In this document: positions 1 to 64,000 of the stretch, piece by piece
Position numbering within the stretch: the stretch's first letter is position 1
Layout of the letters: every line of letters starts with the position of its first letter
NCBI GenBank assembly: GCA_016198755.1
Contig: JACQIB010000001.1
Span: forward strand, 32,001 to 96,000
DNA: 64,000 nt
Reading direction: 5' to 3'
Source: Candidatus Aenigmatarchaeota archaeon
GTDB taxonomy: Archaea > Aenigmatarchaeota > Aenigmatarchaeia > Aenigmatarchaeales > JACQIB01
Program-made: the position numbers and the translations under genes
The notes under the pieces: generated by a model
Seen by the model: only the letters and a program-made list of their open reading frames with translations
What the model was told of the DNA's origin: nothing
Databases searched by the model: none

Positions 1-31
1 TGCAGGTGTTCACTGATTAAAGGGGGACGTT

Positions 32-122
32 AGAAAGTGCAGGATAATGCGTGGTGGGTAATTCTTCCTATTTTTGATTTGATTAGTTAGAATTATCTAC
101 CCAAATCTTGGCTTTCCGTGAA
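32..122 (+). other. 23S rRNA intron 1 (91 nt, BHB type)
   Basis: This sequence interrupts the conserved block ACGT(G/T)AGCTGGG of 23S rRNA near E. coli position 2575. Removing 32-122 joins GGGGGACGTT to AGCTGGGTTCAG, which restores the expected length. The junctions fit archaeal bulge-helix-bulge geometry: intron helix GAAAG (33-37) with CTTTC (112-116), short central helix ACG (27-29) with CGT (117-119), and three-base bulges TTA (30-32) and AAA (121-123). No reading frame is present. Boundaries could shift by a base or two. Confidence 0.75.
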
Positions 123-143
123 AGCTGGGTTCAGTACGTCGTG

Positions 144-508
144 ATCTGACAAGTGGGTAACGCGGGAGGAAAAGGTCTTCTAGTGAAAAATGACTGGAAA
201 ATGTTATCCAAAGATTTCACAAATCTCATGCCTCAGATGAACTATATAGCTTAAGCTTTAGCGCTAGCAATGACTATAGTATACCTGGCATGGAAAATAA
301 TAGATCAAGCTTATAGGGAAAATGAAGTGAACAAAAAGAAGTCACATCTGATTCCCATAAGAAAATTCTCGGGCTATGAATGAACCGTCCCAAAGCACCC
401 GGCAAAATGTGCGTTCGGAGTAGCTAATGAGCCTTGCTATGAGAATTTTTACAAGCTTGGTTTTACTTTTAAGAAGACCATCCTGCATTCCCATTTAACG
501 AACGATAG
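144..508 (+). other. 23S rRNA intron 2 (about 365 nt, BHB type)
   Basis: This interrupts the universally conserved helix 93 loop. Joining GTCGTG (138-143) to AGACAG (509-514) recreates GTCGTGAGACAG exactly. GTCG (138-141) can pair with CGAT (503-506), leaving bulges TGA (142-144) and AGA (507-509), as expected for an archaeal splicing-endonuclease substrate. The intron is long enough to have once held a homing endonuclease, but no LAGLIDADG frame is readable; stops occur in all frames. It lies only 21 nt downstream of intron 1. Confidence 0.8.
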
Positions 509-574
509 AGACAGTACGGTTTATATCTTCTGAGGGTGCATAAGTGCCTGACCCGAAGGAGCGGTGAGTACGAA

Positions 575-605
575 ATGCTTACACTTAGCTGTGCGAGCAC
601 GCAAA
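575..605 (+). other. 31-nt insert in the sarcin-ricin loop of 23S rRNA (candidate mini-intron)
   Basis: The sarcin-ricin arm should read AGTACGAGAGGAAC. Here AGTACGA is separated from AGGAAC by about 31 extra bases. TGCTT (576-580) can pair with GAGCA (595-599). TACG (569-572) opposes CGCA (600-603) with three of four pairs, and AAA bulges lie at 573-575 and 604-606. This is BHB-like geometry, and excision would give AGTACGAAAGGAAC, i.e. a GAAA instead of the usual GAGA tetraloop. It could instead be a retained insertion. Confidence 0.6.
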
Positions 606-654
606 AGGAACGCCGCTTCGCGGCCTCTGGTTGACCAGTTGTCGTAACAGCTTT

Positions 655-692
655 AGCTATGGCGTTAACACGCAGAGAGCTATTGCTGCGAT
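655..692 (+). other. 38-nt stem-loop insert in helix 97 of 23S rRNA
   Basis: Helix 97 is normally a short hairpin between GTTGTCGT and the GCTGGG block. Here GCTTT (650-654) pairs with AAAGGC (693-698), and about 38 extra bases sit in the loop. Within them AGCT (655-658) can pair with AGCT (678-681), and GCGT (662-665) with ACGC (669-672), giving a compact stem-loop. It may be an expansion segment rather than an intron, because no clear BHB is visible. Confidence 0.5.
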
Positions 693-880
693 AAAGGCAA
701 AGCTGGGCAGCTACGCTGTAGTCTTTAAGGCCTGAAGGCATCTAAGGCCGAAATGATCGGGGAAAAGAGGCATTGGCCACAGGCTAGATAACCTGTTTGA
801 TAGGAGCCGGGTGTAAGCACGAAGCTTCGGCGACGTGTTCAGCCTGGGCTTACTAATAGGCCATTAATTTTGCATAAAGC

Positions 881-920
881 AAGTTAGCTTGCCAATAGAA
901 ATATTGGCTTGCGAAGCAAG
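881..920 (+). repeat. tandem hairpins downstream of 23S rRNA
   Basis: Three small perfect hairpins lie in a row: GCAAG/CTTGC near 880-892, GCCAATA (891-897) with TATTGGC (902-908) closed by a GAAA loop, and CTTGC/GCAAG at 909-920. They directly follow the rRNA and may act in 3' processing or termination. The rest of 876-1048 holds no gene that I can see. Confidence 0.45.
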
Positions 921-1013
921 CTTTTGCGAATGGTGTCCAGACCCCCTTAAGTTTCCTCTGTTGGCAGATTTTTGTTCTTTAACAATTTAGCGTTAGCTAT
1001 AAAATCTAAAACA

Positions 1014-1031
1014 AGAAGGCTTAAAACCTTC
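1014..1031 (+). promoter_or_regulatory. TATA box inside an inverted repeat, promoter of the glycosyltransferase gene
   Basis: AGAAGG and CCTTCT flank the TATA-like CTTAAAA (about 1018-1026). The next ATG (1049) is 28 bases from the box centre, so the mRNA is probably leaderless. The repeat could be an operator. Confidence 0.4.
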
Positions 1032-1048
1032 TGCTCCAATTCTTTCAC

Positions 1049-1744
1049 ATGCAAAACCCAAGGCTCTCAATAATAATGCCAGCCCATAATGAAGAGAGTG
1101 TTATAGCTGGGGTTATAGAGAAGTTTTGCCCAGCCCTTTCTCAGGCAGAAATTATTGTTGTTTGCAATGGGTGCACAGATAATACTTTTGCTGTTTCATC
1201 CAAACTAAAAGAGAAATACAAAAACTTGGTTGTGCTGGACTTTGGAAGGATTTTCAAGGGAGGGGCAATACTTGAGGGGTTTAAAGTTGCGCGCGGAGAT
1301 ATTGTTGGTTTTGTGGATTCTGACGGAGCCTTTGAGCCTTCTGATGTAATAAAGATTGTTGGAGGTATAAGGGAAGCTGGTGGGGCTATAGCAAGCAAGT
1401 GGACCGGGAAAGGATTTGATAGTCCATTCTCGCAAGAAAGGAAGTTCTCTGCACGCGTATGGAATTTTTTTGTTAGATTATTTTTAGGATTAAAACATCC
1501 AGATACACAGGCAGGTTGCAAGTTCTTTAAGAAAGAAGCTGTAGAAGCAATAGATAAAAATTTTTCAGCGCGCGGTTTTGCCTTTGATATAGAGCTGCTT
1601 TACAAGATTGAAAAAGCAGGGTTCAGAGTGAATGAGGTTTTCTGTGTACCAAAAGAAACAAAAGCAGGAATTTTCAGCCTAAAAAGCACGCCTAAAATGT
1701 TTCTGGATCTTCTGAAAGTCTGGTACAACTCCAAGTTTCATTAG
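1049..1744 (+). CDS. family 2 glycosyltransferase (dolichol-phosphate-sugar synthase-like)
   Basis: A 231-residue soluble GT-A enzyme. The N-terminus has the nucleotide-binding start LSIIMPAHNEE (residues 6-16), the metal-binding DSD at 90-92, and downstream a GFAFDIELLYKIEKAG segment typical of DPM1/DPG synthase-like enzymes (F-D-x-E motif). It likely transfers a sugar from a nucleotide donor to a lipid phosphate or glycan at the inner membrane face. There is no membrane anchor. Its 3' end overlaps the convergent membrane-protein gene by 66 bp. The start sits 28 nt from a TATA box. Confidence 0.85.
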   Translation: MQNPRLSIIMPAHNEESVIAGVIEKFCPALSQAEIIVVCNGCTDNTFAVSSKLKEKYKNLVVLDFGRIFKGGAILEGFKVARGDIVGFVDSDGAFEPSDVIKIVGGIREAGGAIASKWTGKGFDSPFSQERKFSARVWNFFVRLFLGLKHPDTQAGCKFFKKEAVEAIDKNFSARGFAFDIELLYKIEKAGFRVNEVFCVPKETKAGIFSLKSTPKMFLDLLKVWYNSKFH

Positions 1745-3928
1745 GCCATAAAACACCAAGAACAGAAGCCCTAAAATAGACAGGATGTTCCCGAGAGTAT
1801 CGTAAATTGTATCAGAATAATAAAGCTTTACATGGCTCTGGGTTGGATAAATTATCATAAATGATGGTGAAGCCAAATAGACTTTATCCGCTCCTTGCAC
1901 ATGCCAGTTTGGATAATAGCTTATCTTGATTAACACAGGCTTTCCAATACAATCTGTATCAAACTCCAGCTCTTCCATGCTAAACTTTTCATTCTTTGTT
2001 TCACAGGTTCCAACAGCCTTTTTAGGTACAGAAACAATTTCTCTGTAGGCTTCTGTTTCATTCTTTCCATTTTCCTGTATTATAGTCTCGAATTTCTTGT
2101 CAGGTCCGGAGAGAACAACAATCGGTCTGTCCATATTATCTAGGTCCTTAAACCATTCGTAGGTAACTTTCTTCCAGTTTTTCCCGATATATCCAACAGG
2201 TTCATAGAGCTGCGGTTCAGTGTATTTGCCAGTATTGTTCAGCCTGAAAACTTCAAATTCATCAAACTCCTTTAGTGGTACAGCATCTGTTTTTCTGAAT
2301 TCCGTCTTTGTTTTATTTGAAGTAGCTACGAAATAATCTATATTAAAGAACTTCAAATACCGCGTGGCATTCTCAGCACTGTAATAGGAACAGCGCCATT
2401 TTGGTATTGGGCATGTTGGCCCTTCAGAATATGAAGCCTGCATATAGAACATATAGGGGCTTGTAAGAGCACCTTCTATAAACAACCCCTCAAGCGTGGA
2501 TTTTCCAGTGAAAAGTGGCATATTTTCCAGCATCCTTGGCGTTCCAAATTTTTCATGCGTTGAAGAATATTCATGTGCTGTACGTCCATATGGCAGGCTC
2601 TTTACAAAAGAAGTCATATTGCTCAGTGTTGGCCAGTATGCTTTTCCCTCATAACCTGAATAGTTCCAGTTTATCCAGCTCTGTATGAATGTTACATTTC
2701 CAGCAGTCCAGAGCACAATAAGTATAACACATAAAATAGCTCCTCCTTCTTTTAGCCCAAAGTTCATTTTTTTGTTTAAAGCAATACCAGCGACAGCAAT
2801 AACTATCATTGCAGCTATAACAGAATTATAATACTGCACTTTTATGATTGTGTGCATTAGTAGTGCAGTTGCAACAGCGCATGCACTGAAAATTGCACCA
2901 GTTTTGAAATCAAACCCAGAAACAATCTTTCCTATGACTATTGAAGAGAAAACAACAGCAAGAAGCTGGAAAATTGGAACAAATCTTATATCCACCAAAC
3001 CAAGAGGATTTGCAGCCAAATACAGAAGCAGTGGTATTATAGAAGCAACCCCAAGATATACAACTCTTTTATCTTTTCTGTAAAGCAGGAACGAGAAAGC
3101 AGCAAGAATTATAAATGGTATTAGTATTTTTGGCAGGACTTCTCCAACAGTTACATTGAAAACATAATCCAACGGAGTTCTCCATCCTAATTTTGCCATT
3201 GCAGGCACAAACCAAAATCCTACTAAAGAACCTCCCAGAACAAATACTTTTGAAATATATTTTGCATTTTCCTTTATTTTTACAAAGTCAGCAAGGAAAA
3301 CCAATGTTATAATGCCCGCGAACAATAAAGTGTAAATATGAGTCAGTCCAATACCAGCCAAAATTATACCGTTCCTTACCCAAGCCTTCTTTTCTGTTAT
3401 TCCATTATACAGCGAGCCAATATAGAGCAAAACCAGACCTATACTGATACTATAGGTAAACTCCCCTGCCAGTGTGGAAGGTATATTTCCTCCCCACATT
3501 GAGTTTGCTTCCATGAAAAGGAATGCAAGTGTTGAAGCAGCTCCTATAGCTGGTACAGGAAATTCAAATTTCATGTACCTAAGAGAAAAATAAGCTGCGA
3601 AAGGCAGGAAAGCAGTTCCAAGAACAGTTACAAGCTTGAAACCAGCATTCAATCCAACAAACAACCCAAAAAAGCTCATTAAAGCAAATGGAGTAGGAAA
3701 ATAATACTGGAACATTGGCATTCCAGCATACCACCAGTCTGTCCAGCCAATCAGCTTTCCATGAGGCAATAAATAATCATGCATATACTGCGCTGGTGTA
3801 ACATGGGAACCAGTGTCTCCCCCATTTGTTAAATTTTGGGAAAGCAAGAGTTCTGGCTTGAAAAAGCTGAAAATAAAAATTAGACAAGCTATCAATACCA
3901 CAGCATCTACGATTAGTTCCTTTTTCAT
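1679..3928 (-). CDS. large polytopic membrane protein, PTPS-related / GT-C-like
   Basis: About 749 residues: an N-terminal TM segment, a GGDTGSHV loop followed by HGKLIGWTDWWYAGMP, then roughly ten more hydrophobic helices, a C-terminal soluble region (about 430-700) and a final TM helix. The N-terminal motifs resemble the archaeal '6-pyruvoyl-tetrahydropterin synthase-related' membrane family, now usually viewed as GT-C-fold glycosyltransferase-like. Substrate unknown. I prefer ATG 3928 (MKKELIVD), which overlaps the upstream stop as ATGA, over the GTG 12 bases earlier. It is cotranscribed with the ACT-domain gene and converges on a glycosyltransferase, which suggests envelope glycan work. 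Confidence 0.7.
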   Translation of the reverse strand: MKKELIVDAVVLIACLIFIFSFFKPELLLSQNLTNGGDTGSHVTPAQYMHDYLLPHGKLIGWTDWWYAGMPMFQYYFPTPFALMSFFGLFVGLNAGFKLVTVLGTAFLPFAAYFSLRYMKFEFPVPAIGAASTLAFLFMEANSMWGGNIPSTLAGEFTYSISIGLVLLYIGSLYNGITEKKAWVRNGIILAGIGLTHIYTLLFAGIITLVFLADFVKIKENAKYISKVFVLGGSLVGFWFVPAMAKLGWRTPLDYVFNVTVGEVLPKILIPFIILAAFSFLLYRKDKRVVYLGVASIIPLLLYLAANPLGLVDIRFVPIFQLLAVVFSSIVIGKIVSGFDFKTGAIFSACAVATALLMHTIIKVQYYNSVIAAMIVIAVAGIALNKKMNFGLKEGGAILCVILIVLWTAGNVTFIQSWINWNYSGYEGKAYWPTLSNMTSFVKSLPYGRTAHEYSSTHEKFGTPRMLENMPLFTGKSTLEGLFIEGALTSPYMFYMQASYSEGPTCPIPKWRCSYYSAENATRYLKFFNIDYFVATSNKTKTEFRKTDAVPLKEFDEFEVFRLNNTGKYTEPQLYEPVGYIGKNWKKVTYEWFKDLDNMDRPIVVLSGPDKKFETIIQENGKNETEAYREIVSVPKKAVGTCETKNEKFSMEELEFDTDCIGKPVLIKISYYPNWHVQGADKVYLASPSFMIIYPTQSHVKLYYSDTIYDTLGNILSILGLLFLVFYGLMKLGVVPDFQKIQKHFRRAF

Positions 3929-4515
3929 TTCATTACCCACTTCAGTATCTCAACTGCTTTCATTGTATCCATATCTCTCAATATCAAAAGAGTGTCCCTG
4001 TATGTAGATATAACATGCAGGAGGTTTATATTTTCAGCTCCAAGTGAATCGAGCAGATAAGCAACAACTCCCGGAACCTTTTCTATTTCTGCAGGACTTT
4101 TTATTGATATCAAATCAAGTCCATGTTCAGATCGTATAATATCCTTGCCCTTCAGGTTCTTAACAACTGAAGCTTCCATAACAGTAACATATCCGCTTGG
4201 TCCCCTTGACTGTACTAAACAATCAGCTTTAACAGGAGACCTGCTTATTGCTATAGATACCCCAAACTTTATCTCCATGCTGCTGTTCCTTAGTAAATAT
4301 AATATAGTCTTCTCCCTCTCTGATTTTTGTTTTTTCAGGCGGGATGCAATCCTTATCAATGCAATTTTCACAGCAACTTCAGAACCGCCAGTTTCCATTC
4401 TAATGAGCCTTGCAAGTGCAGAATAGTTTACAATACCCTTCTCAAGAGCCTCCTTTACGTGGGGCTTTCTTTTAACATAAATTCCAACCATTTCTGCAAT
4501 AGTCATATTTGTCAC
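3925..4515 (-). CDS. ACT domain-containing protein (putative regulator)
   Basis: 196 residues. The N-terminal half looks like a helical, winged-helix-type segment (IAEMVGIYVKRKPHVKEAL, then LARLIRM). The C-terminal half contains a small-molecule-binding ACT-like fold around VPGVVAYLLDSLGAENINLL and DTLLILRDMDTMKAVEIL. Proteins of this kind are common uncharacterised archaeal genes, probably ligand-responsive. A TATA box (TATATAAAT on the plus strand, about 4543) lies 30 nt before the start, and a near-palindrome GTCACATATGTAAC (4508-4521) covers the start region, a possible autoregulatory site. It is the first gene of a two-gene unit with the PTPS-related protein. Confidence 0.6.
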   Translation of the reverse strand: MTNMTIAEMVGIYVKRKPHVKEALEKGIVNYSALARLIRMETGGSEVAVKIALIRIASRLKKQKSEREKTILYLLRNSSMEIKFGVSIAISRSPVKADCLVQSRGPSGYVTVMEASVVKNLKGKDIIRSEHGLDLISIKSPAEIEKVPGVVAYLLDSLGAENINLLHVISTYRDTLLILRDMDTMKAVEILKWVMK

Positions 4516-4611
4516 ATATGTAACACATTTGTATTATTTGTATATAAATGTAGCTTAGTTTATTAATCCAAATCCCTGCTGAATAGCAGAAGGTGAAACA
4601 AATGGCAATGG

Positions 4612-5382
4612 GTGGATTACAAAGACTCTGTACAGAAAGCTATAGATAGTATAAAATCTGATATACATACTTCCAAGGCTGAGCCGGATGATTTGTCAGA
4701 ACTTCTTTCAGTTGAAAATGCAGCATGGCCGGCTACGGAAGATGATAATGGTGCTATAGTAGCATCAGAAGAAAAATTCAGGCATAGGATAAAAATAGGC
4801 AGTATATTAAAAGCAGAATATACAGGAGAACCTATAACATGGGACGGTATACAATTAACAGAAGGCACAATTCTTGGAATGATAAGTTTTCAGATGTTGC
4901 AGATGCCCATAGACTTTCAAGATGTAATTAAAAAATCTGAACGCGGAGTTGAATGGGGAGAATTAATTTCAATGGGATTCCCAAAAGATTGGTATGAATT
5001 AACAGACGATGGTTTTCTCTATAAAACACATATACCAAATGGTAATGTTGGTTGTTTGGTTGGCGTTGGAGTTCTTCCTTCCATGCGCGGATTCGGTGTA
5101 GTAAATAATTTAATAGGAGGTGTGGTTTCTGACATGAAAAAATCAGGCTTGGAATGGGCAATTGGATATGGACGTGTTCCAGAATATGGAAAACACCCAG
5201 AAGTTCCCCTGCAGCAGTATGTTAAACGCAAACGTTCAGATGGTAAACCAGTCGATTACGGGCTGCGTTTTCATTATAATAACGGAGCGCATATAGTGTG
5301 CGGTATACCTCAATCTATGAGGCCAAAGGATGACTGGGAAAGCCTTGGTAACGGTGCACTAGTTGTGTACCAGTTGAAGTGA
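4612..5382 (+). CDS. GNAT-family N-acetyltransferase-like protein
   Basis: 256 residues. The segment VGVGVLPSMRGFGVVNNLIGG (about 148-168) matches the acetyl-CoA-binding motif A of GNAT enzymes (V-x-P-x-x-R-G-x-G/A), and the C-terminal half has the expected beta-strand and arginine/tyrosine pattern. The substrate is not apparent. The frame opens after a TGA at 4594; GTG 4612 is the first usable start, with AGGTGA (4591-4596) upstream. An ATG at 4602 is out of frame. It is followed within 5 nt by the MBL hydrolase gene, so the two are probably cotranscribed. Confidence 0.55.
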   Translation: MDYKDSVQKAIDSIKSDIHTSKAEPDDLSELLSVENAAWPATEDDNGAIVASEEKFRHRIKIGSILKAEYTGEPITWDGIQLTEGTILGMISFQMLQMPIDFQDVIKKSERGVEWGELISMGFPKDWYELTDDGFLYKTHIPNGNVGCLVGVGVLPSMRGFGVVNNLIGGVVSDMKKSGLEWAIGYGRVPEYGKHPEVPLQQYVKRKRSDGKPVDYGLRFHYNNGAHIVCGIPQSMRPKDDWESLGNGALVVYQLK

Positions 5383-5386
5383 TGTT

Positions 5387-6082
5387 ATGGAGAAGTTCAA
5401 AATAACAAAAGTAAAAAACAATATATTCAAGATAGAAGAAATGTTATACAAAGAACATGCAAATCTATACCTTTTTATTTCTGACAACTTCTATCTTTTA
5501 GTGGATTCAGGAACAGGATTTTGGAATCTAAAGGAAAAAATATATAAAACTTTTGGAAACAACACAATTTTACTTATCAACACACATGGACATTATGATC
5601 ACATAGGAGGAAATAAACAATTCAGCTTTTCTGCAATACATGAAAATGACCTGAAATCTTTAACAAACCCAACAAAAGAAAATACGGTTTCTTTCAAATT
5701 CTCTAAATCTGATATGTTAACAAACAATAACGAGAGTATTAAATCCTTAAAATCAGCACCAAATATGATTTTACACGGAGGAGAAAAAATTGCGGTTGGT
5801 AAATTTATTTTCAAAATACTACACACGCCAGGACATTCACCCGGAAGCATATCTCTATATGATGAAAAAAACAAGACTTTAGTTTCTGGTGACATGCTCT
5901 ATAACGGTAAACTATATTATAATCTGCCAAAGTCTGATAAATTTCAATATATAGAATCCCTGAAATCCACAAAGAAGATGAAAGTCCAGACTTTATTAGC
6001 TGGACACAACGAAATTATTCTTGGAGAGGAAAACATCCAAAAACTTATGAATAAAGCCATATTCGAGTTAGAGGAGCACTGA
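5387..6082 (+). CDS. metallo-beta-lactamase fold hydrolase (glyoxalase II-like)
   Basis: 231 residues with the dinuclear zinc signature THGHYDHIGG (H67, H69, D71, H72), a third-ligand histidine in TPGHSPGS, the bridging aspartate in SGDML and the final histidine in LAGHNE. The layout resembles glyoxalase II and small MBL hydrolases; the substrate cannot be read from sequence. The start follows the acetyltransferase stop by 4 nt, and ArgRS follows 30 nt downstream, so this is a short plus-strand operon. The gene is AT-richer than ArgRS but otherwise ordinary. Confidence 0.8.
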   Translation: MEKFKITKVKNNIFKIEEMLYKEHANLYLFISDNFYLLVDSGTGFWNLKEKIYKTFGNNTILLINTHGHYDHIGGNKQFSFSAIHENDLKSLTNPTKENTVSFKFSKSDMLTNNNESIKSLKSAPNMILHGGEKIAVGKFIFKILHTPGHSPGSISLYDEKNKTLVSGDMLYNGKLYYNLPKSDKFQYIESLKSTKKMKVQTLLAGHNEIILGEENIQKLMNKAIFELEEH

Positions 6083-6111
6083 TTTTTATTCCATGAAAGG
6101 TGAATACAAGC

Positions 6112-7782
6112 ATGAAAGAGCTGCTTTGGCACGGGTTAAAGGAGGCACTGGCACTTGAGATAGGGGTTCCTGTTGGTCTGATAGAAGAGCCAAATAGGGA
6201 GGGTCAGGGAGATTTTGCACTCCCCTGTTTTGAGTTGGCAAAGCAGCAAAAACGCGCTCCACAGGAAATAGCAAAGGAAATTGAAGAAAAACATAAAACT
6301 CCTGCATTCTTTTCTGAAGTGAAAGCACAGGGGCCATATGTTAATTTTTATGTTGATTGGATTGTTTTCGGACAGATACTTTTGGATAAAATAGACAGCA
6401 AGTTTGGAACAAAATTATGTAAAGGAAAAGTGCTTATAGAACATACAAGCATAAACCCGAATGCAAGCCCTCATGTAGGCAGGTCTAGGAATGCTATAAT
6501 CGGAGATACACTTACGAGAATACTCAGATACATGGGCTACAATGTTGAATCCCATTACTATGTGAATGATGTTGGAAAACAGATAGCTCTGATGGTTTAT
6601 TATTCACGCATGAAGAAAATAAAAAAGCTGGACTTTTCCAGTCTGTTAAAGTTGTACATAGAAGCAAATGAGTGGCAGGCTCAAAATCCAGGTGAGGAAG
6701 AAAAGGTCTTTAAACTTCTTTGGAACTATGAATCCGGAAATAAAAAGCTTCAGACTGAGTTTCATAGATTTGTGGATGTAGCATTGAAAGGACAGATAAA
6801 GGTTCTGGGAGAGTTAAACATAAGCTATGATAAGTTTGATTTTGAGAGTGATTATCTTAGGGGCAAAACAATACCAGCCATTCTAAAAAAGTTGGAAAGC
6901 ACAGGCAAACTTTTTGTAGATAGATATGGAAGGAAAGTGCTAGATCTTGCCGGCTTTAACATAGCAATGGAAAGCCCTGTTTTGGTTTTAACAAGAAGAG
7001 ACGGAACATCTCTCTACCAATTAAGAGATATTGCCTATACACTTGATAAAGTAAAGAAAGCAAAGGATTTGAATATACTTATTTTGGGTGAAGATCAGAA
7101 GCTTTATTTTCAGCAGCTTTCTTCTGCCCTGAAAATACTGGGATACGAATCTCCGGCTGTAGTTCACTATTCTTTCATTTTGCTCCCATCAGGCAAAATG
7201 AGCACCCGCACAGGGAATGTTGTTTTATTGGAAGATTTCATGGGCGAAGTCAAAGAAAAGGCAAAGGAGGAAGTCAAACAACGTTATCCGGAACTGAAAG
7301 AAAAAGAGCTAAATCGCAGAGCAAGTGCAATTTCAATTGCTGCTGTGCGTTATTCTATAATAAAGGTAGCTCCGGAAAAAAATGTTCTTTTTAAGCTGGA
7401 TGAAGCCCTAAAGTTCGAAGGAGATACAGGTCCATATATGCTATATACTTATGCGCGCGCAAACAGCGTACTTGAAAAAGCAAAGAAATGGAAGACTTAT
7501 TCTGCCGCAAAATTAGAAGATCCAAGGGAAAGATTTTTATTAAGGCTTCTGGCTCAGTATACATCAGTTCTGGAAAAAAGCAGGGAAGAATTGAGACCTC
7601 ATTATCTGGCTTCCTATACAAGGGAATTAGCAGATGGTTTCAATACTTTTTATCAGGTCCTGCCTGTTCTGAAAGCTGAGAAAGGTTTGAAAGAAGCCCG
7701 CCTACAGCTGGTTAAGGCAGTGAGAGATGTTTTAGGTTCAGCAATGATGCTGTTAGGGTTTACTCTTTTAGATGAAATGTAA
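6112..7782 (+). CDS. argS: arginyl-tRNA synthetase
   Basis: 556 residues, class I aminoacyl-tRNA synthetase charging tRNA-Arg. An N-terminal additional domain is followed by the HIGH-type signature SPHVG (about 119-123) inside INPNASPHVGRSRN, the ArgRS-specific VNDVGKQ, and the KMSK-equivalent KMSTRTGN around residue 362. The C-terminal DALR-type anticodon-binding domain is present (LEDPRERFLLRLLAQY onward). I take ATG 6112 as start because AAAGGTGA (6096-6103) is well spaced before it; GTG 6100 lies inside that site. It converges immediately on the DUF523 gene, with stop codons abutting. Confidence 0.95.
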   Translation: MKELLWHGLKEALALEIGVPVGLIEEPNREGQGDFALPCFELAKQQKRAPQEIAKEIEEKHKTPAFFSEVKAQGPYVNFYVDWIVFGQILLDKIDSKFGTKLCKGKVLIEHTSINPNASPHVGRSRNAIIGDTLTRILRYMGYNVESHYYVNDVGKQIALMVYYSRMKKIKKLDFSSLLKLYIEANEWQAQNPGEEEKVFKLLWNYESGNKKLQTEFHRFVDVALKGQIKVLGELNISYDKFDFESDYLRGKTIPAILKKLESTGKLFVDRYGRKVLDLAGFNIAMESPVLVLTRRDGTSLYQLRDIAYTLDKVKKAKDLNILILGEDQKLYFQQLSSALKILGYESPAVVHYSFILLPSGKMSTRTGNVVLLEDFMGEVKEKAKEEVKQRYPELKEKELNRRASAISIAAVRYSIIKVAPEKNVLFKLDEALKFEGDTGPYMLYTYARANSVLEKAKKWKTYSAAKLEDPRERFLLRLLAQYTSVLEKSREELRPHYLASYTRELADGFNTFYQVLPVLKAEKGLKEARLQLVKAVRDVLGSAMMLLGFTLLDEM

Positions 7783-8289
7783 TCATCCATATCTGAGAAG
7801 TGACTGCAGCTTTTCTATTGAGGAGTTTGTATTGTTGGGATTTATGCCGAGTATTGGTATCTGGAACCTTTTTTTCCTCATTTCCTCTTCTATTTCCTCT
7901 ATTAAAATTCCTTTACCAGGAACATTTCTGTTTCCCTCCTCTATCTGGTAAACTGCACATGTAGGTGAAAATTCCACTCCAAGAATTCCTACAACCTTGT
8001 AGTTTTTAGAAAGGTAAAGTTCTATTTGTTTAATAACATCCTGTGCCATTTTCTTGCACAAAGTCCTGTAGGATTTTGTATCATAGGAACTTTTAGATCT
8101 CGGCTTTCTATTAAGCCCAGAGCCAAATTCCATTTCAGGGCAACCCATTTGTATAAGTCCAATTCCTGCTTCCCCAAGAATATCCAGAATATCCTTAAAA
8201 ACCCCAGGTTGTTTTGCTTTTCCCATTGCAGCAGCGTTCTGATTTAGTATACAGTGAGAAACAAAAACTATCTTTTTACCTCTTTGCAT
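7783..8289 (-). CDS. DUF523 / TudS-like cysteine protein
   Basis: 168 residues. It contains the three cysteine motifs of the DUF523 family: SHCILNQN near the N-terminus, GCPE in the middle and SPTC in the second half. TudS-type members bind a [4Fe-4S] cluster through three cysteines and desulfurise thiouracil; a shared activity is plausible but not shown. ATG 8289 is chosen over GTG 8298 because AAGTGA precedes it. A TATA-like element (CTTTAAATA, minus strand, about 8325-8333) is upstream. It is probably monocistronic. Confidence 0.7.
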   Translation of the reverse strand: MQRGKKIVFVSHCILNQNAAAMGKAKQPGVFKDILDILGEAGIGLIQMGCPEMEFGSGLNRKPRSKSSYDTKSYRTLCKKMAQDVIKQIELYLSKNYKVVGILGVEFSPTCAVYQIEEGNRNVPGKGILIEEIEEEMRKKRFQIPILGINPNNTNSSIEKLQSLLRYG

Positions 8290-8389
8290 AAAATTCACTT
8301 AGTATACTTTATAACAGTATATTATTTAAAGCACTATAGTTTTTACTTACATTGAGTGGTAAAGTTCAATTTGCGTACGTTTTTTGTCG

Positions 8390-8401
8390 TATAGTACTAT
8401 A
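8390..8401. promoter_or_regulatory. 12-bp perfect palindrome in the 8.3-8.5 kb intergenic region
   Basis: TATAGTACTATA is exactly self-complementary and lies mid-way between the divergent DUF523 gene and the hypothetical gene at 8539. A protein-binding role is possible; chance in AT-rich DNA cannot be excluded. Confidence 0.3.
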
Positions 8402-8462
8402 GGTCAATTTAAAGCTCTTGCAGCTTCTAGTAACCATTGTATAGGAATTGCACAAAACAAAA

Positions 8463-8488
8463 TTAACTCGCTCAGTAGAGTAAGTATT
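8463..8488 (+). promoter_or_regulatory. 26-bp promoter element, copy 1 (CTCAGTAGAGTAA core)
   Basis: This shares 23 of 26 bases with 55899-55924. The core CTCAGTAGAGTAA is identical and is flanked by ACTC/GAGT inverted arms. It sits just upstream of the TATA-like TTTAAA/TTTAAG boxes of the hypothetical gene at 8539, in operator or activator position. Confidence 0.55.
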
Positions 8489-8538
8489 TAAACCTTTATA
8501 GCGAGGGTTTAAGTGCTTAATATTGATTCGGTGAATGT

Positions 8539-9669
8539 ATGCCAGCAAGAAGTATCTTAGAACAGGCACTAAATGCCAGAAAAGGCCAAATGCTTAGCCC
8601 AGAGGATAGATTGGCATTTCAAAGTATGTCTGTAACTGATGTTGCAGCTGCAGGTTATGAAATTTTGCGGGAAAAGGGGCGTTACACAAATGGCAGCCCA
8701 AATGGATACGCACCAAATACTTTGCATACCATTTATAGCGGTCTTAATGAAATGAATCCGGCTGCTTTGCCTTCGCTTGGTATAGATATTTCAACATTTA
8801 GTTTTGGACCTTTTAAAGATAGGGATTTAGGAGTATTCAGCCCAGGTACACAATACAAGACTTTGCCAAGAAAAGTGTTGGAAAGAAATGTTTTTACAAA
8901 AACAAGATTTGCACATCAACTATACGGGAGAGACAGAACAGACCCTCATGGAGTTACATTTTATGTTGGTCAGCTTGGAACAGATTTTGATATTTTAGGA
9001 TCAGCAGAAGTAATACGGCCAAGATATTTGAAAAGCTGCTACAGGGGAATAGGTGAGAGTTTCCTACAAACCATAAGGGCAGTTAGAGCTGCAGGAGGCG
9101 AGGCTACAATATGCATGAATGATGGGGATGATATTGCCCCCAATGCTATACAACTTCTAAAGGCTAGTGCAAGAGTGTTCTCTAGAGAGGGATTACAGGG
9201 GCTTGATGCACAGCAGCGCTTTATAGTTATCGACAGGATGGCAATTTCCCAGGACTGGCGGGAAACATTTGAACAGGCAGCAAGAGCACAACTGTCTCCA
9301 TATACGCCGCAGGAGCTTTCTAGAAAAGTTGGTATAGAAAAATTATCTGAAAGAAGGGCAGATGCTATGATGAAAGAAAAGAAGCCCAGCTATCTGGAAG
9401 GAGTGTCTATAGATGAAGCCCTTAAAACAACTATAGTGAAGAGGAGTCCAAGGGTAGCTTTCATACGGAGGAGAATTTTCACAGGTGACAGGATAATTAG
9501 CAGAGAGCCGCAGATGCACAGGGAAGCCAGATTTACTGTTATGACAGGCTATATAGCACTTGCTGATATGTACAAGGCCCAGCTGCGCTTGATTTCTAAT
9601 ACGCAGCCTGAAATGACTCTTGGAGAAAACGATAGTTTGGTTGTTGGTGGAGCTTTAATGGCTGCTTAA
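8539..9669 (+). CDS. hypothetical protein, 376 aa
   Basis: I do not recognise this protein. It is soluble, without signal peptide or TM segments. It starts with a short helical region (SILEQALNARKGQ), has a mid-protein segment IRAVRAAGGEATICMNDGDDIAPNAIQLLKASARVF that looks like an alpha/beta unit, and is arginine-rich in the C-terminal third (VKRSPRVAFIRRRIFTGDRIISRE). A TATA-like TTTAAG lies about 30 nt before ATG 8539, so it is probably leaderless. A 26-bp element shared with a small gene at 55.9 kb precedes it. It overlaps the convergent TrmB gene by 4 bp. Confidence 0.65.
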   Translation: MPARSILEQALNARKGQMLSPEDRLAFQSMSVTDVAAAGYEILREKGRYTNGSPNGYAPNTLHTIYSGLNEMNPAALPSLGIDISTFSFGPFKDRDLGVFSPGTQYKTLPRKVLERNVFTKTRFAHQLYGRDRTDPHGVTFYVGQLGTDFDILGSAEVIRPRYLKSCYRGIGESFLQTIRAVRAAGGEATICMNDGDDIAPNAIQLLKASARVFSREGLQGLDAQQRFIVIDRMAISQDWRETFEQAARAQLSPYTPQELSRKVGIEKLSERRADAMMKEKKPSYLEGVSIDEALKTTIVKRSPRVAFIRRRIFTGDRIISREPQMHREARFTVMTGYIALADMYKAQLRLISNTQPEMTLGENDSLVVGGALMAA

Positions 9670-10496
9670 GCTTCCCTTAATTTATTCCACCAGAATTCAA
9701 AATTTTCTTTCAAAACAGAAACTATTATGGAGTTGTCTAAGAACAGCAATTCGTATACAAACATTTCATCAGAGCCAGCTCCTCCGCTGTCAGGATCTGC
9801 ACCACTTAGTGGAGTTTTATAAATAATAGCTGCTTCTTTTCCATCTGCTATGTTACAGCGCAAATTACCTGTATAGCCTACCCTGACATCCATACCTAAG
9901 TTTTTGGCAATTTCTATATTTTTTTCTGTGGGGTTACCATGTTGATAAGATTTCACAACTGCTCTAATTTTTATACCTTTTTTGATAATCTTCCTAATTA
10001 TTTTTTGGCTTTCTTTAACCCAGGACAAATCTCCAGAAAATACAACAAGTTCATTTTTTGCCTTCTGTTCTATTTCTTCCAGCGTCTTAGTAACATGCCC
10101 CTTCCTTTCTATATACCAAATGTTCCATTTCTCTTCCCTATAAATTTCATTACTCCCAACATTTTGCAGTATGTTTGAAAGGCTTTTTGCAATTTGTTCT
10201 TCTGCTTCAAGTTTCTTTTCAAATTCAGCCTTTCTGGCTTTTATATAATTTACAAGAGAAACTTTTGGATTAACCAGTCTGAATGTTTTTGGTCTACCTT
10301 TGCTTATGAGAACAAGACCCTTTTTCTGCAAATCTTCCAGTGTATCATAGATTCTTGGTAAAGGTATGTTTCCAAGCTTTGATATCTTATCAGCTGAAAG
10401 TGATCCATACTTAACAAGAGCCATAAAAGCCTTCATCTCATATTCTTTTAATCCCAAATCCTTTGACAGGTTCTCTGCATCTCTCAATTCAGCCAT
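9666..10496 (-). CDS. TrmB-family transcriptional regulator
   Basis: About 276 residues. The N-terminal winged helix (LGLKEYEMKAFMALVKYGSLSADKISKLGNIPLPRIYDTLEDLQKKGLV) is the classic TrmB DNA-binding domain, followed by a coiled-coil linker (KAEFEKKLEAEEQIAKSL) and a C-terminal effector-binding region with a phospholipase D-like fold (VVFSGDLSWV, IKIRAVVKS). Such proteins often respond to sugars. ATG 10496 is preferred over upstream GTG/TTG codons because GAGTG precedes it. A 27-bp inverted repeat surrounds its TATA box, which suggests autoregulation. It is divergent from rtcB. Confidence 0.85.
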   Translation of the reverse strand: MAELRDAENLSKDLGLKEYEMKAFMALVKYGSLSADKISKLGNIPLPRIYDTLEDLQKKGLVLISKGRPKTFRLVNPKVSLVNYIKARKAEFEKKLEAEEQIAKSLSNILQNVGSNEIYREEKWNIWYIERKGHVTKTLEEIEQKAKNELVVFSGDLSWVKESQKIIRKIIKKGIKIRAVVKSYQHGNPTEKNIEIAKNLGMDVRVGYTGNLRCNIADGKEAAIIYKTPLSGADPDSGGAGSDEMFVYELLFLDNSIIVSVLKENFEFWWNKLREA

Positions 10497-10539
10497 ATTT
10501 TTCACTCTTTTAACCGTGTAAAAGTTCAAAGTTCTTCTT

Positions 10540-10566
10540 GTGCAGAACTATTTAAACCTTCTGCAC
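10540..10566. promoter_or_regulatory. inverted-repeat operator over the TrmB promoter
   Basis: GTGCAGAA (10540-10547) and TTCTGCAC (10559-10566) are perfect inverted arms separated by 11 bases that contain the TATA box TTTAAATA (minus strand, 10549-10556) of the TrmB gene. Binding here would block TBP, consistent with autoregulation. The rtcB TATA (TTAAATA, about 10591) lies 25 bp away. Confidence 0.65.
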
Positions 10567-10634
10567 ATACAGGTCGATTTTTGTTAACGCTTAAATAGTT
10601 CTTTCCCATATTCAGAGCAAAGGAGGTGAAAAAA

Positions 10635-13631
10635 ATGGGATATGGATGGGGAAAGGATTTGAAAAAGCCCGAGTTTACAAAAGTCTCGGATGTTATTTGG
10701 GAGATTCCAACAAGCTTTAAGAAAGGAATGAACGTTCCAGCAAGAATATACGCAACAAAGCAGATTCTGGATCAGATGGACCTGATGGTTTTTGACCAGA
10801 TAACAAATGTAGCAACGCTTCCAGGAATTTTGAAATATGCTTACTGTATGCCGGATGGACACAGCGGCTACGGATTTCCAATAGGCGGAGTTGCAGCAAT
10901 GGATGCTGTTGAAGGTGTGATATCACCTGGAGGGATCGGATTTGATATCAACTGCCTCCACCCAGACTCAAAAATTTCTCTTTCCAATGGGACTTGGAAA
11001 AAGGTTTCTGATTTAGAGCATGAATGGGAAAATAAAAGAGTAAAGTTTTTTAATATAGAAAACAAAGCAGTTGAAAATGCCACACCCATTATGTTCATGA
11101 AACGTATGGAGGATAATAGTATTTTTGAAATAGTAACAGAAAGCGGAAGAAAAATAAATGTTACGGCAGAACACCCCATTCTAACTCAAAGAGGGTTTAT
11201 CAGAGCCGATAATCTGAAAGAAACAGATAATGTTTACACTCAGCCATTCAGCGGTGTAGAATACGAGAAGCCATCCGACGAGGTCATAGTTTCCTATGTT
11301 GACATAGAAAGAATTTTGGATGTCATAGGAATAACAAACTCTGGAAACGCAAGAGTTCAAATTTTAAATACACTTAAAAGAGTTGGTTTAAATGAAATAC
11401 GGTACAATTCCACGGCCCTGCCAGCTATTTTGAAAATAATGGGATTTGTTTTTGGAGATGGTTGCATATCTATATTGTCAAAAATAAAAAAAGGGATGAC
11501 AGCCTTTTATGGGAAAAAAGAAGATTTAGAAACTATAAAGGAAGACATAAAAAGTTTAGGGTTTAAAGCACAAAATATTTTTTCAAGGCAACGAAAACAT
11601 AAAATAGAAACTTATTATGGAACAAGCGAATTCGATTTTACAGAGCACTCTCTTTTAAAAAAATCCACAGGATTTGCAGCACTTCTCATAGCACTGGGTA
11701 CGCCACATGGAATTAAAACCTCTCAACCTTACAGGATTCCAAAATGGATAATGAAAGCACCTCTATGGCAGAAAAGACTATTTCTCGCAGCATTTTTTGG
11801 AGCAGAGCTTTCCTCTCCAAAAACTATTAATGCATATAATTTTTATATGCATCAGTTAAATATGAACAAACTAGAAATTCTAAAAGAAAATGGCGAAGAA
11901 TTTTTAAATGATATACGTCTACTGCTTTCTGAATTCTGTATAACATCTACATATCCCACTATAGTAGAAGGTAACCAGTATGTAGGCAAAAAAGGAAAAA
12001 CTATAGGTTTAAGAATTTGTATACATTCAAATCCGGACAATTTGGTCAAGCTCTATGAAAATGTGGGATACGAATATAATAAAGAAAAGTCAAATTTGGC
12101 CTGCCTTGCAGCAAATTACACACGCCTAAAGGAATCCATAAAATCACATAGGAGTGACATACGTACTTTGGCTCTTGAAATGTATAAATCAGGCGAAAGA
12201 CCGCGGGATATTAGAGCCGCTTTACTACAAGAAAACATATCAAAAAATTTTATAAACCATTCTATATGGCCTGATAGGAGCAATAATGTAAGGTTGCCTG
12301 CCGCATCAATTACTTTTGCTTTTGATGAATTCAAGAAAAATCTTATAGGAGATGGCATTGTTATCGACAAAATAAAAAAGATCGAACAACACCCCTATAA
12401 AGGATTTGTATATGATATTACAATTAACAATGAAAACCACAATTTTATAGCCAATAATATTATTTCTCACAATTGTGGAATGAGACTTGTTACTACAAAC
12501 CTTACTCTGAAGGATGTACAGCCTAAGCTGAAAGAACTTGTGGATAAGTTGTTCCAGAAGGTTCCAGCGGGAGTTGGTTCAGAAGGTTTTCTAAAGCTTA
12601 CAAAAGATGAGTTCAGGAAAGTTGTTGAGGAAGGGGCAGAGTGGTGCGTGAAAAAAGGATATGGATGGGAGGAAGATTTGCAGAGGACAGAGCTGTATGG
12701 GAGATGTAAGGATGCTGATGCAAAGAAAATCAGCCAGAAATCTGTGGATAGGGGGTATAGCCAGATAGGAACTTTAGGTTCTGGAAATCATTATTTGGAA
12801 ATACAGCATGTAAAACCAGAGAACATTATTGACAAGGCTACAGCAAAGGCATTCGGAATTTTCCCTGATCAGGTTGTAATAATGTTTCACTGCGGTTCCC
12901 GCGGGTTTGGCCATCAGGTTGCAACAGATTATCTTAACACTTTCCTTTCTGTAATGGAAAGCAAATATAAAATAAAGATTTTAGACAGGGAACTTGCATG
13001 TGCTCCGTTTAATTCTCCGGAAGGACAGGATTACTTTACTGCAATGAAATGCGGAATAAATATGAGCTTTGCAAATAGACAGGTTATTCTGCACAGGATT
13101 CGTGAAGTCTTTTCAGATGTTTTCAAACAGCCAGCAGATAAAATGGGTTTACAAATGGTTTATGATGTTGCCCACAACAGAGGTTCTTTGGAAAAGCATT
13201 TAGTGGATGGTAGCTGGAGGGAAGTTATTGTACACAGAAAGGGGGCTACTGCGTGCTTTGGTCCCAACAGAACTGAAGTGCCAAAAATCTGGCAATCCAC
13301 TGGTCAGCCCGTAATTATTGGTGGTTCAATGGAAACAGGTTCATACCTTTTAGTTGGTACAGATAAGGCAGCAGAAACATTTTTTTCAACTGCCCACGGA
13401 GCAGGCAGAACAATGAGCAGGACAAAAGCAAAGGGATTATGGAGAGGGGAACAACTTGTGAAAGATATGCAGAAGAAGGGAATTTACGTGCGCACAGTAT
13501 CTTTCCCAGGATTAGCTGAAGAGGCTGGTGGAGCTTACAAAGATATAGATTCTGTTATAAATGCTGCAGATTTGGCTGGTATTTCAAAGAAAGTTACAAA
13601 ACTTGTTCCAATAGGAAACGTAAAAGGTTAG
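10635..13631 (+). CDS. rtcB: RNA-splicing ligase RtcB with an internal intein
   Basis: A 998-residue precursor; without the 507-residue intein the ligase is 491 aa, the normal RtcB size. RtcB joins 2',3'-cyclic phosphate and 5'-OH RNA ends using GTP and Mn2+, in archaea sealing tRNA (and rRNA) exons after splicing-endonuclease cleavage. Seen: MPDGHSGYGFPIGGVAAMD, GGIGFDIN then C (metal-binding Cys, split by the intein), FHCGSRGFGHQ, and VAHNRGSLEKH containing the guanylylated histidine region. ATG 10635 follows GGAGGTG (10622-10628); GTG 10626 lies within that site. Archease, its cofactor, is encoded 2.5 kb downstream. Confidence 0.96.
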   Translation: MGYGWGKDLKKPEFTKVSDVIWEIPTSFKKGMNVPARIYATKQILDQMDLMVFDQITNVATLPGILKYAYCMPDGHSGYGFPIGGVAAMDAVEGVISPGGIGFDINCLHPDSKISLSNGTWKKVSDLEHEWENKRVKFFNIENKAVENATPIMFMKRMEDNSIFEIVTESGRKINVTAEHPILTQRGFIRADNLKETDNVYTQPFSGVEYEKPSDEVIVSYVDIERILDVIGITNSGNARVQILNTLKRVGLNEIRYNSTALPAILKIMGFVFGDGCISILSKIKKGMTAFYGKKEDLETIKEDIKSLGFKAQNIFSRQRKHKIETYYGTSEFDFTEHSLLKKSTGFAALLIALGTPHGIKTSQPYRIPKWIMKAPLWQKRLFLAAFFGAELSSPKTINAYNFYMHQLNMNKLEILKENGEEFLNDIRLLLSEFCITSTYPTIVEGNQYVGKKGKTIGLRICIHSNPDNLVKLYENVGYEYNKEKSNLACLAANYTRLKESIKSHRSDIRTLALEMYKSGERPRDIRAALLQENISKNFINHSIWPDRSNNVRLPAASITFAFDEFKKNLIGDGIVIDKIKKIEQHPYKGFVYDITINNENHNFIANNIISHNCGMRLVTTNLTLKDVQPKLKELVDKLFQKVPAGVGSEGFLKLTKDEFRKVVEEGAEWCVKKGYGWEEDLQRTELYGRCKDADAKKISQKSVDRGYSQIGTLGSGNHYLEIQHVKPENIIDKATAKAFGIFPDQVVIMFHCGSRGFGHQVATDYLNTFLSVMESKYKIKILDRELACAPFNSPEGQDYFTAMKCGINMSFANRQVILHRIREVFSDVFKQPADKMGLQMVYDVAHNRGSLEKHLVDGSWREVIVHRKGATACFGPNRTEVPKIWQSTGQPVIIGGSMETGSYLLVGTDKAAETFFSTAHGAGRTMSRTKAKGLWRGEQLVKDMQKKGIYVRTVSFPGLAEEAGGAYKDIDSVINAADLAGISKKVTKLVPIGNVKG
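10953..12473 (+). mobile_element. intein in RtcB, with LAGLIDADG (DOD) homing-endonuclease domain
   Basis: A 507-residue in-frame insertion between GFDIN and CGMR. It begins with Cys (CLHPDSKISLSNG, splicing block A), has block B as VTAEHPILTQ, endonuclease-type motifs GFVFGDGCIS and LFLAAFFGAELSS in the centre, and ends with YDITINNENHNFIANN and SHN before the extein Cys (blocks F/G). All residues needed for protein splicing (Cys1, TxxH, HN, Cys+1) are present, so it should be active. The second DOD motif reads FFGAE, so an acidic residue is retained. The insertion point is the active-site metal Cys codon, a known RtcB intein site. Confidence 0.93.
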
Positions 13632-13685
13632 TCTCGCTATCTACTGCCTATTTAAAATAGCCAATCAATTATTTGCTGTGATAGT

Positions 13686-15191
13686 ATGTTCAATCTTAAA
13701 GGTTTTTTACAGCTAAGTAAGGAAGCTAAAATACCAGAGCTAAAGGGCTGGGTAAAGGAAGCAAACGAAACAATACTGAAGAAGGGAGCAGACCTTAAAG
13801 TCTCAAAGCCTTCCAAAATAACGGTAGCAGAAATAAAAAAAGACAGGCTTTATCTTACAATAGAGGGGGAATACCCGCGCCCGCACGATGCTTTGCAGAG
13901 GTTTAGGAAATTTTTTGCTGAGAAGGCTGGAAAAGAGCACAAAATTGGAGTTAGGGGACAGATAGCAGAAGAATACTCAGCTGTTTTTGAGCTGGAGCAG
14001 AAAGCTCTGAAAACTGTTTCAGTGCCGTTTGCTGAGGTTAAAATAGACGGAAAGAAGTGTTCTCTGAAATTCAAGGATTTGACAGAGGATTTCCTGCAGA
14101 AAAACTATATTGACAGGATAATGAATCTTGTAAAAGAAAAAATAAAATACCAGTTTTATGAGGGCAAAGACGAATTTTCACAAACTACATGGACAGGAAA
14201 AGAGAGGCCCACAAAATACAGGTCTGATCCTTCAGAGGATCTGGAAAATAAATTATGGATAAAGCGCACAGCAAGCAAAGGCCAGTGGGTTATAGGCAGA
14301 GAGTTCACTGTTTTTCTAAACTCCCTAAAAACCCTTATGAAAGAGAATGTTTTCAAAAAGCTCGGTTTTCAGGAGATGATTTTTCCTAAGTTTGAATACT
14401 GGGATTATCCAAAAGGATCAGGCCACGCAAATACCATATATCCTAATGCCTATTTTGTAATGGTTCCGAAAAATAGTTCTACAGAGTTCTGGGAACCTGT
14501 TTCAGACCACTATAAAATAACAAAAGAAATAGACAAAAAAGGAATATTGGAGAGGGTAGAGTCTGTTGGTATAATGAGCTATGCTCAGTGCCCGCCATTC
14601 TGGGCTTTACTCCAGCAATCAACAGTGGATGAGAGCTCTTTGCCATTGAAAGTTTTTGACTGGTCAGGTCCAACATACAGGAACGAGGCAGGCGGAACGC
14701 ATGGTTTGGACAGGCTTGAGGAATTCAGGAGGATTGAGATGATTTGGGTTGCCAAAAAAGAGGATGAGATAAAGATTTGGAAGGATATTGTTGAGTCTTT
14801 AAAGAACTTTTATGATAAGGTTCTTGATTTGGAAATAAGAACAGACAGGGTAACACCATGGTGGATGGCTCATGCAGGTATAAGGACTGATAAGGGAACA
14901 GATGAGATGGGAACAATAGATTTCAATGCTTATCTTCCATACAGAGGGGATAGGAAGCAGGAATGGCTGGAAATACAGAATGCAAGTTCTAATGGAATCA
15001 AGTATACTGACGGGTTTGGCGTGAAACTTCCTAAAGGAGAACTATGGTCTGGATGCGCTGGTGCAGGATTAGACAGGATTGCTGTAGCTTTGTTAGCGCA
15101 GAAAGGAGTTAATCCAAAAGACTGGCCTTCTGCCCTGACAGATTTGGTTCTTCCGGATTTGCAAAACATAAATCCGCTCAAGCTGCTGTAA
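13686..15191 (+). CDS. serS: type-2 (methanogenic-type) seryl-tRNA synthetase
   Basis: 501 residues. This is the rare zinc-dependent SerRS rather than the common bacterial/eukaryal form: an N-terminal tRNA-binding domain (1-160), then a class II core containing SYAQCPPFW, RNEAGGTHGLDRLEEFRRIEM and LWSGCAGAGLDR (class II motif 3). The three zinc ligands known from Methanosarcina barkeri (C306, E355, C461) fall here at C302, E351 and C457, each exactly four residues earlier. A TATA box (TTTAAAAT, about 13650) is 31 nt before ATG 13686. The gene follows rtcB at 55 nt. Confidence 0.92.
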   Translation: MFNLKGFLQLSKEAKIPELKGWVKEANETILKKGADLKVSKPSKITVAEIKKDRLYLTIEGEYPRPHDALQRFRKFFAEKAGKEHKIGVRGQIAEEYSAVFELEQKALKTVSVPFAEVKIDGKKCSLKFKDLTEDFLQKNYIDRIMNLVKEKIKYQFYEGKDEFSQTTWTGKERPTKYRSDPSEDLENKLWIKRTASKGQWVIGREFTVFLNSLKTLMKENVFKKLGFQEMIFPKFEYWDYPKGSGHANTIYPNAYFVMVPKNSSTEFWEPVSDHYKITKEIDKKGILERVESVGIMSYAQCPPFWALLQQSTVDESSLPLKVFDWSGPTYRNEAGGTHGLDRLEEFRRIEMIWVAKKEDEIKIWKDIVESLKNFYDKVLDLEIRTDRVTPWWMAHAGIRTDKGTDEMGTIDFNAYLPYRGDRKQEWLEIQNASSNGIKYTDGFGVKLPKGELWSGCAGAGLDRIAVALLAQKGVNPKDWPSALTDLVLPDLQNINPLKLL

Positions 15192-15221
15192 GCTTTTAAG
15201 CTATATGTCCATAAACTGGAT

Positions 15222-16109
15222 ATGCAAAAAACTCCAGTTGTTTTAATAACAGGATATTTAGGTTCAGGAAAAACTACTTTACTGCGCAAAGTAATAGAAG
15301 AGATGAAAGGAAGGAAAATAGCAGTTTTAATGAACGAATTTGGTTCCATTGGGATAGACGGTAGGGTTTTGAAAGGGAAAGCCGTGGAAATGGTTGAGCT
15401 GAGCGGGGGTTGTGTTTGCTGCTCTTTAACAGGTGAGTTTGAGGCTGCAGTAAAGGAAATACTTGAGAAAATAAAGCCAGAGTATATTTTTGTTGAAACC
15501 ACTGGATTAGCAGAGCCCGATACAATAGTTGGTCTCTTGCAGGATACTATAGCTGATGTGCGCATAGACAGTATAATTTGCATAGCAGATGCAGATTCTC
15601 TCTTGCGTTTTCCAACCCTTGGACATACAGGACGGGTCCAGATTGAACTGGCTGATATTATTCTGCTGAACAAGATAGATTTAGTTCCTTCAGAAAAATT
15701 GCTGGAAATAGAGCATATGCTTAGGGAACTTAATCCAAAAGCAGAAATAACAAGAACGAACCACTGTTCAGTTTCCATTGTTTACCTATTGGGTTTGTAC
15801 ACCCCGAAAGAAATTGAAACCCATGAAAAAGAAGAGCATATACAAGAGGAGTTTTTTTCCTTCAAAAGCGCTGCAGTTTTCAATAGGGAAAAGTTTGAAA
15901 GCTTTTCTTCAGGCCTCCCAGAGAATATTTTCCGTGCAAAAGGGTTTATTGTTTTTCCAGAAGGTGGATTCCTGTTCAATTTTGTTGCAGGAAGGTTTGA
16001 ACTTGAGCCTTTCCCAACAAAGGCCACGGAGCTTGTTTTTATAGGCGGATGCGCCAATTCAGTTAAAGAAAGTCTGTTTGATAAACTGAAAGAATGTGAA
16101 GAAAAATGA
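15222..16109 (+). CDS. CobW/COG0523-family GTPase (metal chaperone-like)
   Basis: 295 residues. G1 loop GYLGSGKTT (11-19), the metal-binding GGCVCC (62-67, the CxCC signature of the COG0523 family), NKID for guanine recognition and a C-terminal CobW_C-like domain. Family members are GTP-driven metallochaperones, often for zinc or cobalt. The client is unknown; the neighbouring zinc-dependent SerRS2 and metal-dependent RtcB/archease make metal delivery to RNA enzymes a reasonable guess. A TATA-like CTTTTAAG lies 27 nt before the ATG. Its stop overlaps the archease start by 4 nt (ATGA), implying translational coupling. Confidence 0.85.
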   Translation: MQKTPVVLITGYLGSGKTTLLRKVIEEMKGRKIAVLMNEFGSIGIDGRVLKGKAVEMVELSGGCVCCSLTGEFEAAVKEILEKIKPEYIFVETTGLAEPDTIVGLLQDTIADVRIDSIICIADADSLLRFPTLGHTGRVQIELADIILLNKIDLVPSEKLLEIEHMLRELNPKAEITRTNHCSVSIVYLLGLYTPKEIETHEKEEHIQEEFFSFKSAAVFNREKFESFSSGLPENIFRAKGFIVFPEGGFLFNFVAGRFELEPFPTKATELVFIGGCANSVKESLFDKLKECEEK

Positions 16110-16540
16110 GCTACAAATTTCTAGAAGATATTGCAATAGCTGATGTGGCCTTTGAGGCCGACGGAAAAACAATTGAAAATATGTTTGAACAGGCTGGGCT
16201 TGCTTTGGAAAATACAATGGTTAAGGAACTGGAAACCGTAAAAACAACTGATAAGAGGAAAATAACAGCAGAGGGAAAGGATACGGAAACATTACTGCAC
16301 AATTTCTTGGAGGAACTGGTTTACATAAAGGACGCTGAACTTTTGCTTTTTTCCAAGTTTTCAGGCACAAAAATAGCTGAAAAAAATGGAAAGTGGTTCA
16401 TGGAAACCACTGGATTGGGCGAGCCTTTAAACCAAAAGAAACATGAGCTTTTAGTGGATGTAAAAGCAGTGAGCTGGCATAAGTTTTCTGTATCAAAGGT
16501 TAGAGGGGGCTTCAAATCAACAGTAATTCTGGATATTTAA
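16106..16540 (+). CDS. archease, RtcB activator
   Basis: 144 residues. It shows the archease pattern: an N-terminal acidic IADVAFEADGKTIENMFEQAGLAL, central TLLHNFLEELVYI, KAVSWHKFSV and the terminal aspartate in VILDI that coordinates metal. Archease speeds RtcB guanylylation and ligation and widens its NTP use. It overlaps the CobW-like GTPase gene by ATGA and ends convergent with the VanZ-like gene (stops overlap by 4 nt). Its presence near RtcB and near interrupted rRNA/tRNA genes fits an active splicing system. Confidence 0.9.
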   Translation: MSYKFLEDIAIADVAFEADGKTIENMFEQAGLALENTMVKELETVKTTDKRKITAEGKDTETLLHNFLEELVYIKDAELLLFSKFSGTKIAEKNGKWFMETTGLGEPLNQKKHELLVDVKAVSWHKFSVSKVRGGFKSTVILDI

Positions 16541-16887
16541 AAAAATGGCCTGTTCCATGGCTCTTTAGGGAAAATCTTTTGTTGTATATAGAAAATTGAA
16601 ATTCCAACCCCATTAGCTGCAACATCCCAAATATCCATTACCCTATATCCAGTAAACCCCTGTAAAATTTCTATTAAAACTCCATATGCAAAAGCCAAAG
16701 CAAGGCACTTTCCAATATCAAGCTTTTTTGAAAGGAAAAGAGCAAAAAAGAAGTACGCAGCAATATGTATAACTGTTCCCGAAAGGGTTATAGCAGCCAG
16801 CCCGCCGGCAGCTATAGGAGCCAATGAACCTGCAAAAAGGACAGCTGTATAGGTTATAATTAAAACCTTTAGGCTTATCTCACGCAT
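16537..16887 (-). CDS. VanZ-like membrane protein
   Basis: About 116 residues with three to four hydrophobic helices and the VanZ-family signature around LIEILQGFTGYRVMDIWDVAANGVGI (E-x-x-Q, then D-x-x-x-N). Function in archaea is unknown; VanZ in bacteria affects teicoplanin resistance. ATG 16887 is chosen over GTG 16899 because it lies 27-28 nt from the shared TATA box at 16911-16918, giving a leaderless mRNA. Confidence 0.7.
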   Translation of the reverse strand: MREISLKVLIITYTAVLFAGSLAPIAAGGLAAITLSGTVIHIAAYFFFALFLSKKLDIGKCLALAFAYGVLIEILQGFTGYRVMDIWDVAANGVGISIFYIQQKIFPKEPWNRPFF

Positions 16888-16910
16888 ACAAAGATTCACT
16901 GCTCAGAGCC

Positions 16911-16918
16911 TTTAAATA
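16911..16918. promoter_or_regulatory. bidirectional TATA box (VanZ-like / eS26)
   Basis: TTTAAATA is near-symmetric and is the only TATA-like element between the divergent starts at 16887 (minus) and 16941 (plus). It is about 27 bases from each, the distance expected for a TSS at each start codon. Confidence 0.6.
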
Positions 16919-16940
16919 CTTCTGCTTCTAAAGTTTCCGA

Positions 16941-17225
16941 ATGCCATCAGCTTCAGCCCCTTATACAAGGAAATATGCACATACCCAGAGCAGGGGACAT
17001 GAAGGTTTAGTAACATGCGGATATTGCGGAAGGCAGGTTCCCAGGTACAAAACATTCATCAAACACAGGGGGTTCCGCATAACAGATCCGATAATTTTAC
17101 AGGCTGTAGACAGGAGCCAGATGCACTTTTTCTCGCAAAAAATGTATGTATGCCCCTCTTGTGCCCGTTCCCACAATATAGTAGAGCGCGGCCGTTCTGT
17201 AAGGAAAAAACACCTGAACCGTTAA
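16941..17225 (+). CDS. ribosomal protein eS26
   Basis: 94 residues, a small-subunit ribosomal protein shared by archaea and eukaryotes. Zinc motif CGYCGRQVPRYK near residue 27 and CPSCARSHNIV near 71, matching the two half-sites of eS26 (CxxC...CxxC), followed by the basic tail RGRSVRKKHLNR. ATG 16941 sits 26 nt from the TATA box, so it is leaderless. It leads the cluster eS26 - rpo4 - DUF655 - ksgA; in many archaea a different ribosomal protein (eL21) holds this first position. Confidence 0.9.
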   Translation: MPSASAPYTRKYAHTQSRGHEGLVTCGYCGRQVPRYKTFIKHRGFRITDPIILQAVDRSQMHFFSQKMYVCPSCARSHNIVERGRSVRKKHLNR

Positions 17226-17271
17226 AAATAAGCTTTAAAAGGGTTACTGGGCAATTGATTTAGGTGAGTAT

Positions 17272-17598
17272 ATGAAAGTCATTCAATCCAGAGCAATATC
17301 TGCTGCAGAGGCAAGGGATATAGTTGAGACAGCCCAGAAGGACAGGGAACTCGGCTATGAGCAGAATCTGGCAGCAGAGCATTTGAAGAAATTTGTAAAG
17401 CTAAAAACAGAAGATGCCAAAAAACTTGGTGAAGAGCTGGCTTCTGTTATAAGAATGAGCCCTGAAACTCAGGCACAGATAATAAACATTCTTCCCAAAA
17501 CACCGGATGAGCTCAGGCTTATATTTGCAAGGGAAAAATTCAGCCTAAAGGAAGATGAAACAGGAAAAATACTTGAAATAGTTAAAAAATATTCTTAA
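17272..17598 (+). CDS. rpoF: DNA-directed RNA polymerase subunit Rpo4 (F)
   Basis: 108 residues of the Rpb4/RpoF family. Rpo4 pairs with Rpo7 to form the polymerase stalk that helps open promoters and binds nascent RNA. Visible: an N-terminal SRAISAAEARDIVE, the helical LEHLKKFVKL-like segment, and the HRDC-like C-terminus MSPETQAQIINILPKTPDELRLIFAREK, a strong family signature. AGGTGA lies a few bases before ATG 17272. It is in operon with DUF655 and ksgA, the usual archaeal order. Confidence 0.92.
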   Translation: MKVIQSRAISAAEARDIVETAQKDRELGYEQNLAAEHLKKFVKLKTEDAKKLGEELASVIRMSPETQAQIINILPKTPDELRLIFAREKFSLKEDETGKILEIVKKYS

Positions 17599-17611
17599 TC
17601 TGTTGATTGAT

Positions 17612-18169
17612 ATGAGGGACGAAAACTTTATTGTACTGGATTTTCTTCCAAAAGGAAGGAACGATGCTCGAAGGCCGGAGCCTGTTGCACAGGTTATTGG
17701 AGAGCGCTTTTTCTCTTTGCTTGAAGTTATAGCAAAAGAGGGGGCTACACTGAAACAGGGGGATAAAGTCTATATTGGAGAGGGTGAAAGAAAGGATATA
17801 GATCACATTAAAAGAAGGCTTTCTGTAAGGGAGTTAACAACATTTGCACGCTCAGAGCTGCCTTTTATGATTGAAAAAATTGTAAATAACAACGAGAGCC
17901 GTTATGTCAGTTTTTTCAACAATGCACAGCCAATTACAACCCGCTTGCACCAGCTTGAGCTTTTACCAGGAGTAGGAAACAAGCATATGTGGGACATTAT
18001 TTCAGAAAGGAAAAAAGGGCAGTTCAAGAGTTTTGAAGATCTTAGAAACAGAGTAAAGCTTTTGCCAGACCCAAAAGGCATGATAATAAAGAGGATAACG
18101 CAGGAGCTTGAAAACGATAATGAACGCTTCCGTTTATTTGTACTTGGTCCACCGCAGCGCCGGTTTTGA
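17612..18169 (+). CDS. DUF655 nucleic-acid-binding protein
   Basis: About 185 residues. A conserved archaeal protein between rpoF and ksgA. The N-terminal half has an OB/S1-like pattern (VLDFLPKGR, GDKVYIGEGERKDIDHIKRRL). The C-terminal half carries helix-hairpin-helix elements (LELLPGVGNKHMWDIISERKKGQFKSFEDLRNRV), which bind RNA or DNA backbone. The constant neighbourhood suggests a role in ribosome or RNA processing; this is inference. ATG 17612 is preferred to TTG 17603. Its stop overlaps the ksgA start region. Confidence 0.8.
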   Translation: MRDENFIVLDFLPKGRNDARRPEPVAQVIGERFFSLLEVIAKEGATLKQGDKVYIGEGERKDIDHIKRRLSVRELTTFARSELPFMIEKIVNNNESRYVSFFNNAQPITTRLHQLELLPGVGNKHMWDIISERKKGQFKSFEDLRNRVKLLPDPKGMIIKRITQELENDNERFRLFVLGPPQRRF

Positions 18170-18171
18170 AT

Positions 18172-18921
18172 ATGAAGCTGTCACAGAACTTTCTGCTTAG
18201 CAAAACTGTTGCTAAAAGCTTATGCTCTGCAGCCCAGATTTCTAAAAATGATACTGTGCTGGAGATAGGGCCCGGAAAAAGGATAATAACTGAAGAACTT
18301 TCTTTGAGAGCAGGTAAAGTAATAGCAGTTGAAGCTGACAGGGATTTGTGCAAGTTGCTGGAAGGCAAGCTATCAAACAATGTACAGCTTATTAGTGGAG
18401 ATTTTCTTAACGTCATTTTACCAAAATTTAACAAAATAGTTTCCAATTTACCCTTTAAAATATCCTCTCCGGCTCTTTTTCGCTTATTTTCCCTTGACTG
18501 GGAGAAAGCAGTTTTGATCCTGCAGAAGGAGTTTGCCCTGCGGTTGGTAGCAAAGGCTGGAGATAGGAATTATAGCAGGCTTTCTGTTGCCTCCAGCTTT
18601 TATTGCAAAGCAAAAATCCTGCAAACCCTCCCACCTACATTTTTCCGTCCAAAACCTAAAGTTTCTGCTGCAGTTGTTTTGCTTGAAAAAGCAGAACCTC
18701 CCTTTGAGGCTTCAGAAGAATTCTGGGAATTTATAAATAAAATTTTCCAGCACAGAAAAAAGATTCTCCGTGCAGCCCTTAAGTCAGCTAAATTACCAAC
18801 AGAAACTAAATTCGGGAGCAGAAGAGTGTTTACTTTAAATCTTTCTGAGCTGAAACAGGTGTTTGAGGAAATATGTTCTGTTCAAACCATAAAAAATCAG
18901 GTTTCTATAAGGAAACAATAA
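18172..18921 (+). CDS. ksgA: 16S rRNA dimethyladenosine transferase KsgA/Dim1
   Basis: About 249 residues. SAM-dependent enzyme that dimethylates two adjacent adenines near the 3' end of 16S rRNA. Seen: QNFLLSKTVA at the N-terminus, the SAM-binding LEIGPGKRIITEEL (GxGxG-like with a substituted last glycine), and the catalytic NLPF (N-L-P-F/Y) in KIVSNLPFKISSP. The C-terminal KxFxxRKKxLR-like FQHRKKILRAALK binds rRNA. ATG 18172 is chosen over TTG 18166, which overlaps the upstream TGA. Last intact gene of the eS26 cluster. Confidence 0.93.
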   Translation: MKLSQNFLLSKTVAKSLCSAAQISKNDTVLEIGPGKRIITEELSLRAGKVIAVEADRDLCKLLEGKLSNNVQLISGDFLNVILPKFNKIVSNLPFKISSPALFRLFSLDWEKAVLILQKEFALRLVAKAGDRNYSRLSVASSFYCKAKILQTLPPTFFRPKPKVSAAVVLLEKAEPPFEASEEFWEFINKIFQHRKKILRAALKSAKLPTETKFGSRRVFTLNLSELKQVFEEICSVQTIKNQVSIRKQ

Positions 18922-18989
18922 AGCAGGCACTTTTAAATTCCCTGAAAGAAATCCCCCGCGGCAAAGTAACTTCTTCTAAAGAACGATAA
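18873..18989 (+). pseudogene. probable remnant of a methylated-DNA cysteine methyltransferase / alkyltransferase-like gene
   Basis: A 38-codon frame starts at ATG 18873 inside ksgA (other frame) and ends at 18989. Its second half, IKQALLNSLKEIPRGKVTSS, matches the start of the MGMT/ATL DNA-binding domain (pattern V-x-x-AL-x-x-IP-x-GKV-TTY). The frame then stops, and the PCHR active-site region is missing. I read it as a truncated leftover. A short functional peptide is the alternative. Confidence 0.45.
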
Positions 18990-19047
18990 AACAGACTTGG
19001 ACAGGTACTTATACGGCTTTTGACTATAAGGAACAACAAGCTTTATA

Positions 19048-19081
19048 TACTACCTTGTAGTAACTATTATTACCTAATAGT
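19048..19081 (+). promoter_or_regulatory. TATA-proximal palindromes upstream of the small Cys protein gene
   Basis: Directly after the TATA box CTTTATA lies TACTACCTTGTAGTA (19048-19062), the same element found at 48799 and 52496 with a changed centre. It is followed by a second perfect repeat ACTATTA (19063-19069) / TAATAGT (19075-19081). Both would overlap the expected transcription start. Confidence 0.6.
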
Positions 19082-19101
19082 GATATAATAATTGTGATAA
19101 A

Positions 19102-19356
19102 ATGGCACTAAAATCGGGTTCAAAGAGAGTTGGCGTAAGTTCAATCTGTCTGGGCAATGTTATAGCAGATGAAAGCATGATTTACAGCAGGCTGGAGCCA
19201 AAAAGACCAACCGTAGAAAGAACTGGAGATAAGGTTAAGAAATGCTTTTTTTACAAGGGAACAGGGCAGTGTTTAGGAGCAAGATGCTACTGGCCCATGG
19301 TGGGCACATGTTCTACATTTAACAGATTAAAATCAAGGGGGAAGTTCGCAAAGTAA
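19102..19356 (+). CDS. small cysteine-containing hypothetical protein, 84 aa
   Basis: I do not recognise this family. It is basic and soluble with five cysteines; the last four (spacing C-x8-C-x4-C-x7-C, in KKCFFYKGTGQCLGARCYW through GTC) could bind zinc or an iron-sulfur cluster, somewhat like a CCCH-type finger. The promoter carries the TACTAC...GTAGTA palindrome shared with two other unknown genes. The TATA box is about 56 nt from ATG 19102, so this gene, unlike most here, has a leader. The region 18990-19040 shows no other gene. Confidence 0.6.
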   Translation: MALKSGSKRVGVSSICLGNVIADESMIYSRLEPKRPTVERTGDKVKKCFFYKGTGQCLGARCYWPMVGTCSTFNRLKSRGKFAK

Positions 19357-19410
19357 AGCAGATAGCTGCTTAGAAGAAGCTTCCAAAACTTCCAAGCAGC
19401 CTGCAATTCT

Positions 19411-19641
19411 GTGATGATTATGCAATTACCAGCACCAGAAGGCAAAAGAACACTCAGGACTGGTATACGTCTTATAGGACCAGTATTAGTTAGGGGATAT
19501 TTGCTTGGTGCTCGTGGAGAAATCCAAGTTACATCTAACTGGGACAGGATAGACCAAGCGCCAGGATATTTGATTGCTGACGGACGCATTGAGTTTGGAT
19601 CACTCCCACTTTATACTGCAGGCTTCACGGAAGCTGCATAA
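19411..19641 (+). CDS. hypothetical protein, about 76 aa
   Basis: Unrecognised small protein. Residues 10-76 alternate hydrophobic and charged positions (RTGIRLIGPVLVRGYLLGARGEIQV) as in a small beta-barrel. ATG 19411 or the in-frame ATG at 19420 (third residue after MMI) could be the start. It lies between two other hypotheticals on the same strand, 43 nt before the next gene, which has its own TATA box. Coding status rests on frame length and composition only. Confidence 0.45.
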   Translation: MMIMQLPAPEGKRTLRTGIRLIGPVLVRGYLLGARGEIQVTSNWDRIDQAPGYLIADGRIEFGSLPLYTAGFTEAA

Positions 19642-19683
19642 ATCAAATCAAGTTTAAATCCTTTACTATCCCACATATTTGTT

Positions 19684-20454
19684 ATGGTAACGGCACTTCC
19701 AATGGAAACTCTAACTGTTCAGCCTGCTGTTTCAGGACGTTTAGACATACTCAAGGGATATAACTTAGAAATGGATCCACGCCTTACAATAACAGGCAAA
19801 AATCTTTACAAGTCTAGAGAACTTGTACCAAAAGACTTTAGAATATCCACAGCAGCTGAAGAGCTTGCTTTGCAGCTTGCTGAGGAGGCAGCTGGCAAAG
19901 ACCCAAGACAAGCTACAGTATTCGATGACCTTTTTGCAAGGAATGAAGGCCAAGTGTATGTATTTCAATGGACAGAAACAGGCCTGCGTGTGCCCAAGGG
20001 AACGCAACCAGAGTATTTCCAGACAGATTCGAATGGCAGCAAGTATTATCCAAGAATTGTTCTTATTGGAGATAAGGAAGTGGGAGAGGTTCTTGTTCCA
20101 GAAGGAGACGGAAGAGTTGTTACAAAATGGGATAAGGTGTTTGGACTGCCAGCAGAAACAGAGAGTATAAAGTTCCCTCACACACCTTACACTACACACT
20201 TTAGGTTTAATTCAAATCCACAAAAAGACCCTGTATCAGGACAACAGGATGTTGCCGTCGGTCGCAGGAGCAACTGGCCTCACTTTGAGAACGAGAGGTG
20301 CCTGAACGTGGATTCGGACTACGAACGCTGGGGTGCGGGTTCGGATGGTGGCTTCCGTCTAGTTCGGGGTTCAGTCCAGGTGATTGAGAGGCGCAGAATT
20401 AGCCTCGAGGCAGATGCTGTACAGAAAGCATTAGCTTCTGTAGGGTCAGGATAA
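19684..20454 (+). CDS. hypothetical protein, 256 aa
   Basis: Unrecognised. The N-terminal half is mixed alpha/beta (AAEELALQLAEEAAGKDPRQATVFDDLFARNEGQVYVFQW), the middle is strand-rich, and the C-terminal third is Trp/Arg-rich and ends RWGAGSDGGFRLVRG before a short helix. The GFRLVR ending recalls formylglycine-generating-enzyme-type domains, but too little else matches to claim that. TTTAAAT 30 nt upstream of ATG 19684 suggests a leaderless mRNA. From about 20250 to 20410 the DNA is clearly GC-richer with more CGN arginine codons than its neighbours. It converges on trm1 with a 9-bp overlap. Confidence 0.55.
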   Translation: MVTALPMETLTVQPAVSGRLDILKGYNLEMDPRLTITGKNLYKSRELVPKDFRISTAAEELALQLAEEAAGKDPRQATVFDDLFARNEGQVYVFQWTETGLRVPKGTQPEYFQTDSNGSKYYPRIVLIGDKEVGEVLVPEGDGRVVTKWDKVFGLPAETESIKFPHTPYTTHFRFNSNPQKDPVSGQQDVAVGRRSNWPHFENERCLNVDSDYERWGAGSDGGFRLVRGSVQVIERRRISLEADAVQKALASVGSG

Positions 20455-21552
20455 AGAGCGAAGATATATTTTCAGTTCTTTCAATCCCGCAGTTGTCTTT
20501 ATTCCTGTGGGGGAAAAGTGGGTTCTTTCTGCTGCAAAACCTTTCTTCCTTAAGGCTTCAATTATTGTTTCTATGGGTTTCAGTTCCTTCCCCTTGAAAA
20601 TAAAAGAGAGTTCATAATAGAATTGTGGAATTTCAGATTCCTTAATAAGTTTCTCAAGCAGAGCTGTTTCAAACCTTTTATTTTTATATGTGTTTTCGCG
20701 CAAAAAACTTAAAACTGAGGAACAGAAATCTCTATCCTGTATTTTTCCCGTGAAAAGAGGCCCAAATATAACAGTGTTATATTTACAGTTTCCACAAACG
20801 GATTGTTTTGTTGTAGATCGCCACCCGCATTTTTTACAGTAGCTCACAAACTTTATTTCCTTTAGCAGACCCTCTATTTTTCCTGAGTTCTCAATTTTCC
20901 CGAAAACCCTGTAATAGTGTGATTGTGCAAAGCTGAGCAGAGGAACAAATGCTTTGTCATACTTTGCACAAGCCAAAATTATTGCTGTTGCCAATGCTCT
21001 CACTCCAACTTCAGTATAAAAATCTGTTTTTTCCAGCTGCAGCCCATATTTTCTCAGTCCTGCGGGGGGATAAACCCCGTTCAGCGCTCCCGTATCAGTA
21101 GCAGTAACAGCCAACATCCCTTTATGGTAAATGCTGCGCGCAGCAGAGTCCAAAAATTGCATAGGAGATCCAAATGGGTCCAGATCTATAACATTAAACA
21201 CTTTCTTTCTCATCAGCAGATTGGCATCACCTTTGCTGGCTTTGCAGAATTTTCCAAGTCTGTTAAGTGCAATATTCTTTTTTATCAACCCAACAGCCTT
21301 CGGATTATCATCATTCAAAACAGATTTTACACCAATTTCCTTCCCATATCTCAATCCCCTAATACCAGTCCCAGATAAACCATCCAGAACAGTAATTTTC
21401 CCGTTAAAGCCGGAGCTAAAAACAGAAAGTGATGCAACAGAAATATCCCTGTTTATCTCAGCCTCAGGATTATAGAAAACAGCAGAATCCCATGGCCTGC
21501 CTTTAGGTACAATAAGTTTAATGTCCCCTTCACTCACATTTTTAACTTCCAT
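20446..21552 (-). CDS. trm1: tRNA (guanine(26)-N2)-dimethyltransferase Trm1
   Basis: 368 residues. Methylates G26 of tRNA with SAM. Visible: N-terminal PKGRPWDSAVFYNPEAEINRDIS, SAM-binding LDGLSGTGIRGLRYG, the catalytic-region DLDPFGSPMQFLDSA, and a zinc-ribbon-like CKKCGWRSTTKQSVCGNCKY (CxxC...CxxC) in the C-terminal domain. Length is typical of archaeal Trm1. It is divergent from GGPP synthase; the two starts are 52 bp apart and appear to share one TATA box. Confidence 0.93.
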   Translation of the reverse strand: MEVKNVSEGDIKLIVPKGRPWDSAVFYNPEAEINRDISVASLSVFSSGFNGKITVLDGLSGTGIRGLRYGKEIGVKSVLNDDNPKAVGLIKKNIALNRLGKFCKASKGDANLLMRKKVFNVIDLDPFGSPMQFLDSAARSIYHKGMLAVTATDTGALNGVYPPAGLRKYGLQLEKTDFYTEVGVRALATAIILACAKYDKAFVPLLSFAQSHYYRVFGKIENSGKIEGLLKEIKFVSYCKKCGWRSTTKQSVCGNCKYNTVIFGPLFTGKIQDRDFCSSVLSFLRENTYKNKRFETALLEKLIKESEIPQFYYELSFIFKGKELKPIETIIEALRKKGFAAERTHFSPTGIKTTAGLKELKIYLRSLS

Positions 21553-21574
21553 ATAAACTCTGCTAGAACAGATG

Positions 21575-21582
21575 TTTATATA
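21575..21582. promoter_or_regulatory. bidirectional TATA box (trm1 / GGPP synthase)
   Basis: TTTATATA reads as a TATA box on both strands. Its centre is about 26 bases from trm1 ATG (21552, minus) and 26 from the prenyltransferase ATG (21604, plus). No other TATA-like element is well placed for either gene. Confidence 0.6.
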
Positions 21583-21603
21583 CTTTGTTTTTCAATCTCG
21601 GGG

Positions 21604-22641
21604 ATGGAGGAAATACAAAAAATACTGGCTGAAATAAAGCCATACATAGACAAGGAAGTTATATCACTTTTGGAAAAAACACAGCCGGAAATCCTGAAGA
21701 AAGCTGCATTTGAGTATTTTGCGCGCGGAGGGAAAAGATTTAGGCCAGCTTTAACGGCTTTATCATGCGAAGCTCTTGGAGGTATATGGCAGGATACAAT
21801 ACCAGCCGGAGCAGCAATAGAGATAATGCATGCTTTCGCCCTTATACATGACGATATAGAAGACTATTCAGAAATCCGCAGGGGAAAGCCAGCACTCCAT
21901 ATACAATATGGCCTTCCGCACGCGATAAACGCTGGAGATTATTTGCATATGAAAATTTTCGAGGCTCTTTTGCGCGGGCAAAAAGCATGGGGGAATGAAA
22001 AATTATTTTCAGTTCTGGAGCAGTTTGTAGAGCTTTTAATAATAACAGCGCAGGGGCAGGCAATGGAAATTGAAATGAGAGACAAGCCTTTAGAGGAGGC
22101 AACAATGGAATGGTATGAAAAGATGGCTGTTGCAAAAACAGGCTATTATTCCGGCGGGGGACCCTGTGCGATAGGTGCAACAATTGCTGGTGGAACAAGA
22201 GAGCAAATAGCAGCGCTGAAAAAGTTTGGGATTGCAATTGGAGTTGCTTTCCAGATACAGGATGATGTTCTTAACTTGACAATGAGCGAATCCGAAGAAA
22301 AATTGACTCCAGAAACAGGCGGGGGAGGTGTTGGAAAGGATTTTGCAGGTGATTTGGAGGAGGGAAAGAGGACTTTGATTTTGATTCACTGCTTACAAAA
22401 ATGTTCTGGGCATGAAAAGGAAAAATTCAGGGTTTTAATTGGCAAAAAAGGCCTGAAAACAGAACAAAAGAAAGAGTTAATTGCAATAATACAAAGCACA
22501 AAATCCATAGAGTTTGCAAAAGAATATGCAAGGGAAATGTTGCAGAATGCTTTACTCCAGCTTAAGGAAAAAATCCCTGAAACAGAAGGAAGAAAGAAAC
22601 TGGAAGCAACAGCGCAGTTTCTTATAGAGAGAAAATATTAG
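21604..22641 (+). CDS. geranylgeranyl diphosphate synthase (polyprenyl synthetase family)
   Basis: 345 residues. Condenses IPP with allylic diphosphates to the C20 precursor of archaeal lipids. Motifs: GGKRFRPAL (42-50), first aspartate-rich DDIED (83-87), GKPALH, and the second aspartate motif in FQIQDDVLNL (DDVLN, where the usual third Asp is Asn). The residue five before DDIED is Phe, as in known archaeal C20 synthases. The insertion ESEEKLTPETGGGGVGKDFAGD is typical. The gene is leaderless from the shared TATA box. It opens the isoprenoid block of this window. Confidence 0.9.
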   Translation: MEEIQKILAEIKPYIDKEVISLLEKTQPEILKKAAFEYFARGGKRFRPALTALSCEALGGIWQDTIPAGAAIEIMHAFALIHDDIEDYSEIRRGKPALHIQYGLPHAINAGDYLHMKIFEALLRGQKAWGNEKLFSVLEQFVELLIITAQGQAMEIEMRDKPLEEATMEWYEKMAVAKTGYYSGGGPCAIGATIAGGTREQIAALKKFGIAIGVAFQIQDDVLNLTMSESEEKLTPETGGGGVGKDFAGDLEEGKRTLILIHCLQKCSGHEKEKFRVLIGKKGLKTEQKKELIAIIQSTKSIEFAKEYAREMLQNALLQLKEKIPETEGRKKLEATAQFLIERKY

Positions 22642-22719
22642 CCAATTGTCGTAGTCGTCAATAAATCAAATCAACAGAAAAGCTTTTTATTCTTAGTTTA
22701 CCCCTTTAATTGAGATTTT

Positions 22720-24132
22720 ATGCCCAGCAAACCAGTTGGAATAGAAGCAATGTATGTTTACACTCCTCAATTTTGTGTAACTTCTGAAACATTAGCAAAC
22801 GCAAGGGGCGCAAAATTAACACATTTTACAGAAGGAATAGGTATAGGTTCCTTTTCATTCCCCCCACCAAATGAAGATCATGTAAGTATGGCAGCAACAG
22901 CAGCATTAAGGCTGATGAAAGAACAAGATATAGATCCAAGGGATATAGCAAGGATTGATTTGGCAACAGAAAGCAGCAGGGAGGGTTCAAGGGGAGCTCC
23001 TTCTGATGTTGTAGGAGCATTGGAACAGGCTTTTGGTACAAACAGCTTTCGCCACGTAGCTGGTGTAGAATATAAGTTTGCTTGCATTGGTGGCGTAGAA
23101 GCTCTTAGAAATTCATGTGCACTAGCTGCACCAGACTGGCTTCCAGAAGGGAGACATAATATTGTTATAGCAACAGATTTTGCAAGATATCATTTAAGGA
23201 GCGGTGAGGAGCCAACACAGGGAGCTGCAGCAGCAGCATTATTGATAGGCAGGAAACCAAGGCTTTTGGAGATTGTACCCCGTGCTTATGGTTCAGCAAT
23301 GAGATATGAACCCGGAGACTTCAGCAAGCCAGGCGGAAGATCCATAGCGAATGTAAATGGAGGGCTATCTGTAGGTTCCTATTTAAGTGAAATGAGAACA
23401 GCTTGGTCAGGTTTTATAGCTGCTGTTAAAGAAACAGGATTTATAGTACCTTCTTCAGGGATGTGCGTAAGCGACAGTATAGACAAAGGAATTTGGCATA
23501 ATCCTCACCTGAAACAAGTGCAATCTGCTCATGCTTCCCTACTAATGCATGAATGGATCGGCTTGCCTTCAAAGCAGGATATTTTCAGAAACTTAGGCAC
23601 CCCTCCAGAAAGAGGCGAAACTCCGGATCATGTATTTTATGCTAGTCAGCCCTATAAGGATTATAGAAAACGTTTCATGAAAGAGCCAGTGGTTGTAAGG
23701 GATTTCGATAAGAGGATAAAACCCTCTACTGTTGCTCCTTTCGATATAGGCAATTCTTATTCTGCATCAGTTTTTGTTGGTATTGACAGCCTTTTTGAAA
23801 CAGACCCAGAAGACTTGGCAGGCAAAACAGTTGTTTTGGCTGGTTATGGTAGCGGAAGCCATGCTCTGATACAGGCAACCAGAGTTCCAGAAGATTATAT
23901 GCCTGTAGCAAAAAGGCTTGATTTAATGAATAGGCTGAAAAGAAGAGAACACCTCAGCATAGGCGCATATGAAACATGGCATGATTTTCATGATGGCGTA
24001 CAAAGTGGTCTTGTGAAGCCAAGTGATATTAGCTTGCCAAGATCTTTCGCTAGTCCAACGTTCGTTCTCTCTTCAGTTGGTGCCATCAAAAGTCCGACAG
24101 AAGGACAGAGAACCTATGCTTTGGTAGCATAA
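22720..24132 (+). CDS. hydroxymethylglutaryl-CoA synthase
   Basis: 470 residues, nearer the eukaryal length (about 460-520) than the shorter common archaeal form (about 350). Condenses acetyl-CoA with acetoacetyl-CoA. Catalytic residues are visible: E84 in ATESSREGS, C122 in EYKFACIGGVEALR (the ExKFAC thiolase-fold nucleophile), and the base histidine in WHNPHLKQVQ, matching FHSP...LVQ of eukaryal enzymes. A TTTTTAT box lies about 35 nt upstream. It is followed by Nudix, decarboxylase and Nudix genes. Confidence 0.88.
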   Translation: MPSKPVGIEAMYVYTPQFCVTSETLANARGAKLTHFTEGIGIGSFSFPPPNEDHVSMAATAALRLMKEQDIDPRDIARIDLATESSREGSRGAPSDVVGALEQAFGTNSFRHVAGVEYKFACIGGVEALRNSCALAAPDWLPEGRHNIVIATDFARYHLRSGEEPTQGAAAAALLIGRKPRLLEIVPRAYGSAMRYEPGDFSKPGGRSIANVNGGLSVGSYLSEMRTAWSGFIAAVKETGFIVPSSGMCVSDSIDKGIWHNPHLKQVQSAHASLLMHEWIGLPSKQDIFRNLGTPPERGETPDHVFYASQPYKDYRKRFMKEPVVVRDFDKRIKPSTVAPFDIGNSYSASVFVGIDSLFETDPEDLAGKTVVLAGYGSGSHALIQATRVPEDYMPVAKRLDLMNRLKRREHLSIGAYETWHDFHDGVQSGLVKPSDISLPRSFASPTFVLSSVGAIKSPTEGQRTYALVA

Positions 24133-24170
24133 TTTAGAAAGCATTTAAACAGCTGTGATAAATTAGATTC

Positions 24171-24584
24171 ATGTTCAATCCATTCAGGCAGAGGATAATG
24201 GTTACTGCGGTTTTGAAAAATGGAAAAAAATTCCTTTTGCTGCACAGGAAGAAGCTGGGAATACAGGGAGGCAAGTGGCAGTTGCCTGAAGGAGGTCTGC
24301 ATTTTGCTGAAACCCCTGAGCAGGCTTTGATAAGAGAGATGAGAGAAGAAACAGGCCTTTCCCTGCGGGAAGCAAGGCTTTTAGGAGTTCATACTTCCAC
24401 AATGAGTGAGCTTGGAAAACCTCTATACCATGTAATAAGGCTGTTTTACTCCTGCAAAGCCGCAGGAAAAATAAGGCTAAGCAGGGACCACCCAGAGTTT
24501 ATCTGGGTTACGAGAGAGGGTATAAGAAAGCTTAAATTGTTTGAAGGACTAAGGTGGGGGGAAATAAAAAAGTTTTTGCGTTGA
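24171..24584 (+). CDS. Nudix hydrolase 1
   Basis: 137 residues with a complete Nudix box, GLHFAETPEQALIREMREETGL (G-x5-E-x7-R-E-U-x-E-E-x-G-U), about residues 43-64. The substrate is unknown. It lies immediately before diphosphomevalonate decarboxylase (5 nt between stop and the preferred ATG), and a second Nudix gene overlaps that gene's far end, so action on an isoprenoid diphosphate or CoA-derived product is possible. That is inference; nucleotide housekeeping is equally possible. Confidence 0.85.
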   Translation: MFNPFRQRIMVTAVLKNGKKFLLLHRKKLGIQGGKWQLPEGGLHFAETPEQALIREMREETGLSLREARLLGVHTSTMSELGKPLYHVIRLFYSCKAAGKIRLSRDHPEFIWVTREGIRKLKLFEGLRWGEIKKFLR

Positions 24585-24589
24585 TTAAA

Positions 24590-25612
24590 ATGGTGTATAT
24601 TGGAACAGCAGAGGCAAGCCCTAACATGCCTTTTGTAAAATACTGGGGAAAAAGAAATGAAGCTCTAATTTTGCCAATGAACTCAAATATTTCAGCAACC
24701 TTCGACTCCAGTCTGGCAACACGCACAACTGTTTTCTTTTCTGAATCCTTGAAAGCCGATGAACTCTGGATAAACGGAAAGCAGTTTCCTCCTGAAAGTT
24801 TGGATAAAGCAATTCCCCAGCTAAACATAATCAGGGAGTTAGCTGGTATACAGATGTTTGCTAAAATATATTCTATAAGCAAAGTTCCTGTTGCAGCTGG
24901 TCTTTCAAGTTCTTCAGCAGGATTATGTGCTTTGGCTCTGGCGTCTGCTTCAGCGCTCGGGCTTAAACTGCCGGCAGAAGAGCTTTCAATTATCTGCAGG
25001 CGCGGCTCAGGCAGTTCCTGCCGCTCAATCTATGGGGGATTTGTAGAATGGGTAAGAGGGGACAAAACAGATGGTTCAGATTCTTATGGTGTACAGATAG
25101 CAGATGATAAACACTGGCCAGAACTCAGAATGCTTGCAGTTTCCATTGAGGAAACAGAAAAAAAGGTTAAAAGCAGGGCAGGAATGAAACAGACTGTTTT
25201 AACTTCCACACTGTATCAAAAACGATTACAGGATATTGGGAATACACTGGATTCTGTAAGGAATGCTATAAGGAACAAGAACTTCCAATCTTTAGCAGAA
25301 TTAACAATGAAAGAAAGCAATAACATGCACGCAGTTTGTATGGATACATGGCCTCCAATACTTTACCTGAATGACAATTCAAGGACTGTTATACAATCTA
25401 TACATGATTTCAACGAGGGCGGGCTGCGCGCAGCCTATACTTTTGATGCTGGCCCAAACCCCTATATTATAACAGAGGAAAAGAACCTAAAGTCTGTTCT
25501 GGAGCTCTTGAAAAAAATGAGTTTCATAAAACATATTTTTATCTCAAAGATAGGCGGAAACCCAAGAGTTCTGGAAGAACATTTGCTGAACGAAAAAGGG
25601 AAACCCGTATGA
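24590..25612 (+). CDS. mvaD: diphosphomevalonate decarboxylase
   Basis: About 340 residues, GHMP superfamily. Converts mevalonate 5-diphosphate to IPP with ATP. Signatures: ASPNMPFVKYWGKRN (the NxxxxKYWGKR motif specific to this enzyme), the phosphate loop VPVAAGLSSSSAGLCALA, RRGSGSSCRSIYGG, and the catalytic aspartate in AAYTFDAGPNPYI. Most archaea lack this step and use a modified route; here the classical enzyme is present. ATG 24590 (MVYIGTAEA) is preferred over GTG 24554, which would overlap the Nudix gene. It ends with an ATGA overlap into the second Nudix gene. Confidence 0.93.
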   Translation: MVYIGTAEASPNMPFVKYWGKRNEALILPMNSNISATFDSSLATRTTVFFSESLKADELWINGKQFPPESLDKAIPQLNIIRELAGIQMFAKIYSISKVPVAAGLSSSSAGLCALALASASALGLKLPAEELSIICRRGSGSSCRSIYGGFVEWVRGDKTDGSDSYGVQIADDKHWPELRMLAVSIEETEKKVKSRAGMKQTVLTSTLYQKRLQDIGNTLDSVRNAIRNKNFQSLAELTMKESNNMHAVCMDTWPPILYLNDNSRTVIQSIHDFNEGGLRAAYTFDAGPNPYIITEEKNLKSVLELLKKMSFIKHIFISKIGGNPRVLEEHLLNEKGKPV

Positions 25613-26061
25613 GCCTTGATAAATCAGTTCATTTGAGCGCGGGAGCTTTAGTTTTCTCAGGGAATAAAGTACTTGCAATAAAAAGGCTGAAAGAACCTTT
25701 CAAGGGAAACTGGTCTGTTGTTGGTGGGCATGTAGAAGAGAAAGAACTTCCTAATGAAGCTGCTGTCAGGGAAGTAAAAGAAGAAACAGGGCTTGATATA
25801 GAGCTTATAGACCCGTACATAGAGATTCCTGTAGAATTCTCAGAAGGCTTAAAGCGCCTGCCCCAGCCAATTCTTGTTTCTCTTCTCCCTGTAAAAGACC
25901 ATTACCACATCTCATTCACTTATGCTGCAAAAGCAAAAAGCACAGAGATAAAAATAAACAACATTGAAGGTCTTGTACAGTGGATAGATACGAACAATAA
26001 AGAAATTTCACCTCACCTGCGTTTAGCAATAGACACATACAAAAGAGTTTTGGGAGCATGA
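25609..26061 (+). CDS. Nudix hydrolase 2
   Basis: 150 residues with a Nudix box GHVEEKELPNEAAVREVKEETGL at about residues 43-65 and an upstream GNWSVVGG strand. It overlaps the decarboxylase gene by ATGA, so translation is coupled. The specificity is not readable. Together with Nudix 1 it flanks mvaD, which raises the possibility of isoprenoid diphosphate hydrolysis or proofreading; that is not established. Confidence 0.85.
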   Translation: MSLDKSVHLSAGALVFSGNKVLAIKRLKEPFKGNWSVVGGHVEEKELPNEAAVREVKEETGLDIELIDPYIEIPVEFSEGLKRLPQPILVSLLPVKDHYHISFTYAAKAKSTEIKINNIEGLVQWIDTNNKEISPHLRLAIDTYKRVLGA

Positions 26062-26113
26062 AAATAAAAAATAAAGGTTTTTATTTGCTTGGAAAAACCA
26101 TGGAGGTTTTCCC

Positions 26114-26857
26114 ATGAAAGCAATAATTTTTGACCTTGAGGGGGTTTTATGCGATACGAGAGAGTGGATGAACCATTCTGTGCGCTCTGCTTTTTTTGAG
26201 CATGGTATAGAGCTCGAATTCTCTGATAAGGAGCTTTACAATATACGCGGCTGCGCAGGCTGCTTGAATTCCCCAGAATGGATACAGGTTCTTTTAGCAT
26301 TCAATGGAAAAAATTATATTAACAAAATATACGAACTGGACAAACCAGAGGAGTTTATAGTCTCTGTACTTGAAAAGGAAAAACCAGACAAGCTTTTAGC
26401 AGGTGAGATAAACAAAACCTACAGGGAAATTTACTATTCCCAGAAAAACCAGTTCCGCACTCCCCTCTCAGGAATTAAAGAAGTTCTTGAAAAGCTCAGG
26501 CCAAATTTTTCTTTTGGTATTTTCTCAAACACAAAGCACGATTCTATTCTAAAATTGTTGGATAACGCAGGCATAAGAGGATATTTTTCTATTGTTGTTG
26601 GGCAGGAGGATGTTTCAAAACAAAAACCAGATCCTGAAGGTTTGTTAAAGGCAATTGCAGAATTAAAATCCACACCGCAGGAAACTATCTATATTGGCGA
26701 TACAGCTTCAGATGTGCAGGCAGCGCGTGCAGCAGGCTGTGTTCCAATTGGTCTGCTGACTGGAATGGGAATTGAGCGCTGGCTGCGCGCAGCAGGTGCT
26801 GTCCATATTTTCCCAACATTGAAAGAATTTATCCAAAGTACGGCAATCGTACAATGA
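26114..26857 (+). CDS. HAD-family hydrolase (phosphoglycolate phosphatase-like)
   Basis: 247 residues, HAD fold with an inserted helical cap. Motif I is FDLEGVLCD (D7 nucleophile, with Glu at the usual second Asp), motif II FSNTKHDS, motif III lysine in SKQKPDPEG and motif IV GDTASDVQAA. The Asp-to-Glu change in DxD is conservative but unusual. It is likely a small-molecule phosphatase. GGAGG precedes ATG 26114. It is probably the last gene of the HMGS-mvaD run, since a TATA box (CCTTTATATACC, about 26886-26897) starts a new unit. Confidence 0.8.
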   Translation: MKAIIFDLEGVLCDTREWMNHSVRSAFFEHGIELEFSDKELYNIRGCAGCLNSPEWIQVLLAFNGKNYINKIYELDKPEEFIVSVLEKEKPDKLLAGEINKTYREIYYSQKNQFRTPLSGIKEVLEKLRPNFSFGIFSNTKHDSILKLLDNAGIRGYFSIVVGQEDVSKQKPDPEGLLKAIAELKSTPQETIYIGDTASDVQAARAAGCVPIGLLTGMGIERWLRAAGAVHIFPTLKEFIQSTAIVQ

Positions 26858-26963
26858 ACGTCAATCTACTCTTCCGGAAGCATAGCCTTTATATACCTTT
26901 TCCCCGAGTTCTGTTTTTTAACTCCTATAAATCCTTTTCAACAATAGGAGTAAAGGGGATTAT

Positions 26964-28025
26964 TTGAGGCTATTGGAAACAGATGCAAAAGAACTCTTAT
27001 CAAAAGCTGGAATTTCTGTCCCAACAGGGAAAAGAGTGAGTACAGCAGCTGAGGCTGAAGCAGTAGCCAGAGAGATAGGAGAAGTTGTATTAAAGGTTCT
27101 GGGGAAGAAGGGAAGGGGAAAGGCAGGAATGATAAAGTTTGCAAACTCTCCTGCAGAAGCATTTGAGGCAGCAAAGGAGCTTTTAGAAAAATCAGATGAG
27201 GGTCTTATAATTGAGAAAAAGCTGGATATTCTGGAGGAGCTCTATGTTGCCTTTGCAGTTGATTTTTCAATAAGCAAGCCTGTTTTGATTGTTAGCAAGA
27301 AGGGAGGTGTGGAAATAGAAAACCAGGCGGATGTTAAAAAAATACCTATAAACATTCTGCGCGGGCTTACAGCAGAGCAGGCAGGCGAGGCTGTTGCCTA
27401 TCTAGGACACGCAGAGCTTTCACCCTTCCTCCAATTACTGTACAAGCAATTTAGGAAAATAGATTCGGAGCTTTTGGAAATAAATCCTTTAGCTATTACA
27501 GCCAATGGAGCTTATGTTGCTGATGCTCTAATTGAAATAAATGATGACAGCCTTTCCCGCCAACCTTTCAGGCAAGAAACGCCAACTGGAGGCATTGAAG
27601 CGGAGATGGCAGGTGCTGGCTGGTCCTACCATGATTTGGGGGGAAGTGTGGGATTAATCTGCTCTGGTGCAGGCTTGTCAATGGCTACACTTGATTTAAT
27701 CCAGATTTTCGGTGGAAAGCCGGCTAATTTTTTGGACATGGCACAAGTGGATGGAGACGGGATATATAGAGGATTGGAAATACTCTCGAAAAAACAAGGA
27801 GTCCGCTCAATTATTATCAGCCTTTTTGCAGGGTTGAACAGGTGCGACAGCATGGCAGAGGGTATTACAAGGTTTGTAAGGGAGAAGGGGCAGAAAGTGC
27901 CAATAATTGTAAGGATGGTTGGGAACAGAGAGGAGGAGGGTTTTGCAATACTGCGTTCTATTGGCTTAGAGCCCTATAAGGAACTGGAAGCAGCCGTAAA
28001 AAAGGCAGTTGAGGTGGCTGTGTAA
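26964..28025 (+). CDS. sucC: succinyl-CoA synthetase (acyl-CoA ligase), beta subunit
   Basis: 353 residues. ATP-grasp N-terminal domain (AKELLSKAGISVPTG; KVLGKKGRGKAGMIKF; SELLEINPLAI with metal-binding acids) and a C-terminal CoA-ligase flavodoxin-like domain (GGKPANFLDMAQ). The reaction is reversible acyl-CoA + NDP + Pi to acid + CoA + NTP. The start is TTG 26964; AAGGGG precedes it and no ATG fits. It overlaps sucD by one base at TAATG. Placement before the HMG-CoA reductase pair is unusual and may reflect a need for CoA-ester balance. Confidence 0.9.
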   Translation: MRLLETDAKELLSKAGISVPTGKRVSTAAEAEAVAREIGEVVLKVLGKKGRGKAGMIKFANSPAEAFEAAKELLEKSDEGLIIEKKLDILEELYVAFAVDFSISKPVLIVSKKGGVEIENQADVKKIPINILRGLTAEQAGEAVAYLGHAELSPFLQLLYKQFRKIDSELLEINPLAITANGAYVADALIEINDDSLSRQPFRQETPTGGIEAEMAGAGWSYHDLGGSVGLICSGAGLSMATLDLIQIFGGKPANFLDMAQVDGDGIYRGLEILSKKQGVRSIIISLFAGLNRCDSMAEGITRFVREKGQKVPIIVRMVGNREEEGFAILRSIGLEPYKELEAAVKKAVEVAV

Positions 28026-28900
28026 TGGCAATTCTTGTAAATAGTGAAACAAAGGTTTGCGTGCAAGGTATAACAGGGAAAGCAGGAACCCTGCACACTG
28101 GCACAATGCTGGAATATGGAACAAAAATAGTTTCAGGTGTTAGGCCAGGAGCTGAAGGGGAGGAGGTTTTGGGAATACCTGTTTTTAACAGGGTCTCCAC
28201 TGCTGTGGAGGAAACCGGAGCAAACAGTTCCATAATTTTTGTGCCTGCAGCAATGGCTAAAGGTGCTGCACTAGAGGCAATAAATGCCGGAATAAAGCTT
28301 ATTGTAATAATACCTGAGCATGTCCCTTTGCATGATGAGCTTGAGATAATGCAGGCAGCTGAGGACTCGGGAATTGTTGTGGTTGGTCCAAACACTCCAG
28401 GGTTAATAGCCCCCTCACTTAAATGTAAAATTGGCTTTGTACCAAACAAATATTATATACCAGGTTCTGTTGGAGTAATGGCACGCTCAGGAACTTTAAC
28501 TTATGAGATTGTCTCCCGCCTTACTTTGGCTGGAATTGGGCAGAGCACTGCAATTGGAGTAGGTGGTGACCCTGTTATTGGGAGCAGGTTCCCTGACCTG
28601 ATTAAAAAATTTGAGGCAGATCCTGAAACAAAGGTTATTTTGCTTATAGGAGAAGTTGGTGGAACCCAAGAAGAGGAGGCTGCAGCTCTTGTTGCTGATG
28701 GAAAAATAAAAAAGCCTGTTGTAGCCTATATTGCAGGCTTCTCAGCTCCCCCAGGGAAAAGGCTTGGGCATGCAGGTGCGATAATTTCAGGCTCACAGGG
28801 GACCATGGAGTCCAAACTTAAATCCTTTCAAAAAGCAGGAATAGCTGTTGCCAAAACCCCTTCAGAAGTTTTGGATCTTGTGAAACAAAAATTGAGATGA
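28025..28900 (+). CDS. sucD: succinyl-CoA synthetase, alpha subunit
   Basis: 291 residues. CoA-binding Rossmann start (VQGITGKAGTLHTGTMLEYG), GPNTPGLI, GVGGDPVIGSRF and the phosphohistidine in GHAGAIISGSQGTMESK near the C-terminus, all canonical. Forms a heterodimer with the beta subunit. Start and stop couple it tightly with sucC upstream (TAATG) and the HMG-CoA reductase-like gene 4 nt downstream, so all four genes from 26964 to 31637 are likely one transcript. Confidence 0.93.
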   Translation: MAILVNSETKVCVQGITGKAGTLHTGTMLEYGTKIVSGVRPGAEGEEVLGIPVFNRVSTAVEETGANSSIIFVPAAMAKGAALEAINAGIKLIVIIPEHVPLHDELEIMQAAEDSGIVVVGPNTPGLIAPSLKCKIGFVPNKYYIPGSVGVMARSGTLTYEIVSRLTLAGIGQSTAIGVGGDPVIGSRFPDLIKKFEADPETKVILLIGEVGGTQEEEAAALVADGKIKKPVVAYIAGFSAPPGKRLGHAGAIISGSQGTMESKLKSFQKAGIAVAKTPSEVLDLVKQKLR

Positions 28901-28904
28901 TAAA

Positions 28905-30371
28905 ATGGTAGCAGGTATTGAAGATAGAAGAATATTGGAAGACGCGAGAAATGATGTTAGTGGTATAGTAACTAGTATTGCATCCCAATTGCAACATGGT
29001 ATGCATCTTTACAAGGCACCAGAGACTGTTAGAACTTTATACGGGCTTCCACAGACAGATGAAGCCAGTGAGAAAAAGTGCAGAGCCTATGCTGCTGCAG
29101 CTATCAGGAGATTTTTTGCAGAAAAGTATGGAGTGGATACGGTAGCTTTGGCAAGCACTGCCATAGTCCCGCCTCTGGTTAAAAAATCTAAAAAACTTGA
29201 AAATGGAACAACCGTAGATTTATGGGAGTCAAAAATGCCAAATTATATGGGAGGAGGAGTTGGAGGAAGACCTGTATCTGTTGTCGGGCCTGCAACATTA
29301 GAAATAGAAGTTTACGATAATATAAATGGAAAAGGAGAACCAATAAAAGAGAATGTCGTTTACATTCCGCTTGCACCAACAAGATTTGGTGTTGCTGAAG
29401 GTGTTAGCGCAGGATTAAAATATATTGCAGATTCTGGAAAACCAATAAAATTGAAAGTTGAAAGTATAAGCAGGGTAACGAGGTCCCCTGTATTTAAGTT
29501 TCCTACAGAAGCAAGTGCGGAAAGTGCTGCAAACAGTATTGGTGCGGGTGTTAGAAGTCATTTGGAAACAGAAGATAACGGAAACCTATTTGGAGAAATA
29601 AAGGGACTGGCAGACAAACTAATGAAAGGACATAACGGTTCTCTCGAAGGTCTGCACGCTGTTACTCTGGGTCCATACTTATGGGCAAATTTTGTCTATG
29701 AAATGAGCGGGGATAATTATGGGCACGAAGCTGTAACAGCCGTTACCAGAGAAGTGGTAAGAGAGGTGCTTCTAAAAAAATTGCCTCATGCAGAATTAAA
29801 AATGCTTGCAGGAGGGTTGGATGGTGACTTAAGACCTGCAACCAATCGATATGGTCGTATGGGAAACATCAGGGGAAGATGGGTTACTGCTTCAGCAGAG
29901 ATTACACCAGAAACCCTTAAAAAGAGGTTTGGAAATATAAGTCCGGAAGGATTAGCAGAGTTAAATAACTTAAAGCAGAAGGGAAACGAGATTCTAGGTA
30001 CGCATACTTTAGCTGGCATGGGGCCAGAGATTGTTGAAGGAGTGTTTTATGCGCTTGAGCCCCCAACCTCCCCATTCCTCTCCTCTACAATTAGTATGGA
30101 AACAAATGTTAAAGGTGATAGTTTAATACTAAATGCTATATTCCATAATATGGAAGTGGGCACAGTGCGGGAGGGTCCACTTTCAGATATAGCAAGCGAA
30201 TGCAGGGCTATTACAGGGAACATAGATGGGGCAGGAAACCCGATAGGCAGGAATGCGGTAAGAATGGCTGCGCGCATTGCTGCAGCAACTTTAGCTGGGG
30301 AGCTAAACCAATATGCACAAATGGCAACAGGAAGATTAGGAATGGAAGCCTATAGGAATGGAAAGCCATAG
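28905..30371 (+). CDS. HMG-CoA reductase-like protein lacking catalytic residues (candidate pseudoenzyme)
   Basis: 488 residues. Compared with the true reductase encoded just downstream, several blocks align: AAAAIRRFF/ATIVRRVY; RSPVFKFPTEA, as in class I reductases; RGRWVTASAEITPETLKKRF/RGVTLTADIVVPPEVLKERF; SLILNAIFHNMEVGT/SLYFSCYLPAIEVGT; and AARIAAATLAGELNQYAQMATGRL at the C-terminus. Yet MATTEG reads APTRFG (Glu lost), SDKKPA reads GDLRPA (Lys lost), no GQD is present and the final KTH reads MEA (His lost). About 70 residues longer than its neighbour. It may be a regulatory or heterodimer partner, or have a new activity. 4 nt from sucD and from the true reductase unit. Confidence 0.75.
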   Translation: MVAGIEDRRILEDARNDVSGIVTSIASQLQHGMHLYKAPETVRTLYGLPQTDEASEKKCRAYAAAAIRRFFAEKYGVDTVALASTAIVPPLVKKSKKLENGTTVDLWESKMPNYMGGGVGGRPVSVVGPATLEIEVYDNINGKGEPIKENVVYIPLAPTRFGVAEGVSAGLKYIADSGKPIKLKVESISRVTRSPVFKFPTEASAESAANSIGAGVRSHLETEDNGNLFGEIKGLADKLMKGHNGSLEGLHAVTLGPYLWANFVYEMSGDNYGHEAVTAVTREVVREVLLKKLPHAELKMLAGGLDGDLRPATNRYGRMGNIRGRWVTASAEITPETLKKRFGNISPEGLAELNNLKQKGNEILGTHTLAGMGPEIVEGVFYALEPPTSPFLSSTISMETNVKGDSLILNAIFHNMEVGTVREGPLSDIASECRAITGNIDGAGNPIGRNAVRMAARIAAATLAGELNQYAQMATGRLGMEAYRNGKP

Positions 30372-30383
30372 AGAGTGAAAAGA

Positions 30384-31637
30384 ATGGAACAAGAGCAGAT
30401 TAATGATTTGGTGGAGAAGCTGGAAAGCGGGGCCGTAAAGCTGCATGAGGTTGAAAACTTTACAGCAAATGATAGCAATGCAGCCACAATTGTACGCAGG
30501 GTTTATCTGGAAAAAAAACTTGGCTTCCCATTAAAGCACATTGGCTCAACTATAGTGGACTTTAATGATTCCATAAGCAGGAATATCGAGAATCCAATAG
30601 GAGCGGTGCAAATCCCGCTGGGGTATGCTGGAGATATGAAAATAAACGGAGACCATGTTTCTGGAACAGTCCCAATTTTAATGGCAACAACAGAAGGCAG
30701 GCTTGTTGCCGGTGTTGCAAGGGGAATAACTGTTGCCAATAGGGCTGGAGGTGTAAATGTTTCTGTTCTAAAAGATGGCATGACAAGGGATGTGCTTGTA
30801 AGGACAGGCGGTGCAAAAGAAAGCGCAACCCTTGCAAAATGGATAATGACAGAGGAAGGGTTTAACTTGCTGAAAGAGGGATTTTCAAAAACCACAAAGC
30901 ACGGTAAGCTGAAAGAAGTCAGGCCATATGTTATTGGAAGGGACACACATTTGAGGTTCAAGGCTGAAACGGGCGCTGCAATGGGCATGAATATGCTTAC
31001 AATAGCTGGGAAAGCCGCTGTGGATTATATTTTGCCTAAACTAAAGGAAAAAGGTATAAATGCTTTTGTTGTTTCAGAATCAGGCAATTTATGCTCAGAT
31101 AAAAAACCGGCTTTCATTAATGTTATTGAAGGGCGCGGAGTAACTCTAACAGCAGACATTGTTGTTCCACCTGAAGTTTTGAAGGAGAGGTTCAGGGTTT
31201 CAGCAGCTGCAATAGCAGATCTCTGCAAATCAAAAAACCTTATAGGATCAGCCCTTGCAGGTTCACATGGCTTTAACGCTCATTTTGCAAATATTTTGGC
31301 TTCCATGTTCATGGCGTTCGGGCAGGATGTTGCTCAGATTGTAGAAGGGTCACAGGGGGTAACTGATGCGGCTGTTCTTGAAGATGGCTCTCTCTATTTC
31401 TCTTGCTATCTGCCTGCGATAGAAGTTGGAACCTATGGAGGAGGAACTAAAAGGGAGACGCAAAAAGAGGCTTTGAAGATAATGGGACTCTATGGGGAGA
31501 ATGATCCTGAAGGTATAACAAGACTGAAACTGGCAGAAATTATTGGAGCAGCCTGCCTTATTGGAGATTTGAATCTGTTAGCAATTCAGGCTGCAGGAGA
31601 ACTTTCTAAAACCCATGGCTCAATCAAGAGGGGGTAA
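30384..31637 (+). CDS. hmgA: HMG-CoA reductase (class I)
   Basis: About 417 residues. Reduces HMG-CoA to mevalonate with two NAD(P)H. All catalytic residues are present: E104 in MATTEG, Lys in CSDKKPA, Asp in FGQDVAQ, His in SKTHGS. DTHLRFKAETGAAMGMNM and the class I signature IEVGTYGGGT are intact. No TM anchor, as usual in archaea. ATG 30384 is preferred over GTG 30375, with GAGAGTG just upstream. Follows the HMGR-like gene by 12 nt, so the two are presumably co-expressed. Confidence 0.96.
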   Translation: MEQEQINDLVEKLESGAVKLHEVENFTANDSNAATIVRRVYLEKKLGFPLKHIGSTIVDFNDSISRNIENPIGAVQIPLGYAGDMKINGDHVSGTVPILMATTEGRLVAGVARGITVANRAGGVNVSVLKDGMTRDVLVRTGGAKESATLAKWIMTEEGFNLLKEGFSKTTKHGKLKEVRPYVIGRDTHLRFKAETGAAMGMNMLTIAGKAAVDYILPKLKEKGINAFVVSESGNLCSDKKPAFINVIEGRGVTLTADIVVPPEVLKERFRVSAAAIADLCKSKNLIGSALAGSHGFNAHFANILASMFMAFGQDVAQIVEGSQGVTDAAVLEDGSLYFSCYLPAIEVGTYGGGTKRETQKEALKIMGLYGENDPEGITRLKLAEIIGAACLIGDLNLLAIQAAGELSKTHGSIKRG

Positions 31638-31761
31638 GTACCTTTTCATATTATCTACCTTAAAACAAAATGTTCTGGTTCTTTTAAAAACCATTTTCTA
31701 ACGTCACCTGCCTTTTTGCCATCAGAAAGCTATATAAGTTTAGCAATACCTCAAAAGGCTT

Positions 31762-32775
31762 ATGATAACAGCTTCAGCCCCAGGTAAAATACTGCTTTTT
31801 GGGGAGCATGCAGTTGTATATGATAAGCTTGGAATAGCTGCTGCAATAGACAAAAGAATAGGGGTTTCAGCCTACAAAGGAGGCACAGCTGTAGAACTCC
31901 AGCAGCCTTTTCATTTTCCAACACTTAGAAAAACACAGGATGAAATAGAGGAACTACACGCACAGTTCAGGCTTTTGTTTGAACAAAAGCAGTTTGATAA
32001 AATAAAAGAATTAGGTTTCCATAATGCAATATATGTTATGCTCGGGGAAATATTTTCCAAACATGGCTATTCAAACATTATAGCCCGCGCCCATTTATCA
32101 CATACGTTAAAGGGAATAGGCGCATCAGCAAGTTTGTTTTCTGCACTCTCAGCTGCAACATTAAAAGTCCTTGGTGTTGAAGCAACTCTAAAAGAGATAT
32201 CAGACTTTTCCTATATTGGGGATGTTGTAGCCCATGGAGGCACACCGTCCGGTATAGATAACAGCATTGCAACTTTTGGCGGGTTTTTATCCTTTAGGAA
32301 ATCAGAAGGTCCAAAACCCTTAAAACTTGACTTAAACGCAAAGATAATTGTAGTAGATACAGGTGAAAAGTCTTCTACAGCTGAGCTTGTTTCCAATGTG
32401 CGCAATTTGCGCGAAAAGGAACCTGAAAGAGTAAATAAAATAATGGACGAAATAGATTCTATTTCTAATGAGGCTTTGGTAAAAATAAAGAACAGGGATA
32501 TTGTAGCTCTCGGAAACCTAATGGACAGAAATCACACATTGTTAAAATCCTTAGGTTGCGGCCTTTCCACCGAAAGAATAGAAAAAATAGTGTCTATTGC
32601 AAAGGAAAACGGAGCTTATGGCGCAAAACTGTCTGGAGCAGGTGGTGGAGGGATATGCATTGCTTTGACAGACAATCCAAAAAAGATATTAGACTCACTG
32701 AAAAATGCAGGTTTTTACTGTTTTGAAACAAATCTTGGAGCCCATGGGGTTTCAATAGATGAAACAGGTTTTTGA
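31762..32775 (+). CDS. mevalonate kinase
   Basis: 337 residues, GHMP kinase. APGKILLFGEHAVVYD (N-terminal motif), a phosphate loop reading LKGIGASASLFSA (PxGxGLGSSA in most relatives, here with GIGAS), the mevalonate-kinase catalytic aspartate in GGTPSGIDNSIATFGG, and the C-terminal AKLSGAGGGGICIAL. Phosphorylates mevalonate at O5. A TATATAA box (31731-31737) is 28 nt before the ATG, so it is leaderless and independently transcribed from the two following kinases. Confidence 0.88.
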   Translation: MITASAPGKILLFGEHAVVYDKLGIAAAIDKRIGVSAYKGGTAVELQQPFHFPTLRKTQDEIEELHAQFRLLFEQKQFDKIKELGFHNAIYVMLGEIFSKHGYSNIIARAHLSHTLKGIGASASLFSALSAATLKVLGVEATLKEISDFSYIGDVVAHGGTPSGIDNSIATFGGFLSFRKSEGPKPLKLDLNAKIIVVDTGEKSSTAELVSNVRNLREKEPERVNKIMDEIDSISNEALVKIKNRDIVALGNLMDRNHTLLKSLGCGLSTERIEKIVSIAKENGAYGAKLSGAGGGGICIALTDNPKKILDSLKNAGFYCFETNLGAHGVSIDETGF

Positions 32776-32861
32776 CACATTTTTCAATAAACCATACTTC
32801 GCTTTTTGCCGTATTATTAAAAACTCTTTATAAATTAGCCACATGCTGAATTTACTACGTT

Positions 32862-33821
32862 ATGGTCAAGGTATCAGCCCCAGGAAAGCTCTTGCTCTGC
32901 GGGGATCATGCAGTTGTACATGGAAATCCATGTATTGTAACAGCAGTGGATCACAGAGCTTTTGTTACTGCTAAAAGCACTGGCGGGAACGCTGTTGTTG
33001 TAAAAGCCCCTGATGTTGGCATAACAGAATTCTCATATCCACTACCTTTCAATGGTCTTTCAGTTCCAAAAGGTGCAGCTTTTGTAATACAGGCAGTGAA
33101 AAACTTCTATGGCAAATATGGACTTAGCGATGGACTTGTTATAGAGACAGCTTCTGAGTTTCCATCTTCATTTGGGCTTGGAAGTTCTTCTGCTGTAACA
33201 GTAGCTACCGTAAAAGCACTATCAGATATTTTCTCAATAAAAATGGAACCACGCGAGATTTTTGATCTTTCATATAAAACTGTTTTGGATGTGCAGGGTG
33301 TGGGATCTGGATTTGATGTTGCATCAGCAGCCTATGGAGGAACACTGTTTTATTTTACAGGAGGAAAAATAATCGAACCTCTCACTGTTAAAAAAATTCC
33401 CTTGATTGTAGGCTATACAGGACAGAAAGCTGATACAGCTACAATAGTAAGGAAGGTGGATGAGAAATTAAAAGCCTATCCTGATCATGTTCTTTCAAAT
33501 TTCAATCTTATAGGAAAAATAGTGCTGGATGCAAAAGATACAATAGAGAGAAAAGACTGGAAGAAACTGGGGGATATTTTCAATTTCGACCACGGTCTGC
33601 TTTCAGGTTTAGGAGTTTCCTGCGCAGAGCTTGAAAAGCTTGTATTTGCTGCGCGCAACGCAGGTGCTTACGGTGCAAAACTATCGGGAGCAGGCGGGGG
33701 GGATTGTATGATAGCTGTTTCAGAAGACACAGAGAGCATTGTAACAGCAATAGACAGCGCAGGCGGGAAAGTTATTCCAGTCAGGACAGGCGTTGAAGGA
33801 GTAAGGATAGAGACTGAATAA
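32862..33821 (+). CDS. GHMP kinase, mevalonate/phosphomevalonate kinase family
   Basis: 319 residues. The N-terminus APGKLLLCGDHAVVHGNPCIVTAVDHR looks like mevalonate kinase, and the phosphate loop SSFGLGSSSAVTVA is canonical. But the catalytic-aspartate region reads GVGSGFDVASAAYGG, the form seen in phosphomevalonate kinases rather than GxPSGIDN. It ends with AKLSGAGGGDCMIAV. It may therefore phosphorylate mevalonate, phosphomevalonate or a related intermediate. It has its own TATA box (TTTATAAAT, about 32828). Being one of three kinases for two expected steps, its job is open. Confidence 0.75.
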   Translation: MVKVSAPGKLLLCGDHAVVHGNPCIVTAVDHRAFVTAKSTGGNAVVVKAPDVGITEFSYPLPFNGLSVPKGAAFVIQAVKNFYGKYGLSDGLVIETASEFPSSFGLGSSSAVTVATVKALSDIFSIKMEPREIFDLSYKTVLDVQGVGSGFDVASAAYGGTLFYFTGGKIIEPLTVKKIPLIVGYTGQKADTATIVRKVDEKLKAYPDHVLSNFNLIGKIVLDAKDTIERKDWKKLGDIFNFDHGLLSGLGVSCAELEKLVFAARNAGAYGAKLSGAGGGDCMIAVSEDTESIVTAIDSAGGKVIPVRTGVEGVRIETE

Positions 33822-33971
33822 AAAGGAGCGCTTAAATTCACTAAAAGCAAACAACCTTTCTATGAAAACAATAGGGTAGATAAGCATGGAAAAATCCTTT
33901 CTTCTGCACTGTTGGAGATGAAATATAGGCAGGAACATGGGTTTAAATAGATTTTTCTTCCTTTAGCTGTT

Positions 33972-35198
33972 ATGAAAGAAACCGTTGTCTCGGCTCCCGG
34001 AAAATTCTTATTGACAGGAGAATATCTAGTAGCATTAGAGTCAGATAGGCCCGCATATTCTGCTGCCATTAACAGAAGAGTATTTTCTTGGATAGGGGAG
34101 CTGGAAGGGAGATCTGTAACAATAAACATGCCCCAGTTTGGAATTGTAGGGAAAATGGATATAGGCGATGGTGGTAAAACAGAAGTATATCCAACAAGCA
34201 AACGGAGGCAGTTCAGATATATTGAGAATGCGGTGGAATTTACGCTCAGATATTTGAAAGAGGCAGGCGTTTCATTAGAGGGAATGCATATAATTACCTT
34301 AAATGAAAGGGATTTTTTCAGAGATTGGGGAATTTCTAAATCAAGGTTTGGAAGCTCTGCTGCAGCTACTGTGGCTACAGTTGGTGCAATATTTTCCTAT
34401 TATCATAGGGATATTTCAAACCCAGAGGAGAGGGAGCGTATATTTAACCTGTCGCAGATGGCTCACCATCATTCACAGGGCGGGTTTGGCAGCGGGTTTG
34501 ATGTGTCAACGTCTCTCAATGGATCTCAAGTTTACACAAGATTCCCAGAAGATAATATACCACCCAAAGCCACTTTAACTAACAAAGTTATTCTTAATCG
34601 TACTGATTCTAAATGGACATATTCGATGCGTTCGCTCGGGCTTCCCGAAGGCGTAGAAACAGCCATAGCAGTGACCAGAGGTTTAGACAATCCCATTGAA
34701 ATGCTGTCTAGAGTGAGGCATATGAAAAGTTCCAGACAAGACATTTACGGTGATGTAATGAACAAACTCGATGTGGCAAACAGGGATTTTGTGAGTCTTC
34801 TTGAAAGAGGCGTCAGAGGAGAAGAAATAGGGCAGGCTCTAACAAGAACCAGATTGCTTACCAGAGAGCTTGGAGAAAAGTCTGGTGTTGTTATAGAGCC
34901 TCCCCACATCAGGGCAGCATTAGACAATGTTGTTTCCATGGGAGGTGCATGGGGGGCAAAACTCCAAGGAGCTGGTGGAGGATACTCTGCAATTGCACTA
35001 TGTTCAATGGAACATTTTTATCACAGTTGTGGAATAATGTCTACGGCAGGCTTTACTCCTCTCTCTGACATGAGAGTAGATAATTCAACTGAAAAACCTA
35101 TTGGAATGAGATTAGAAGACCCCCAGACATTTCATGATCTGGCAAACAGTCTGGGGTTAGCACTTTTTGAACCCGATCATGGATATCATGAAAATTGA
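33972..35198 (+). CDS. phosphomevalonate kinase
   Basis: 408 residues, longer than the two kinases before it and close to the usual size of ERG8-type enzymes. APGKFLLTGEYLVALE is the phosphomevalonate-kinase form of the first motif; then SRFGSSAAATVATVGAIF, HHHSQGGFGSGFDVSTSLNG (catalytic Asp) and AKLQGAGGGYSAIAL. Forms mevalonate 5-diphosphate for the decarboxylase at 24.6 kb. TTTAAATA (about 33942-33949) lies 26 nt before ATG 33972. The region 33822-33940 between this gene and the previous one contains no clear gene. Confidence 0.88.
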   Translation: MKETVVSAPGKFLLTGEYLVALESDRPAYSAAINRRVFSWIGELEGRSVTINMPQFGIVGKMDIGDGGKTEVYPTSKRRQFRYIENAVEFTLRYLKEAGVSLEGMHIITLNERDFFRDWGISKSRFGSSAAATVATVGAIFSYYHRDISNPEERERIFNLSQMAHHHSQGGFGSGFDVSTSLNGSQVYTRFPEDNIPPKATLTNKVILNRTDSKWTYSMRSLGLPEGVETAIAVTRGLDNPIEMLSRVRHMKSSRQDIYGDVMNKLDVANRDFVSLLERGVRGEEIGQALTRTRLLTRELGEKSGVVIEPPHIRAALDNVVSMGGAWGAKLQGAGGGYSAIALCSMEHFYHSCGIMSTAGFTPLSDMRVDNSTEKPIGMRLEDPQTFHDLANSLGLALFEPDHGYHEN

Positions 35199-35205
35199 TT
35201 TTCAA

Positions 35206-35226
35206 CTGTCGTACAATATACGACAG
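35206..35226. promoter_or_regulatory. inverted repeat between phosphomevalonate kinase and IPP isomerase genes
   Basis: CTGTCGTA (35206-35213) and TACGACAG (35219-35226) are perfect arms around CAATA. It lies upstream of the isomerase TATA box (CTTAAATAG, about 35238) and 8 bases after the kinase stop: operator or RNA hairpin. Confidence 0.45.
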
Positions 35227-35267
35227 CTCTAACAACGCTTAAATAGACTTTTCCTTAAACAAAGCCC

Positions 35268-36323
35268 ATGCCAGAGTCTTCCAGAGACTTTACACCCAGC
35301 AGAAAATCAGAGCACATAAGAATAACAACTCAGGAGAATGTGGAAACTGGGAGCACGGGATTTGAGGACGTTTCTTTATTACATAAAGCTGTTCCGGAGC
35401 TGAATTTTGAGAAAGTTTCAACTGAAACAGAGTTTTTCGGAAAGAAATTCTCTCTCCCTCTAATGATAGCAGGAATGACTGGAGGGGCAGTAGAAACAAA
35501 GGAAATTAATTTAGGTTTGGCAAAGGCAGCTGAAGAGGCTGGGATAGGGATGGGGGTTGGTTCACAGAAAGCAATGATTGAACATGAAGAATTAACAGAA
35601 ACCTATTCTGTGCGTTCTATTGCACCTACAATTTTTCTGTGCGGAAATATCGGTTTACCAAAATTAAAAATATACTCTGTGCAGCAGATTGAAAAAATGC
35701 TGCTCTCTATTAAGGCAGATGCTCTCTGTGTCCATTTAAACCCTGCACAAGAACTGTTTCAAAAAGACTCTGAGATAGAGCCAGACTGGACAGGCTGCTT
35801 CTCTGCCTTAAAAACTATTTGCTCTGAGCTAAACTATCCTGTTATAGCAAAGGAAGTTGGAAATGGTATCTCGAAAGAAACAGCTGTCCAGCTAAAAGAA
35901 GCGGGGGTTAAAGCAATCGATGTTGGCGGAGCTGGTGGAACAAGCTGGGTTGTTATAGATGGTATGAGATCTGGAAAGGATACAACAGATTTTAAAAATT
36001 GGGGAATTCCAACTGCAATCTCAATTCTCGAGGCAAGGAAAGCTGGATTACCAATAATTGCAACAGGCGGGCTTCGCTCTGGGCTGGATATTGCAAAAGC
36101 CCTTGTTCTTGGAGCTGATTTGGCTGGAATAGCCCTGCCTTTCCTAAAAGAGTTCAAACGTGGCGGTGTTCCAGCTGTTGAAGCCTATATAGAAAAGCTG
36201 GAAAGAGAGCTGCGCACAGCAATGTTTCTCTCTGGCTGTAAATCAATCTCCGAGCTGAAAAAACTCAAACCAATTATAACAGGCAAAACAAAAGAATGGG
36301 CAGAACAGCGCGGCTTATTTTAG
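35268..36323 (+). CDS. fni: isopentenyl-diphosphate isomerase type 2 (FMN-dependent)
   Basis: 351 residues, TIM-barrel flavoenzyme interconverting IPP and DMAPP. SRKSEHIRI at the N-terminus (diphosphate-binding RKxxH), LMIAGMTGGAVETKEIN, GVGSQKAMIEH, LCVHLNPAQE with the catalytic Gln, KEVGNGISKETA, DVGGAGGTSW and ATGGLRSGLDIAKAL (FMN phosphate) are all family hallmarks. Leaderless from CTTAAATAG 28 nt upstream. Completes the path from HMG-CoA to DMAPP in this window. Confidence 0.95.
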   Translation: MPESSRDFTPSRKSEHIRITTQENVETGSTGFEDVSLLHKAVPELNFEKVSTETEFFGKKFSLPLMIAGMTGGAVETKEINLGLAKAAEEAGIGMGVGSQKAMIEHEELTETYSVRSIAPTIFLCGNIGLPKLKIYSVQQIEKMLLSIKADALCVHLNPAQELFQKDSEIEPDWTGCFSALKTICSELNYPVIAKEVGNGISKETAVQLKEAGVKAIDVGGAGGTSWVVIDGMRSGKDTTDFKNWGIPTAISILEARKAGLPIIATGGLRSGLDIAKALVLGADLAGIALPFLKEFKRGGVPAVEAYIEKLERELRTAMFLSGCKSISELKKLKPIITGKTKEWAEQRGLF

Positions 36324-36368
36324 GCAGGTTCATATCACTTTTTAAGTGTAGATTTGTTAACAAAACAT

Positions 36369-37298
36369 ATGGCAAAAATAACGATATTGGGCGCAGGTGC
36401 TATGTCATCTGCCATTTCCATTCCGCTTATAAAAAACAGGAATAAAGTTAATATCTGGGGAACAGAATTCGATAAAGCAATTATAGACAAGCTAAAGTCA
36501 GATCAGCCACACCCCACGTTAAATATGATAATAGATGCAAATTTCTTTTATTCTGATCAGCTCGCGGAAGCCATAGAAGACTCGGAAATTGTGATATTTG
36601 GTGTGGTTTCCTCCGGCGTTAGAAAGATTGCACAAATGGCAAAGAAGTTTTTGAAAAAGCAAATAATAGTAAATGTCGCAAAAGGGTTTGATAACGGCCA
36701 AACAATGGTAGAGGTTTTGGAGCAGGAACTTCCCGATTTACCAAAGGTTGTGGTTGCAGGTCCATCTAACGCAAAAGACGTTTCCCAATCCCAGAATACA
36801 ACAGTTGTTTTTGCATCTTCTGATGTACATGCGGCAGATATATGCAAAAAGGCGTTCCAAACAGAAAACTACAGCATAGAAATTTCCGACGATTCAAACG
36901 GTGCTGAGATATGTTCCTCCCTCAAAAACGTATACGGTATACTTATCCACTCCGCAAAGACAGATAACGAGCGGTCAGTGCTTTTTGTAAAATCCCTTGA
37001 GGAGATTGGCATATTTGCAGAAGCATGCGGAGGCAAGTTAAAAACAGTTTATGGCTTGGCAGGAGCCGGAGACCTTTACCTAACACAATGGGGAAGGAAT
37101 GGCATGCTTGGCAAAATGATAGCAGATGGAAAGAAACCCTCTGCAGCATTGGAAGAACTAAAGGCAAAAAACATTACTGTAGAAGGATATGCTGCAACAA
37201 AGGCTGCAGTTGAGCTTGCAAAATCAAAAAACCTAAACCTGCCTTTGTTGGAATCTGCATATAATCTTCTCTACAGGGACCAGCCCTTCAAAATATAA
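36369..37298 (+). CDS. gpsA: NAD(P)-dependent glycerol-3-phosphate dehydrogenase, GpsA family
   Basis: About 309 residues. Rossmann motif ILGAGAMSSAIS, NVAKGFDNG, VVAGPSNAKDV, the catalytic lysine region SSLKNVYGI and C-terminal GLAGAGDLYLT with GRN, the standard GpsA signature. It makes or oxidises sn-glycerol-3-phosphate, the bacterial/eukaryal stereoisomer; archaeal lipids use glycerol-1-phosphate. A catabolic or signalling role, or G3P-lipid metabolism, is possible. ATG 36369 is preferred over TTG 36354: the box CTTTTTAAG (about 36338) is 28 nt from it. Confidence 0.88.
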   Translation: MAKITILGAGAMSSAISIPLIKNRNKVNIWGTEFDKAIIDKLKSDQPHPTLNMIIDANFFYSDQLAEAIEDSEIVIFGVVSSGVRKIAQMAKKFLKKQIIVNVAKGFDNGQTMVEVLEQELPDLPKVVVAGPSNAKDVSQSQNTTVVFASSDVHAADICKKAFQTENYSIEISDDSNGAEICSSLKNVYGILIHSAKTDNERSVLFVKSLEEIGIFAEACGGKLKTVYGLAGAGDLYLTQWGRNGMLGKMIADGKKPSAALEELKAKNITVEGYAATKAAVELAKSKNLNLPLLESAYNLLYRDQPFKI

Positions 37299-37305
37299 AT
37301 ACTGT

Positions 37306-38037
37306 TCAAATCAACATTGATTGAGGGGAAATTCCAGCTCCACCTGCAGCAGAATATGCCATAGCAACAAAAACAATTATTATTCCTGCCAATATCAACA
37401 GTACTATAAGTGGTAAGAGCAGAGCAATTGCAGCAGTGCTTGTCTTAACTTTGTGTGCAATTTTCATAGCTCGAATCTGATATACAATAGATAATAATGC
37501 AAGAATAGCAACACCTAATCCACCCACTGCAAACAAAATCAATCCGATTGTTGCGCTTGTTTTTATCAGAATAGATCCCAGCAATAAAGGCAACATAAAC
37601 AAATACAGTCCAATCCTTATTGGAGCCTGAACTAAAGCAAGCAGGAAGGTCTGTTTTCCATATGTTCCTGTGCCACCCATGTTCTTTGCAAGCAAATAAA
37701 CAATACCAGAGGAAAGCAGTAATGAAACAGCCTCAGTAACTGTGAAGTAAAAGAGTAGATACCCTGTATACACTAAAAGCACCATAAAAACTGCAGCACC
37801 TACAATTCCTGACATTGAAGGCAGGCCCATAGAAGAGGCAAAACTTTCTGAGATTGTCGGTGATAATAAAAATAACATTATAAGTATAATTCCAAACAGG
37901 ATTGAAGATATACCAGACGACAGTACAGTGTGTATAACCCCATCTTCCAAAGTTCCTTTTTTCAGTGTTTTAGCAAAAGTTTCTTTTGGATTTTGCAAAA
38001 CATCTTTCCAAAGCCCTATCCTTTCTTTAAAACTCAA
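37306..38037 (-). CDS. Yip1-like multi-pass membrane protein
   Basis: 243 residues: a soluble N-terminus (FKERIGLWKDVLQNPKETFAKTLKKG) followed by about five TM helices, the arrangement of the Yip1/YIPF-like archaeal family. Function unknown; eukaryal relatives act in membrane trafficking. The start codon is TTG 38037, immediately after the Sec61beta stop (TAATTG), so translation is probably coupled and the protein may work with the translocon. Confidence 0.65.
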   Translation of the reverse strand: MSFKERIGLWKDVLQNPKETFAKTLKKGTLEDGVIHTVLSSGISSILFGIILIMLFLLSPTISESFASSMGLPSMSGIVGAAVFMVLLVYTGYLLFYFTVTEAVSLLLSSGIVYLLAKNMGGTGTYGKQTFLLALVQAPIRIGLYLFMLPLLLGSILIKTSATIGLILFAVGGLGVAILALLSIVYQIRAMKIAHKVKTSTAAIALLLPLIVLLILAGIIIVFVAMAYSAAGGAGISPQSMLI

Positions 38038-38211
38038 TTAAATCCCCAGCAGGAACCTGCCTCCCATAAGGAGGGAAAACTCTAATGCTATAATAACAAC
38101 AGCAAGCTCAACCACATGAATTGGCTTTAGTTTTATCAGAGCATGCTCAGACTCGTAGTATCTAACAAGCCCAGCCATTCCACTTGGAGCCTGCGACTGC
38201 TGCTTTTCCAT
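38038..38211 (-). CDS. preprotein translocase subunit Sec61beta (SecG), 57 aa
   Basis: A short gene easily missed. 57 residues with the archaeal Sec61beta layout: a polar Gln/Ser/Pro/Gly N-terminus (KQQSQAPSGMAGLVRYYESE), the conserved IKLKPIHVV before a single C-terminal TM helix (ELAVVIIALEFSLLMGG). It forms part of the SecYEG/Sec61 channel. A TATA box (TTTAAATAG, minus strand, about 38230-38238) is 24 nt before ATG 38211. Directly upstream of and abutting the Yip1-like gene. Confidence 0.85.
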   Translation of the reverse strand: MEKQQSQAPSGMAGLVRYYESEHALIKLKPIHVVELAVVIIALEFSLLMGGRFLLGI

Positions 38212-38273
38212 GCCTCAAAATTGTATAACTACCTATTTAAACCTGTTGAAACCTAAAGAAAAAATAAGAAAAT

Positions 38274-38678
38274 TTAAGCTATTGAAGCCCCGCTCTCAGT
38301 CTTCGCATCCTCTTCCATTCCCAATGGAGGGCGCTGGTCTGTAAGGTTCATCATGTAGGGACCTCTCCTGCTAAAGTAGTTTCCAACCTTTGTAAAATAT
38401 TTGAACGAAACCTCTAAGGTTTTAACTCCCCAGTTAAAGTGCGCTTCCAGTCTATTGGCCAATAGCACGCTTGTGATACCGTTTATTGCACCCAGTATCA
38501 TGCCTACAAACATGTATACCATTACTATTATATAATAAATAAAACTGTATACAGAACCAACAATCATAATCAAAATAATCCAGATTGGCCTTATAATCAA
38601 AGCTTCTAATCTGCTTGCTTTTGAATCATAGTTAAGCTTAGCATTCCTTATCTTGTACTCAACCGGTACATCTGCCAT
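38274..38678 (-). CDS. DUF4389-like membrane protein
   Basis: 134 residues with two TM helices (about 30-80) and a C-terminal RRGPYMMNLTDQRPPLGMEED that matches the ending of DUF4389 proteins (YxxxLTDxYPPF). Function unknown. ATG 38678 is preferred; the box TATATAAAT (about 38703-38710) is 28 nt upstream, and a degenerate copy of the TACTAC palindrome (38690-38703) sits between box and start. Confidence 0.6.
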   Translation of the reverse strand: MADVPVEYKIRNAKLNYDSKASRLEALIIRPIWIILIMIVGSVYSFIYYIIVMVYMFVGMILGAINGITSVLLANRLEAHFNWGVKTLEVSFKYFTKVGNYFSRRGPYMMNLTDQRPPLGMEEDAKTESGASIA

Positions 38679-38752
38679 GCGCAATTCTATACACTAACTA
38701 GTATATAAATCTATCTCCAACGGCAAACGCCTTACTTTCTATTCTAGAAGAG

Positions 38753-38759
38753 AAAAAAA
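38753..38759 (-). terminator. T-run terminator after RNase P RNA
   Basis: On the minus strand seven Ts follow the 3' end of the RNase P RNA within about 10 nt, the normal archaeal intrinsic termination signal. Confidence 0.6.
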
Positions 38760-38764
38760 GTTGT

Positions 38765-39068
38765 GTGTTGGGGTTAGCCCGCCTTTTGTTCGCCTGCCCG
38801 GTTTCCCGGGCGCGCGGCGCGGCAGCATTTGTCTAAGCAGCCTACCCGCTGCTCTTTATTCATTGCAGCCTACTTGGCCTTGCACCTTGCTGGTTTTGCG
38901 TTCCAGAGACATACTTCACATTTGTTCATCAGGTCCCTTTTTGCGCTTCCTGTCAGTCTCCCAACAGCCTTTTACAAGGCAGCATTTTTCTGGTGGGCGG
39001 AGCTTCCTCCCCGCTAGCCTCCCCCCGAAAGGATCAGCTGAGCAGGGGCAACTGCCTCCCCAACTCAC
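38765..39068 (-). ncRNA. rnpB: RNase P RNA
   Basis: On the minus strand the RNA contains CR-I GGGGAGGAAGCTCCGCC (P4 5' strand), GGTGCAAGGCCAAGTAGG (as in E. coli AGCAAGGCCAAATAGG), GCGGGTAGGCTGCTT (identical to the bacterial core) and GACAAATGCTGCC. The ends pair as P1: GTTGGGG with CCCCAAC. About 304 nt, normal for type A archaeal RNA. It removes tRNA 5' leaders. GC content is much higher than the flanks, and it is followed by a T-run. A TATA-like CTTTAAG is about 30 nt upstream (39096-39102). End positions are estimates. Confidence 0.92.
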
Positions 39069-39115
39069 ACTATAAATTTTATCCAGAACACACTTAAAGC
39101 TTTCTGATGCGGCAA

Positions 39116-39547
39116 TCATTTGGCAGGATGCGCAAAAGATTTCAACAATTCAGCAAAGCTTAGGCAATTTATATCTTTCAGTTTCTTAAAGTCCATACCG
39201 TTGCTTACTATTGCATAAACCCCATGATTTATTGAAACAGCTGCATGAATTGCATCTCTAGGTTCCATACCCTTTCTCATAAAATCAAAAGAAAATGCTA
39301 TGTCCTCTCCAGAAACAGGAACTATGTTCAAATTAAATATTTTGAATATAGACTCTCCATAATTTATTGCGGATGCATAGTCCAAATGTCTCTTAAGTAC
39401 AAATATAACCTCGTCCAGAGTGAGAGAAGATGTTATTGCGCTAATTTTGTTTTCTTCAAGCAACTTAAAAATTTCTCTTGCCCGCTCCCCAATATTTCCC
39501 TTATCCAACCTGGCATAAATAAACAAATTAGAATCCAGATAATACAT
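39116..39547 (-). CDS. vapC: VapC-type PIN-domain ribonuclease toxin
   Basis: 143 residues. PIN fold with acidic metal-binding residues at MYYLDSN (D5), SLTLDEV, EPRDAIHAA and SNGMDF. PIN toxins cleave RNA, often tRNA or rRNA. It follows the antitoxin gene by 4 nt and would be translated from the same mRNA. The end lies 48 bases from the RNase P RNA 5' end. A solitary PIN nuclease with a housekeeping role is less likely given the partner. Confidence 0.85.
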   Translation of the reverse strand: MYYLDSNLFIYARLDKGNIGERAREIFKLLEENKISAITSSLTLDEVIFVLKRHLDYASAINYGESIFKIFNLNIVPVSGEDIAFSFDFMRKGMEPRDAIHAAVSINHGVYAIVSNGMDFKKLKDINCLSFAELLKSFAHPAK

Positions 39548-39551
39548 TCTA

Positions 39552-39809
39552 TCACTTTGCTTTTTTGAACCTGTTTAAAGCCTCTTCCTCGTGAAGCTTA
39601 TCTAAATCAAGCTTTTCCAAAAATATTCCATCTCTTTTTACCTGTTGTTCCAAGGTTTCGTACAGTTTAACCTTTTCAGGAGTAATAAATATTTTTCCAT
39701 CTTCCAAAGACACAAAAACATGAGACTTCGGCATTATGCCAGTTATTTTTCTAATTTCCTCAGGTATGACTATCTGGCCTTTGGGTCCAACTTTTCGCTC
39801 AATATTCAT
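39552..39809 (-). CDS. vapB: VapB-type AbrB-fold antitoxin
   Basis: 85 residues. The N-terminal swapped-hairpin DNA-binding domain ERKVGPKGQIVIPEEIRKITGI is a textbook AbrB/MazE-like motif; the C-terminal helix (LDLDKLHEEEALNRFKKAK) would neutralise the toxin. Upstream, the TATA-like TTTAAATA (about 39843-39850, minus strand) is followed by repeated TATACTAAG/TATACTATG boxes (39812-39835) including TTATAC...GTATAA arms, fitting autorepression. Confidence 0.85.
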   Translation of the reverse strand: MNIERKVGPKGQIVIPEEIRKITGIMPKSHVFVSLEDGKIFITPEKVKLYETLEQQVKRDGIFLEKLDLDKLHEEEALNRFKKAK

Positions 39810-39866
39810 TTATACCACATAGTATAACTTAGTATAATCACTATTTAAAACCGTATCCTTAGAATT

Positions 39867-40124
39867 CTATCCTGCAATGTTTATTGGCTTTGCAAGGGCA
39901 TTTGGAGGCAAAGGCATTGAGAATTTTACCCTCAAAGTTCCGGAAGTTCCATGTAATCCTGTAACAAGTCCATTATACTTTCTTCCCTTTGGATCAGTCC
40001 AGATAGCTTTCTTTCCAACCAGTTTCCCAGCATCTTTTTTATTGTTTACAGCAGGTACCCTAACCAAAACCTCCTTTGTGTATGCTATATGGTAATTTAC
40101 TATTACCCCTGTTGGATCTGTCAT
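39867..40124 (-). CDS. ribosomal protein eL33 (L35Ae)
   Basis: About 85 residues. GVIVNYHIAYTKEVLVRVP, KLVGKKAIWTDPKGRKYNGLV and HGTSGTLRVKF follow the L35Ae pattern (GKKVxWxxPxGxxxxGxIxxxHGxxGxVRxxF). A large-subunit protein. The frame is open further upstream, but ATG 40124 is preceded by AGGTGA at a good distance and matches the family start (GVIxNYR near the N-terminus). Confidence 0.85.
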   Translation of the reverse strand: MTDPTGVIVNYHIAYTKEVLVRVPAVNNKKDAGKLVGKKAIWTDPKGRKYNGLVTGLHGTSGTLRVKFSMPLPPNALAKPINIAG

Positions 40125-40213
40125 TGTATCACCTATATTATATGCCATAGCTTTCTTACCCGCACCCCAATACTGTACATAACAGACATATATTGCTATC
40201 GGTTCCAGAAAAA

Positions 40214-41560
40214 TCAAGGAGTAACAGTGCTTGTTGAGGTAGCTTGGTTGTTGTTTTCATTACTCTCGCTTATACTGTTAGAAGGGTCCACGATTACTGT
40301 AACATCATAAGTTCCGGGATCTGTCTGAGCACCGGAAACAGCACAGCTCCTAGTTGGCGAGCTTTGGCCTGCATTAAGGGGGGTAAAGCTCACGGAGCAG
40401 CTAGATACAGGATTGCCTCCTTGGGAGAACATAACCTGTATATTCCCGTTTGAGGAATCACCAGTCCCGCTGTTTGTAACAATCATGTTTGTTTGTCTTC
40501 CTTTGTTCTGGAAACCTGTTATGGAAATTGTAAGGTCTGGCTTTACTTGGGTTGTGGTTGTTGTGCTGGTTGTGGTTGTTGGGACCGTTGTAGTGGTTGT
40601 CGTGGTTGTAGTAGTGGTTGTCGTGGTAGTTGTTGGTGGAGATGAACAGAATCCGCCATTCAGGGCATACCATGAACAGCCAGCTGCTGAACATGCAGCT
40701 GATGATGAACAGACGCCGCAGTTGCTAATAGCACATGTTGGAGATGTGGTTGTAGTAGTAGAGGAAGTTGTAGTGGTAGTAGTTGTAGTTCCGCCCACTG
40801 CTGTAGTCGTGGTTCCGCCAGCCGCAGTAGTTGTTGTACCACCTGCAGCCGTTGTAGTTGTGCTGGAACTGGTTGTAGTTGTTGGGGGAGCAGAACAGGA
40901 AGAAATAGTAGAGTTCCAGTTACAGGATGCACCTGTGCACGCAGATTGGATGGAACAGGCACCGCAATTGCTAATAGCGCATGTTGGAGAAGTAGTGGTT
41001 GTTGTGGAACGTGTTGTGCTCGTAGAAGCACCAACAGAACAAATTCTATTTAGGCAATATCCGCTATTGCAGTCATCATGTGAATTACATGCCTCACCGT
41101 CAGCTTTCTTTCCCACATCCACAGCAGTAGTTGTAGTTCCGCCAGCAGTGGTAGTGGTTTGCCCAGCAATTGTTGTGGTAGATCGTTTAGTTGTGCTTGT
41201 TTCAGCTGGTTTTTCAACAGAAACCTGTCCTGAAGCAGATTTTTTAATAGCGCAGATAACCTGCGAATTATCTGCATCTATCCAGACAGTTACTTCTGTT
41301 TCCACTTCCTTTGAACTTAACACAACTTTCTTGTAGTTTTCAGCAGTAAACTTTGCCCCGCAGATTTGCTCTAGTTCAGCTTTCTGCGCTTCTATTTCAG
41401 TGCTTGTAACATTGAAAACCTGTGTACTGGCATCAGGCACAGTTGAAAGGTAGCTGCTTGCTATGCTTGTTTGCTTTGCAAGTTCTATAGGATCTGTAAT
41501 AGCCTGTCCAGTACAGCCCGCAATAAGCACAACTAACCCCAAAACAAGCAGATACCGCAT
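40214..41560 (-). CDS. Thr-rich lipoprotein with Cys modules and CARDB domain
   Basis: About 448 residues. Signal peptide with lipobox LIAGC (mature N-terminal Cys). Next come a PTS-type Thr-rich linker, a disulfide module GEACNSHDDCNSGYCLNRIC, and two related modules (SPTCAISNCGACS... and SPTCAISNCGVCS...), separated by Thr tracts of up to about 17 in a row that are likely O-glycosylated. The C-terminal CARDB-like beta-sandwich runs KPDLTISITGF to ESNENNNQA. Probably a surface stalk protein. The repeats form a GTTGTAGT-type microsatellite on the plus strand, whose long antisense frames are artefacts. Start at ATG 41560 or 41569. Confidence 0.75.
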   Translation of the reverse strand: MRYLLVLGLVVLIAGCTGQAITDPIELAKQTSIASSYLSTVPDASTQVFNVTSTEIEAQKAELEQICGAKFTAENYKKVVLSSKEVETEVTVWIDADNSQVICAIKKSASGQVSVEKPAETSTTKRSTTTIAGQTTTTAGGTTTTAVDVGKKADGEACNSHDDCNSGYCLNRICSVGASTSTTRSTTTTTSPTCAISNCGACSIQSACTGASCNWNSTISSCSAPPTTTTSSSTTTTAAGGTTTTAAGGTTTTAVGGTTTTTTTTSSTTTTTSPTCAISNCGVCSSSAACSAAGCSWYALNGGFCSSPPTTTTTTTTTTTTTTTTVPTTTTSTTTTTQVKPDLTISITGFQNKGRQTNMIVTNSGTGDSSNGNIQVMFSQGGNPVSSCSVSFTPLNAGQSSPTRSCAVSGAQTDPGTYDVTVIVDPSNSISESNENNNQATSTSTVTP

Positions 41561-41584
41561 CCAATACATTCCAAAAGCCAGAAT

Positions 41585-42910
41585 TTAAGCCTTTTCCTTT
41601 GCAATCTTCTTTTCTACCTTTTTCAAAGCTTCTGGATTTGCAGGTTCCTGCGGTTCATTAACTTTTGCTTCCGGCAAAGGAGAAGTTTCTTTTGCGGTTT
41701 CAATCAGTGATTTTGCCTCTTCCATTTTCTTTTCAGCCTTTACTCCCACAGTTGTTGCAGTTGGCAGTATTTCATTCAAAAGCTCTGGTTTGTTTTTCTC
41801 TATTATCTTTTTAACATCCAGCACAAACCTGCGCACATACTCCTTACCCATATACACATCCCTGTCAGGTATCTCCAGCAGCTTCTTTTCCTCAAGCAGT
41901 TTCCTCATATCTATAATTCGTTTCAAAATTTCCTCATACTGCGGGCTTACAAGAGAAGGATCAATAAGGTATTTTTTGAAAGCTTCAGGCAGTTTATCTG
42001 GCTCAGGTGGAAGTTTATCAAGGCTTTTCAGAGCCGCTACGCTGGCTTTAATCATAACCTCATAACTCTTCTTAATATCAGCAGCTTTCCTGCTGTTTTC
42101 CAGTTCTGTTAACAGTTTATCAGCCCTGTTTATGAATTTTTCTGCACGTTCAATCCATTTATCCAAATCAGGCCCTGTTATATCTCCAATTTCCTTATGT
42201 TCCACTTTCTTCCTGAAATCCATTACTTCCTCCAAAGTTTTTGCATGTTCCTCCTCTAACAATCCTGTATCCACCAAGTGCCTTCTCACTTCTCTGGCCA
42301 GTGTTTTCGGTGGAGGTGGCCCAACTCCCACAAACATTAGCAAAGCCTGCGCAGCATCCATAAGAGCATACCACAAATCCTCTGCAACCATGTACAGCTT
42401 CACAGATTTTACTCTCGTTATTCTTTTTGGAACAGACTCAAACCTGAGCTCAGCTGCTTCCACTGTAGCAGGGAACTTTCCCCACTCCAGAAGTTTTCTC
42501 ATTGGTATAAAGAAACCAGTGTCATACAGTGCATATCCCTCACGTATAATGTTGTAGAAAAGCGGATGGCAGGCTCTTATCCCATCCCAGAACTCAGTCA
42601 AAGCCAAGGTAGGCTGCGGGTGTAACCTTGGATCTATGCCTGCAGCAAGTTTGAAAACATCCTTATCCACTTTATCTCTAATCTCATCAAACTTTTTCAA
42701 AGGCATTTTTGTATCATCAAAAATTATATACAAATCCACATCGCTTTTCCCTGTATAATCCCCGCGTGTAACCGATCCCCAAACAACAACAGCCTTAATG
42801 TAGTCCTTAAACATTCTAAGAACAGCATTCTTGAATTCGTTAGCAGATTTCAGCCTTGTTTCAAGTGAAAACTGCCTTAATTTTTTCCCCAGCGGCTTTT
42901 CTTCTGCCAT
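41585..42910 (-). CDS. nucleotidyltransferase-HEPN fusion protein
   Basis: 441 residues. The N-terminal MNT-type nucleotidyltransferase has VVWGSVTRGDYTGKSDVDLYII (GS...DxD, about 42-63). A central helical region carries an R-x4-H HEPN-like motif (RKKVEH). The C-terminal 180 residues are mostly charged helices. MNT-HEPN pairs are toxin-antitoxin-like when separate; here both are in one chain within a conserved-looking operon, so a housekeeping role on RNA or protein is also possible. Lies 69 nt downstream of the TIM-barrel gene. Confidence 0.65.
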   Translation of the reverse strand: MAEEKPLGKKLRQFSLETRLKSANEFKNAVLRMFKDYIKAVVVWGSVTRGDYTGKSDVDLYIIFDDTKMPLKKFDEIRDKVDKDVFKLAAGIDPRLHPQPTLALTEFWDGIRACHPLFYNIIREGYALYDTGFFIPMRKLLEWGKFPATVEAAELRFESVPKRITRVKSVKLYMVAEDLWYALMDAAQALLMFVGVGPPPPKTLAREVRRHLVDTGLLEEEHAKTLEEVMDFRKKVEHKEIGDITGPDLDKWIERAEKFINRADKLLTELENSRKAADIKKSYEVMIKASVAALKSLDKLPPEPDKLPEAFKKYLIDPSLVSPQYEEILKRIIDMRKLLEEKKLLEIPDRDVYMGKEYVRRFVLDVKKIIEKNKPELLNEILPTATTVGVKAEKKMEEAKSLIETAKETSPLPEAKVNEPQEPANPEALKKVEKKIAKEKA

Positions 42911-42979
42911 GTTCTCTCCCCTTTCTATTGTTTTCAGCTGTTTATAATCCTTTTCCTATACAGAAGTACAATAAAGTTA

Positions 42980-44632
42980 TTACCTATACTTCTCCTTTCT
43001 CCATTCTTCCTGCTTTCCTTTCTGTATTGCAGCAGTGCTTAGAAATCCATATTCTTCCTCAGGTATTGCTAAAAGCCCCTTCAAAGGCTCTAAATAATGT
43101 TCTTTAATTAGATTTTGCTGTATAGCAACAAGCGGTTGTCCAGGTTCAAATCCAAAGAAGTCTTCTGGCAAAAGATCTGGAGCTACATCCATTTCCAAAT
43201 ATTTCTTGATTTTTCTCATGCTAAGTACAGTTTGTTTAACCATCCCCTCTTCCCCACCCCTTTCAAAAATCATCCATCCATCCTTGAATCCTTTTTTCCT
43301 GATGTCCCAGAGTCTTTCATAAATATAGAATTGCGGTTCTGATCCAAGCGGAACAGGCATGTGCGAAGGATTTAATGGGGAGGGAGTTGTAATGTGCACT
43401 ATTTTCAGGTACTTTCCGGCATCTTGGGGAAGACTATCTATCTCTTCTTTCGGGTTTAAATTATTCCCAAGCATATGTTCCATGTCCATTGTTATTGACA
43501 TCCATTCACTTCTTACATTTTTAATCATATGATAGATGTAAAACAATCTTGACATCCTTGCATGCAGTTCATAACCCGTCATAGCCATTGGAGTTTCAAA
43601 GGAATAGTATAGCTTGTACTTGTCCAGAAGTGGTTTTGGATCCTGAAAAGGTCCTTTTCCCCCAGGGCATGCATCCTGCATAAAATGTCCCCACGCATAG
43701 AACGCAGCCACTGCAGGCACCCACTTTGTTGTAAACTCATCCTTAGGCAGGTCCTCATCATCTATATCTCCCCCAACAATACCCTTCCATATCGGGTGTT
43801 TTGTTTGCATCATATACTTGGCAACAATAAAGTAAGCCACTTTCTCACACCCGTATGAAAGGTCATCCGTTGAGGCAAAGCTTATTATAAATTTCTTTAA
43901 AGAATCATCCAGCTTCCTTTTTGCTTCTTTCTTTTCTTTATCTCCAAATTTTGATTTTATCTCTTCCATTGTAAGTTCTGGAAAACTCATGCCTTGTGCT
44001 ATATGGGCAGCATTTGCCATTTTCCTGAAATTTCTCTCCTCTTCATATATTCTCTGTAGTTCCTCCCTTTCCTGTTCTTCAAGAAGCTTTTTGTAATCAT
44101 GCGTCCTCAAATAACGATGAGCTCCAATTTCAAGCACATACTTCATTGTTATTGCCCAATCTAGCACCCATGGGAATTTTTCCAGGAACTCCTCAAATGG
44201 CCTTCCCCATGGATCAACCAGTCTGGAAGGTTGCAGTTCCCTTCCTAAAACAATGAACGGGTGTGACTCAGAGCTGTGAACAGTCAGGAACTTTGCCTTA
44301 AGCTTTCCTGCATTTTCTATATGCTTTAGCAGCCTCTCATGAGCTCTCCCATAATCTGTATGGAGGGCAGAAGAAAGCGGCATTGTATCCACTCCCTGCA
44401 TTGCATAAGCTTCCCCATGTATTCCAAAATCCATGCCCAGTTCCCGAATCCTTTTTATTTTATATTCTAAATCAGGCTCCTGAAACTCTGTTATAGATTC
44501 CAAGTCAATCTGTGTAAAAGTAACACCAGCAGTAGCAGCCCAGCTTGCTTTCCTGTGCAGTCCCAGCAGTTCTTCAGCTCTTTTAATTGCCCACATTCCA
44601 GAGGAAACTCCAATAACATAGCCGTTGACCAT
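42980..44632 (-). CDS. TIM-barrel (xylose isomerase/AP-endonuclease 2-like) protein, 550 aa
   Basis: The N-terminal part IGVSSGMWAI, FTQIDLES, MDFGIHGEAYAM and FLTVHSSESHPF follows the AP endonuclease family 2 barrel, with histidines and glutamates at strand ends. Later YSFETPMAMTGYELHARM and ITMDMEHMLGNNLNP (D, E and H metal-ligand candidates) continue the barrel. A 130-residue charged helical insertion (about 165-290) is unusual. Substrate unknown: sugar isomerase or lyase chemistry is more likely than DNA repair, but unproven. The next upstream gene starts 38 nt away on the same strand. Confidence 0.55.
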   Translation of the reverse strand: MVNGYVIGVSSGMWAIKRAEELLGLHRKASWAATAGVTFTQIDLESITEFQEPDLEYKIKRIRELGMDFGIHGEAYAMQGVDTMPLSSALHTDYGRAHERLLKHIENAGKLKAKFLTVHSSESHPFIVLGRELQPSRLVDPWGRPFEEFLEKFPWVLDWAITMKYVLEIGAHRYLRTHDYKKLLEEQEREELQRIYEEERNFRKMANAAHIAQGMSFPELTMEEIKSKFGDKEKKEAKRKLDDSLKKFIISFASTDDLSYGCEKVAYFIVAKYMMQTKHPIWKGIVGGDIDDEDLPKDEFTTKWVPAVAAFYAWGHFMQDACPGGKGPFQDPKPLLDKYKLYYSFETPMAMTGYELHARMSRLFYIYHMIKNVRSEWMSITMDMEHMLGNNLNPKEEIDSLPQDAGKYLKIVHITTPSPLNPSHMPVPLGSEPQFYIYERLWDIRKKGFKDGWMIFERGGEEGMVKQTVLSMRKIKKYLEMDVAPDLLPEDFFGFEPGQPLVAIQQNLIKEHYLEPLKGLLAIPEEEYGFLSTAAIQKGKQEEWRKEKYR

Positions 44633-44670
44633 GTAAAATATTGGTGTTTGCCCAGCTTAAAAGTTTGCCC

Positions 44671-46452
44671 TTAGAAAATCCCAAACTTGCCCTTAAGGAA
44701 TCTGGTTATTTCCCCATATTTTTCCCCAGCCGGAACAAAATATTGTTTTATCTGCCTTTCTTTCAAAATAGTTTCATACGGACCTGTTTTTACCAGCGTA
44801 AATGTTTTCCCTGCGTGCGTTAAAAACTTCAGCGGATATTTTAGATATCCCCCAATTTTCCCCATTGTATCTCCCCAGTCCTTTGCAAAAGCCTGCAGCT
44901 CTGTTGGTGCTGCAGGTATCTTTTTCCCGAAAATCATTGGAAACTCCTCCTTAACAATTTCCGAAACTCCCTTCCCCTCACCAGTCCTTAAACCAACCAT
45001 AGAGTCCACATACCTATCCAGCTCCCTTTCCCTGCAGATTAACTCAAGTATTTTAAGCAAAATAATGTTCTGGCTTACAACCCAGTTCTTTGGTTCAAAA
45101 ATAATATTTTCCAGTTCCCCGCTCTGTGTTCTTACTCCAAGTCTTGTAACCTCAGTTTCAACAAAAAGATAGTAAAGTTCGTTTCTATCTAAGCTCATTT
45201 CATTTTTATTCCATAGCGGCAATATTTCAGTTTCCACTATCTGGTCTGCAACAGTTTTATTTATTACAGAAGCTGCAGATTTGCACTCTTCACATACCTG
45301 CGTTTCAGATGGTTGGTATTTTTTACAATTCTTGCAAAATGGAACAGGATTCCTCAGCCACGGATAATAATCCTTGTTTGCAAGCCCATACTTTTCATTC
45401 AAAATAAGATCCTTTATAAAATTATCATAAGGATGTATAATGAATCCCTTTTCCCCTTCCGAAACTGGTTTGTGAGCTTCCGGAATTTTGAACTTTACCC
45501 AAGACCAAAGGTATATTTTGTTAGAAAATGTAGCCTGTCCAGTTACTTCAGCAAAACTTTTCAGTAAAGCCTTTCTTATATTTGGTCTATCAGCCCCAAC
45601 TTTCATCATCCTAAATCTTGCAATATGCGGCTTTATCCACTCCCTGTATTCATCAATGCTTCTTTTCCTTGCTATAGCCAGTGTGTTCATGTTTTCATAT
45701 CTCTCTTTCACAGCTTCTCCAAACATCCTTTTCCATTCCAGATAGAGGTTATTTTTTGTTTTCAATATAACGGCTTCCGCTCTTGTAATCCCCATACTGT
45801 TCTGTATTTTCGGTACAGTATCATACTCTTCCTTAAGTCCCATAAAATCTGCAATAAGCGTTGGCCAGCGCGGTGCTATAGAACGCATGGAAATTCCTTC
45901 ACCCGTAAACGCATCCACATTATCCACAAACATTGCTTTCAGGCTGTGCTCGGCCTTTTTCATCCCATCTTCTCTCGCGTTCTTGTCTGTAAGCGCTTTT
46001 GCTTTCTCATACTCCTCAAAGTATTTTAAAATCTCTTTATATTTCCTTATATCATGCCTTACAAGCTCATAATCAGCAATAGCTGCAGCAGCGCTTGCCA
46101 ACCCTGTTTTTATTGTTCCTGCCAAAGCCTCTTTATTAGCCAAAGACCTCTCAAAATACTCTCTATGAGTTGCTGAAACTTCAATCCATTCATCCACTTT
46201 TACAACAGTATACCCTCTTTTTCTCAAGAAAAAGGTATATGAAAAATAAACATTTGAGGCATCCCCTGGACCTGTTGTTAAATCCAGCACAGCAAACTGG
46301 TTTGATAGCTCTTCCACGCCAGGTGGATCCACAGCGCCGGCAGCAGTGAACAACCCATTGTACCAGACATCTGAAGCTGTGGCAGGTATGCCAGGTTTTT
46401 CAAATGCACTTCCATGCGCTATAAAAGGAAATAATGGTTTTTCTGCTACCAT
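44671..46452 (-). CDS. conserved-type hypothetical with zinc ribbon, 593 aa
   Basis: I do not recognise a named family. Seen: an N-terminal LDLTTGPGDASNVYFSYTFF that resembles a cofactor-binding start, a long helical middle (about 95-320), a zinc ribbon CKNCKKYQPSETQVCEECK (about 388-406), and a C-terminal alpha/beta region. No TM segments. ATG 46452 is 7 nt from the small membrane protein gene upstream, and the TIM-barrel gene follows, so it probably functions with them. The Trp/Tyr-rich SNKIYLWSWVKFK segment recalls RNA- or nucleotide-binding surfaces, but this is only suggestive. Confidence 0.5.
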   Translation of the reverse strand: MVAEKPLFPFIAHGSAFEKPGIPATASDVWYNGLFTAAGAVDPPGVEELSNQFAVLDLTTGPGDASNVYFSYTFFLRKRGYTVVKVDEWIEVSATHREYFERSLANKEALAGTIKTGLASAAAAIADYELVRHDIRKYKEILKYFEEYEKAKALTDKNAREDGMKKAEHSLKAMFVDNVDAFTGEGISMRSIAPRWPTLIADFMGLKEEYDTVPKIQNSMGITRAEAVILKTKNNLYLEWKRMFGEAVKERYENMNTLAIARKRSIDEYREWIKPHIARFRMMKVGADRPNIRKALLKSFAEVTGQATFSNKIYLWSWVKFKIPEAHKPVSEGEKGFIIHPYDNFIKDLILNEKYGLANKDYYPWLRNPVPFCKNCKKYQPSETQVCEECKSAASVINKTVADQIVETEILPLWNKNEMSLDRNELYYLFVETEVTRLGVRTQSGELENIIFEPKNWVVSQNIILLKILELICRERELDRYVDSMVGLRTGEGKGVSEIVKEEFPMIFGKKIPAAPTELQAFAKDWGDTMGKIGGYLKYPLKFLTHAGKTFTLVKTGPYETILKERQIKQYFVPAGEKYGEITRFLKGKFGIF

Positions 46453-46458
46453 CCATAA

Positions 46459-46719
46459 TCACCCAAAAAGTACTATTGCAGCTCCTATAAGCAACATTAT
46501 TATTCCAATCATTATGCCTGCCTTTGCCATTGAAGGGAGCTGGTGGGTTGTGGCTGCAGGGAAATAAATCATTATAGCAACTCCAATAACCCCCAAAATC
46601 CCTCCCACTATTTTCGGGCTAATACCCCATAAAAAATACATAATAATTGTGAATATTCCAAACCCTAGAAGAACAGCCCCAGCCTCCCCCAATACTTCAA
46701 GCCTTTCTTCAAATCCCAT
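46459..46719 (-). CDS. small two- to three-helix membrane protein, 86 aa
   Basis: 86 residues, mostly hydrophobic: about residues 14-34 (AVLLGFGIFTIIMYFLWGI), 36-55 and 62-85 form TM helices. Function unknown. It begins the minus-strand run that continues with the 593-residue protein 6 nt later. ATTTTTATACC (minus strand, about 46745) lies 29 nt before the start, giving a leaderless transcript. Confidence 0.55.
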   Translation of the reverse strand: MGFEERLEVLGEAGAVLLGFGIFTIIMYFLWGISPKIVGGILGVIGVAIMIYFPAATTHQLPSMAKAGIMIGIIMLLIGAAIVLFG

Positions 46720-46810
46720 ACACTCTTATTCACTTTCAGGGTATAAAAATATTTTTTCAGGCAGTAGAAAGGCTTTTATTACCTGCAAAGACAATTATTC
46801 TGGGATAAGT

Positions 46811-47305
46811 ATGGTTTGGGCGAGAAGCAAAATTACAATACAGGACGACCTATTTCGTCCAAGGCCTAGGGTTACTTTGCACTATACTGGGCCGAATCCT
46901 GAAAAATTTTACTATGATTTTCCCAATATTATAGCAACAATATTCAGAATAAGCCATGAAAACATACAGGAAAGGAACTTTAAGTGGGAAAAGGGAGATC
47001 CCCTGAAATTCAGCGTAAAATGGGAAATGTTTTCTGATATAGACAAATATTCGCATTTCTATGTTTTGGTTTCTTTGGACGGAACCTCAAGCAAAGGCTT
47101 TGGAACAGCCACAGCAACTCTTGAAGCATATTTAAGGACAGAATACCCTCAGGATACTGTCTGGCATCGCAGTATAGTTTACGAGTTTGTCAGGATGTTT
47201 TGGCACTCTAGTTTTTATGCAGCCCGCCGCGAGCATTTGCTTATAGAAGGAAGGAGGCTGGCTGGACTAATGCTGGAAGAAGTAAAAAGGCTAATGCATA
47301 TGTGA
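46811..47305 (+). CDS. hypothetical protein A of a three-gene operon, 164 aa
   Basis: Unknown family; related to the next protein. Shared pattern: KWEKGDPLKFSVKWEMFSDIDKYSHFYVLVSLDG...GTATATLEAYLRTEY against KWDRAGPTLEFYGEWRGRFPKDRYSTYWLWIRLHG...GTAHITIKGWLMTKM, then an aromatic-rich helix. The fold looks like an antiparallel sheet followed by helices. ATG 46811 is chosen; the frame continues upstream but there overlaps the divergent gene and its promoter. A GCTTTTATTA box is about 35 nt before it. Confidence 0.6.
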   Translation: MVWARSKITIQDDLFRPRPRVTLHYTGPNPEKFYYDFPNIIATIFRISHENIQERNFKWEKGDPLKFSVKWEMFSDIDKYSHFYVLVSLDGTSSKGFGTATATLEAYLRTEYPQDTVWHRSIVYEFVRMFWHSSFYAARREHLLIEGRRLAGLMLEEVKRLMHM

Positions 47306-47310
47306 TTTTT

Positions 47311-47811
47311 ATGGCAGAATTAAAGGTGGAAATAAAATCAGATTTACTTCCAATAGACGAAGCAAAACTTATAGAATACAAGGGCGATCATCCGTCCAAA
47401 ATGCTTGGACAGATACCAGACTGGATAAGGGAAACACTGAGAGTTACAAGCTCAGACTTTTTTGAGGATGTTATAAAATGGGACCGCGCAGGCCCGACAC
47501 TGGAATTTTATGGTGAATGGAGAGGAAGATTCCCAAAAGATAGATACAGTACTTACTGGCTGTGGATAAGGCTGCATGGCTATCAGTCTGCCAAAGACCT
47601 TACAGGCACAGCGCATATAACAATAAAAGGCTGGCTAATGACAAAAATGACTTTCAATTCAGAACTTGAAAAAATGCTGCGCTGGCCTTTTCTAAAGTAT
47701 TTTTACATGGATCAGAGGAAGGTGTATGAAAGAGAGGGAAAAGAGAGGTTATTAGAATTGGAGAGCAGGTTCCGTTCTTTCCTCGGGCTTCCGGCAACCG
47801 CAGAGTTTTAG
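47311..47811 (+). CDS. hypothetical protein B of the operon, 166 aa (paralogue of A)
   Basis: Similar to the preceding protein in its central sheet region (see A) and with a comparable aromatic C-terminal helix (RWPFLKYFYMDQRKVYEREGKERLLELESRF). ATG 47311 (MAELKVEIKS) is 5 nt after the stop of A; GTG 47302 would overlap it. An A/B heterodimer from tandem duplication is a natural guess. No enzymatic motif seen. Confidence 0.6.
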   Translation: MAELKVEIKSDLLPIDEAKLIEYKGDHPSKMLGQIPDWIRETLRVTSSDFFEDVIKWDRAGPTLEFYGEWRGRFPKDRYSTYWLWIRLHGYQSAKDLTGTAHITIKGWLMTKMTFNSELEKMLRWPFLKYFYMDQRKVYEREGKERLLELESRFRSFLGLPATAEF

Positions 47812-47820
47812 GTGGAACAA

Positions 47821-48177
47821 ATGAGTATAATAGATGCAATAAGGAAAAAAGTAGGTCAGCCTTTGCCTGAACAAACAGAAGAATCAGAAGATAAATCCCT
47901 TCCAGATGATTTAGAACCCTTTAAGCTCCCTCCACCACCAGCTCCAAAACCAGCCGAACCTCTATCAATTCCCGAAGCTCTACCCCCCACTCTCCCGCCT
48001 CCAATCCGCCGCTCTGGAGCAGGAAAAAGCTATATTCCGCCAGAGTACGAATCTCTGGTTTCCGGCCCTTCTAATCAAGAGCCTGCACTAGCAGGAGATA
48101 AAGTAGAATTAATTCTCCAAAAATTGGAAACAATTGACGCACGCTTAAGGTTTATAGAAGAAAGGCTGCGGCGCTAA
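47821..48177 (+). CDS. proline-rich protein with C-terminal coiled coil, 118 aa
   Basis: N-terminal MSIIDAIRKKVGQP, an acidic then Pro-rich linker (FKLPPPPAPKPAEP; ALPPTLPPPIRR), and a C-terminal helix VELILQKLETIDARLRFIEERLRR with heptad spacing. Likely an adaptor that oligomerises and tethers the A/B proteins. ATG 47821 follows AGGTGGAAC; GTG 47812 is the site itself. Converges on the next gene with a 4-bp overlap. Confidence 0.6.
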   Translation: MSIIDAIRKKVGQPLPEQTEESEDKSLPDDLEPFKLPPPPAPKPAEPLSIPEALPPTLPPPIRRSGAGKSYIPPEYESLVSGPSNQEPALAGDKVELILQKLETIDARLRFIEERLRR

Positions 48178-48788
48178 AGAGTAACAGGTTCTAACTGCGG
48201 TGCTGTAACCAACATTTCAGCTTCATGCGCTTGGAAAGCCCCAGGGTTCAATACAACACACATAACTTTGCCACTTACAGTTGCTCGGTCTGCCAATTCA
48301 CCCAAAACCCTTGTTGTAGTGTTCATTCCAATACCAGAATACATAAGCTCAACCACCCCAGGTCCAATAAGCGTATGACGAGGTGATGATGCATTTAGCT
48401 CCTGAACCATATGTGTAGGATTCAGGGCAGAAAGGGCTGCTACTTTTCTCGGCTTAAATGCACTGCCCTTTATAGAATTTCTATCAAATTTTGAATCAAC
48501 AGATCCGCTAATATGGTAGAGATTTGTAATACCTTCAAAAGCTGCTGAATGCTCAGCATGATTATCATCTCTGGGTACAACATTATCCAATAGTTCTATA
48601 GCCACGGAAGGGTTCCTTGTAAGATAAGAAAAATTTAGTTCTTTATGCGGAGTTTGTCTATTATAGAGTAGATTATCTACCCAGCTCAGAAATTTCAACT
48701 GTGCATATCTTGCACCGTCTGGGGTATTGGTCTTTGCAACATACGATCTTGAGGGCTTCAAATCAGGTCCATCAGTAGTGTTAGACAT
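48174..48788 (-). CDS. hypothetical protein, 204 aa
   Basis: Unrecognised. Soluble, polar N-terminus, central SWVDNLLYNRQTPHKELNFSY and VAIELLDNVVP helices, and a C-terminal beta-rich half (GPGVVELMYSGIG, GKVMCVVLNPGAF). ATG 48788 is 28 nt from the TATA box, so it is leaderless, and a perfect 15-bp palindrome fills the space between. It shares this promoter design with the gene at 52486 and a variant at 19102, so a common regulator is likely. Confidence 0.55.
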   Translation of the reverse strand: MSNTTDGPDLKPSRSYVAKTNTPDGARYAQLKFLSWVDNLLYNRQTPHKELNFSYLTRNPSVAIELLDNVVPRDDNHAEHSAAFEGITNLYHISGSVDSKFDRNSIKGSAFKPRKVAALSALNPTHMVQELNASSPRHTLIGPGVVELMYSGIGMNTTTRVLGELADRATVSGKVMCVVLNPGAFQAHEAEMLVTAPQLEPVTL

Positions 48789-48798
48789 ACATAATTAT

Positions 48799-48813
48799 TA
48801 CTACTAAGTAGTA
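48799..48813 (-). promoter_or_regulatory. TATA-proximal operator, perfect palindrome TACTACTTAGTAGTA
   Basis: Read on the minus strand, TTTTATA is followed directly by TACTACTTAGTAGTA (seven-base arms, one-base centre). It covers the space from TATA to start and is identical to 52496-52510. Confidence 0.75.
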
Positions 48814-48820
48814 TATAAAA

Positions 48821-49474
48821 CTATGCCCTTGCTGCAATGGCAGGAAGCAAAAGCCTCTGGCTTGGATGTTGTTGCCACAATTCTTCTAAATGCCCAACTC
48901 CAACAAACTCTATTTCTGCAGCGCGCGCAGCTAATCTATCCCCATCCCTGTCACCCACGGCAACAATTCTTGCCATCGGAAAATCAGCTACAACCCTTCC
49001 AAACAAATATGCTTTGTACGCTGGTATCTGTTCAGGTAATACATCATCCCTTCCAACCCCTGCAGGCAATGCATCATCCAGAACACTATAAACCTTTTCA
49101 AACTTCCCTTCCAGCTTCGCAGCTTTTAAGTATTCTCCAATAAGGCTGCGCCTAGAAGTTGAAACAAGAACGCTATTTCCTCTTCCAACCCTCCTCAGAG
49201 CAGTTTCTATCCCAGGCATAGCCCTTACATACTTCGGAATTTCTTTCCTCTGAAGCGTTTCCAGAGTTTCCAAAGCCCCTGCTGTTGGAGTAAAATCAGG
49301 CATAAGAACACGCATTCTTGCTATCCAGCCATATCCAGCTTTTTCAATCTGCTCCGGAGTAACTCTTTCAGAATACCCAGCCCCCTCCAGATATCTATTG
49401 AAAGCTGCGGCTCTTGCCACATCAGAGCCTGTAATCAGAGTCCCTTTCAAATCCCATGCAACAACTGTGTCCAT
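48821..49474 (-). CDS. HAD-family protein with altered DxD motif
   Basis: 217 residues. HAD motif I WDLKGTL has the nucleophile D8, but Lys instead of the second Asp (K10). Motif II VSTSRRS and motif IV GDRDGD are present, and the helical cap lies at about 20-90. The Lys change makes ordinary phosphatase chemistry doubtful; a phosphotransfer variant or binding protein is possible. The gene is more GC-rich, with many CGC/GCG codons, than its neighbours. It starts about 60 nt from the TFB gene end. Confidence 0.65.
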   Translation of the reverse strand: MDTVVAWDLKGTLITGSDVARAAAFNRYLEGAGYSERVTPEQIEKAGYGWIARMRVLMPDFTPTAGALETLETLQRKEIPKYVRAMPGIETALRRVGRGNSVLVSTSRRSLIGEYLKAAKLEGKFEKVYSVLDDALPAGVGRDDVLPEQIPAYKAYLFGRVVADFPMARIVAVGDRDGDRLAARAAEIEFVGVGHLEELWQQHPSQRLLLPAIAARA

Positions 49475-49533
49475 TTTAATCTTAAGCAGAAAGACTGTTT
49501 ATAAACCTTTAGAACTGCAAATCTGAATCCTGC

Positions 49534-50463
49534 TTAATAATCTTCCCTGACTTTTTTCTCTATTTCTTCCCCTATTCCCAGAGTTTCAACAAGTTCCTTG
49601 AACCTGTTCCTTATTGTAACTTCTGTAACTCCAATAGCATCTGCAATTTCCCTCTGAGTCCTTTTCTCTCCCTCAAGAACAGCAGCAATATACAAAGCTG
49701 CAGCAGCAACTCCTGTAGGCCCCTTACCTGAAGTAACCTCATTTTTTTTAGCCTCTTTCAAAAACTGTATTGCTTTGGCCTGAACTTTATCTGAAAGCCC
49801 AAGCATGCTTGCAAACCTTGGAACATAATGCTGAGGCGGTGCAGGCAAAATCCTTATTTTCAACTCCCTTGATATGTACCTGTATGTCCTTCCTATTTCC
49901 CTCCTTTCTACCCCAGAAGCTTCTGCTATCTCTTCCAGAGTTCTTGGAGATCCAAGTTCCCTACAAACAGCATACAAAAGAGCAGCAATAACAGATTCCA
50001 TTGATCTCCCTCTAACCAACCCTCTGTCAACAGCCTGTTCATACTTTTTAGCAACCTCTTCGTGTATAGACCTCGGCAGTCCAAGGAAAGAAACAAGCCT
50101 CTGTAATTCTGAAAGAGCGAAGGAAAGATTCCTGTCTTTGCTTTCTACAAGCCTTTTCTGCCAGATTTTCAGCCTGTGATACTGGGCTCTTTTGCTTGGA
50201 GCCACACGGAACAATTCTCCCTTACCCCTTCCTATTTCCGTTGCCATTCCCTTGTCATGTTTAGTGTGAGTTAACGGAGCCCCAGCTCTTGTCCTCTTCC
50301 CCCTTTGATCATCATCAAAAGCTCTCCATTCAGGACTTGAATCTATCATTCCCTGCTCCAGAACCATTCCGCACTTCCCGCAAACCCTCTCTCCTCTAGA
50401 ACTGTCATCATAAAAAACTGTGCATTTGCACTCAGGACAAACCTCTGCTTTTTTACCAGCCAT
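49534..50463 (-). CDS. tfb: transcription initiation factor TFB
   Basis: 309 residues. N-terminal zinc ribbon with C9, C12, C28 and C31 (recruits RNA polymerase), the B-reader/linker region with DSSPEWRAFDDDQRGKRTRAGAPLT, then two cyclin-fold repeats (about 110-205 and 210-305) that bind TBP-DNA and the BRE; the recognition helix is TQREIADAIGVTEVTIRNRFKEL. Length and motif order are typical of archaeal TFB. It recruits polymerase at the TATA promoters listed here. Confidence 0.96.
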   Translation of the reverse strand: MAGKKAEVCPECKCTVFYDDSSRGERVCGKCGMVLEQGMIDSSPEWRAFDDDQRGKRTRAGAPLTHTKHDKGMATEIGRGKGELFRVAPSKRAQYHRLKIWQKRLVESKDRNLSFALSELQRLVSFLGLPRSIHEEVAKKYEQAVDRGLVRGRSMESVIAALLYAVCRELGSPRTLEEIAEASGVERREIGRTYRYISRELKIRILPAPPQHYVPRFASMLGLSDKVQAKAIQFLKEAKKNEVTSGKGPTGVAAAALYIAAVLEGEKRTQREIADAIGVTEVTIRNRFKELVETLGIGEEIEKKVREDY

Positions 50464-50519
50464 TATATCACTTTAAATACTTATCACTTTAATGTAGCAA
50501 TACCAACTCCTACACAAAC

Positions 50520-50786
50520 CTATAAATAGTTTTCTACCCTTTTAAAGGCATCCTTTTTCTCATGCTTCAAAATACCCTTAATTTCCCTTAAAAGCCCTGA
50601 AAGAAACCTTTCATGGAATTTTTCAGGCACCCACCATCTTCCACGATAACAGTTCCCGCAGACTGTCCTGAAAACAATATGATTATGTTCGAAAGTTTTA
50701 AGGGTTCTTATCTCAGAAGTAAAAATAAGTTTCTCACACATATCGCATTTGTGGCTGCGAACATTAAAAACATCCCCTTTTTTCAT
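50520..50786 (-). CDS. small zinc-finger-like protein, 88 aa
   Basis: 88 residues with CDMC near residue 14 and CGNC near 43 (treble-clef or zinc-ribbon spacing), Trp-rich RGRWWVPEKF, and a basic C-terminal helix. Probably nucleic-acid binding; family not recognised. A TATA-like CTTAAATTTAAG (about 50812-50822) is 30 nt before ATG 50786. Monocistronic, divergent from the Cas4-like gene. Confidence 0.55.
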   Translation of the reverse strand: MKKGDVFNVRSHKCDMCEKLIFTSEIRTLKTFEHNHIVFRTVCGNCYRGRWWVPEKFHERFLSGLLREIKGILKHEKKDAFKRVENYL

Positions 50787-50873
50787 AAAAATCTCAAAGT
50801 TCTATGCAGAGCTTAAATTTAAGCTTTCTGGCCCAGCTTTAAGTCCTTCCAGAGGAGAAAATCTACGAGCAGA

Positions 50874-51551
50874 ATGATAGATTTTGACAAACTTATAGAC
50901 AACCACCTTTTCAGGGAGCACAGGCCCAAGAAAATAGGCAGTTACTACCCCTCAGAAATAGGCGGATGTTTAAGAAAGCTCTATTATTCTTACAAATATC
51001 CAATACCAATACAGCCTGAGCTTGTAAAGATTTTTGAGGTTGGAAATATTGTGCATAACTTTATAGCAGAAGTGATGAGGTCTGAAAAAAACAATCATGT
51101 TCAGCTGCTGGATTCTGAGCTTCCGTTCAAGATTGAACTGAACGGGTTTGTGATTTCAGGCAGGATAGATGATTTGCTCCTGATAAAAGAATCCGGAAAA
51201 AAATTACTTGTAGAGGTAAAATCCACTTCCAGAGTCGATTCTACAGACGAAGCCCAGCCCCATCATGTAATGCAGCTCCAGCTCTATATGCATGCTATCG
51301 GTGTAAAAGACGGGGCTGTTTTATATGTTGAGAAAAACACACTGAAAACAAGAGCCTTTCCCATAGAGTACCACGAAGGCATAGCAGCTGAGGCTCTGAA
51401 CAGGTTTAATATGCTTCACAATTCATTGAAAGATGAAAAAACCCCCTCTCCTGAAGCAAGAAAAGACCATGAAAAATTATGGATGTGCTCCCACTGCGAT
51501 TACAAAGATCGCTGTTTCAGGGAAACTCCAGACTCTGAGCTGGGTAAGTAG
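50874..51551 (+). CDS. PD-(D/E)XK nuclease, Cas4-like with Fe-S cysteines
   Basis: 225 residues. An N-terminal Cys in EIGGCLRKLYYSY, the nuclease core GRIDDLLLI then LLVEVKST (D-x(n)-E-x-K), QLQLYMHA (QxxxY motif of RecB-family nucleases), and a C-terminal CSHCDYKDRC cluster. Four cysteines in this arrangement bind [4Fe-4S] in Cas4/AddB-type enzymes. No CRISPR array or cas gene is nearby, so a DNA repair/end-processing role is likelier than adaptation. A GAGGAG site lies upstream. Just before the histone gene. Confidence 0.8.
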   Translation: MIDFDKLIDNHLFREHRPKKIGSYYPSEIGGCLRKLYYSYKYPIPIQPELVKIFEVGNIVHNFIAEVMRSEKNNHVQLLDSELPFKIELNGFVISGRIDDLLLIKESGKKLLVEVKSTSRVDSTDEAQPHHVMQLQLYMHAIGVKDGAVLYVEKNTLKTRAFPIEYHEGIAAEALNRFNMLHNSLKDEKTPSPEARKDHEKLWMCSHCDYKDRCFRETPDSELGK

Positions 51552-51581
51552 CTTTTTATTCAAAGCCAGCAAAGAATTGCT

Positions 51582-51791
51582 ATGGCTATACCTTTGGCAG
51601 CAATAGAGCGCGTTTCAAAGAAAGCTGGTGTACACAGAATTTCTTACCCAGCTTTAAAAGAACTGCAAAGGCTTTTGGATGAACTTGGGCTTGAACTGGC
51701 TTTAGAAGCAGCGCAGGTTGCAAGGCACGCTCACAGGAAAACAATAATGAAGAATGACATAAAACTGGTATCCAGAAAGCCGCAATCTTAG
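51582..51791 (+). CDS. archaeal histone
   Basis: 69 residues: three-helix histone fold with IPLAAIERVSKKAG, the RISYPALKELQRLLDELGLELALEAAQVARHAHRKTIMKNDI core and LVSRK tail, as in HMf-type proteins (A-x-H-A-x-R-K-T-I-x-x-x-D-I/V). Forms dimers and multimers that wrap DNA. A CTTTTTATT box is 30 nt before the ATG. Its end overlaps the next convergent gene by 4 bp. Confidence 0.95.
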   Translation: MAIPLAAIERVSKKAGVHRISYPALKELQRLLDELGLELALEAAQVARHAHRKTIMKNDIKLVSRKPQS

Positions 51792-52486
51792 AACTCCATT
51801 TCCAATGTAGCTACACCACTGTCAGGAACCCTTTCTTTATACCCTTTCATATAGTGTTCTGCAAATTCCCTGTCAAATGCCAAACCTAGCAAGTCTGTTA
51901 TACCTGCAGGGTTTCCAAGTGCTGGCACAACCTCCCCTGCCAGTTCTCTTGGAAAGAACATAGAAGCTCCAAAAAATGCATTCCTACCTACATCATCTTT
52001 TCCATGAGTTCCAAATACATTTGCATAGCAGGCTGGCTGTTCCAGTCTGGAATCCCTGCTGGGTTTTGCAAAACTTCCCAACTTTCTCTCTGTAGTGCCA
52101 TAAACAGCAAGAATAGGTGCGTTTGGTCTGGGATGTATAAACTCTCCTTCAGGCGTTCTAATTATTGGATAACCCCCTCTGCTTGAAACTATTGCATCAG
52201 AGGTCCCAGCCTGAGTTCTATATGCAGCTTTCTTTTCCCCAGTAATCATCAGTCCAGGAGCATACTTTCCAACTTCAAATATTGAGTGTTCTTCTCTCGC
52301 AACTTCAATCCCAGGTCCAGCTCGTGTAAGTCCTTCCTTACGCGCACAATCATCATTAGAAACAACATATCTGGGAGAAAATGTCAAAGCTTCCTGTATA
52401 GGAGGCATATTAAGCCCAACTGAGTTGTTACTCGGAACAATCCCAACACCTTCAGATTTATTCCTTCGAGACCAAGGGAAGAACAT
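51788..52486 (-). CDS. hypothetical protein, 232 aa
   Basis: Unrecognised. Soluble, Gly/Pro/Arg-rich, with predicted strands (YGTTERKLGSF, IIRTPEGEFIHPRPNAPILAVYG) and a C-terminal helical segment (LGLAFDREFAEHYMKGYKERVP). No catalytic motif. TATA (TATATAAAT on the plus strand, centre 52513) is 27 nt from ATG 52486, with the perfect palindrome TACTACTTAGTAGTA in between, as at the 48788 gene. Confidence 0.55.
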   Translation of the reverse strand: MFFPWSRRNKSEGVGIVPSNNSVGLNMPPIQEALTFSPRYVVSNDDCARKEGLTRAGPGIEVAREEHSIFEVGKYAPGLMITGEKKAAYRTQAGTSDAIVSSRGGYPIIRTPEGEFIHPRPNAPILAVYGTTERKLGSFAKPSRDSRLEQPACYANVFGTHGKDDVGRNAFFGASMFFPRELAGEVVPALGNPAGITDLLGLAFDREFAEHYMKGYKERVPDSGVATLEMEF

Positions 52487-52495
52487 ATATATTAC

Positions 52496-52510
52496 TACTA
52501 CTAAGTAGTA
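52496..52510 (-). promoter_or_regulatory. TATA-proximal operator, perfect palindrome TACTACTTAGTAGTA (second copy)
   Basis: Identical in sequence, orientation and TATA spacing to 48799-48813; here an extra ACT lengthens the start-side flank. The divergent permease promoter (CTATATAAAC, about 52526) is only 15 bp away and could also be affected. Confidence 0.75.
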
Positions 52511-52556
52511 TATAAATCTACCTGCCTATATAAACCAGCCTAGGAAAATTGTTTGT

Positions 52557-53918
52557 ATGCCCCAGAAACTGAAAAAAGAACTCACACTTTTCACAGCCAC
52601 TCTCTACGGAGTAGGCATTATTTTAGGCGCGGGAATTTACGTGCTAATAGGGCAGGGCGCTGCAATTGCAGGAAATGCTGTATGGTTATCATTTATTTTC
52701 TCTGCTATACTTGCCATTTTTACTGGCCTGAGTTATGCAGAACTTTCAGGCATGTTCCAGAAAGATGCAGCAGAGTATGTGTATACAAACAAAGCTTTCA
52801 AAAAACCTCCAATAGCCTTTGCTGTCCAGTGGATAATGCTTTTTGCAATAATAGTCAGTGCAACAGCTGTTGCAGTCGGCTTTGGAAGCTATTTTTCAGC
52901 GTTATTCAACTTCCAATCTGTTAGTATTTTAGGCGCAGAAATACCTGCCAGCATACCTGTTGCAGCAGCCCTGCTTCTTGCAATGTCTATCCTGAACTAT
53001 ATTGGAATAAGGGAATCAACCAAATACAATATAGTTTCAACTCTAATAGAGAGCAGCGGGCTAATAATTATAATAGCTATAGGCGCGCTTTTCTTTGGTA
53101 AAACTAGTATAGATTATTTTTCTTCCCCAGCAGGAATCCCATCAATTCTTTCAGCAGCAGCTTTGATTTTCTTTGCCTATATTGGCTTTGAGGATCTTGT
53201 AAATTTCTCAGAGGAAACAAAGAACGCGAGAAAAACAATACCGCGCGCCCTTGTACTTTCTATAATAATATCCACAATTCTCTATATTCTGGTTTCTATA
53301 GCTTCTATTACTGTAATTGGTTCAGATGCACTTGCCAGTTCAAAAGCCCCGCTCTCTTCTGTAATGGATGCCGCTTTCCCAAACACTGGTTTTATACTCT
53401 CGATAATAGCTCTTTTCGCAACTTCTAACACTGTTTTGGCGCTGTTAATAGTAGCCTCAAGAATGCTGTATGGTCTTGGCTGTAACAAAATATTGCCTAG
53501 TGTATGTGCAAAAGTTGGAAAGAACGGGACACCCTATATTTCTATAATAGTTGTTATGTTCCTTTCCCTTGCAGCCCTTTTACTCGGAGGTATAAAATCA
53601 ATTGCCTCCTTAACAGACATAGGTATTTTCACAGTGTATATTTTCGTGAATTCGGCCCTGATTTTCCTGCGCTACAGGCTTCCAAATGCACCCCGCACTT
53701 TCCGTTCCCCTATAAACATAGGCAAGTTTCCAGTTCTCGCTCTTTTAGGAATATTAAGCTCAATTCTAATGCTATTCCATTTTGAGTTCAGTATAATGGT
53801 TTACGAGATTGTAATAATAGCTGTTGGAATAATATTCTATCTAAGCATGAAAAAGGCCGGAAAAATCAGCAGCTCATTGCACTGGGGTAGAAAGAAAGCA
53901 TTAAAACACATACCCTAA
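52557..53918 (+). CDS. APC-superfamily amino-acid permease
   Basis: 453 residues, about 12 TM helices. The first helix GVGIILGAGIYVLIGQGAAIAG has the unwound GxG substrate motif of APC transporters; later YIGFEDLVNFSEETKNARKTIPRAL is the family's TM6-loop signature. Amino-acid or cation uptake; the specificity is not readable. CTATATAAAC 27 nt upstream implies a leaderless message. The end overlaps the convergent HxlR gene by 4 bp. Confidence 0.9.
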   Translation: MPQKLKKELTLFTATLYGVGIILGAGIYVLIGQGAAIAGNAVWLSFIFSAILAIFTGLSYAELSGMFQKDAAEYVYTNKAFKKPPIAFAVQWIMLFAIIVSATAVAVGFGSYFSALFNFQSVSILGAEIPASIPVAAALLLAMSILNYIGIRESTKYNIVSTLIESSGLIIIIAIGALFFGKTSIDYFSSPAGIPSILSAAALIFFAYIGFEDLVNFSEETKNARKTIPRALVLSIIISTILYILVSIASITVIGSDALASSKAPLSSVMDAAFPNTGFILSIIALFATSNTVLALLIVASRMLYGLGCNKILPSVCAKVGKNGTPYISIIVVMFLSLAALLLGGIKSIASLTDIGIFTVYIFVNSALIFLRYRLPNAPRTFRSPINIGKFPVLALLGILSSILMLFHFEFSIMVYEIVIIAVGIIFYLSMKKAGKISSSLHWGRKKALKHIP

Positions 53919-54253
53919 CCGCTGAAATTTGAGCATTCTGTGCATGGAGCCTTTAAACAATTTTCTGCAGCAAATCTGTGTTTTACACCCCATTTCTTAA
54001 ATTCCATAACAATACCCTGCAGTTCTTTGCCCTTTTCTGTCAGAGAATAAACATCGGTTTCTCTGGCTTTTGATAATTTCCTGATAAGTCCGGATTTCTC
54101 AAGTTCCCTAAGCCTCATGGAAAGAATTCTTGGCGTCATATCTTTCGATCTTCCTAAGAACCTGTTAAAACCATCGAATTTACCATATGCAATCTCTTCG
54201 AACACTGGAAGCGACCATTTCTTCCCGAAAATATGTGTAAGTCCTGAAATCAT
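53915..54253 (-). CDS. HxlR-family winged-helix regulator
   Basis: About 112 residues. IFGKKWSLPVFEEIAYGKFDGFNRFLGRSKDMTPRILSMRLRELEKSGLI is the canonical HxlR winged helix (GxKW at the start). The tail holds cysteines in ENCLKAPCTECS, which could sense redox state, apt because the divergent genes encode a thioredoxin-like protein and a rhodanese. ATG 54253 is 24 nt from the TATATAAAT box; ATG 54262 is closer than transcription would allow. Confidence 0.85.
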   Translation of the reverse strand: MISGLTHIFGKKWSLPVFEEIAYGKFDGFNRFLGRSKDMTPRILSMRLRELEKSGLIRKLSKARETDVYSLTEKGKELQGIVMEFKKWGVKHRFAAENCLKAPCTECSNFSG

Positions 54254-54325
54254 ACAACCCATGCAATAACCCTATATAAATGTATACCAACCTCAATTTA
54301 AATGTATTATGGAAGTGTTATAATT

Positions 54326-54706
54326 ATGGCTTTTTACAAGTGGGTTCTGTTAGCAGGAGTTATTGTTATTGCTGTGGCTTCTATAGCCCTTGTTTTCGGC
54401 GGCGTAACACCCACAGCTAACGCATCCCTATATGATGATTTTGCAAAATGTTTGAATGAAAAAGGAGTTAAAATGTACGGGGCATTCTGGTGTTCCCACT
54501 GTAACAACCAAAAAGCACTTTTCGGAAGCAGCTGGAGTTACATGAACTATATAGAATGCTCAAATGCAGACAGCAGCCAGAATAAAGTCTGCTCTGAAGC
54601 AGGCATAACAGGCTATCCAACATGGGAACTTCCAAACGGGCAGAGAATGCAGGGCGAGCTCACACTCGATCAATTGAGCAAGCTTTCCAACTGTACTTTA
54701 AGGTAA
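54326..54706 (+). CDS. membrane-anchored thioredoxin-like protein
   Basis: 126 residues: N-terminal TM helix (WVLLAGVIVIAVASIALVFGG), then an exported thioredoxin-like domain with active site WCSHCNNQKALFG (CxxC) and the cis-Pro region TGYPTWELPNG. This form often partners VKOR in disulfide-bond formation; no VKOR is in the window. Leaderless from TTTAAATG 28 nt upstream. The rhodanese gene starts 4 nt after its stop. Confidence 0.85.
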   Translation: MAFYKWVLLAGVIVIAVASIALVFGGVTPTANASLYDDFAKCLNEKGVKMYGAFWCSHCNNQKALFGSSWSYMNYIECSNADSSQNKVCSEAGITGYPTWELPNGQRMQGELTLDQLSKLSNCTLR

Positions 54707-54710
54707 TGAT

Positions 54711-55316
54711 ATGGAAACCACGAAAATAATTTTTTTATCCATTATTTTTGGCGCTTTAGCTGGCGCTGCTGTAGCTTTCTCTATTTTAAGTTTTCCATCC
54801 CAACCCAGCCAGAATGAGCTGATAAAGGATTTCTATTTAACAGAGAATGCGGCCCATTTTTCCCCCCACTCTCTCAGGAAAATGATGGATAAAGGGGATA
54901 CAGGCTTTATTTTAGTGGATTTGCGCAGCCAAGAGGAGTATGAAAAAGAACACATTATTGGGGCAGTAAGCATACCAGCCTATAAAGATAAGGACACTTC
55001 AGACTATGGTGCAGTGGACAGGATTGTGGGGAATTTTTCATCCCTCCCAAAAAACAAGGATATAATTGTTTATTGTTATAGCATCCCCTGCATGACAGGG
55101 AGGAAGGTTGGAAAAATTCTTGCTGAACATGATATATTTGTAAAGCAGCTGGGAATCGGCTGGAACGAATGGAGGTATGACTGGACTGGCTGGAACCATG
55201 AACACGAATGGAACATAACAAATGTTTCAAATTATGTTTTCTCCGGCCCAGAGCCAGGAATTCCAAAGAAATCCAATAGCACAGCCTGTCCAATAGAAGG
55301 CCAGTTAGGCTGCTAA
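54711..55316 (+). CDS. membrane-anchored rhodanese-domain protein
   Basis: 201 residues: N-terminal TM helix (IIFLSIIFGALAGAAVAFSIL), a rhodanese domain (ILVDLRSQEEYEKEHIIGAVSIP; active-site region VYCYSIPCMTGRKVG) and a Cys-containing C-terminal tail (CPIEGQLGC). It would act outside the membrane as a sulfurtransferase or in redox exchange. Cotranscribed with the thioredoxin-like gene and opposite the HxlR regulator: a small extracytoplasmic thiol module. Confidence 0.85.
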   Translation: METTKIIFLSIIFGALAGAAVAFSILSFPSQPSQNELIKDFYLTENAAHFSPHSLRKMMDKGDTGFILVDLRSQEEYEKEHIIGAVSIPAYKDKDTSDYGAVDRIVGNFSSLPKNKDIIVYCYSIPCMTGRKVGKILAEHDIFVKQLGIGWNEWRYDWTGWNHEHEWNITNVSNYVFSGPEPGIPKKSNSTACPIEGQLGC

Positions 55317-55352
55317 AAACCTTTATATCTTCGCTCAGCGTTAATGGTGCGC

Positions 55353-55742
55353 ATGGAAACACGCACTGCAATTAAAACCCTGAAAGAGGGAAAGTATTGT
55401 GTTCTTGACGGGGAGCCCTGCAAAGTTTTAGATGTTACAATTTCTGCTTCAGGTAAGCATGGTGCAGCAAAAGTAAGGCTGGAAGTTATCGGTATTTTTG
55501 ATAATAGAAGGAGATCCATAGTAAAACCTGCTGACACTGAAGTTGAGGTTCCTATAATAGAAAAGAAGACTGGGCAGGTTGTAGCCATAACTCCAGACTC
55601 AGCCCAGATAATGGATCTTGAGAACTATGAAACTTTTGAAAGCCCAATACCCGAAGAATTAAAGGGAAAACTGCAGCAGGGTGGAGAAGTGCAGTATTGG
55701 ATACTTACAGGAAAGAAAATGCTTGTTTCAGCGCGCAATTAA
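55353..55742 (+). CDS. translation factor aIF5A
   Basis: About 129 residues. Promotes peptide-bond formation at stalling sites. SGKHGAAK carries the lysine (K35 from this start) that becomes hypusine or deoxyhypusine; the C-terminal OB domain follows. ATG 55353 fits the archaeal start pattern (METRTAIKTLKEGKYCVLDGEPCKV) and is 30 nt from CCTTTATATC; ATG 55344 is only about 20 nt away. Confidence 0.93.
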   Translation: METRTAIKTLKEGKYCVLDGEPCKVLDVTISASGKHGAAKVRLEVIGIFDNRRRSIVKPADTEVEVPIIEKKTGQVVAITPDSAQIMDLENYETFESPIPEELKGKLQQGGEVQYWILTGKKMLVSARN

Positions 55743-55819
55743 TTTCTATATTTTTAGAAAAATCCAATTAACATTATAGCTCAACAAAAGCCCACGACAA
55801 ATGCCGTAAGCAGAAAAAT

Positions 55820-55897
55820 TTACTTCTCCCGTATAACCTTGAGCTTCTCAGAGCCGGACTTTATCTCTGAAAATGCCCTATCGTAATCATCTACCAT
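55820..55897 (-). CDS. 25-residue small ORF with operator-like promoter
   Basis: ATG 55897 to TAA 55820. The peptide is highly charged (acidic start VDDYDRAFSEIKSG, basic tail), resembling the C-terminal part of RelB/VapB-like antitoxins, and may be a truncated antitoxin or a short regulatory peptide. Supporting it: a TATA-like CTTTATAAAG (about 55936-55945) and a palindrome TTTACTC/GAGTAAA (55899-55920) immediately before the start. Coding is not certain. The remainder of 55743-55983 shows no gene. Confidence 0.4.
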   Translation of the reverse strand: MVDDYDRAFSEIKSGSEKLKVIREK

Positions 55898-55898
55898 A

Positions 55899-55924
55899 TT
55901 TACTCACTCAGTAGAGTAAATATT
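55899..55924 (-). promoter_or_regulatory. 26-bp promoter element, copy 2 (TTTACTC...GAGTAAA)
   Basis: 23 of 26 bases match 8463-8488, including the invariant CTCAGTAGAGTAA. Here the arms extend to a perfect seven-base inverted repeat directly before the small-ORF start. A second repeat, GTTGACA (55954-55960)/TGTCAAC (55976-55982), lies further upstream. Confidence 0.55.
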
Positions 55925-55983
55925 ACGTCCTATACCTTTATAAAGCTTTCCGCGTTGACAAACCCTATATTATAGTGTCAACT

Positions 55984-56385
55984 CTATTTTAGAATAGAAA
56001 GCCCAGTCCAGAGCTTGTTTGCATCCATGTTCTCTGCTCCGGGAAAGGGCAAAAGGTTCACGAAAATAAGTATAGCAAAAATAACTGAAAATAGTGCAAC
56101 CTCCTCATGTCTTTCTATCCATGGACCAGCAGCAATAAAAAGAAGGAAAATAGTTGGAAGTATTGTTGCCCCAATGATAACAAGCATATCCTGCCCAACA
56201 ATGCCGCCCAAATGCTTAACACCTATGCTCATACCTAAAATGCCGGAGGTTGAAGACTGGCTGCCTATAACAAAACTCGGGCCCAAGTTAAGTGCATATG
56301 CAACAGCATAATGTCCAAATTCATGAAGGAGAACATAACTTGCTGCTGCAAGAAGAATTACAGCAATTTTAATAGCAAACCCCAT
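55984..56385 (-). CDS. M50-like membrane metalloprotease
   Basis: 133 residues, four TM helices. LLHEFGHYAVAYALNL carries the HExxH zinc motif within the first or second helix, and LLPFPGAENMDANK near the C-terminus corresponds to the NPDG-type third ligand region (with D in MDANK). This is a minimal site-2-protease core, shorter than most. Likely cleaves membrane-bound substrates; divergent from a rhomboid protease gene. Confidence 0.65.
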   Translation of the reverse strand: MGFAIKIAVILLAAASYVLLHEFGHYAVAYALNLGPSFVIGSQSSTSGILGMSIGVKHLGGIVGQDMLVIIGATILPTIFLLFIAAGPWIERHEEVALFSVIFAILIFVNLLPFPGAENMDANKLWTGLSILK

Positions 56386-56459
56386 AGGAAAATTTTGGGG
56401 TCTGAAAGCTTAAATACCCATCCAGAAGGGATTTAAACCCGCAAATCAAAAGTAATGGA

Positions 56460-57053
56460 ATGGACTATAAAATAGAAGAGGAAAAACTTGTCTTTTTCGC
56501 GTTCACTCTTGCTATTATTTTACTGTTTTTCTTCTCTCTAACTCCCCAACCCTTTTCAGCAGCTTCCCCAACCCTGTTTTCAGCCTTATTTTTCCAGTTT
56601 TTCCATTTTTCAGCAACCCACCTACTGGAAAATATTGTCGGGCTTTCAATGGTTGTTATACTCTCAATAGAGATGAAGCTGAAATTTAAAGAGTTTGCTC
56701 TTTTTTATCTGGCAGGAGTTTACATAGCTCTTCCACTTTCCTTTTTCTTTCCGGCAGCAGCAATAGCAGGCTCTTCCACAGGCATTTATGCTGTGCTGGC
56801 CGCAACCTTGGTAAAGGGAAAGAAATACCTCTCATGGAAGATACTTATTCCCTCATTCGCGGTTTTTGCATTCTCGGGAACAATAATCTCTTTTTTTTCC
56901 GGTTCCTTTTCTTTAGCCCTTCCGGATTTGTTCCATTTGGCAGGTTTCCTTGCCGGTGCAGTTTTATTTGAGTTTATTCACCAACGCCTGCCTGAGGCTT
57001 TGCGGCAAGCAGAAAAGCAACTTTTTCAATCAGCTTATGCTCATAAGTTATAA
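56460..57053 (+). CDS. rhomboid-family intramembrane protease
   Basis: 197 residues, six hydrophobic helices. FFHFSATHLLENI (HxxxxHxxxN, residues about 53-65), the serine motif AGSSTGIYAV (GxSx) and a histidine in DLFHLAGFLAG form the rhomboid catalytic set. The serine motif is GSSTG rather than GxSG. The 3' end overlaps the convergent CBS gene by 80 bp. With the adjacent M50-like gene it makes a two-protease divergent pair. Confidence 0.75.
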   Translation: MDYKIEEEKLVFFAFTLAIILLFFFSLTPQPFSAASPTLFSALFFQFFHFSATHLLENIVGLSMVVILSIEMKLKFKEFALFYLAGVYIALPLSFFFPAAAIAGSSTGIYAVLAATLVKGKKYLSWKILIPSFAVFAFSGTIISFFSGSFSLALPDLFHLAGFLAGAVLFEFIHQRLPEALRQAEKQLFQSAYAHKL

Positions 57054-57405
57054 GGTCAGAAGCAGTAACAATTCCAACCAATTCACCCTCCTTTATAACA
57101 GGAAGCTTTTTTATCCTGTATTTTGCCATAACTTCTGCAGCTTCCTCCAAACTTATTCCAGGTTCAATAGCAACTATATCCGTGCTCATTATATCCTTTA
57201 CAAAAACCTCCTCAGCCAGCAAATTTTTCTCTGCAACTCCCTTCAGAACGTCCCTTTCTGTCATAATCCCTGCAACCCTCCCGCTGGGCTCTACAACAAT
57301 CAAACAACCTATACCAAACTTATTCATTATTTTAACAGCTTCCAGAACAGTAGAATCAGGCCTGCAGGTCTTTACATTTTTCTTCATTATATCTTCAATA
57401 ATCAT
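56974..57405 (-). CDS. two-CBS-domain protein
   Basis: 143 residues, two CBS motifs: IMKKNVKTCRPDSTVLEAVKIM...GIMTERDVL and IMSTDIVAIEPGISLEEAAEVM...GIVTASDLI. Senses adenine nucleotides (AMP/ATP/SAM) in relatives. It probably has a regulatory partner not identified here. The C-terminus (about 26 residues) is encoded opposite the rhomboid 3' end. Confidence 0.9.
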   Translation of the reverse strand: MIIEDIMKKNVKTCRPDSTVLEAVKIMNKFGIGCLIVVEPSGRVAGIMTERDVLKGVAEKNLLAEEVFVKDIMSTDIVAIEPGISLEEAAEVMAKYRIKKLPVIKEGELVGIVTASDLITYEHKLIEKVAFLLAAKPQAGVGE

Positions 57406-57442
57406 AGAGAAGTCTTATATCAGCCAGAATTTATGCCTTTGC

Positions 57443-58096
57443 TCAGCGCTTTCCCCTAAACTTCTTTGTATAGTCCTTTGCAAGCTCCCCGAAAGAATCC
57501 TTCAATCCAAGCCCGATTGCTATTGCCAATCCCAAGCCTATTGAACCTATTATAACAAGCAAAATGTTGTTCACAAGCTCTGCATTTACACCCAACAGCG
57601 GGAGAGCCAAGGCAATTGAAATGTAAAGGGTTAAAAAGAAAATAACCTTCCCAACCATGTCTGAATAGACTGTCCTTGAGCTTACAATCCTGTCCTTTAT
57701 GTAAGTTGCAACAATATACCCTGCGATTATGAACAATCCAGCTCCTATTGCACTATATACAAATTCTATTACTTTCGTTACAAACACTGTTATGCCTGCG
57801 TTGCCCAAAACAGCAGCAGCTAAAGTTATGAAAAATAAATATACAAGCCAGCGTGCAATAACATCCCCTACAACAGAAAGCTTAATGTTTAGCTTCTCTT
57901 CCTCAGCCAGCCACTTATCCAGCTTTATTCTTCCTATAACATTATAAACAACCCATCCGGCAACCCTTCCAAGAACAAATCCAATACCAAGTGTTATTAT
58001 AGCCCCTATAACAAGTGGGATGGAAGTTGCAGCAGCCTGTAAAATAGCAGAAGGTATCTGAACCAATGAATCAGCAACTATGGTTTCAAGAGCCAC
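57443..58096 (-). CDS. MscS-like TM-repeat membrane protein
   Basis: 217 residues, five TM helices with paired GxxxGxxxG-rich helices (IGAIITLGIGFVLGRVAGWVVY; LLVIIGSIGLGLAIAIGLGLKDSFGELAKDY), matching the 'conserved TM helix' family related to small mechanosensitive channels. It lacks the MscS beta domain. Start GTG 58096; an ATG two bases upstream is out of frame. TGTATAAATAAAG (minus strand) lies about 21 nt upstream. Confidence 0.7.
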   Translation of the reverse strand: MALETIVADSLVQIPSAILQAAATSIPLVIGAIITLGIGFVLGRVAGWVVYNVIGRIKLDKWLAEEEKLNIKLSVVGDVIARWLVYLFFITLAAAVLGNAGITVFVTKVIEFVYSAIGAGLFIIAGYIVATYIKDRIVSSRTVYSDMVGKVIFFLTLYISIALALPLLGVNAELVNNILLVIIGSIGLGLAIAIGLGLKDSFGELAKDYTKKFRGKR

Positions 58097-58141
58097 ATTA
58101 TCACGTGCACTTTATTTATACAGGTCCACTATATAAACCTT

Positions 58142-59521
58142 ATGGCAGTCACCGGAAAAGTCATTAAAGCAGCCCTAAAAAAGGTCGAACCCTCCGAAGT
58201 AGAAAAAAAGGCAATGGAAGCTTTCAAAGCCCGCGCTCTTTCTGCTGCACATAAGTTATCAGGCTTTAAACCGCAGCTTTGCGGTTCTGCTGAGAAAGGG
58301 ACATGGCTTCCAGGGAAGCTTGAAATTGATCTTTTCCTTCTTTTCCCAACCTCACTTGAAAGGAAAGGGCTTGAAAAGCAGGGTCTGGAGGCTGCCAAAA
58401 AGATAATAAAGGCTTTGAAAGGAAAACCCATTGTAGCTTACGCAGAGCACCCATATGCGCGCTCAAGCTTAAACTTTTCAGGCAGAAAGTTTGAGATAGA
58501 TGTTGTTCCAGCTTATGAAATTTCAGATCCTTCAGCAATCCAGTCTGCTGTTGACAGAACACCTCATCATGTAGTTTTTGTAAAGAAAAACCTCTCAAAA
58601 GAACAGGAAGCTGAAGTCAGGCTTTTGAAGCAATTCTGCAAAACAGCAGGCTGCTATGGAGCTGACCTGAAAACACAGGGATTCTCCGGCTATTTGTGCG
58701 AGCTGCTTATAGTAAAATTTGGATCTTTCAGTTCTGTAATAAAGGCTGCTGCCGGCTGGAGTGCTGGCGCAAAAGTTTCCTTATCCAACTCCCAAAAACA
58801 GTTCCATACACCACTTACAATAATAGACCCCGTAGATTCAAACAGGAACGTTGCAGCAGCTGTATCTCCCCAAAGCCTTTATACTTTTTCCAAAGCCTGC
58901 TCAGCCTTCCTTAAAATCCCCTCAATAAAATACTTTTCATCTGATCCTGCAAAACCCTATTCTGTAAAGGAAGTAAAGCGTGCAATTTCTTCCCGCGGAA
59001 CACGCCCCTATCTCTTCCTTTTTCCAAAGCCTAAAAATATTCTGGATGATGTGCTCTATACACAGGGAAGGAAAACACTCAGAAATCTTGAAAAGCTGCT
59101 TTCAGCTGCAGGGTTTTCTTTCCATTCAGGTGACATTTTTGTTTCCCCCACTGATATATCATTTTTCCTTGAAATTTCTGTCTGGTCTGTCCCGCGTATA
59201 ATAAAACATAAAGGTCCAAGCATTTACTCAAAACAGTCTAAAGATTTCCTAAATCACTATTCAAAAAACAGGCTCTGGATAGAGGGGGATGACTGGTTTG
59301 TAGAAACTGAAAGAGCTCATACAGCACCGCTTCCATTTTTCAAATATTTATTTTCTCTTTCACAGGAAAAGCTATCACAAAAGGGAATACCAAGCAACTT
59401 TTCCAAAACCCCAAAAATATTTTCAGGTATAAATATATTAAAACCTCTTGAAAAGAGGGAAGACCTGCGCCTTTTCCTGCGCAATTACTTTGAAACAAAC
59501 TTTAACCCTTATGGTGGTTGA
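58142..59521 (+). CDS. cca: CCA-adding enzyme (class I, archaeal)
   Basis: 459 residues. Nucleotidyltransferase head with GSAEKGTWLPGKLEIDLFLLFP (G-S...E-x-D) and FEIDVVPAY, then PHHVVFVKKNL, archaeal tRNA-binding tail domains and FVETERAHTAPLPFF. Adds or repairs the tRNA 3' CCA. Its TGA is followed directly by the TTG of RNase Z, so both tRNA 3'-end enzymes are made together. Confidence 0.95.
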   Translation: MAVTGKVIKAALKKVEPSEVEKKAMEAFKARALSAAHKLSGFKPQLCGSAEKGTWLPGKLEIDLFLLFPTSLERKGLEKQGLEAAKKIIKALKGKPIVAYAEHPYARSSLNFSGRKFEIDVVPAYEISDPSAIQSAVDRTPHHVVFVKKNLSKEQEAEVRLLKQFCKTAGCYGADLKTQGFSGYLCELLIVKFGSFSSVIKAAAGWSAGAKVSLSNSQKQFHTPLTIIDPVDSNRNVAAAVSPQSLYTFSKACSAFLKIPSIKYFSSDPAKPYSVKEVKRAISSRGTRPYLFLFPKPKNILDDVLYTQGRKTLRNLEKLLSAAGFSFHSGDIFVSPTDISFFLEISVWSVPRIIKHKGPSIYSKQSKDFLNHYSKNRLWIEGDDWFVETERAHTAPLPFFKYLFSLSQEKLSQKGIPSNFSKTPKIFSGINILKPLEKREDLRLFLRNYFETNFNPYGG

Positions 59522-60415
59522 TTGACTCAGATAGATGTTGTTATACTTGGTTCAGGTTCAGCAATTCCCACACCTGAGCGCGGCCACCCGTCAACCCTTC
59601 TTAACCGCTCAGGTGAGCTTTACCTTTTCGACTGCGGTGAAGGAACACAGACAAGAGTAAGGAAAGCAGGTTACAATCCCCAGAAAATAAAATCCATATT
59701 CATTTCCCACTGGCATGCAGATCATTTTTCAGGTCTACTCCCTCTGTTTGAAACATTGAATCTTTTAAACAGAAAAGAACCACTCACAATTTTCGGACCG
59801 CAGGCAGAGAGGTTTGTTTCAGATCTTTTTGATTTAAGCTATTACTCCGTAGGTTTTCCACTCCGCGCAATAAACTGCTCTCTCGAGTCTCCACAAAAAT
59901 TAGTAAGCACATTAGAGTACGATATTTTCTCAGTTCCTGTAAAACATTCTGTCCCAGCAGTTGGCTATTTTTTCAAGGAAAAGGAAAGATGGAACCTTTC
60001 TTCCAAAAAGCTAAAAACTTTTGGCCTGAAACCCTCTCCCCTGCTGCAGGAGCTAAAAGAGAAAGGAAAAATTGTTTTCAATAGCAAAAAAATCCTGCTG
60101 AAACAGGTTGCAGAAAAAACAGAGGGTAGGAGCTTTGCCTATTCAGGCGATACCCAGCCATTCAAGCCATTTTTCAAGTTTATTTCAGGCTGTGATTTGT
60201 TAATCCACGATTCAACTTTCCTGGAACCTGTTCCAACCAAGTCCCACAGCTCAGCAGCTGAAGCAGCCAAGCTTTCAAAGCAATATAAAATAAAAAGGCT
60301 TGTCTTATCCCACTTTAGCCAGCGCTACAAATCAGAAAAGGAATTGCTGCGCGCAGCAAAGAAAGTTTTCCCCAGAACAATAGCAGCCTTTGACGGATTA
60401 AAACTTTTCATATAG
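59522..60415 (+). CDS. rnz: ribonuclease Z (tRNA 3' endonuclease)
   Basis: 297 residues, MBL fold. GSGSAIPTPERGHPSTLL, FDCGEGTQTRVRKAG and the zinc motif SHWHADHFSGL (HxHxDH) are RNase Z hallmarks; further ligands lie in KHSVPAVGY, AYSGDTQP and VLSHFSQRY. It cuts pre-tRNA 3' trailers, the step before CCA addition. TTG 59522 starts immediately after the upstream stop; no better in-frame start exists. Confidence 0.95.
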   Translation: MTQIDVVILGSGSAIPTPERGHPSTLLNRSGELYLFDCGEGTQTRVRKAGYNPQKIKSIFISHWHADHFSGLLPLFETLNLLNRKEPLTIFGPQAERFVSDLFDLSYYSVGFPLRAINCSLESPQKLVSTLEYDIFSVPVKHSVPAVGYFFKEKERWNLSSKKLKTFGLKPSPLLQELKEKGKIVFNSKKILLKQVAEKTEGRSFAYSGDTQPFKPFFKFISGCDLLIHDSTFLEPVPTKSHSSAAEAAKLSKQYKIKRLVLSHFSQRYKSEKELLRAAKKVFPRTIAAFDGLKLFI

Positions 60416-60493
60416 GTTTGCTCCTGCAGTGACAAAAATTCATCCATATTATGGAGGTTTATAAGAGAAAATATTGTCACATCCAGCGTATGG

Positions 60494-60874
60494 TTACTTC
60501 TTGATCAAAACCGCGTTCACAATACCATGCTGGGTTGGTCTGCTTGTTACTTTAGCTAATCCGGCTTCAGTTTCTATAACAGCCCCCATTGTTATAATGT
60601 TCATTCTTACAAAGTGCGGGTTCGCAGGATTTTCTTTTACAGTTATTATTTTGGCTTTCTGTGCTTTTTTTGTCTCCGGATTCAGTACATTTGCAATCTC
60701 AACCTGGTGCAAAGAAAACTTGCTCCCTCCCCCATAGGTTTTCTTTTCAGCTCTCTTCTCCTTCCCTATCTTAACAGGGACAAAATCACTGCCTATATTC
60801 ATCTTCTTCTTTTTGCTCAGTTTTCTGTAAAGCCCTCCTGTAGGCTTCCTGTTAGCCTTCCCATGATACAACAT
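60494..60874 (-). CDS. ribosomal protein eS8
   Basis: 126 residues. HGKANRKPTGGLYRKLSKKKK at the start (WHxxSxRKxTGGxxxxxRKKRK in the family), the ETKKAQKAKIITVKENPANPHF core and ITMGAVIETEAGLAKVTSRPTQHGIVNAVLI end are canonical for archaeal eS8. CGTATTTAAACC (centre about 60903) is 29 nt upstream, leaderless. Small-subunit protein, divergent from LSm. Confidence 0.93.
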   Translation of the reverse strand: MLYHGKANRKPTGGLYRKLSKKKKMNIGSDFVPVKIGKEKRAEKKTYGGGSKFSLHQVEIANVLNPETKKAQKAKIITVKENPANPHFVRMNIITMGAVIETEAGLAKVTSRPTQHGIVNAVLIKK

Positions 60875-60978
60875 ACTCTTTTTCCCTTGTTCAACGTATT
60901 TAAACCTTTCCAGACCCAGCAGGCTTTATATAGAAGTAGGCCAATTCTTAATTAAGGTTTTTTAATTTGGGTGTTTGA

Positions 60979-61215
60979 GTGACAACAGCAAATAACAGCA
61001 GGCCATTGGATGTTCTTGACAAAGCTAAAGGAAACAAAGTTATAATAAAGTTGAAAGGTGGAACAGAAGTTACAGGTCTTCTTCAAGCTTTCGATTTGCA
61101 TTTAAACATCTGGCTGGAAGGAGCAGAAGAAAGAACAGCAGATAAAACAATAAAGCTTGGCTCCACTCTGGTTCGCGGAGATACTATAATTCTGATTTCT
61201 CCTGCCTCTGAGTAA
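60979..61215 (+). CDS. LSm (Sm-like) RNA-binding protein
   Basis: 78 residues: Sm1 motif (KGNKVIIKLKGGTEVTGLLQAFDLHLNIWLEGAEE) and Sm2 (LGSTLVRGDTIILIS), RNA-binding N-x-L and R-G positions present (HLNIWL, VRGD). Forms a heptameric ring in archaea. Start GTG 60979, no ATG fits; GGGTG 6-10 nt upstream may be the ribosome site. Followed by eL37, the standard archaeal pair. Confidence 0.92.
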   Translation: MTTANNSRPLDVLDKAKGNKVIIKLKGGTEVTGLLQAFDLHLNIWLEGAEERTADKTIKLGSTLVRGDTIILISPASE

Positions 61216-61262
61216 ACCTTTTAATACCTTCTCTCCCTCTATTTAGCCAATAGGTTTTGGTT

Positions 61263-61448
61263 ATGGCAAAGGGAACACCCTCAATGGGAAAAAGGAACAA
61301 GATAACCCATATACGCTGTCGCAGATGCGGACTTCATGGTTATCACATTAGAAAGAAACAGTGCTCCCACTGCGGTTTTCCTTCAGCCCGCTTAAGGAAA
61401 TTTGGTTGGCAATGGAAACAGGTTCTTGGGAGAGCCCGCACCCGTTAA
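61263..61448 (+). CDS. ribosomal protein eL37
   Basis: 61 residues. Begins MAKGTPSMGKRNK exactly as the family does, with zinc-binding CRRCGLHGYHIRKKQCSHCGFPSARLRKFGW. ATG 61263 is the family start; TTG 61257 is upstream in frame. 47 nt after LSm. Confidence 0.95.
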   Translation: MAKGTPSMGKRNKITHIRCRRCGLHGYHIRKKQCSHCGFPSARLRKFGWQWKQVLGRARTR

Positions 61449-61459
61449 GGCGTGGTTAA

Positions 61460-62359
61460 ATGGGAATTGATGTTATAGGAATAGGTTCTTTAGCCCTAGA
61501 CTCTGTTAAAACCCCCTTCGGCCAGTTCTCAGAAGGTTTGGGTGGCACAACATCTTATTTTTCCCTAGCTTCCAGTTTCTTTTCAAAAACAGGAATAGTT
61601 TCAACTGTTGGAAAAGACTTCCCTTCTATACATAAAGAATTCCTTCTTTCCAGAGGAGTAGATATTGAAGGAATTTCAGAAGAAACCGGCAAAACCCTGC
61701 GCTGGCATGCTAGCTATGACTATGAGATGAACGAAGCTCACACAGATCTTATTGAGCTGAATGTTTTTGGAAACATGAAAACAACGATTCCAGAATCCTA
61801 CAGGAGTGCAAAGTTTGTTTATTTTGGTCCAATAGATCCTTCCCTTCCAACAAAATTTTTGTCCAACTTTCCTTCAAAACCTTTTACAGTAATGGACACA
61901 AAAAACATATGGCTTAAGAGAAGGGAAGAACTGATGGAGCTTTGCAAAGCAGCTGATATTTTTCTTTTAAACGAGTGGGAAGCCCGCGAACTTTTTCAAA
62001 CTTCCAACCTTGTTATAGCAGCAAAAAAAGCCCTTTCTGCTGGAGCAAAGAATATTATAATTAAAAAAGGGGAGCACGGGGCTTTGCTCTTTTCAAACAG
62101 CAGCTTTTTCTTTGTTCCAGGCTACCCGTTGGAAAATGTTGTAGATCCAACAGGAGCAGGAGACTGCTTTGCAGGTGGCTTGCTTGGATTTTTAGCCAAA
62201 ACAGGAATTACAAAAGAAAATCTGCGCAAAGCAATGGTTTACGGTTCTGTTATTGCCTCTTTCTGCGCTGAAGGATTGGGAATAGAAAGGCTGAAAATTC
62301 TTACAATGGAACAAATAGAAAACCGCTATAAGGAGTTTCAGAGGCTTGTTAAGTTCTAG
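61460..62359 (+). CDS. PfkB-family sugar/nucleoside kinase
   Basis: 299 residues, ribokinase fold. GGTTSYFSLASSFF near residue 30 (first PfkB motif), FTVMDTKN, LLNEWEARELF, and the anion-hole/base DPTGAGDCFAGG (second motif) are present. Substrate not readable; adenosine, fructose-phosphate and ribose kinases share this pattern. ATG 61460 is 11 nt after the eL37 stop, preceded by GGCGTGG; likely same transcript. Confidence 0.85.
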   Translation: MGIDVIGIGSLALDSVKTPFGQFSEGLGGTTSYFSLASSFFSKTGIVSTVGKDFPSIHKEFLLSRGVDIEGISEETGKTLRWHASYDYEMNEAHTDLIELNVFGNMKTTIPESYRSAKFVYFGPIDPSLPTKFLSNFPSKPFTVMDTKNIWLKRREELMELCKAADIFLLNEWEARELFQTSNLVIAAKKALSAGAKNIIIKKGEHGALLFSNSSFFFVPGYPLENVVDPTGAGDCFAGGLLGFLAKTGITKENLRKAMVYGSVIASFCAEGLGIERLKILTMEQIENRYKEFQRLVKF

Positions 62360-62435
62360 GGAAAGGCTTTTATTGTTGCTGGAGTCAATAAAGGACTGGG
62401 CCCGTAGCTCAGTCTGGTAGAGCATTCGGCTCTTA

Positions 62436-62474
62436 ATTCATAAGAGCCATCCTAGCGCTTGCAATGATGGAGAA
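62436..62474 (+). other. tRNA-Lys intron 1 (39 nt, canonical 37/38)
   Basis: CTCT (62430-62433) pairs with GGAG (62469-62472) as the central BHB helix, leaving bulges TAA (62434-62436) and AAA (62473-62475). CCATC and GATGG pair further into the intron. It starts with a conspicuous GGCTCTTA/TAAGAGCC inverted repeat that includes the anticodon. Confidence 0.85.
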
Positions 62475-62496
62475 ACCGAAGGGCCGAGGGTTCGAA

Positions 62497-62550
62497 GCTC
62501 AGGGGGAAGTTTCCCCCTACAGCCCTACCCCCTCAGGTAGGGAGAGAAAA
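62497..62550 (+). other. tRNA-Lys intron 2 (54 nt, noncanonical, T loop 59/60)
   Basis: It splits TTCGAA from T-CCCTC. TTC opposes GAA as a short central helix, with bulges AAG (62495-62497) and AAT (62549-62551). CTC (62498-62500) pairs with GAG (62542-62544). Inside are two strong hairpins, AGGGGGAA/TTCCCCCT and CCCTACC/GGTAGGG. The junction could slide by a base among the As. Confidence 0.8.
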
Positions 62551-62568
62551 TCCCTCCGGGCCCACCAA

Positions 62569-63270
62569 TCACTTTTTTATCAAAGGGGCTATTATTTCTT
62601 CTGCCTGTTTCAGCCTGTAAGCAACAAACTCAGGCTTGCCCTCTTCCTTGTCAAGAAACTTCATTTTTATCTTAACCTCAGCAACCTTCCACCCATCCTT
62701 AACAATCTTTATTAGTGGTTTATACATTATATCCCAGCCAATACACTTGGAATTTGTAAAATATTTTGCAAGCTCTTTTCTGAACACTCTCGGTCCATAA
62801 GAGAGGTCTGTGCCCTGCGGTATCTTTCTGAGGGCTGTAAGATAGAGAGAATTTATTATTTTTTGCTCTGTGAACTGCTGTATTTTTGGATAGCTCTTTA
62901 TAGAGGGCCCAGTCCTGCCAACAATAACAAGGTCTGCTTTTCCCTGTTCTATAGGTTTCAATATTTTCCTAAAGTTTTTGCTAAATCCATATTTCCCTGA
63001 TTTATCCCCCTCAGAAACAATAATAATATCCCCGTGTTTTGCAGCCTCCCTTATAGAATCTTTAATCCCATCCCCAATTGAGGAATGTTTTTTTCCCAGA
63101 ACCACAGCCCCCAAACCCTTTATAGTTTTTATAAGTTTCTTGGAGGAGCCCCCGTCAGAAACATAAACTTCTAATTCCAATAATCTCCACTCTTTAACTG
63201 TTTCTAGCAGCCGTTTCCACTCTGCTCTTTTCCCCTTATCGTATACAGAGAGAGCGACAACAGCCTTCAT
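62569..63270 (-). CDS. family 2-like glycosyltransferase
   Basis: 233 residues, GT-A-like. VVALSVYDKGKRAEW, VYVSDGGSSKKLIKTIKGLGAVVL (nucleotide-binding), KHGDIIIVSEGDKSG in place of the usual DxD (EGD), and a C-terminal IGWDIMYKPLIKIVKDGWKVAEVKIK matching the D-x-E region of DPM1-like enzymes in altered form. Likely a lipid-sugar transferase. Its start overlaps the stop of the upstream phosphatase gene by ATGA. The stop lies one base from the tRNA-Lys CCA. Confidence 0.7.
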   Translation of the reverse strand: MKAVVALSVYDKGKRAEWKRLLETVKEWRLLELEVYVSDGGSSKKLIKTIKGLGAVVLGKKHSSIGDGIKDSIREAAKHGDIIIVSEGDKSGKYGFSKNFRKILKPIEQGKADLVIVGRTGPSIKSYPKIQQFTEQKIINSLYLTALRKIPQGTDLSYGPRVFRKELAKYFTNSKCIGWDIMYKPLIKIVKDGWKVAEVKIKMKFLDKEEGKPEFVAYRLKQAEEIIAPLIKK

Positions 63271-64000
63271 TTTGTTCCCTCTATGTTAGAAACTCTCTCC
63301 AAAATTTTCCTGTGCATTTGTTGCGGCGCAGCAACAAGAGTTTTAGTGTTAACATCAATACTTTTTCCTTTAAAGTCTGTTATTTTAGTTCCAGCTTCCT
63401 CTGCTATCAAAATTCCAGCAGCAATATCCCATGGCTTAGCATAGAAAGAAACAAATCCATCCAGCCTGCCAGCAGCAACATAGCAAAGCTCTAATGCAGC
63501 AGAGCCCATTTTTCTCAGATCCTTTATGTCCATAAAAACTGTGTGCAGTTTAGCAGCCTCCGGATTGTAGATTTTGGTGCAGAAACCCAGAATAGCCATT
63601 CCAAAATCCTCTTTCTTTGTTGCAAAAATCCTTTTCCCGTTCAGAAAAGCTCCCTTCCCTTTTACTGCTGTAAACAGCTCATCTATAATAGGATTATAAA
63701 CAACTCCCATAACAGGCTTCCCCCCCTTTACCAGCCCAATTGAAACATTAAAAAATGGGTTACAAATTGAAAAGTTTGTTGTCCCATCCAGCGGGTCTAC
63801 AATCCATTCCAGTTCAGTTTTTTTATCCTGCAACCCAGTTTCCTCCCCAAGAAAGCTATAATCAAATTTAGAAAGCAGTTTCTTTATAACAATCTCAGAC
63901 TTTTTGTCCACTTCAGTTGCTATCTCTTTCTTTTCTTTCATTTCAATAGCATGCTTCTTTCCAAATCCAATACGTATTATTTTGCCTGCAGCACGCGCAG
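63267..64000 (-). CDS. inositol monophosphatase-family phosphatase (5' end outside window)
   Basis: The Li+-sensitive phosphatase signature is clear: LGEETG, WIVDPLDGTTNFSICNPFF (metal-binding DPLDGT) and C-terminal KPWDIAAGILIAEEAG. An in-frame ATG at 63941 is not the likely start, because the frame stays open to the window edge and reads ARAAGKIIRIGFGKKHAIE, the normal N-terminal helix of the family. The gene therefore continues beyond 64000. Acts on inositol or fructose phosphates. Coupled by ATGA to the glycosyltransferase. Confidence 0.9.
   Translation of the reverse strand, partial: ARAAGKIIRIGFGKKHAIEMKEKKEIATEVDKKSEIVIKKLLSKFDYSFLGEETGLQDKKTELEWIVDPLDGTTNFSICNPFFNVSIGLVKGGKPVMGVVYNPIIDELFTAVKGKGAFLNGKRIFATKKEDFGMAILGFCTKIYNPEAAKLHTVFMDIKDLRKMGSAALELCYVAAGRLDGFVSFYAKPWDIAAGILIAEEAGTKITDFKGKSIDVNTKTLVAAPQQMHRKILERVSNIEGTK

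Follow-up and report, generated by a model that had tools for sequence, protein, structure and literature searches.

The window analysed here is a 64,000-nucleotide stretch from the draft genome of an Aenigmatarchaeota archaeon (890,842 bases, 89.5% complete, 0.56% contamination). Its + strand carries genes for the mevalonate pathway. These encode a divergent HMG-CoA synthase (HMGS) with the Cys in ACIGG (22720-24132); diphosphomevalonate decarboxylase (MDD; 24554-25612, over the TIGR01240 cut-off); an ordinary class-I HMG-CoA reductase (HMGR), a textbook enzyme and statin target, with all of its catalytic residues (30384-31637, alternative GTG start at 30375; 340 bits to PF00368); a divergent phosphomevalonate kinase (PMK)-like GHMP kinase, below the curated cut-off (33972-35198); and type 2 isopentenyl-diphosphate isomerase (35268-36323, over the TIGR02151 cut-off). 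Two adjacent mevalonate kinase (MVK) paralogues (31762-32775 and 32862-33821), each over the TIGR00549 cut-off, both have the PGKxxLxG[ED]HAV and KLSGAGGG motifs.

Within this neighbourhood, on the same strand, lie three further genes. The first encodes a divergent SucC-like beta subunit (26964-28025), in which the GGGATKERV loop reads MAQVDGDGI and FGGIV reads FAGLN. The second encodes a SucD-like alpha subunit of an ADP/GDP-forming acyl-CoA ligase (28025-28900), with the phosphohistidine motif GHAGAI intact, and ends 4 nt before the start codon of the third. This third gene (28905-30371), the subject of the present analysis, encodes a protein of HMGR fold that lacks the four catalytic residues and is the founding sequence of a family of three.

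Homology to class-I HMG-CoA reductase

A sequence-only reading of the window had described the 28905-30371 product as a second, apparently dead HMGR, encoded by an intact frame and alignable over long stretches with the HMGR next to it. The frame is indeed intact, giving 488 aa with no internal stop, and the homology is confirmed. A PF00368 HMM search, which that reading had proposed as a check, returns 44.1 bits (E 1.8e-11) against a curated cut-off of 27, and BLASTP against the neighbouring HMGR gives E 2e-12 with 30% identity over 182 aa. Furthermore, a profile-profile comparison (hhalign) of the three-member family with 14 HMGRs yields a probability of 99.9% and an E value of 2.8e-33 over 387 columns. 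The "long stretches" need one correction: likeness to HMGR is low overall (about 25% identity to the neighbour across 406 aligned residues) and peaks in the C-terminal part, where all of the quoted stretches lie.

The fold comparison, also proposed as a check, agrees. The AlphaFold2 model of the protein (pLDDT 76, pTM 0.77) was built from an alignment of the window protein with 37 HMGRs and thus depends partly on sequence homology; the 50 PDB entries that match it best consist exclusively of HMGRs, with human 1dq8 at the top (E 1.8e-22; TM 0.71 over the target). Loops of low confidence lie at residues 88-111, 215-223, 312-320, and 387-390. By profile and fold, then, the protein belongs to the class-I HMGR superfamily. 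It reaches no NCBIfam equivalog cut-off, including that of the class-I HMGR family TIGR00533, and the orthologue P0002, when searched alone, has no Pfam match. The 28905-30371 protein is a true class-I HMGR homologue by fold and homology; it is not an HMG-CoA reductase as an enzyme class.

Loss of the catalytic residues and a remade pocket

The catalytic set of human HMGR consists of Glu559, Lys691, Asp767, and His866 (PMC7503714). In the 28905-30371 protein, Glu559 corresponds to R160, Lys691 to L309, and Asp767 to P387; His866 has no His counterpart, and the GQD motif, which holds Asp767, is absent. The earlier statement that each catalytic residue is replaced was therefore correct, and all four are replaced in every one of the three family members. 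By comparison, all four are present in each of 15 HMGRs from Aenigmatarchaeota and in 80 HMGRs from GTDB genomes, except L090, in which the contig ends before the His; consequently, the loss is specific to the 28905-30371 protein. Other signatures are altered as well. The NADPH motif DAMGMN becomes DNYGHE, appearing across the three members as GDNYGHE, GDFYGHE, and GNSFGHE; the CoA-binding STNR motif has changed in the window protein, and the ENxIG dimer-interface motif is missing from all three. What the family shares with class-I HMGR is the fold, homology over about 390 columns, and the equivalents of Lys735, Arg590, and Asp690.

Conservation within the family is concentrated in the ligand pocket. 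Among 23 positions that contact ligands in human HMGR (PMC7503714, PMC9500038), 12 are invariant in the three members; of the remaining 289 columns, 59 are (odds ratio 4.3, p 0.0013). The statistic is coarse because it comes from three sequences on long branches. The enrichment persists without Gly and Pro (p 0.0005), and four alignment methods are concordant. In a pocket undergoing decay, conservation would be expected to fall below that of the remaining protein instead of exceeding it.

The contact positions fall into several groups. R590, D690, G656, and K735 are kept as in HMGR in all three members. Lys735 of human HMGR forms a salt bridge to the HMG carboxylate (PMC7503714, PMC9500038); its equivalent, K357 (codon 29973-29975), is invariant in the family with all four aligners. 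D308, the retained Asp690 equivalent, directly precedes L309 at the lost catalytic Lys691 (codons 29826-29831). Six positions are switched to residues that are invariant in the family and unlike those of HMGRs: E559R, S684A, N755E, L853Q, M657H, and N658E. They include R160 in place of catalytic Glu559 (codon 29382-29384), H274-E275 in the invariant GHE motif at the NADPH-contact positions Met657-Asn658 (29724-29729), and E375 at the HMG-contact position Asn755 (30027-30029). S565G and N567S are also invariant in the family, yet they occur in some HMGRs. K691, K692, D767, R568, S626, and R627 are lost without a fixed substitute. Beyond the 23 positions, A564E, C688D, and H752M are fixed too. 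The position of Asp653 holds Asp or Asn.

As read from these alignments, the four residues on which NADPH-dependent reduction of HMG-CoA relies are gone from the subfamily, and another conserved set has become fixed in the ligand-contact positions. By the known mechanism, the protein cannot reduce HMG-CoA.

A three-member family with a SucCD-type partner

Orthologues were found in two of 295 Micrarchaeota genomes sampled, G325 (E 2e-37) and G351 (E 1e-31); the next matches were at 3e-21 or weaker. When a three-member profile was run against 164 genomes of that Micrarchaeota order, G325 and G351 scored 859 and 813 bits, with all others at 58 or below; since the two sequences were themselves part of the profile, only the gap down to 58 bits is informative. 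The members are 32-38% identical to one another and 20-25% identical to HMGRs, and they form a single clade (SH-aLRT 100) in a tree with 61 HMGRs. Open frames of 478-488 codons are maintained in three genomes from two phyla. The family is small and deep-branching within the class-I HMGR superfamily.

Searches elsewhere returned no further members. Scans for close relatives with the 28905-30371 protein alone found none among IMG/VR, GTDB contig, plasmid, or phage sequences, and scanning IMG/VR with an alignment of all three members likewise gave no relatives. A second scan of GTDB contigs gave ordinary HMGRs only, which is not evidence of absence, as its patterns miss the G325 and G351 orthologues. 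In 156 Aenigmatarchaeota genomes, a single-sequence search detected real HMGRs only, besides the protein itself, and no candidate member stood out from the HMGR background in samples of 398 Thermoproteota, 287 Patescibacteria, and 295 Halobacteriota genomes. Extra HMGR copies in other Micrarchaeota (L111-L115) were considered as members and rejected, as their catalytic residues are kept. Three of these divergent copies (L111:7469-8773, L112:8531-9817, and L113:7408-8694) stand head-to-head with an ordinary HMGR and adjoin genes named by eye as 2-oxoacid:ferredoxin oxidoreductase-like, HMGS, and thiolase-like; they have Glu at the position of human residue 564, as does the window family.

The sequence-only reading had suggested a survey for the pairing of the unusual gene with HMGR. 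Such a pair does occur in the window and in G351, where HMGR is the next gene downstream (gaps of 12 and 9 nt) and the two HMGRs are 59% identical. It does not occur in G325, which has no HMGR near the orthologue; its HMGR lies on another contig and belongs to a different clade. The constant partner is instead the SucCD-type pair, which that reading had not mentioned. The order sucC-sucD-HMGR-like gene is found in all three genomes, and the spacing in front of the HMGR-like gene is tight (+4, +4, and -4 nt), as for a third component of a SucCD-type CoA-ligase operon.

This SucCD falls within an eight-genome clade (support 100/99 for SucC and 99/99 for SucD). It shares the domain architecture and phosphohistidine motif of the ADP-forming CoA ligases, such as SucCD, malate-CoA ligase, and citryl-CoA synthetase, and the SucD motif GHAGA is kept throughout. 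In contrast to those enzymes, the acyl-side loops of SucC are switched throughout the clade: the canonical GGGATKERV has given way to a loop containing AQ, and FGG to AGLN. Thus, where GGGxTKExV and FGGI would be canonical, the eight members have a MAQxDGxG-like loop and AGLN, with AQMGTEE in L147. The window SucD passes its NCBIfam cut-off, whereas the SucC does not. Such a change in the SucC loop points to an acyl substrate other than succinate.

A second difference from the SucCD family is that the clade is tied to HMGR rather than to the TCA cycle. In L148 and L149, HMGR immediately follows the pair, whereas in L147 two intervening genes stand between the pair and a downstream HMGR-MVK-MDD run; all three loci lack a protein of the 28905-30371 type. 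These arrangements link the ligase to HMGR and the mevalonate pathway. Among canonical SucCD pairs of other Micrarchaeota (L151-L155), none adjoins HMGR. The loci of this HMGR-associated DPANN clade are L147:5355-7365, L148:5142-7155, and L149:3388-5386, together with the window, L108, L109, L146, and L150. An M20-type peptidase gene and a gene of about 300 residues, possibly GNAT-like by eye, accompany the clade at L147:7369-9385, L149:5564-7641, and L150:1956-3587.

The window's genome also has a second SucCD-type pair, beside citryl-CoA lyase (G000:C3, L134:5666-8478); together, these probably constitute a two-step ATP-dependent citrate cleavage system.

Whether the ligase could stand in for HMGS was also considered. 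HMGS is absent or only weak in G262, G189, G270, G269, and G391, but the contrast among HMGR-bearing Micrarchaeota is not significant (p 0.24 or 0.06), and in draft genomes absence is weak evidence. HMGS is present in G325 and G351 and, in divergent form, in the window's genome; all three carriers of the HMGR-like protein thus have both HMGS and HMGR, and no pathway step is visibly missing. Replacement of HMGS by the SucCD ligase is a lead only.

Possible functions of the HMGR-like protein

Taken together, these results have led to a model in which the 28905-30371 family is a novel variant within the HMGR superfamily, and its protein has probably taken on another function instead of being an inactive copy. 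In this model, the protein would work with the SucCD-type acyl-CoA ligase on a CoA thioester bearing a free carboxylate, which may be HMG-CoA or a close relative. The carboxylate clamp (the Lys735 equivalent), Arg590, and Asp690 would still hold the ligand, while the positions for the CoA phosphate, NADPH, and catalysis have changed. Because the carboxylate-holding residues are kept and the gene is tied to a CoA ligase, the protein is proposed to act on, or sense, a thioester that it shares with SucCD. The chemistry would most likely be non-reductive, for example, thioester hydrolysis, isomerisation, or acyl transfer to or from SucCD, and the protein may act as its own homodimer; this is the least certain part. 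We put the probability at about 0.5 that an HMGR-fold protein has here been neofunctionalised to handle, together with a dedicated SucCD-type ligase, an acyl-CoA that resembles HMG-CoA and bears a carboxyl group, most likely through non-reductive chemistry, with CoA-ester sensing as the alternative. Of the options raised by the sequence-only reading, a relative with new chemistry or a binder of CoA esters fits best. The retained K735 could, however, be structural rather than carboxylate-binding. A narrower version is more tentative: the HMGR fold may have been turned into a non-redox enzyme on HMG-CoA or a similar ester, which a new SucCD-type ligase delivers or consumes, giving a hitherto unknown ATP-coupled branch at the HMG-CoA node of DPANN isoprenoid synthesis.

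The next possibility after an enzyme with non-reductive chemistry is a purely ligand-sensing role. A non-catalytic sensor or scaffold would bind HMG-CoA or the SucCD product and regulate SucCD or HMGR without chemistry of its own, a reading that we consider less likely than not. All known catalytic residues are lost while the carboxylate lysine is kept, and the gene adjoins its putative effectors in an operon. In addition, catalytically dead regulatory paralogues are known: PMC3663545 describes one for trypanosomatid deoxyhypusine synthase, where a single genome likewise encodes both a non-catalytic and an active paralogue. But R160, E165, H274, E275, D306, and E375 are fixed at or beside the catalytic and cofactor positions, which exceeds what a passive site needs, and no regulatory domain has been added; the new charged residues at catalytic positions modestly favour an enzyme over a passive binder. 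The deoxyhypusine synthase case also differs in that the composite site of HMGR forbids the 28905-30371 protein from complementing the neighbouring enzyme. In HMGR, S684, D690, K691, K692, and D767 come from one chain and E559, K735, N755, L853, and H866 from the other (PMC7503714). One mixed site would therefore lack K691 and D767 and the other E559 and H866, and since neither chain alone supplies a complete active site, a mixed dimer could only inhibit HMGR. This weakens the earlier suggestion that the protein is a heterodimer partner of the neighbouring HMGR, modulating it through mixed dimers. The shared fold and the close spacing of the two genes in the window and G351 speak for such a partner, but the association with HMGR fails in one carrier of three, and loss of the ENxIG motif argues against an obligate complex. 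When the two proteins were modelled in tandem by AlphaFold2, with the stop codon read through, the pTM was 0.58, and the first half had no alignment, so that this model speaks neither for nor against a complex. On the other grounds, we consider the heterodimer unlikely.

A reductase with a different substrate and relocated catalytic residues is slightly less likely still. That HMGRs can change substrate is known from FcrA, a fatty acyl-CoA reductase derived from class-I HMGR in which the four catalytic residues are kept and the carboxylate lysine is lost (PMC11948995, which prints Lys795, taken here as Lys735). FcrA resembles the 28905-30371 protein in being an HMGR paralogue that has changed its role and has genomic links to enzymes producing or consuming its thioester, and the retention of G656 and of Asp or Asn at position 653 would suit a reductase. 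Its residue pattern, however, is the reverse of that of the present family, which has none of the four catalytic residues and keeps the lysine, and which therefore does not belong with FcrA. Moreover, the NADPH contacts M655, M657, N658, S626, and R627 are altered, and by length and alignment the protein lacks the N-terminal lipid-carrier domain of FcrA. Finally, the missing catalytic residues and the incomplete draft might suggest a decaying or assembly-generated pseudogene. This is highly improbable and, in effect, refuted by the orthologues, since the frame is open in three genomes of two phyla, with conserved pocket residues and a conserved operon; the sequence-only reading was right to reject it.

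FcrA was the sole relevant paper in the open-access literature searched, where no HMGR homologue without catalytic residues was described. Unlike this one published change of function found, which keeps the catalytic machinery, a conserved lineage with every catalytic residue replaced and a new charged set in the pocket would be proof that the HMGR fold can serve other chemistry or sensing. That several DPANN archaea, including some drafts without HMGS, have a distinct SucCD-type ligase next to HMGR also raises the question of whether HMG-CoA or a similar ester is made or used by a ligase.

Two minor features of the window may be recorded. Several of its proteins are poor in lysine (3.7-5.7% Lys, compared with about 7-12% in most other genes checked); the set includes several orphans as well as the divergent HMGS and PMK (8539-9669, 19684-20454, 22720-24132, 28905-30371, 33972-35198, 48174-48788, 48821-49474, and 51788-52486). 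The gene at 10626-13631 encodes a 1001-aa RtcB-like protein; by eye, an internal segment of it resembles an intein, with Cys at its start and HNC at its end.
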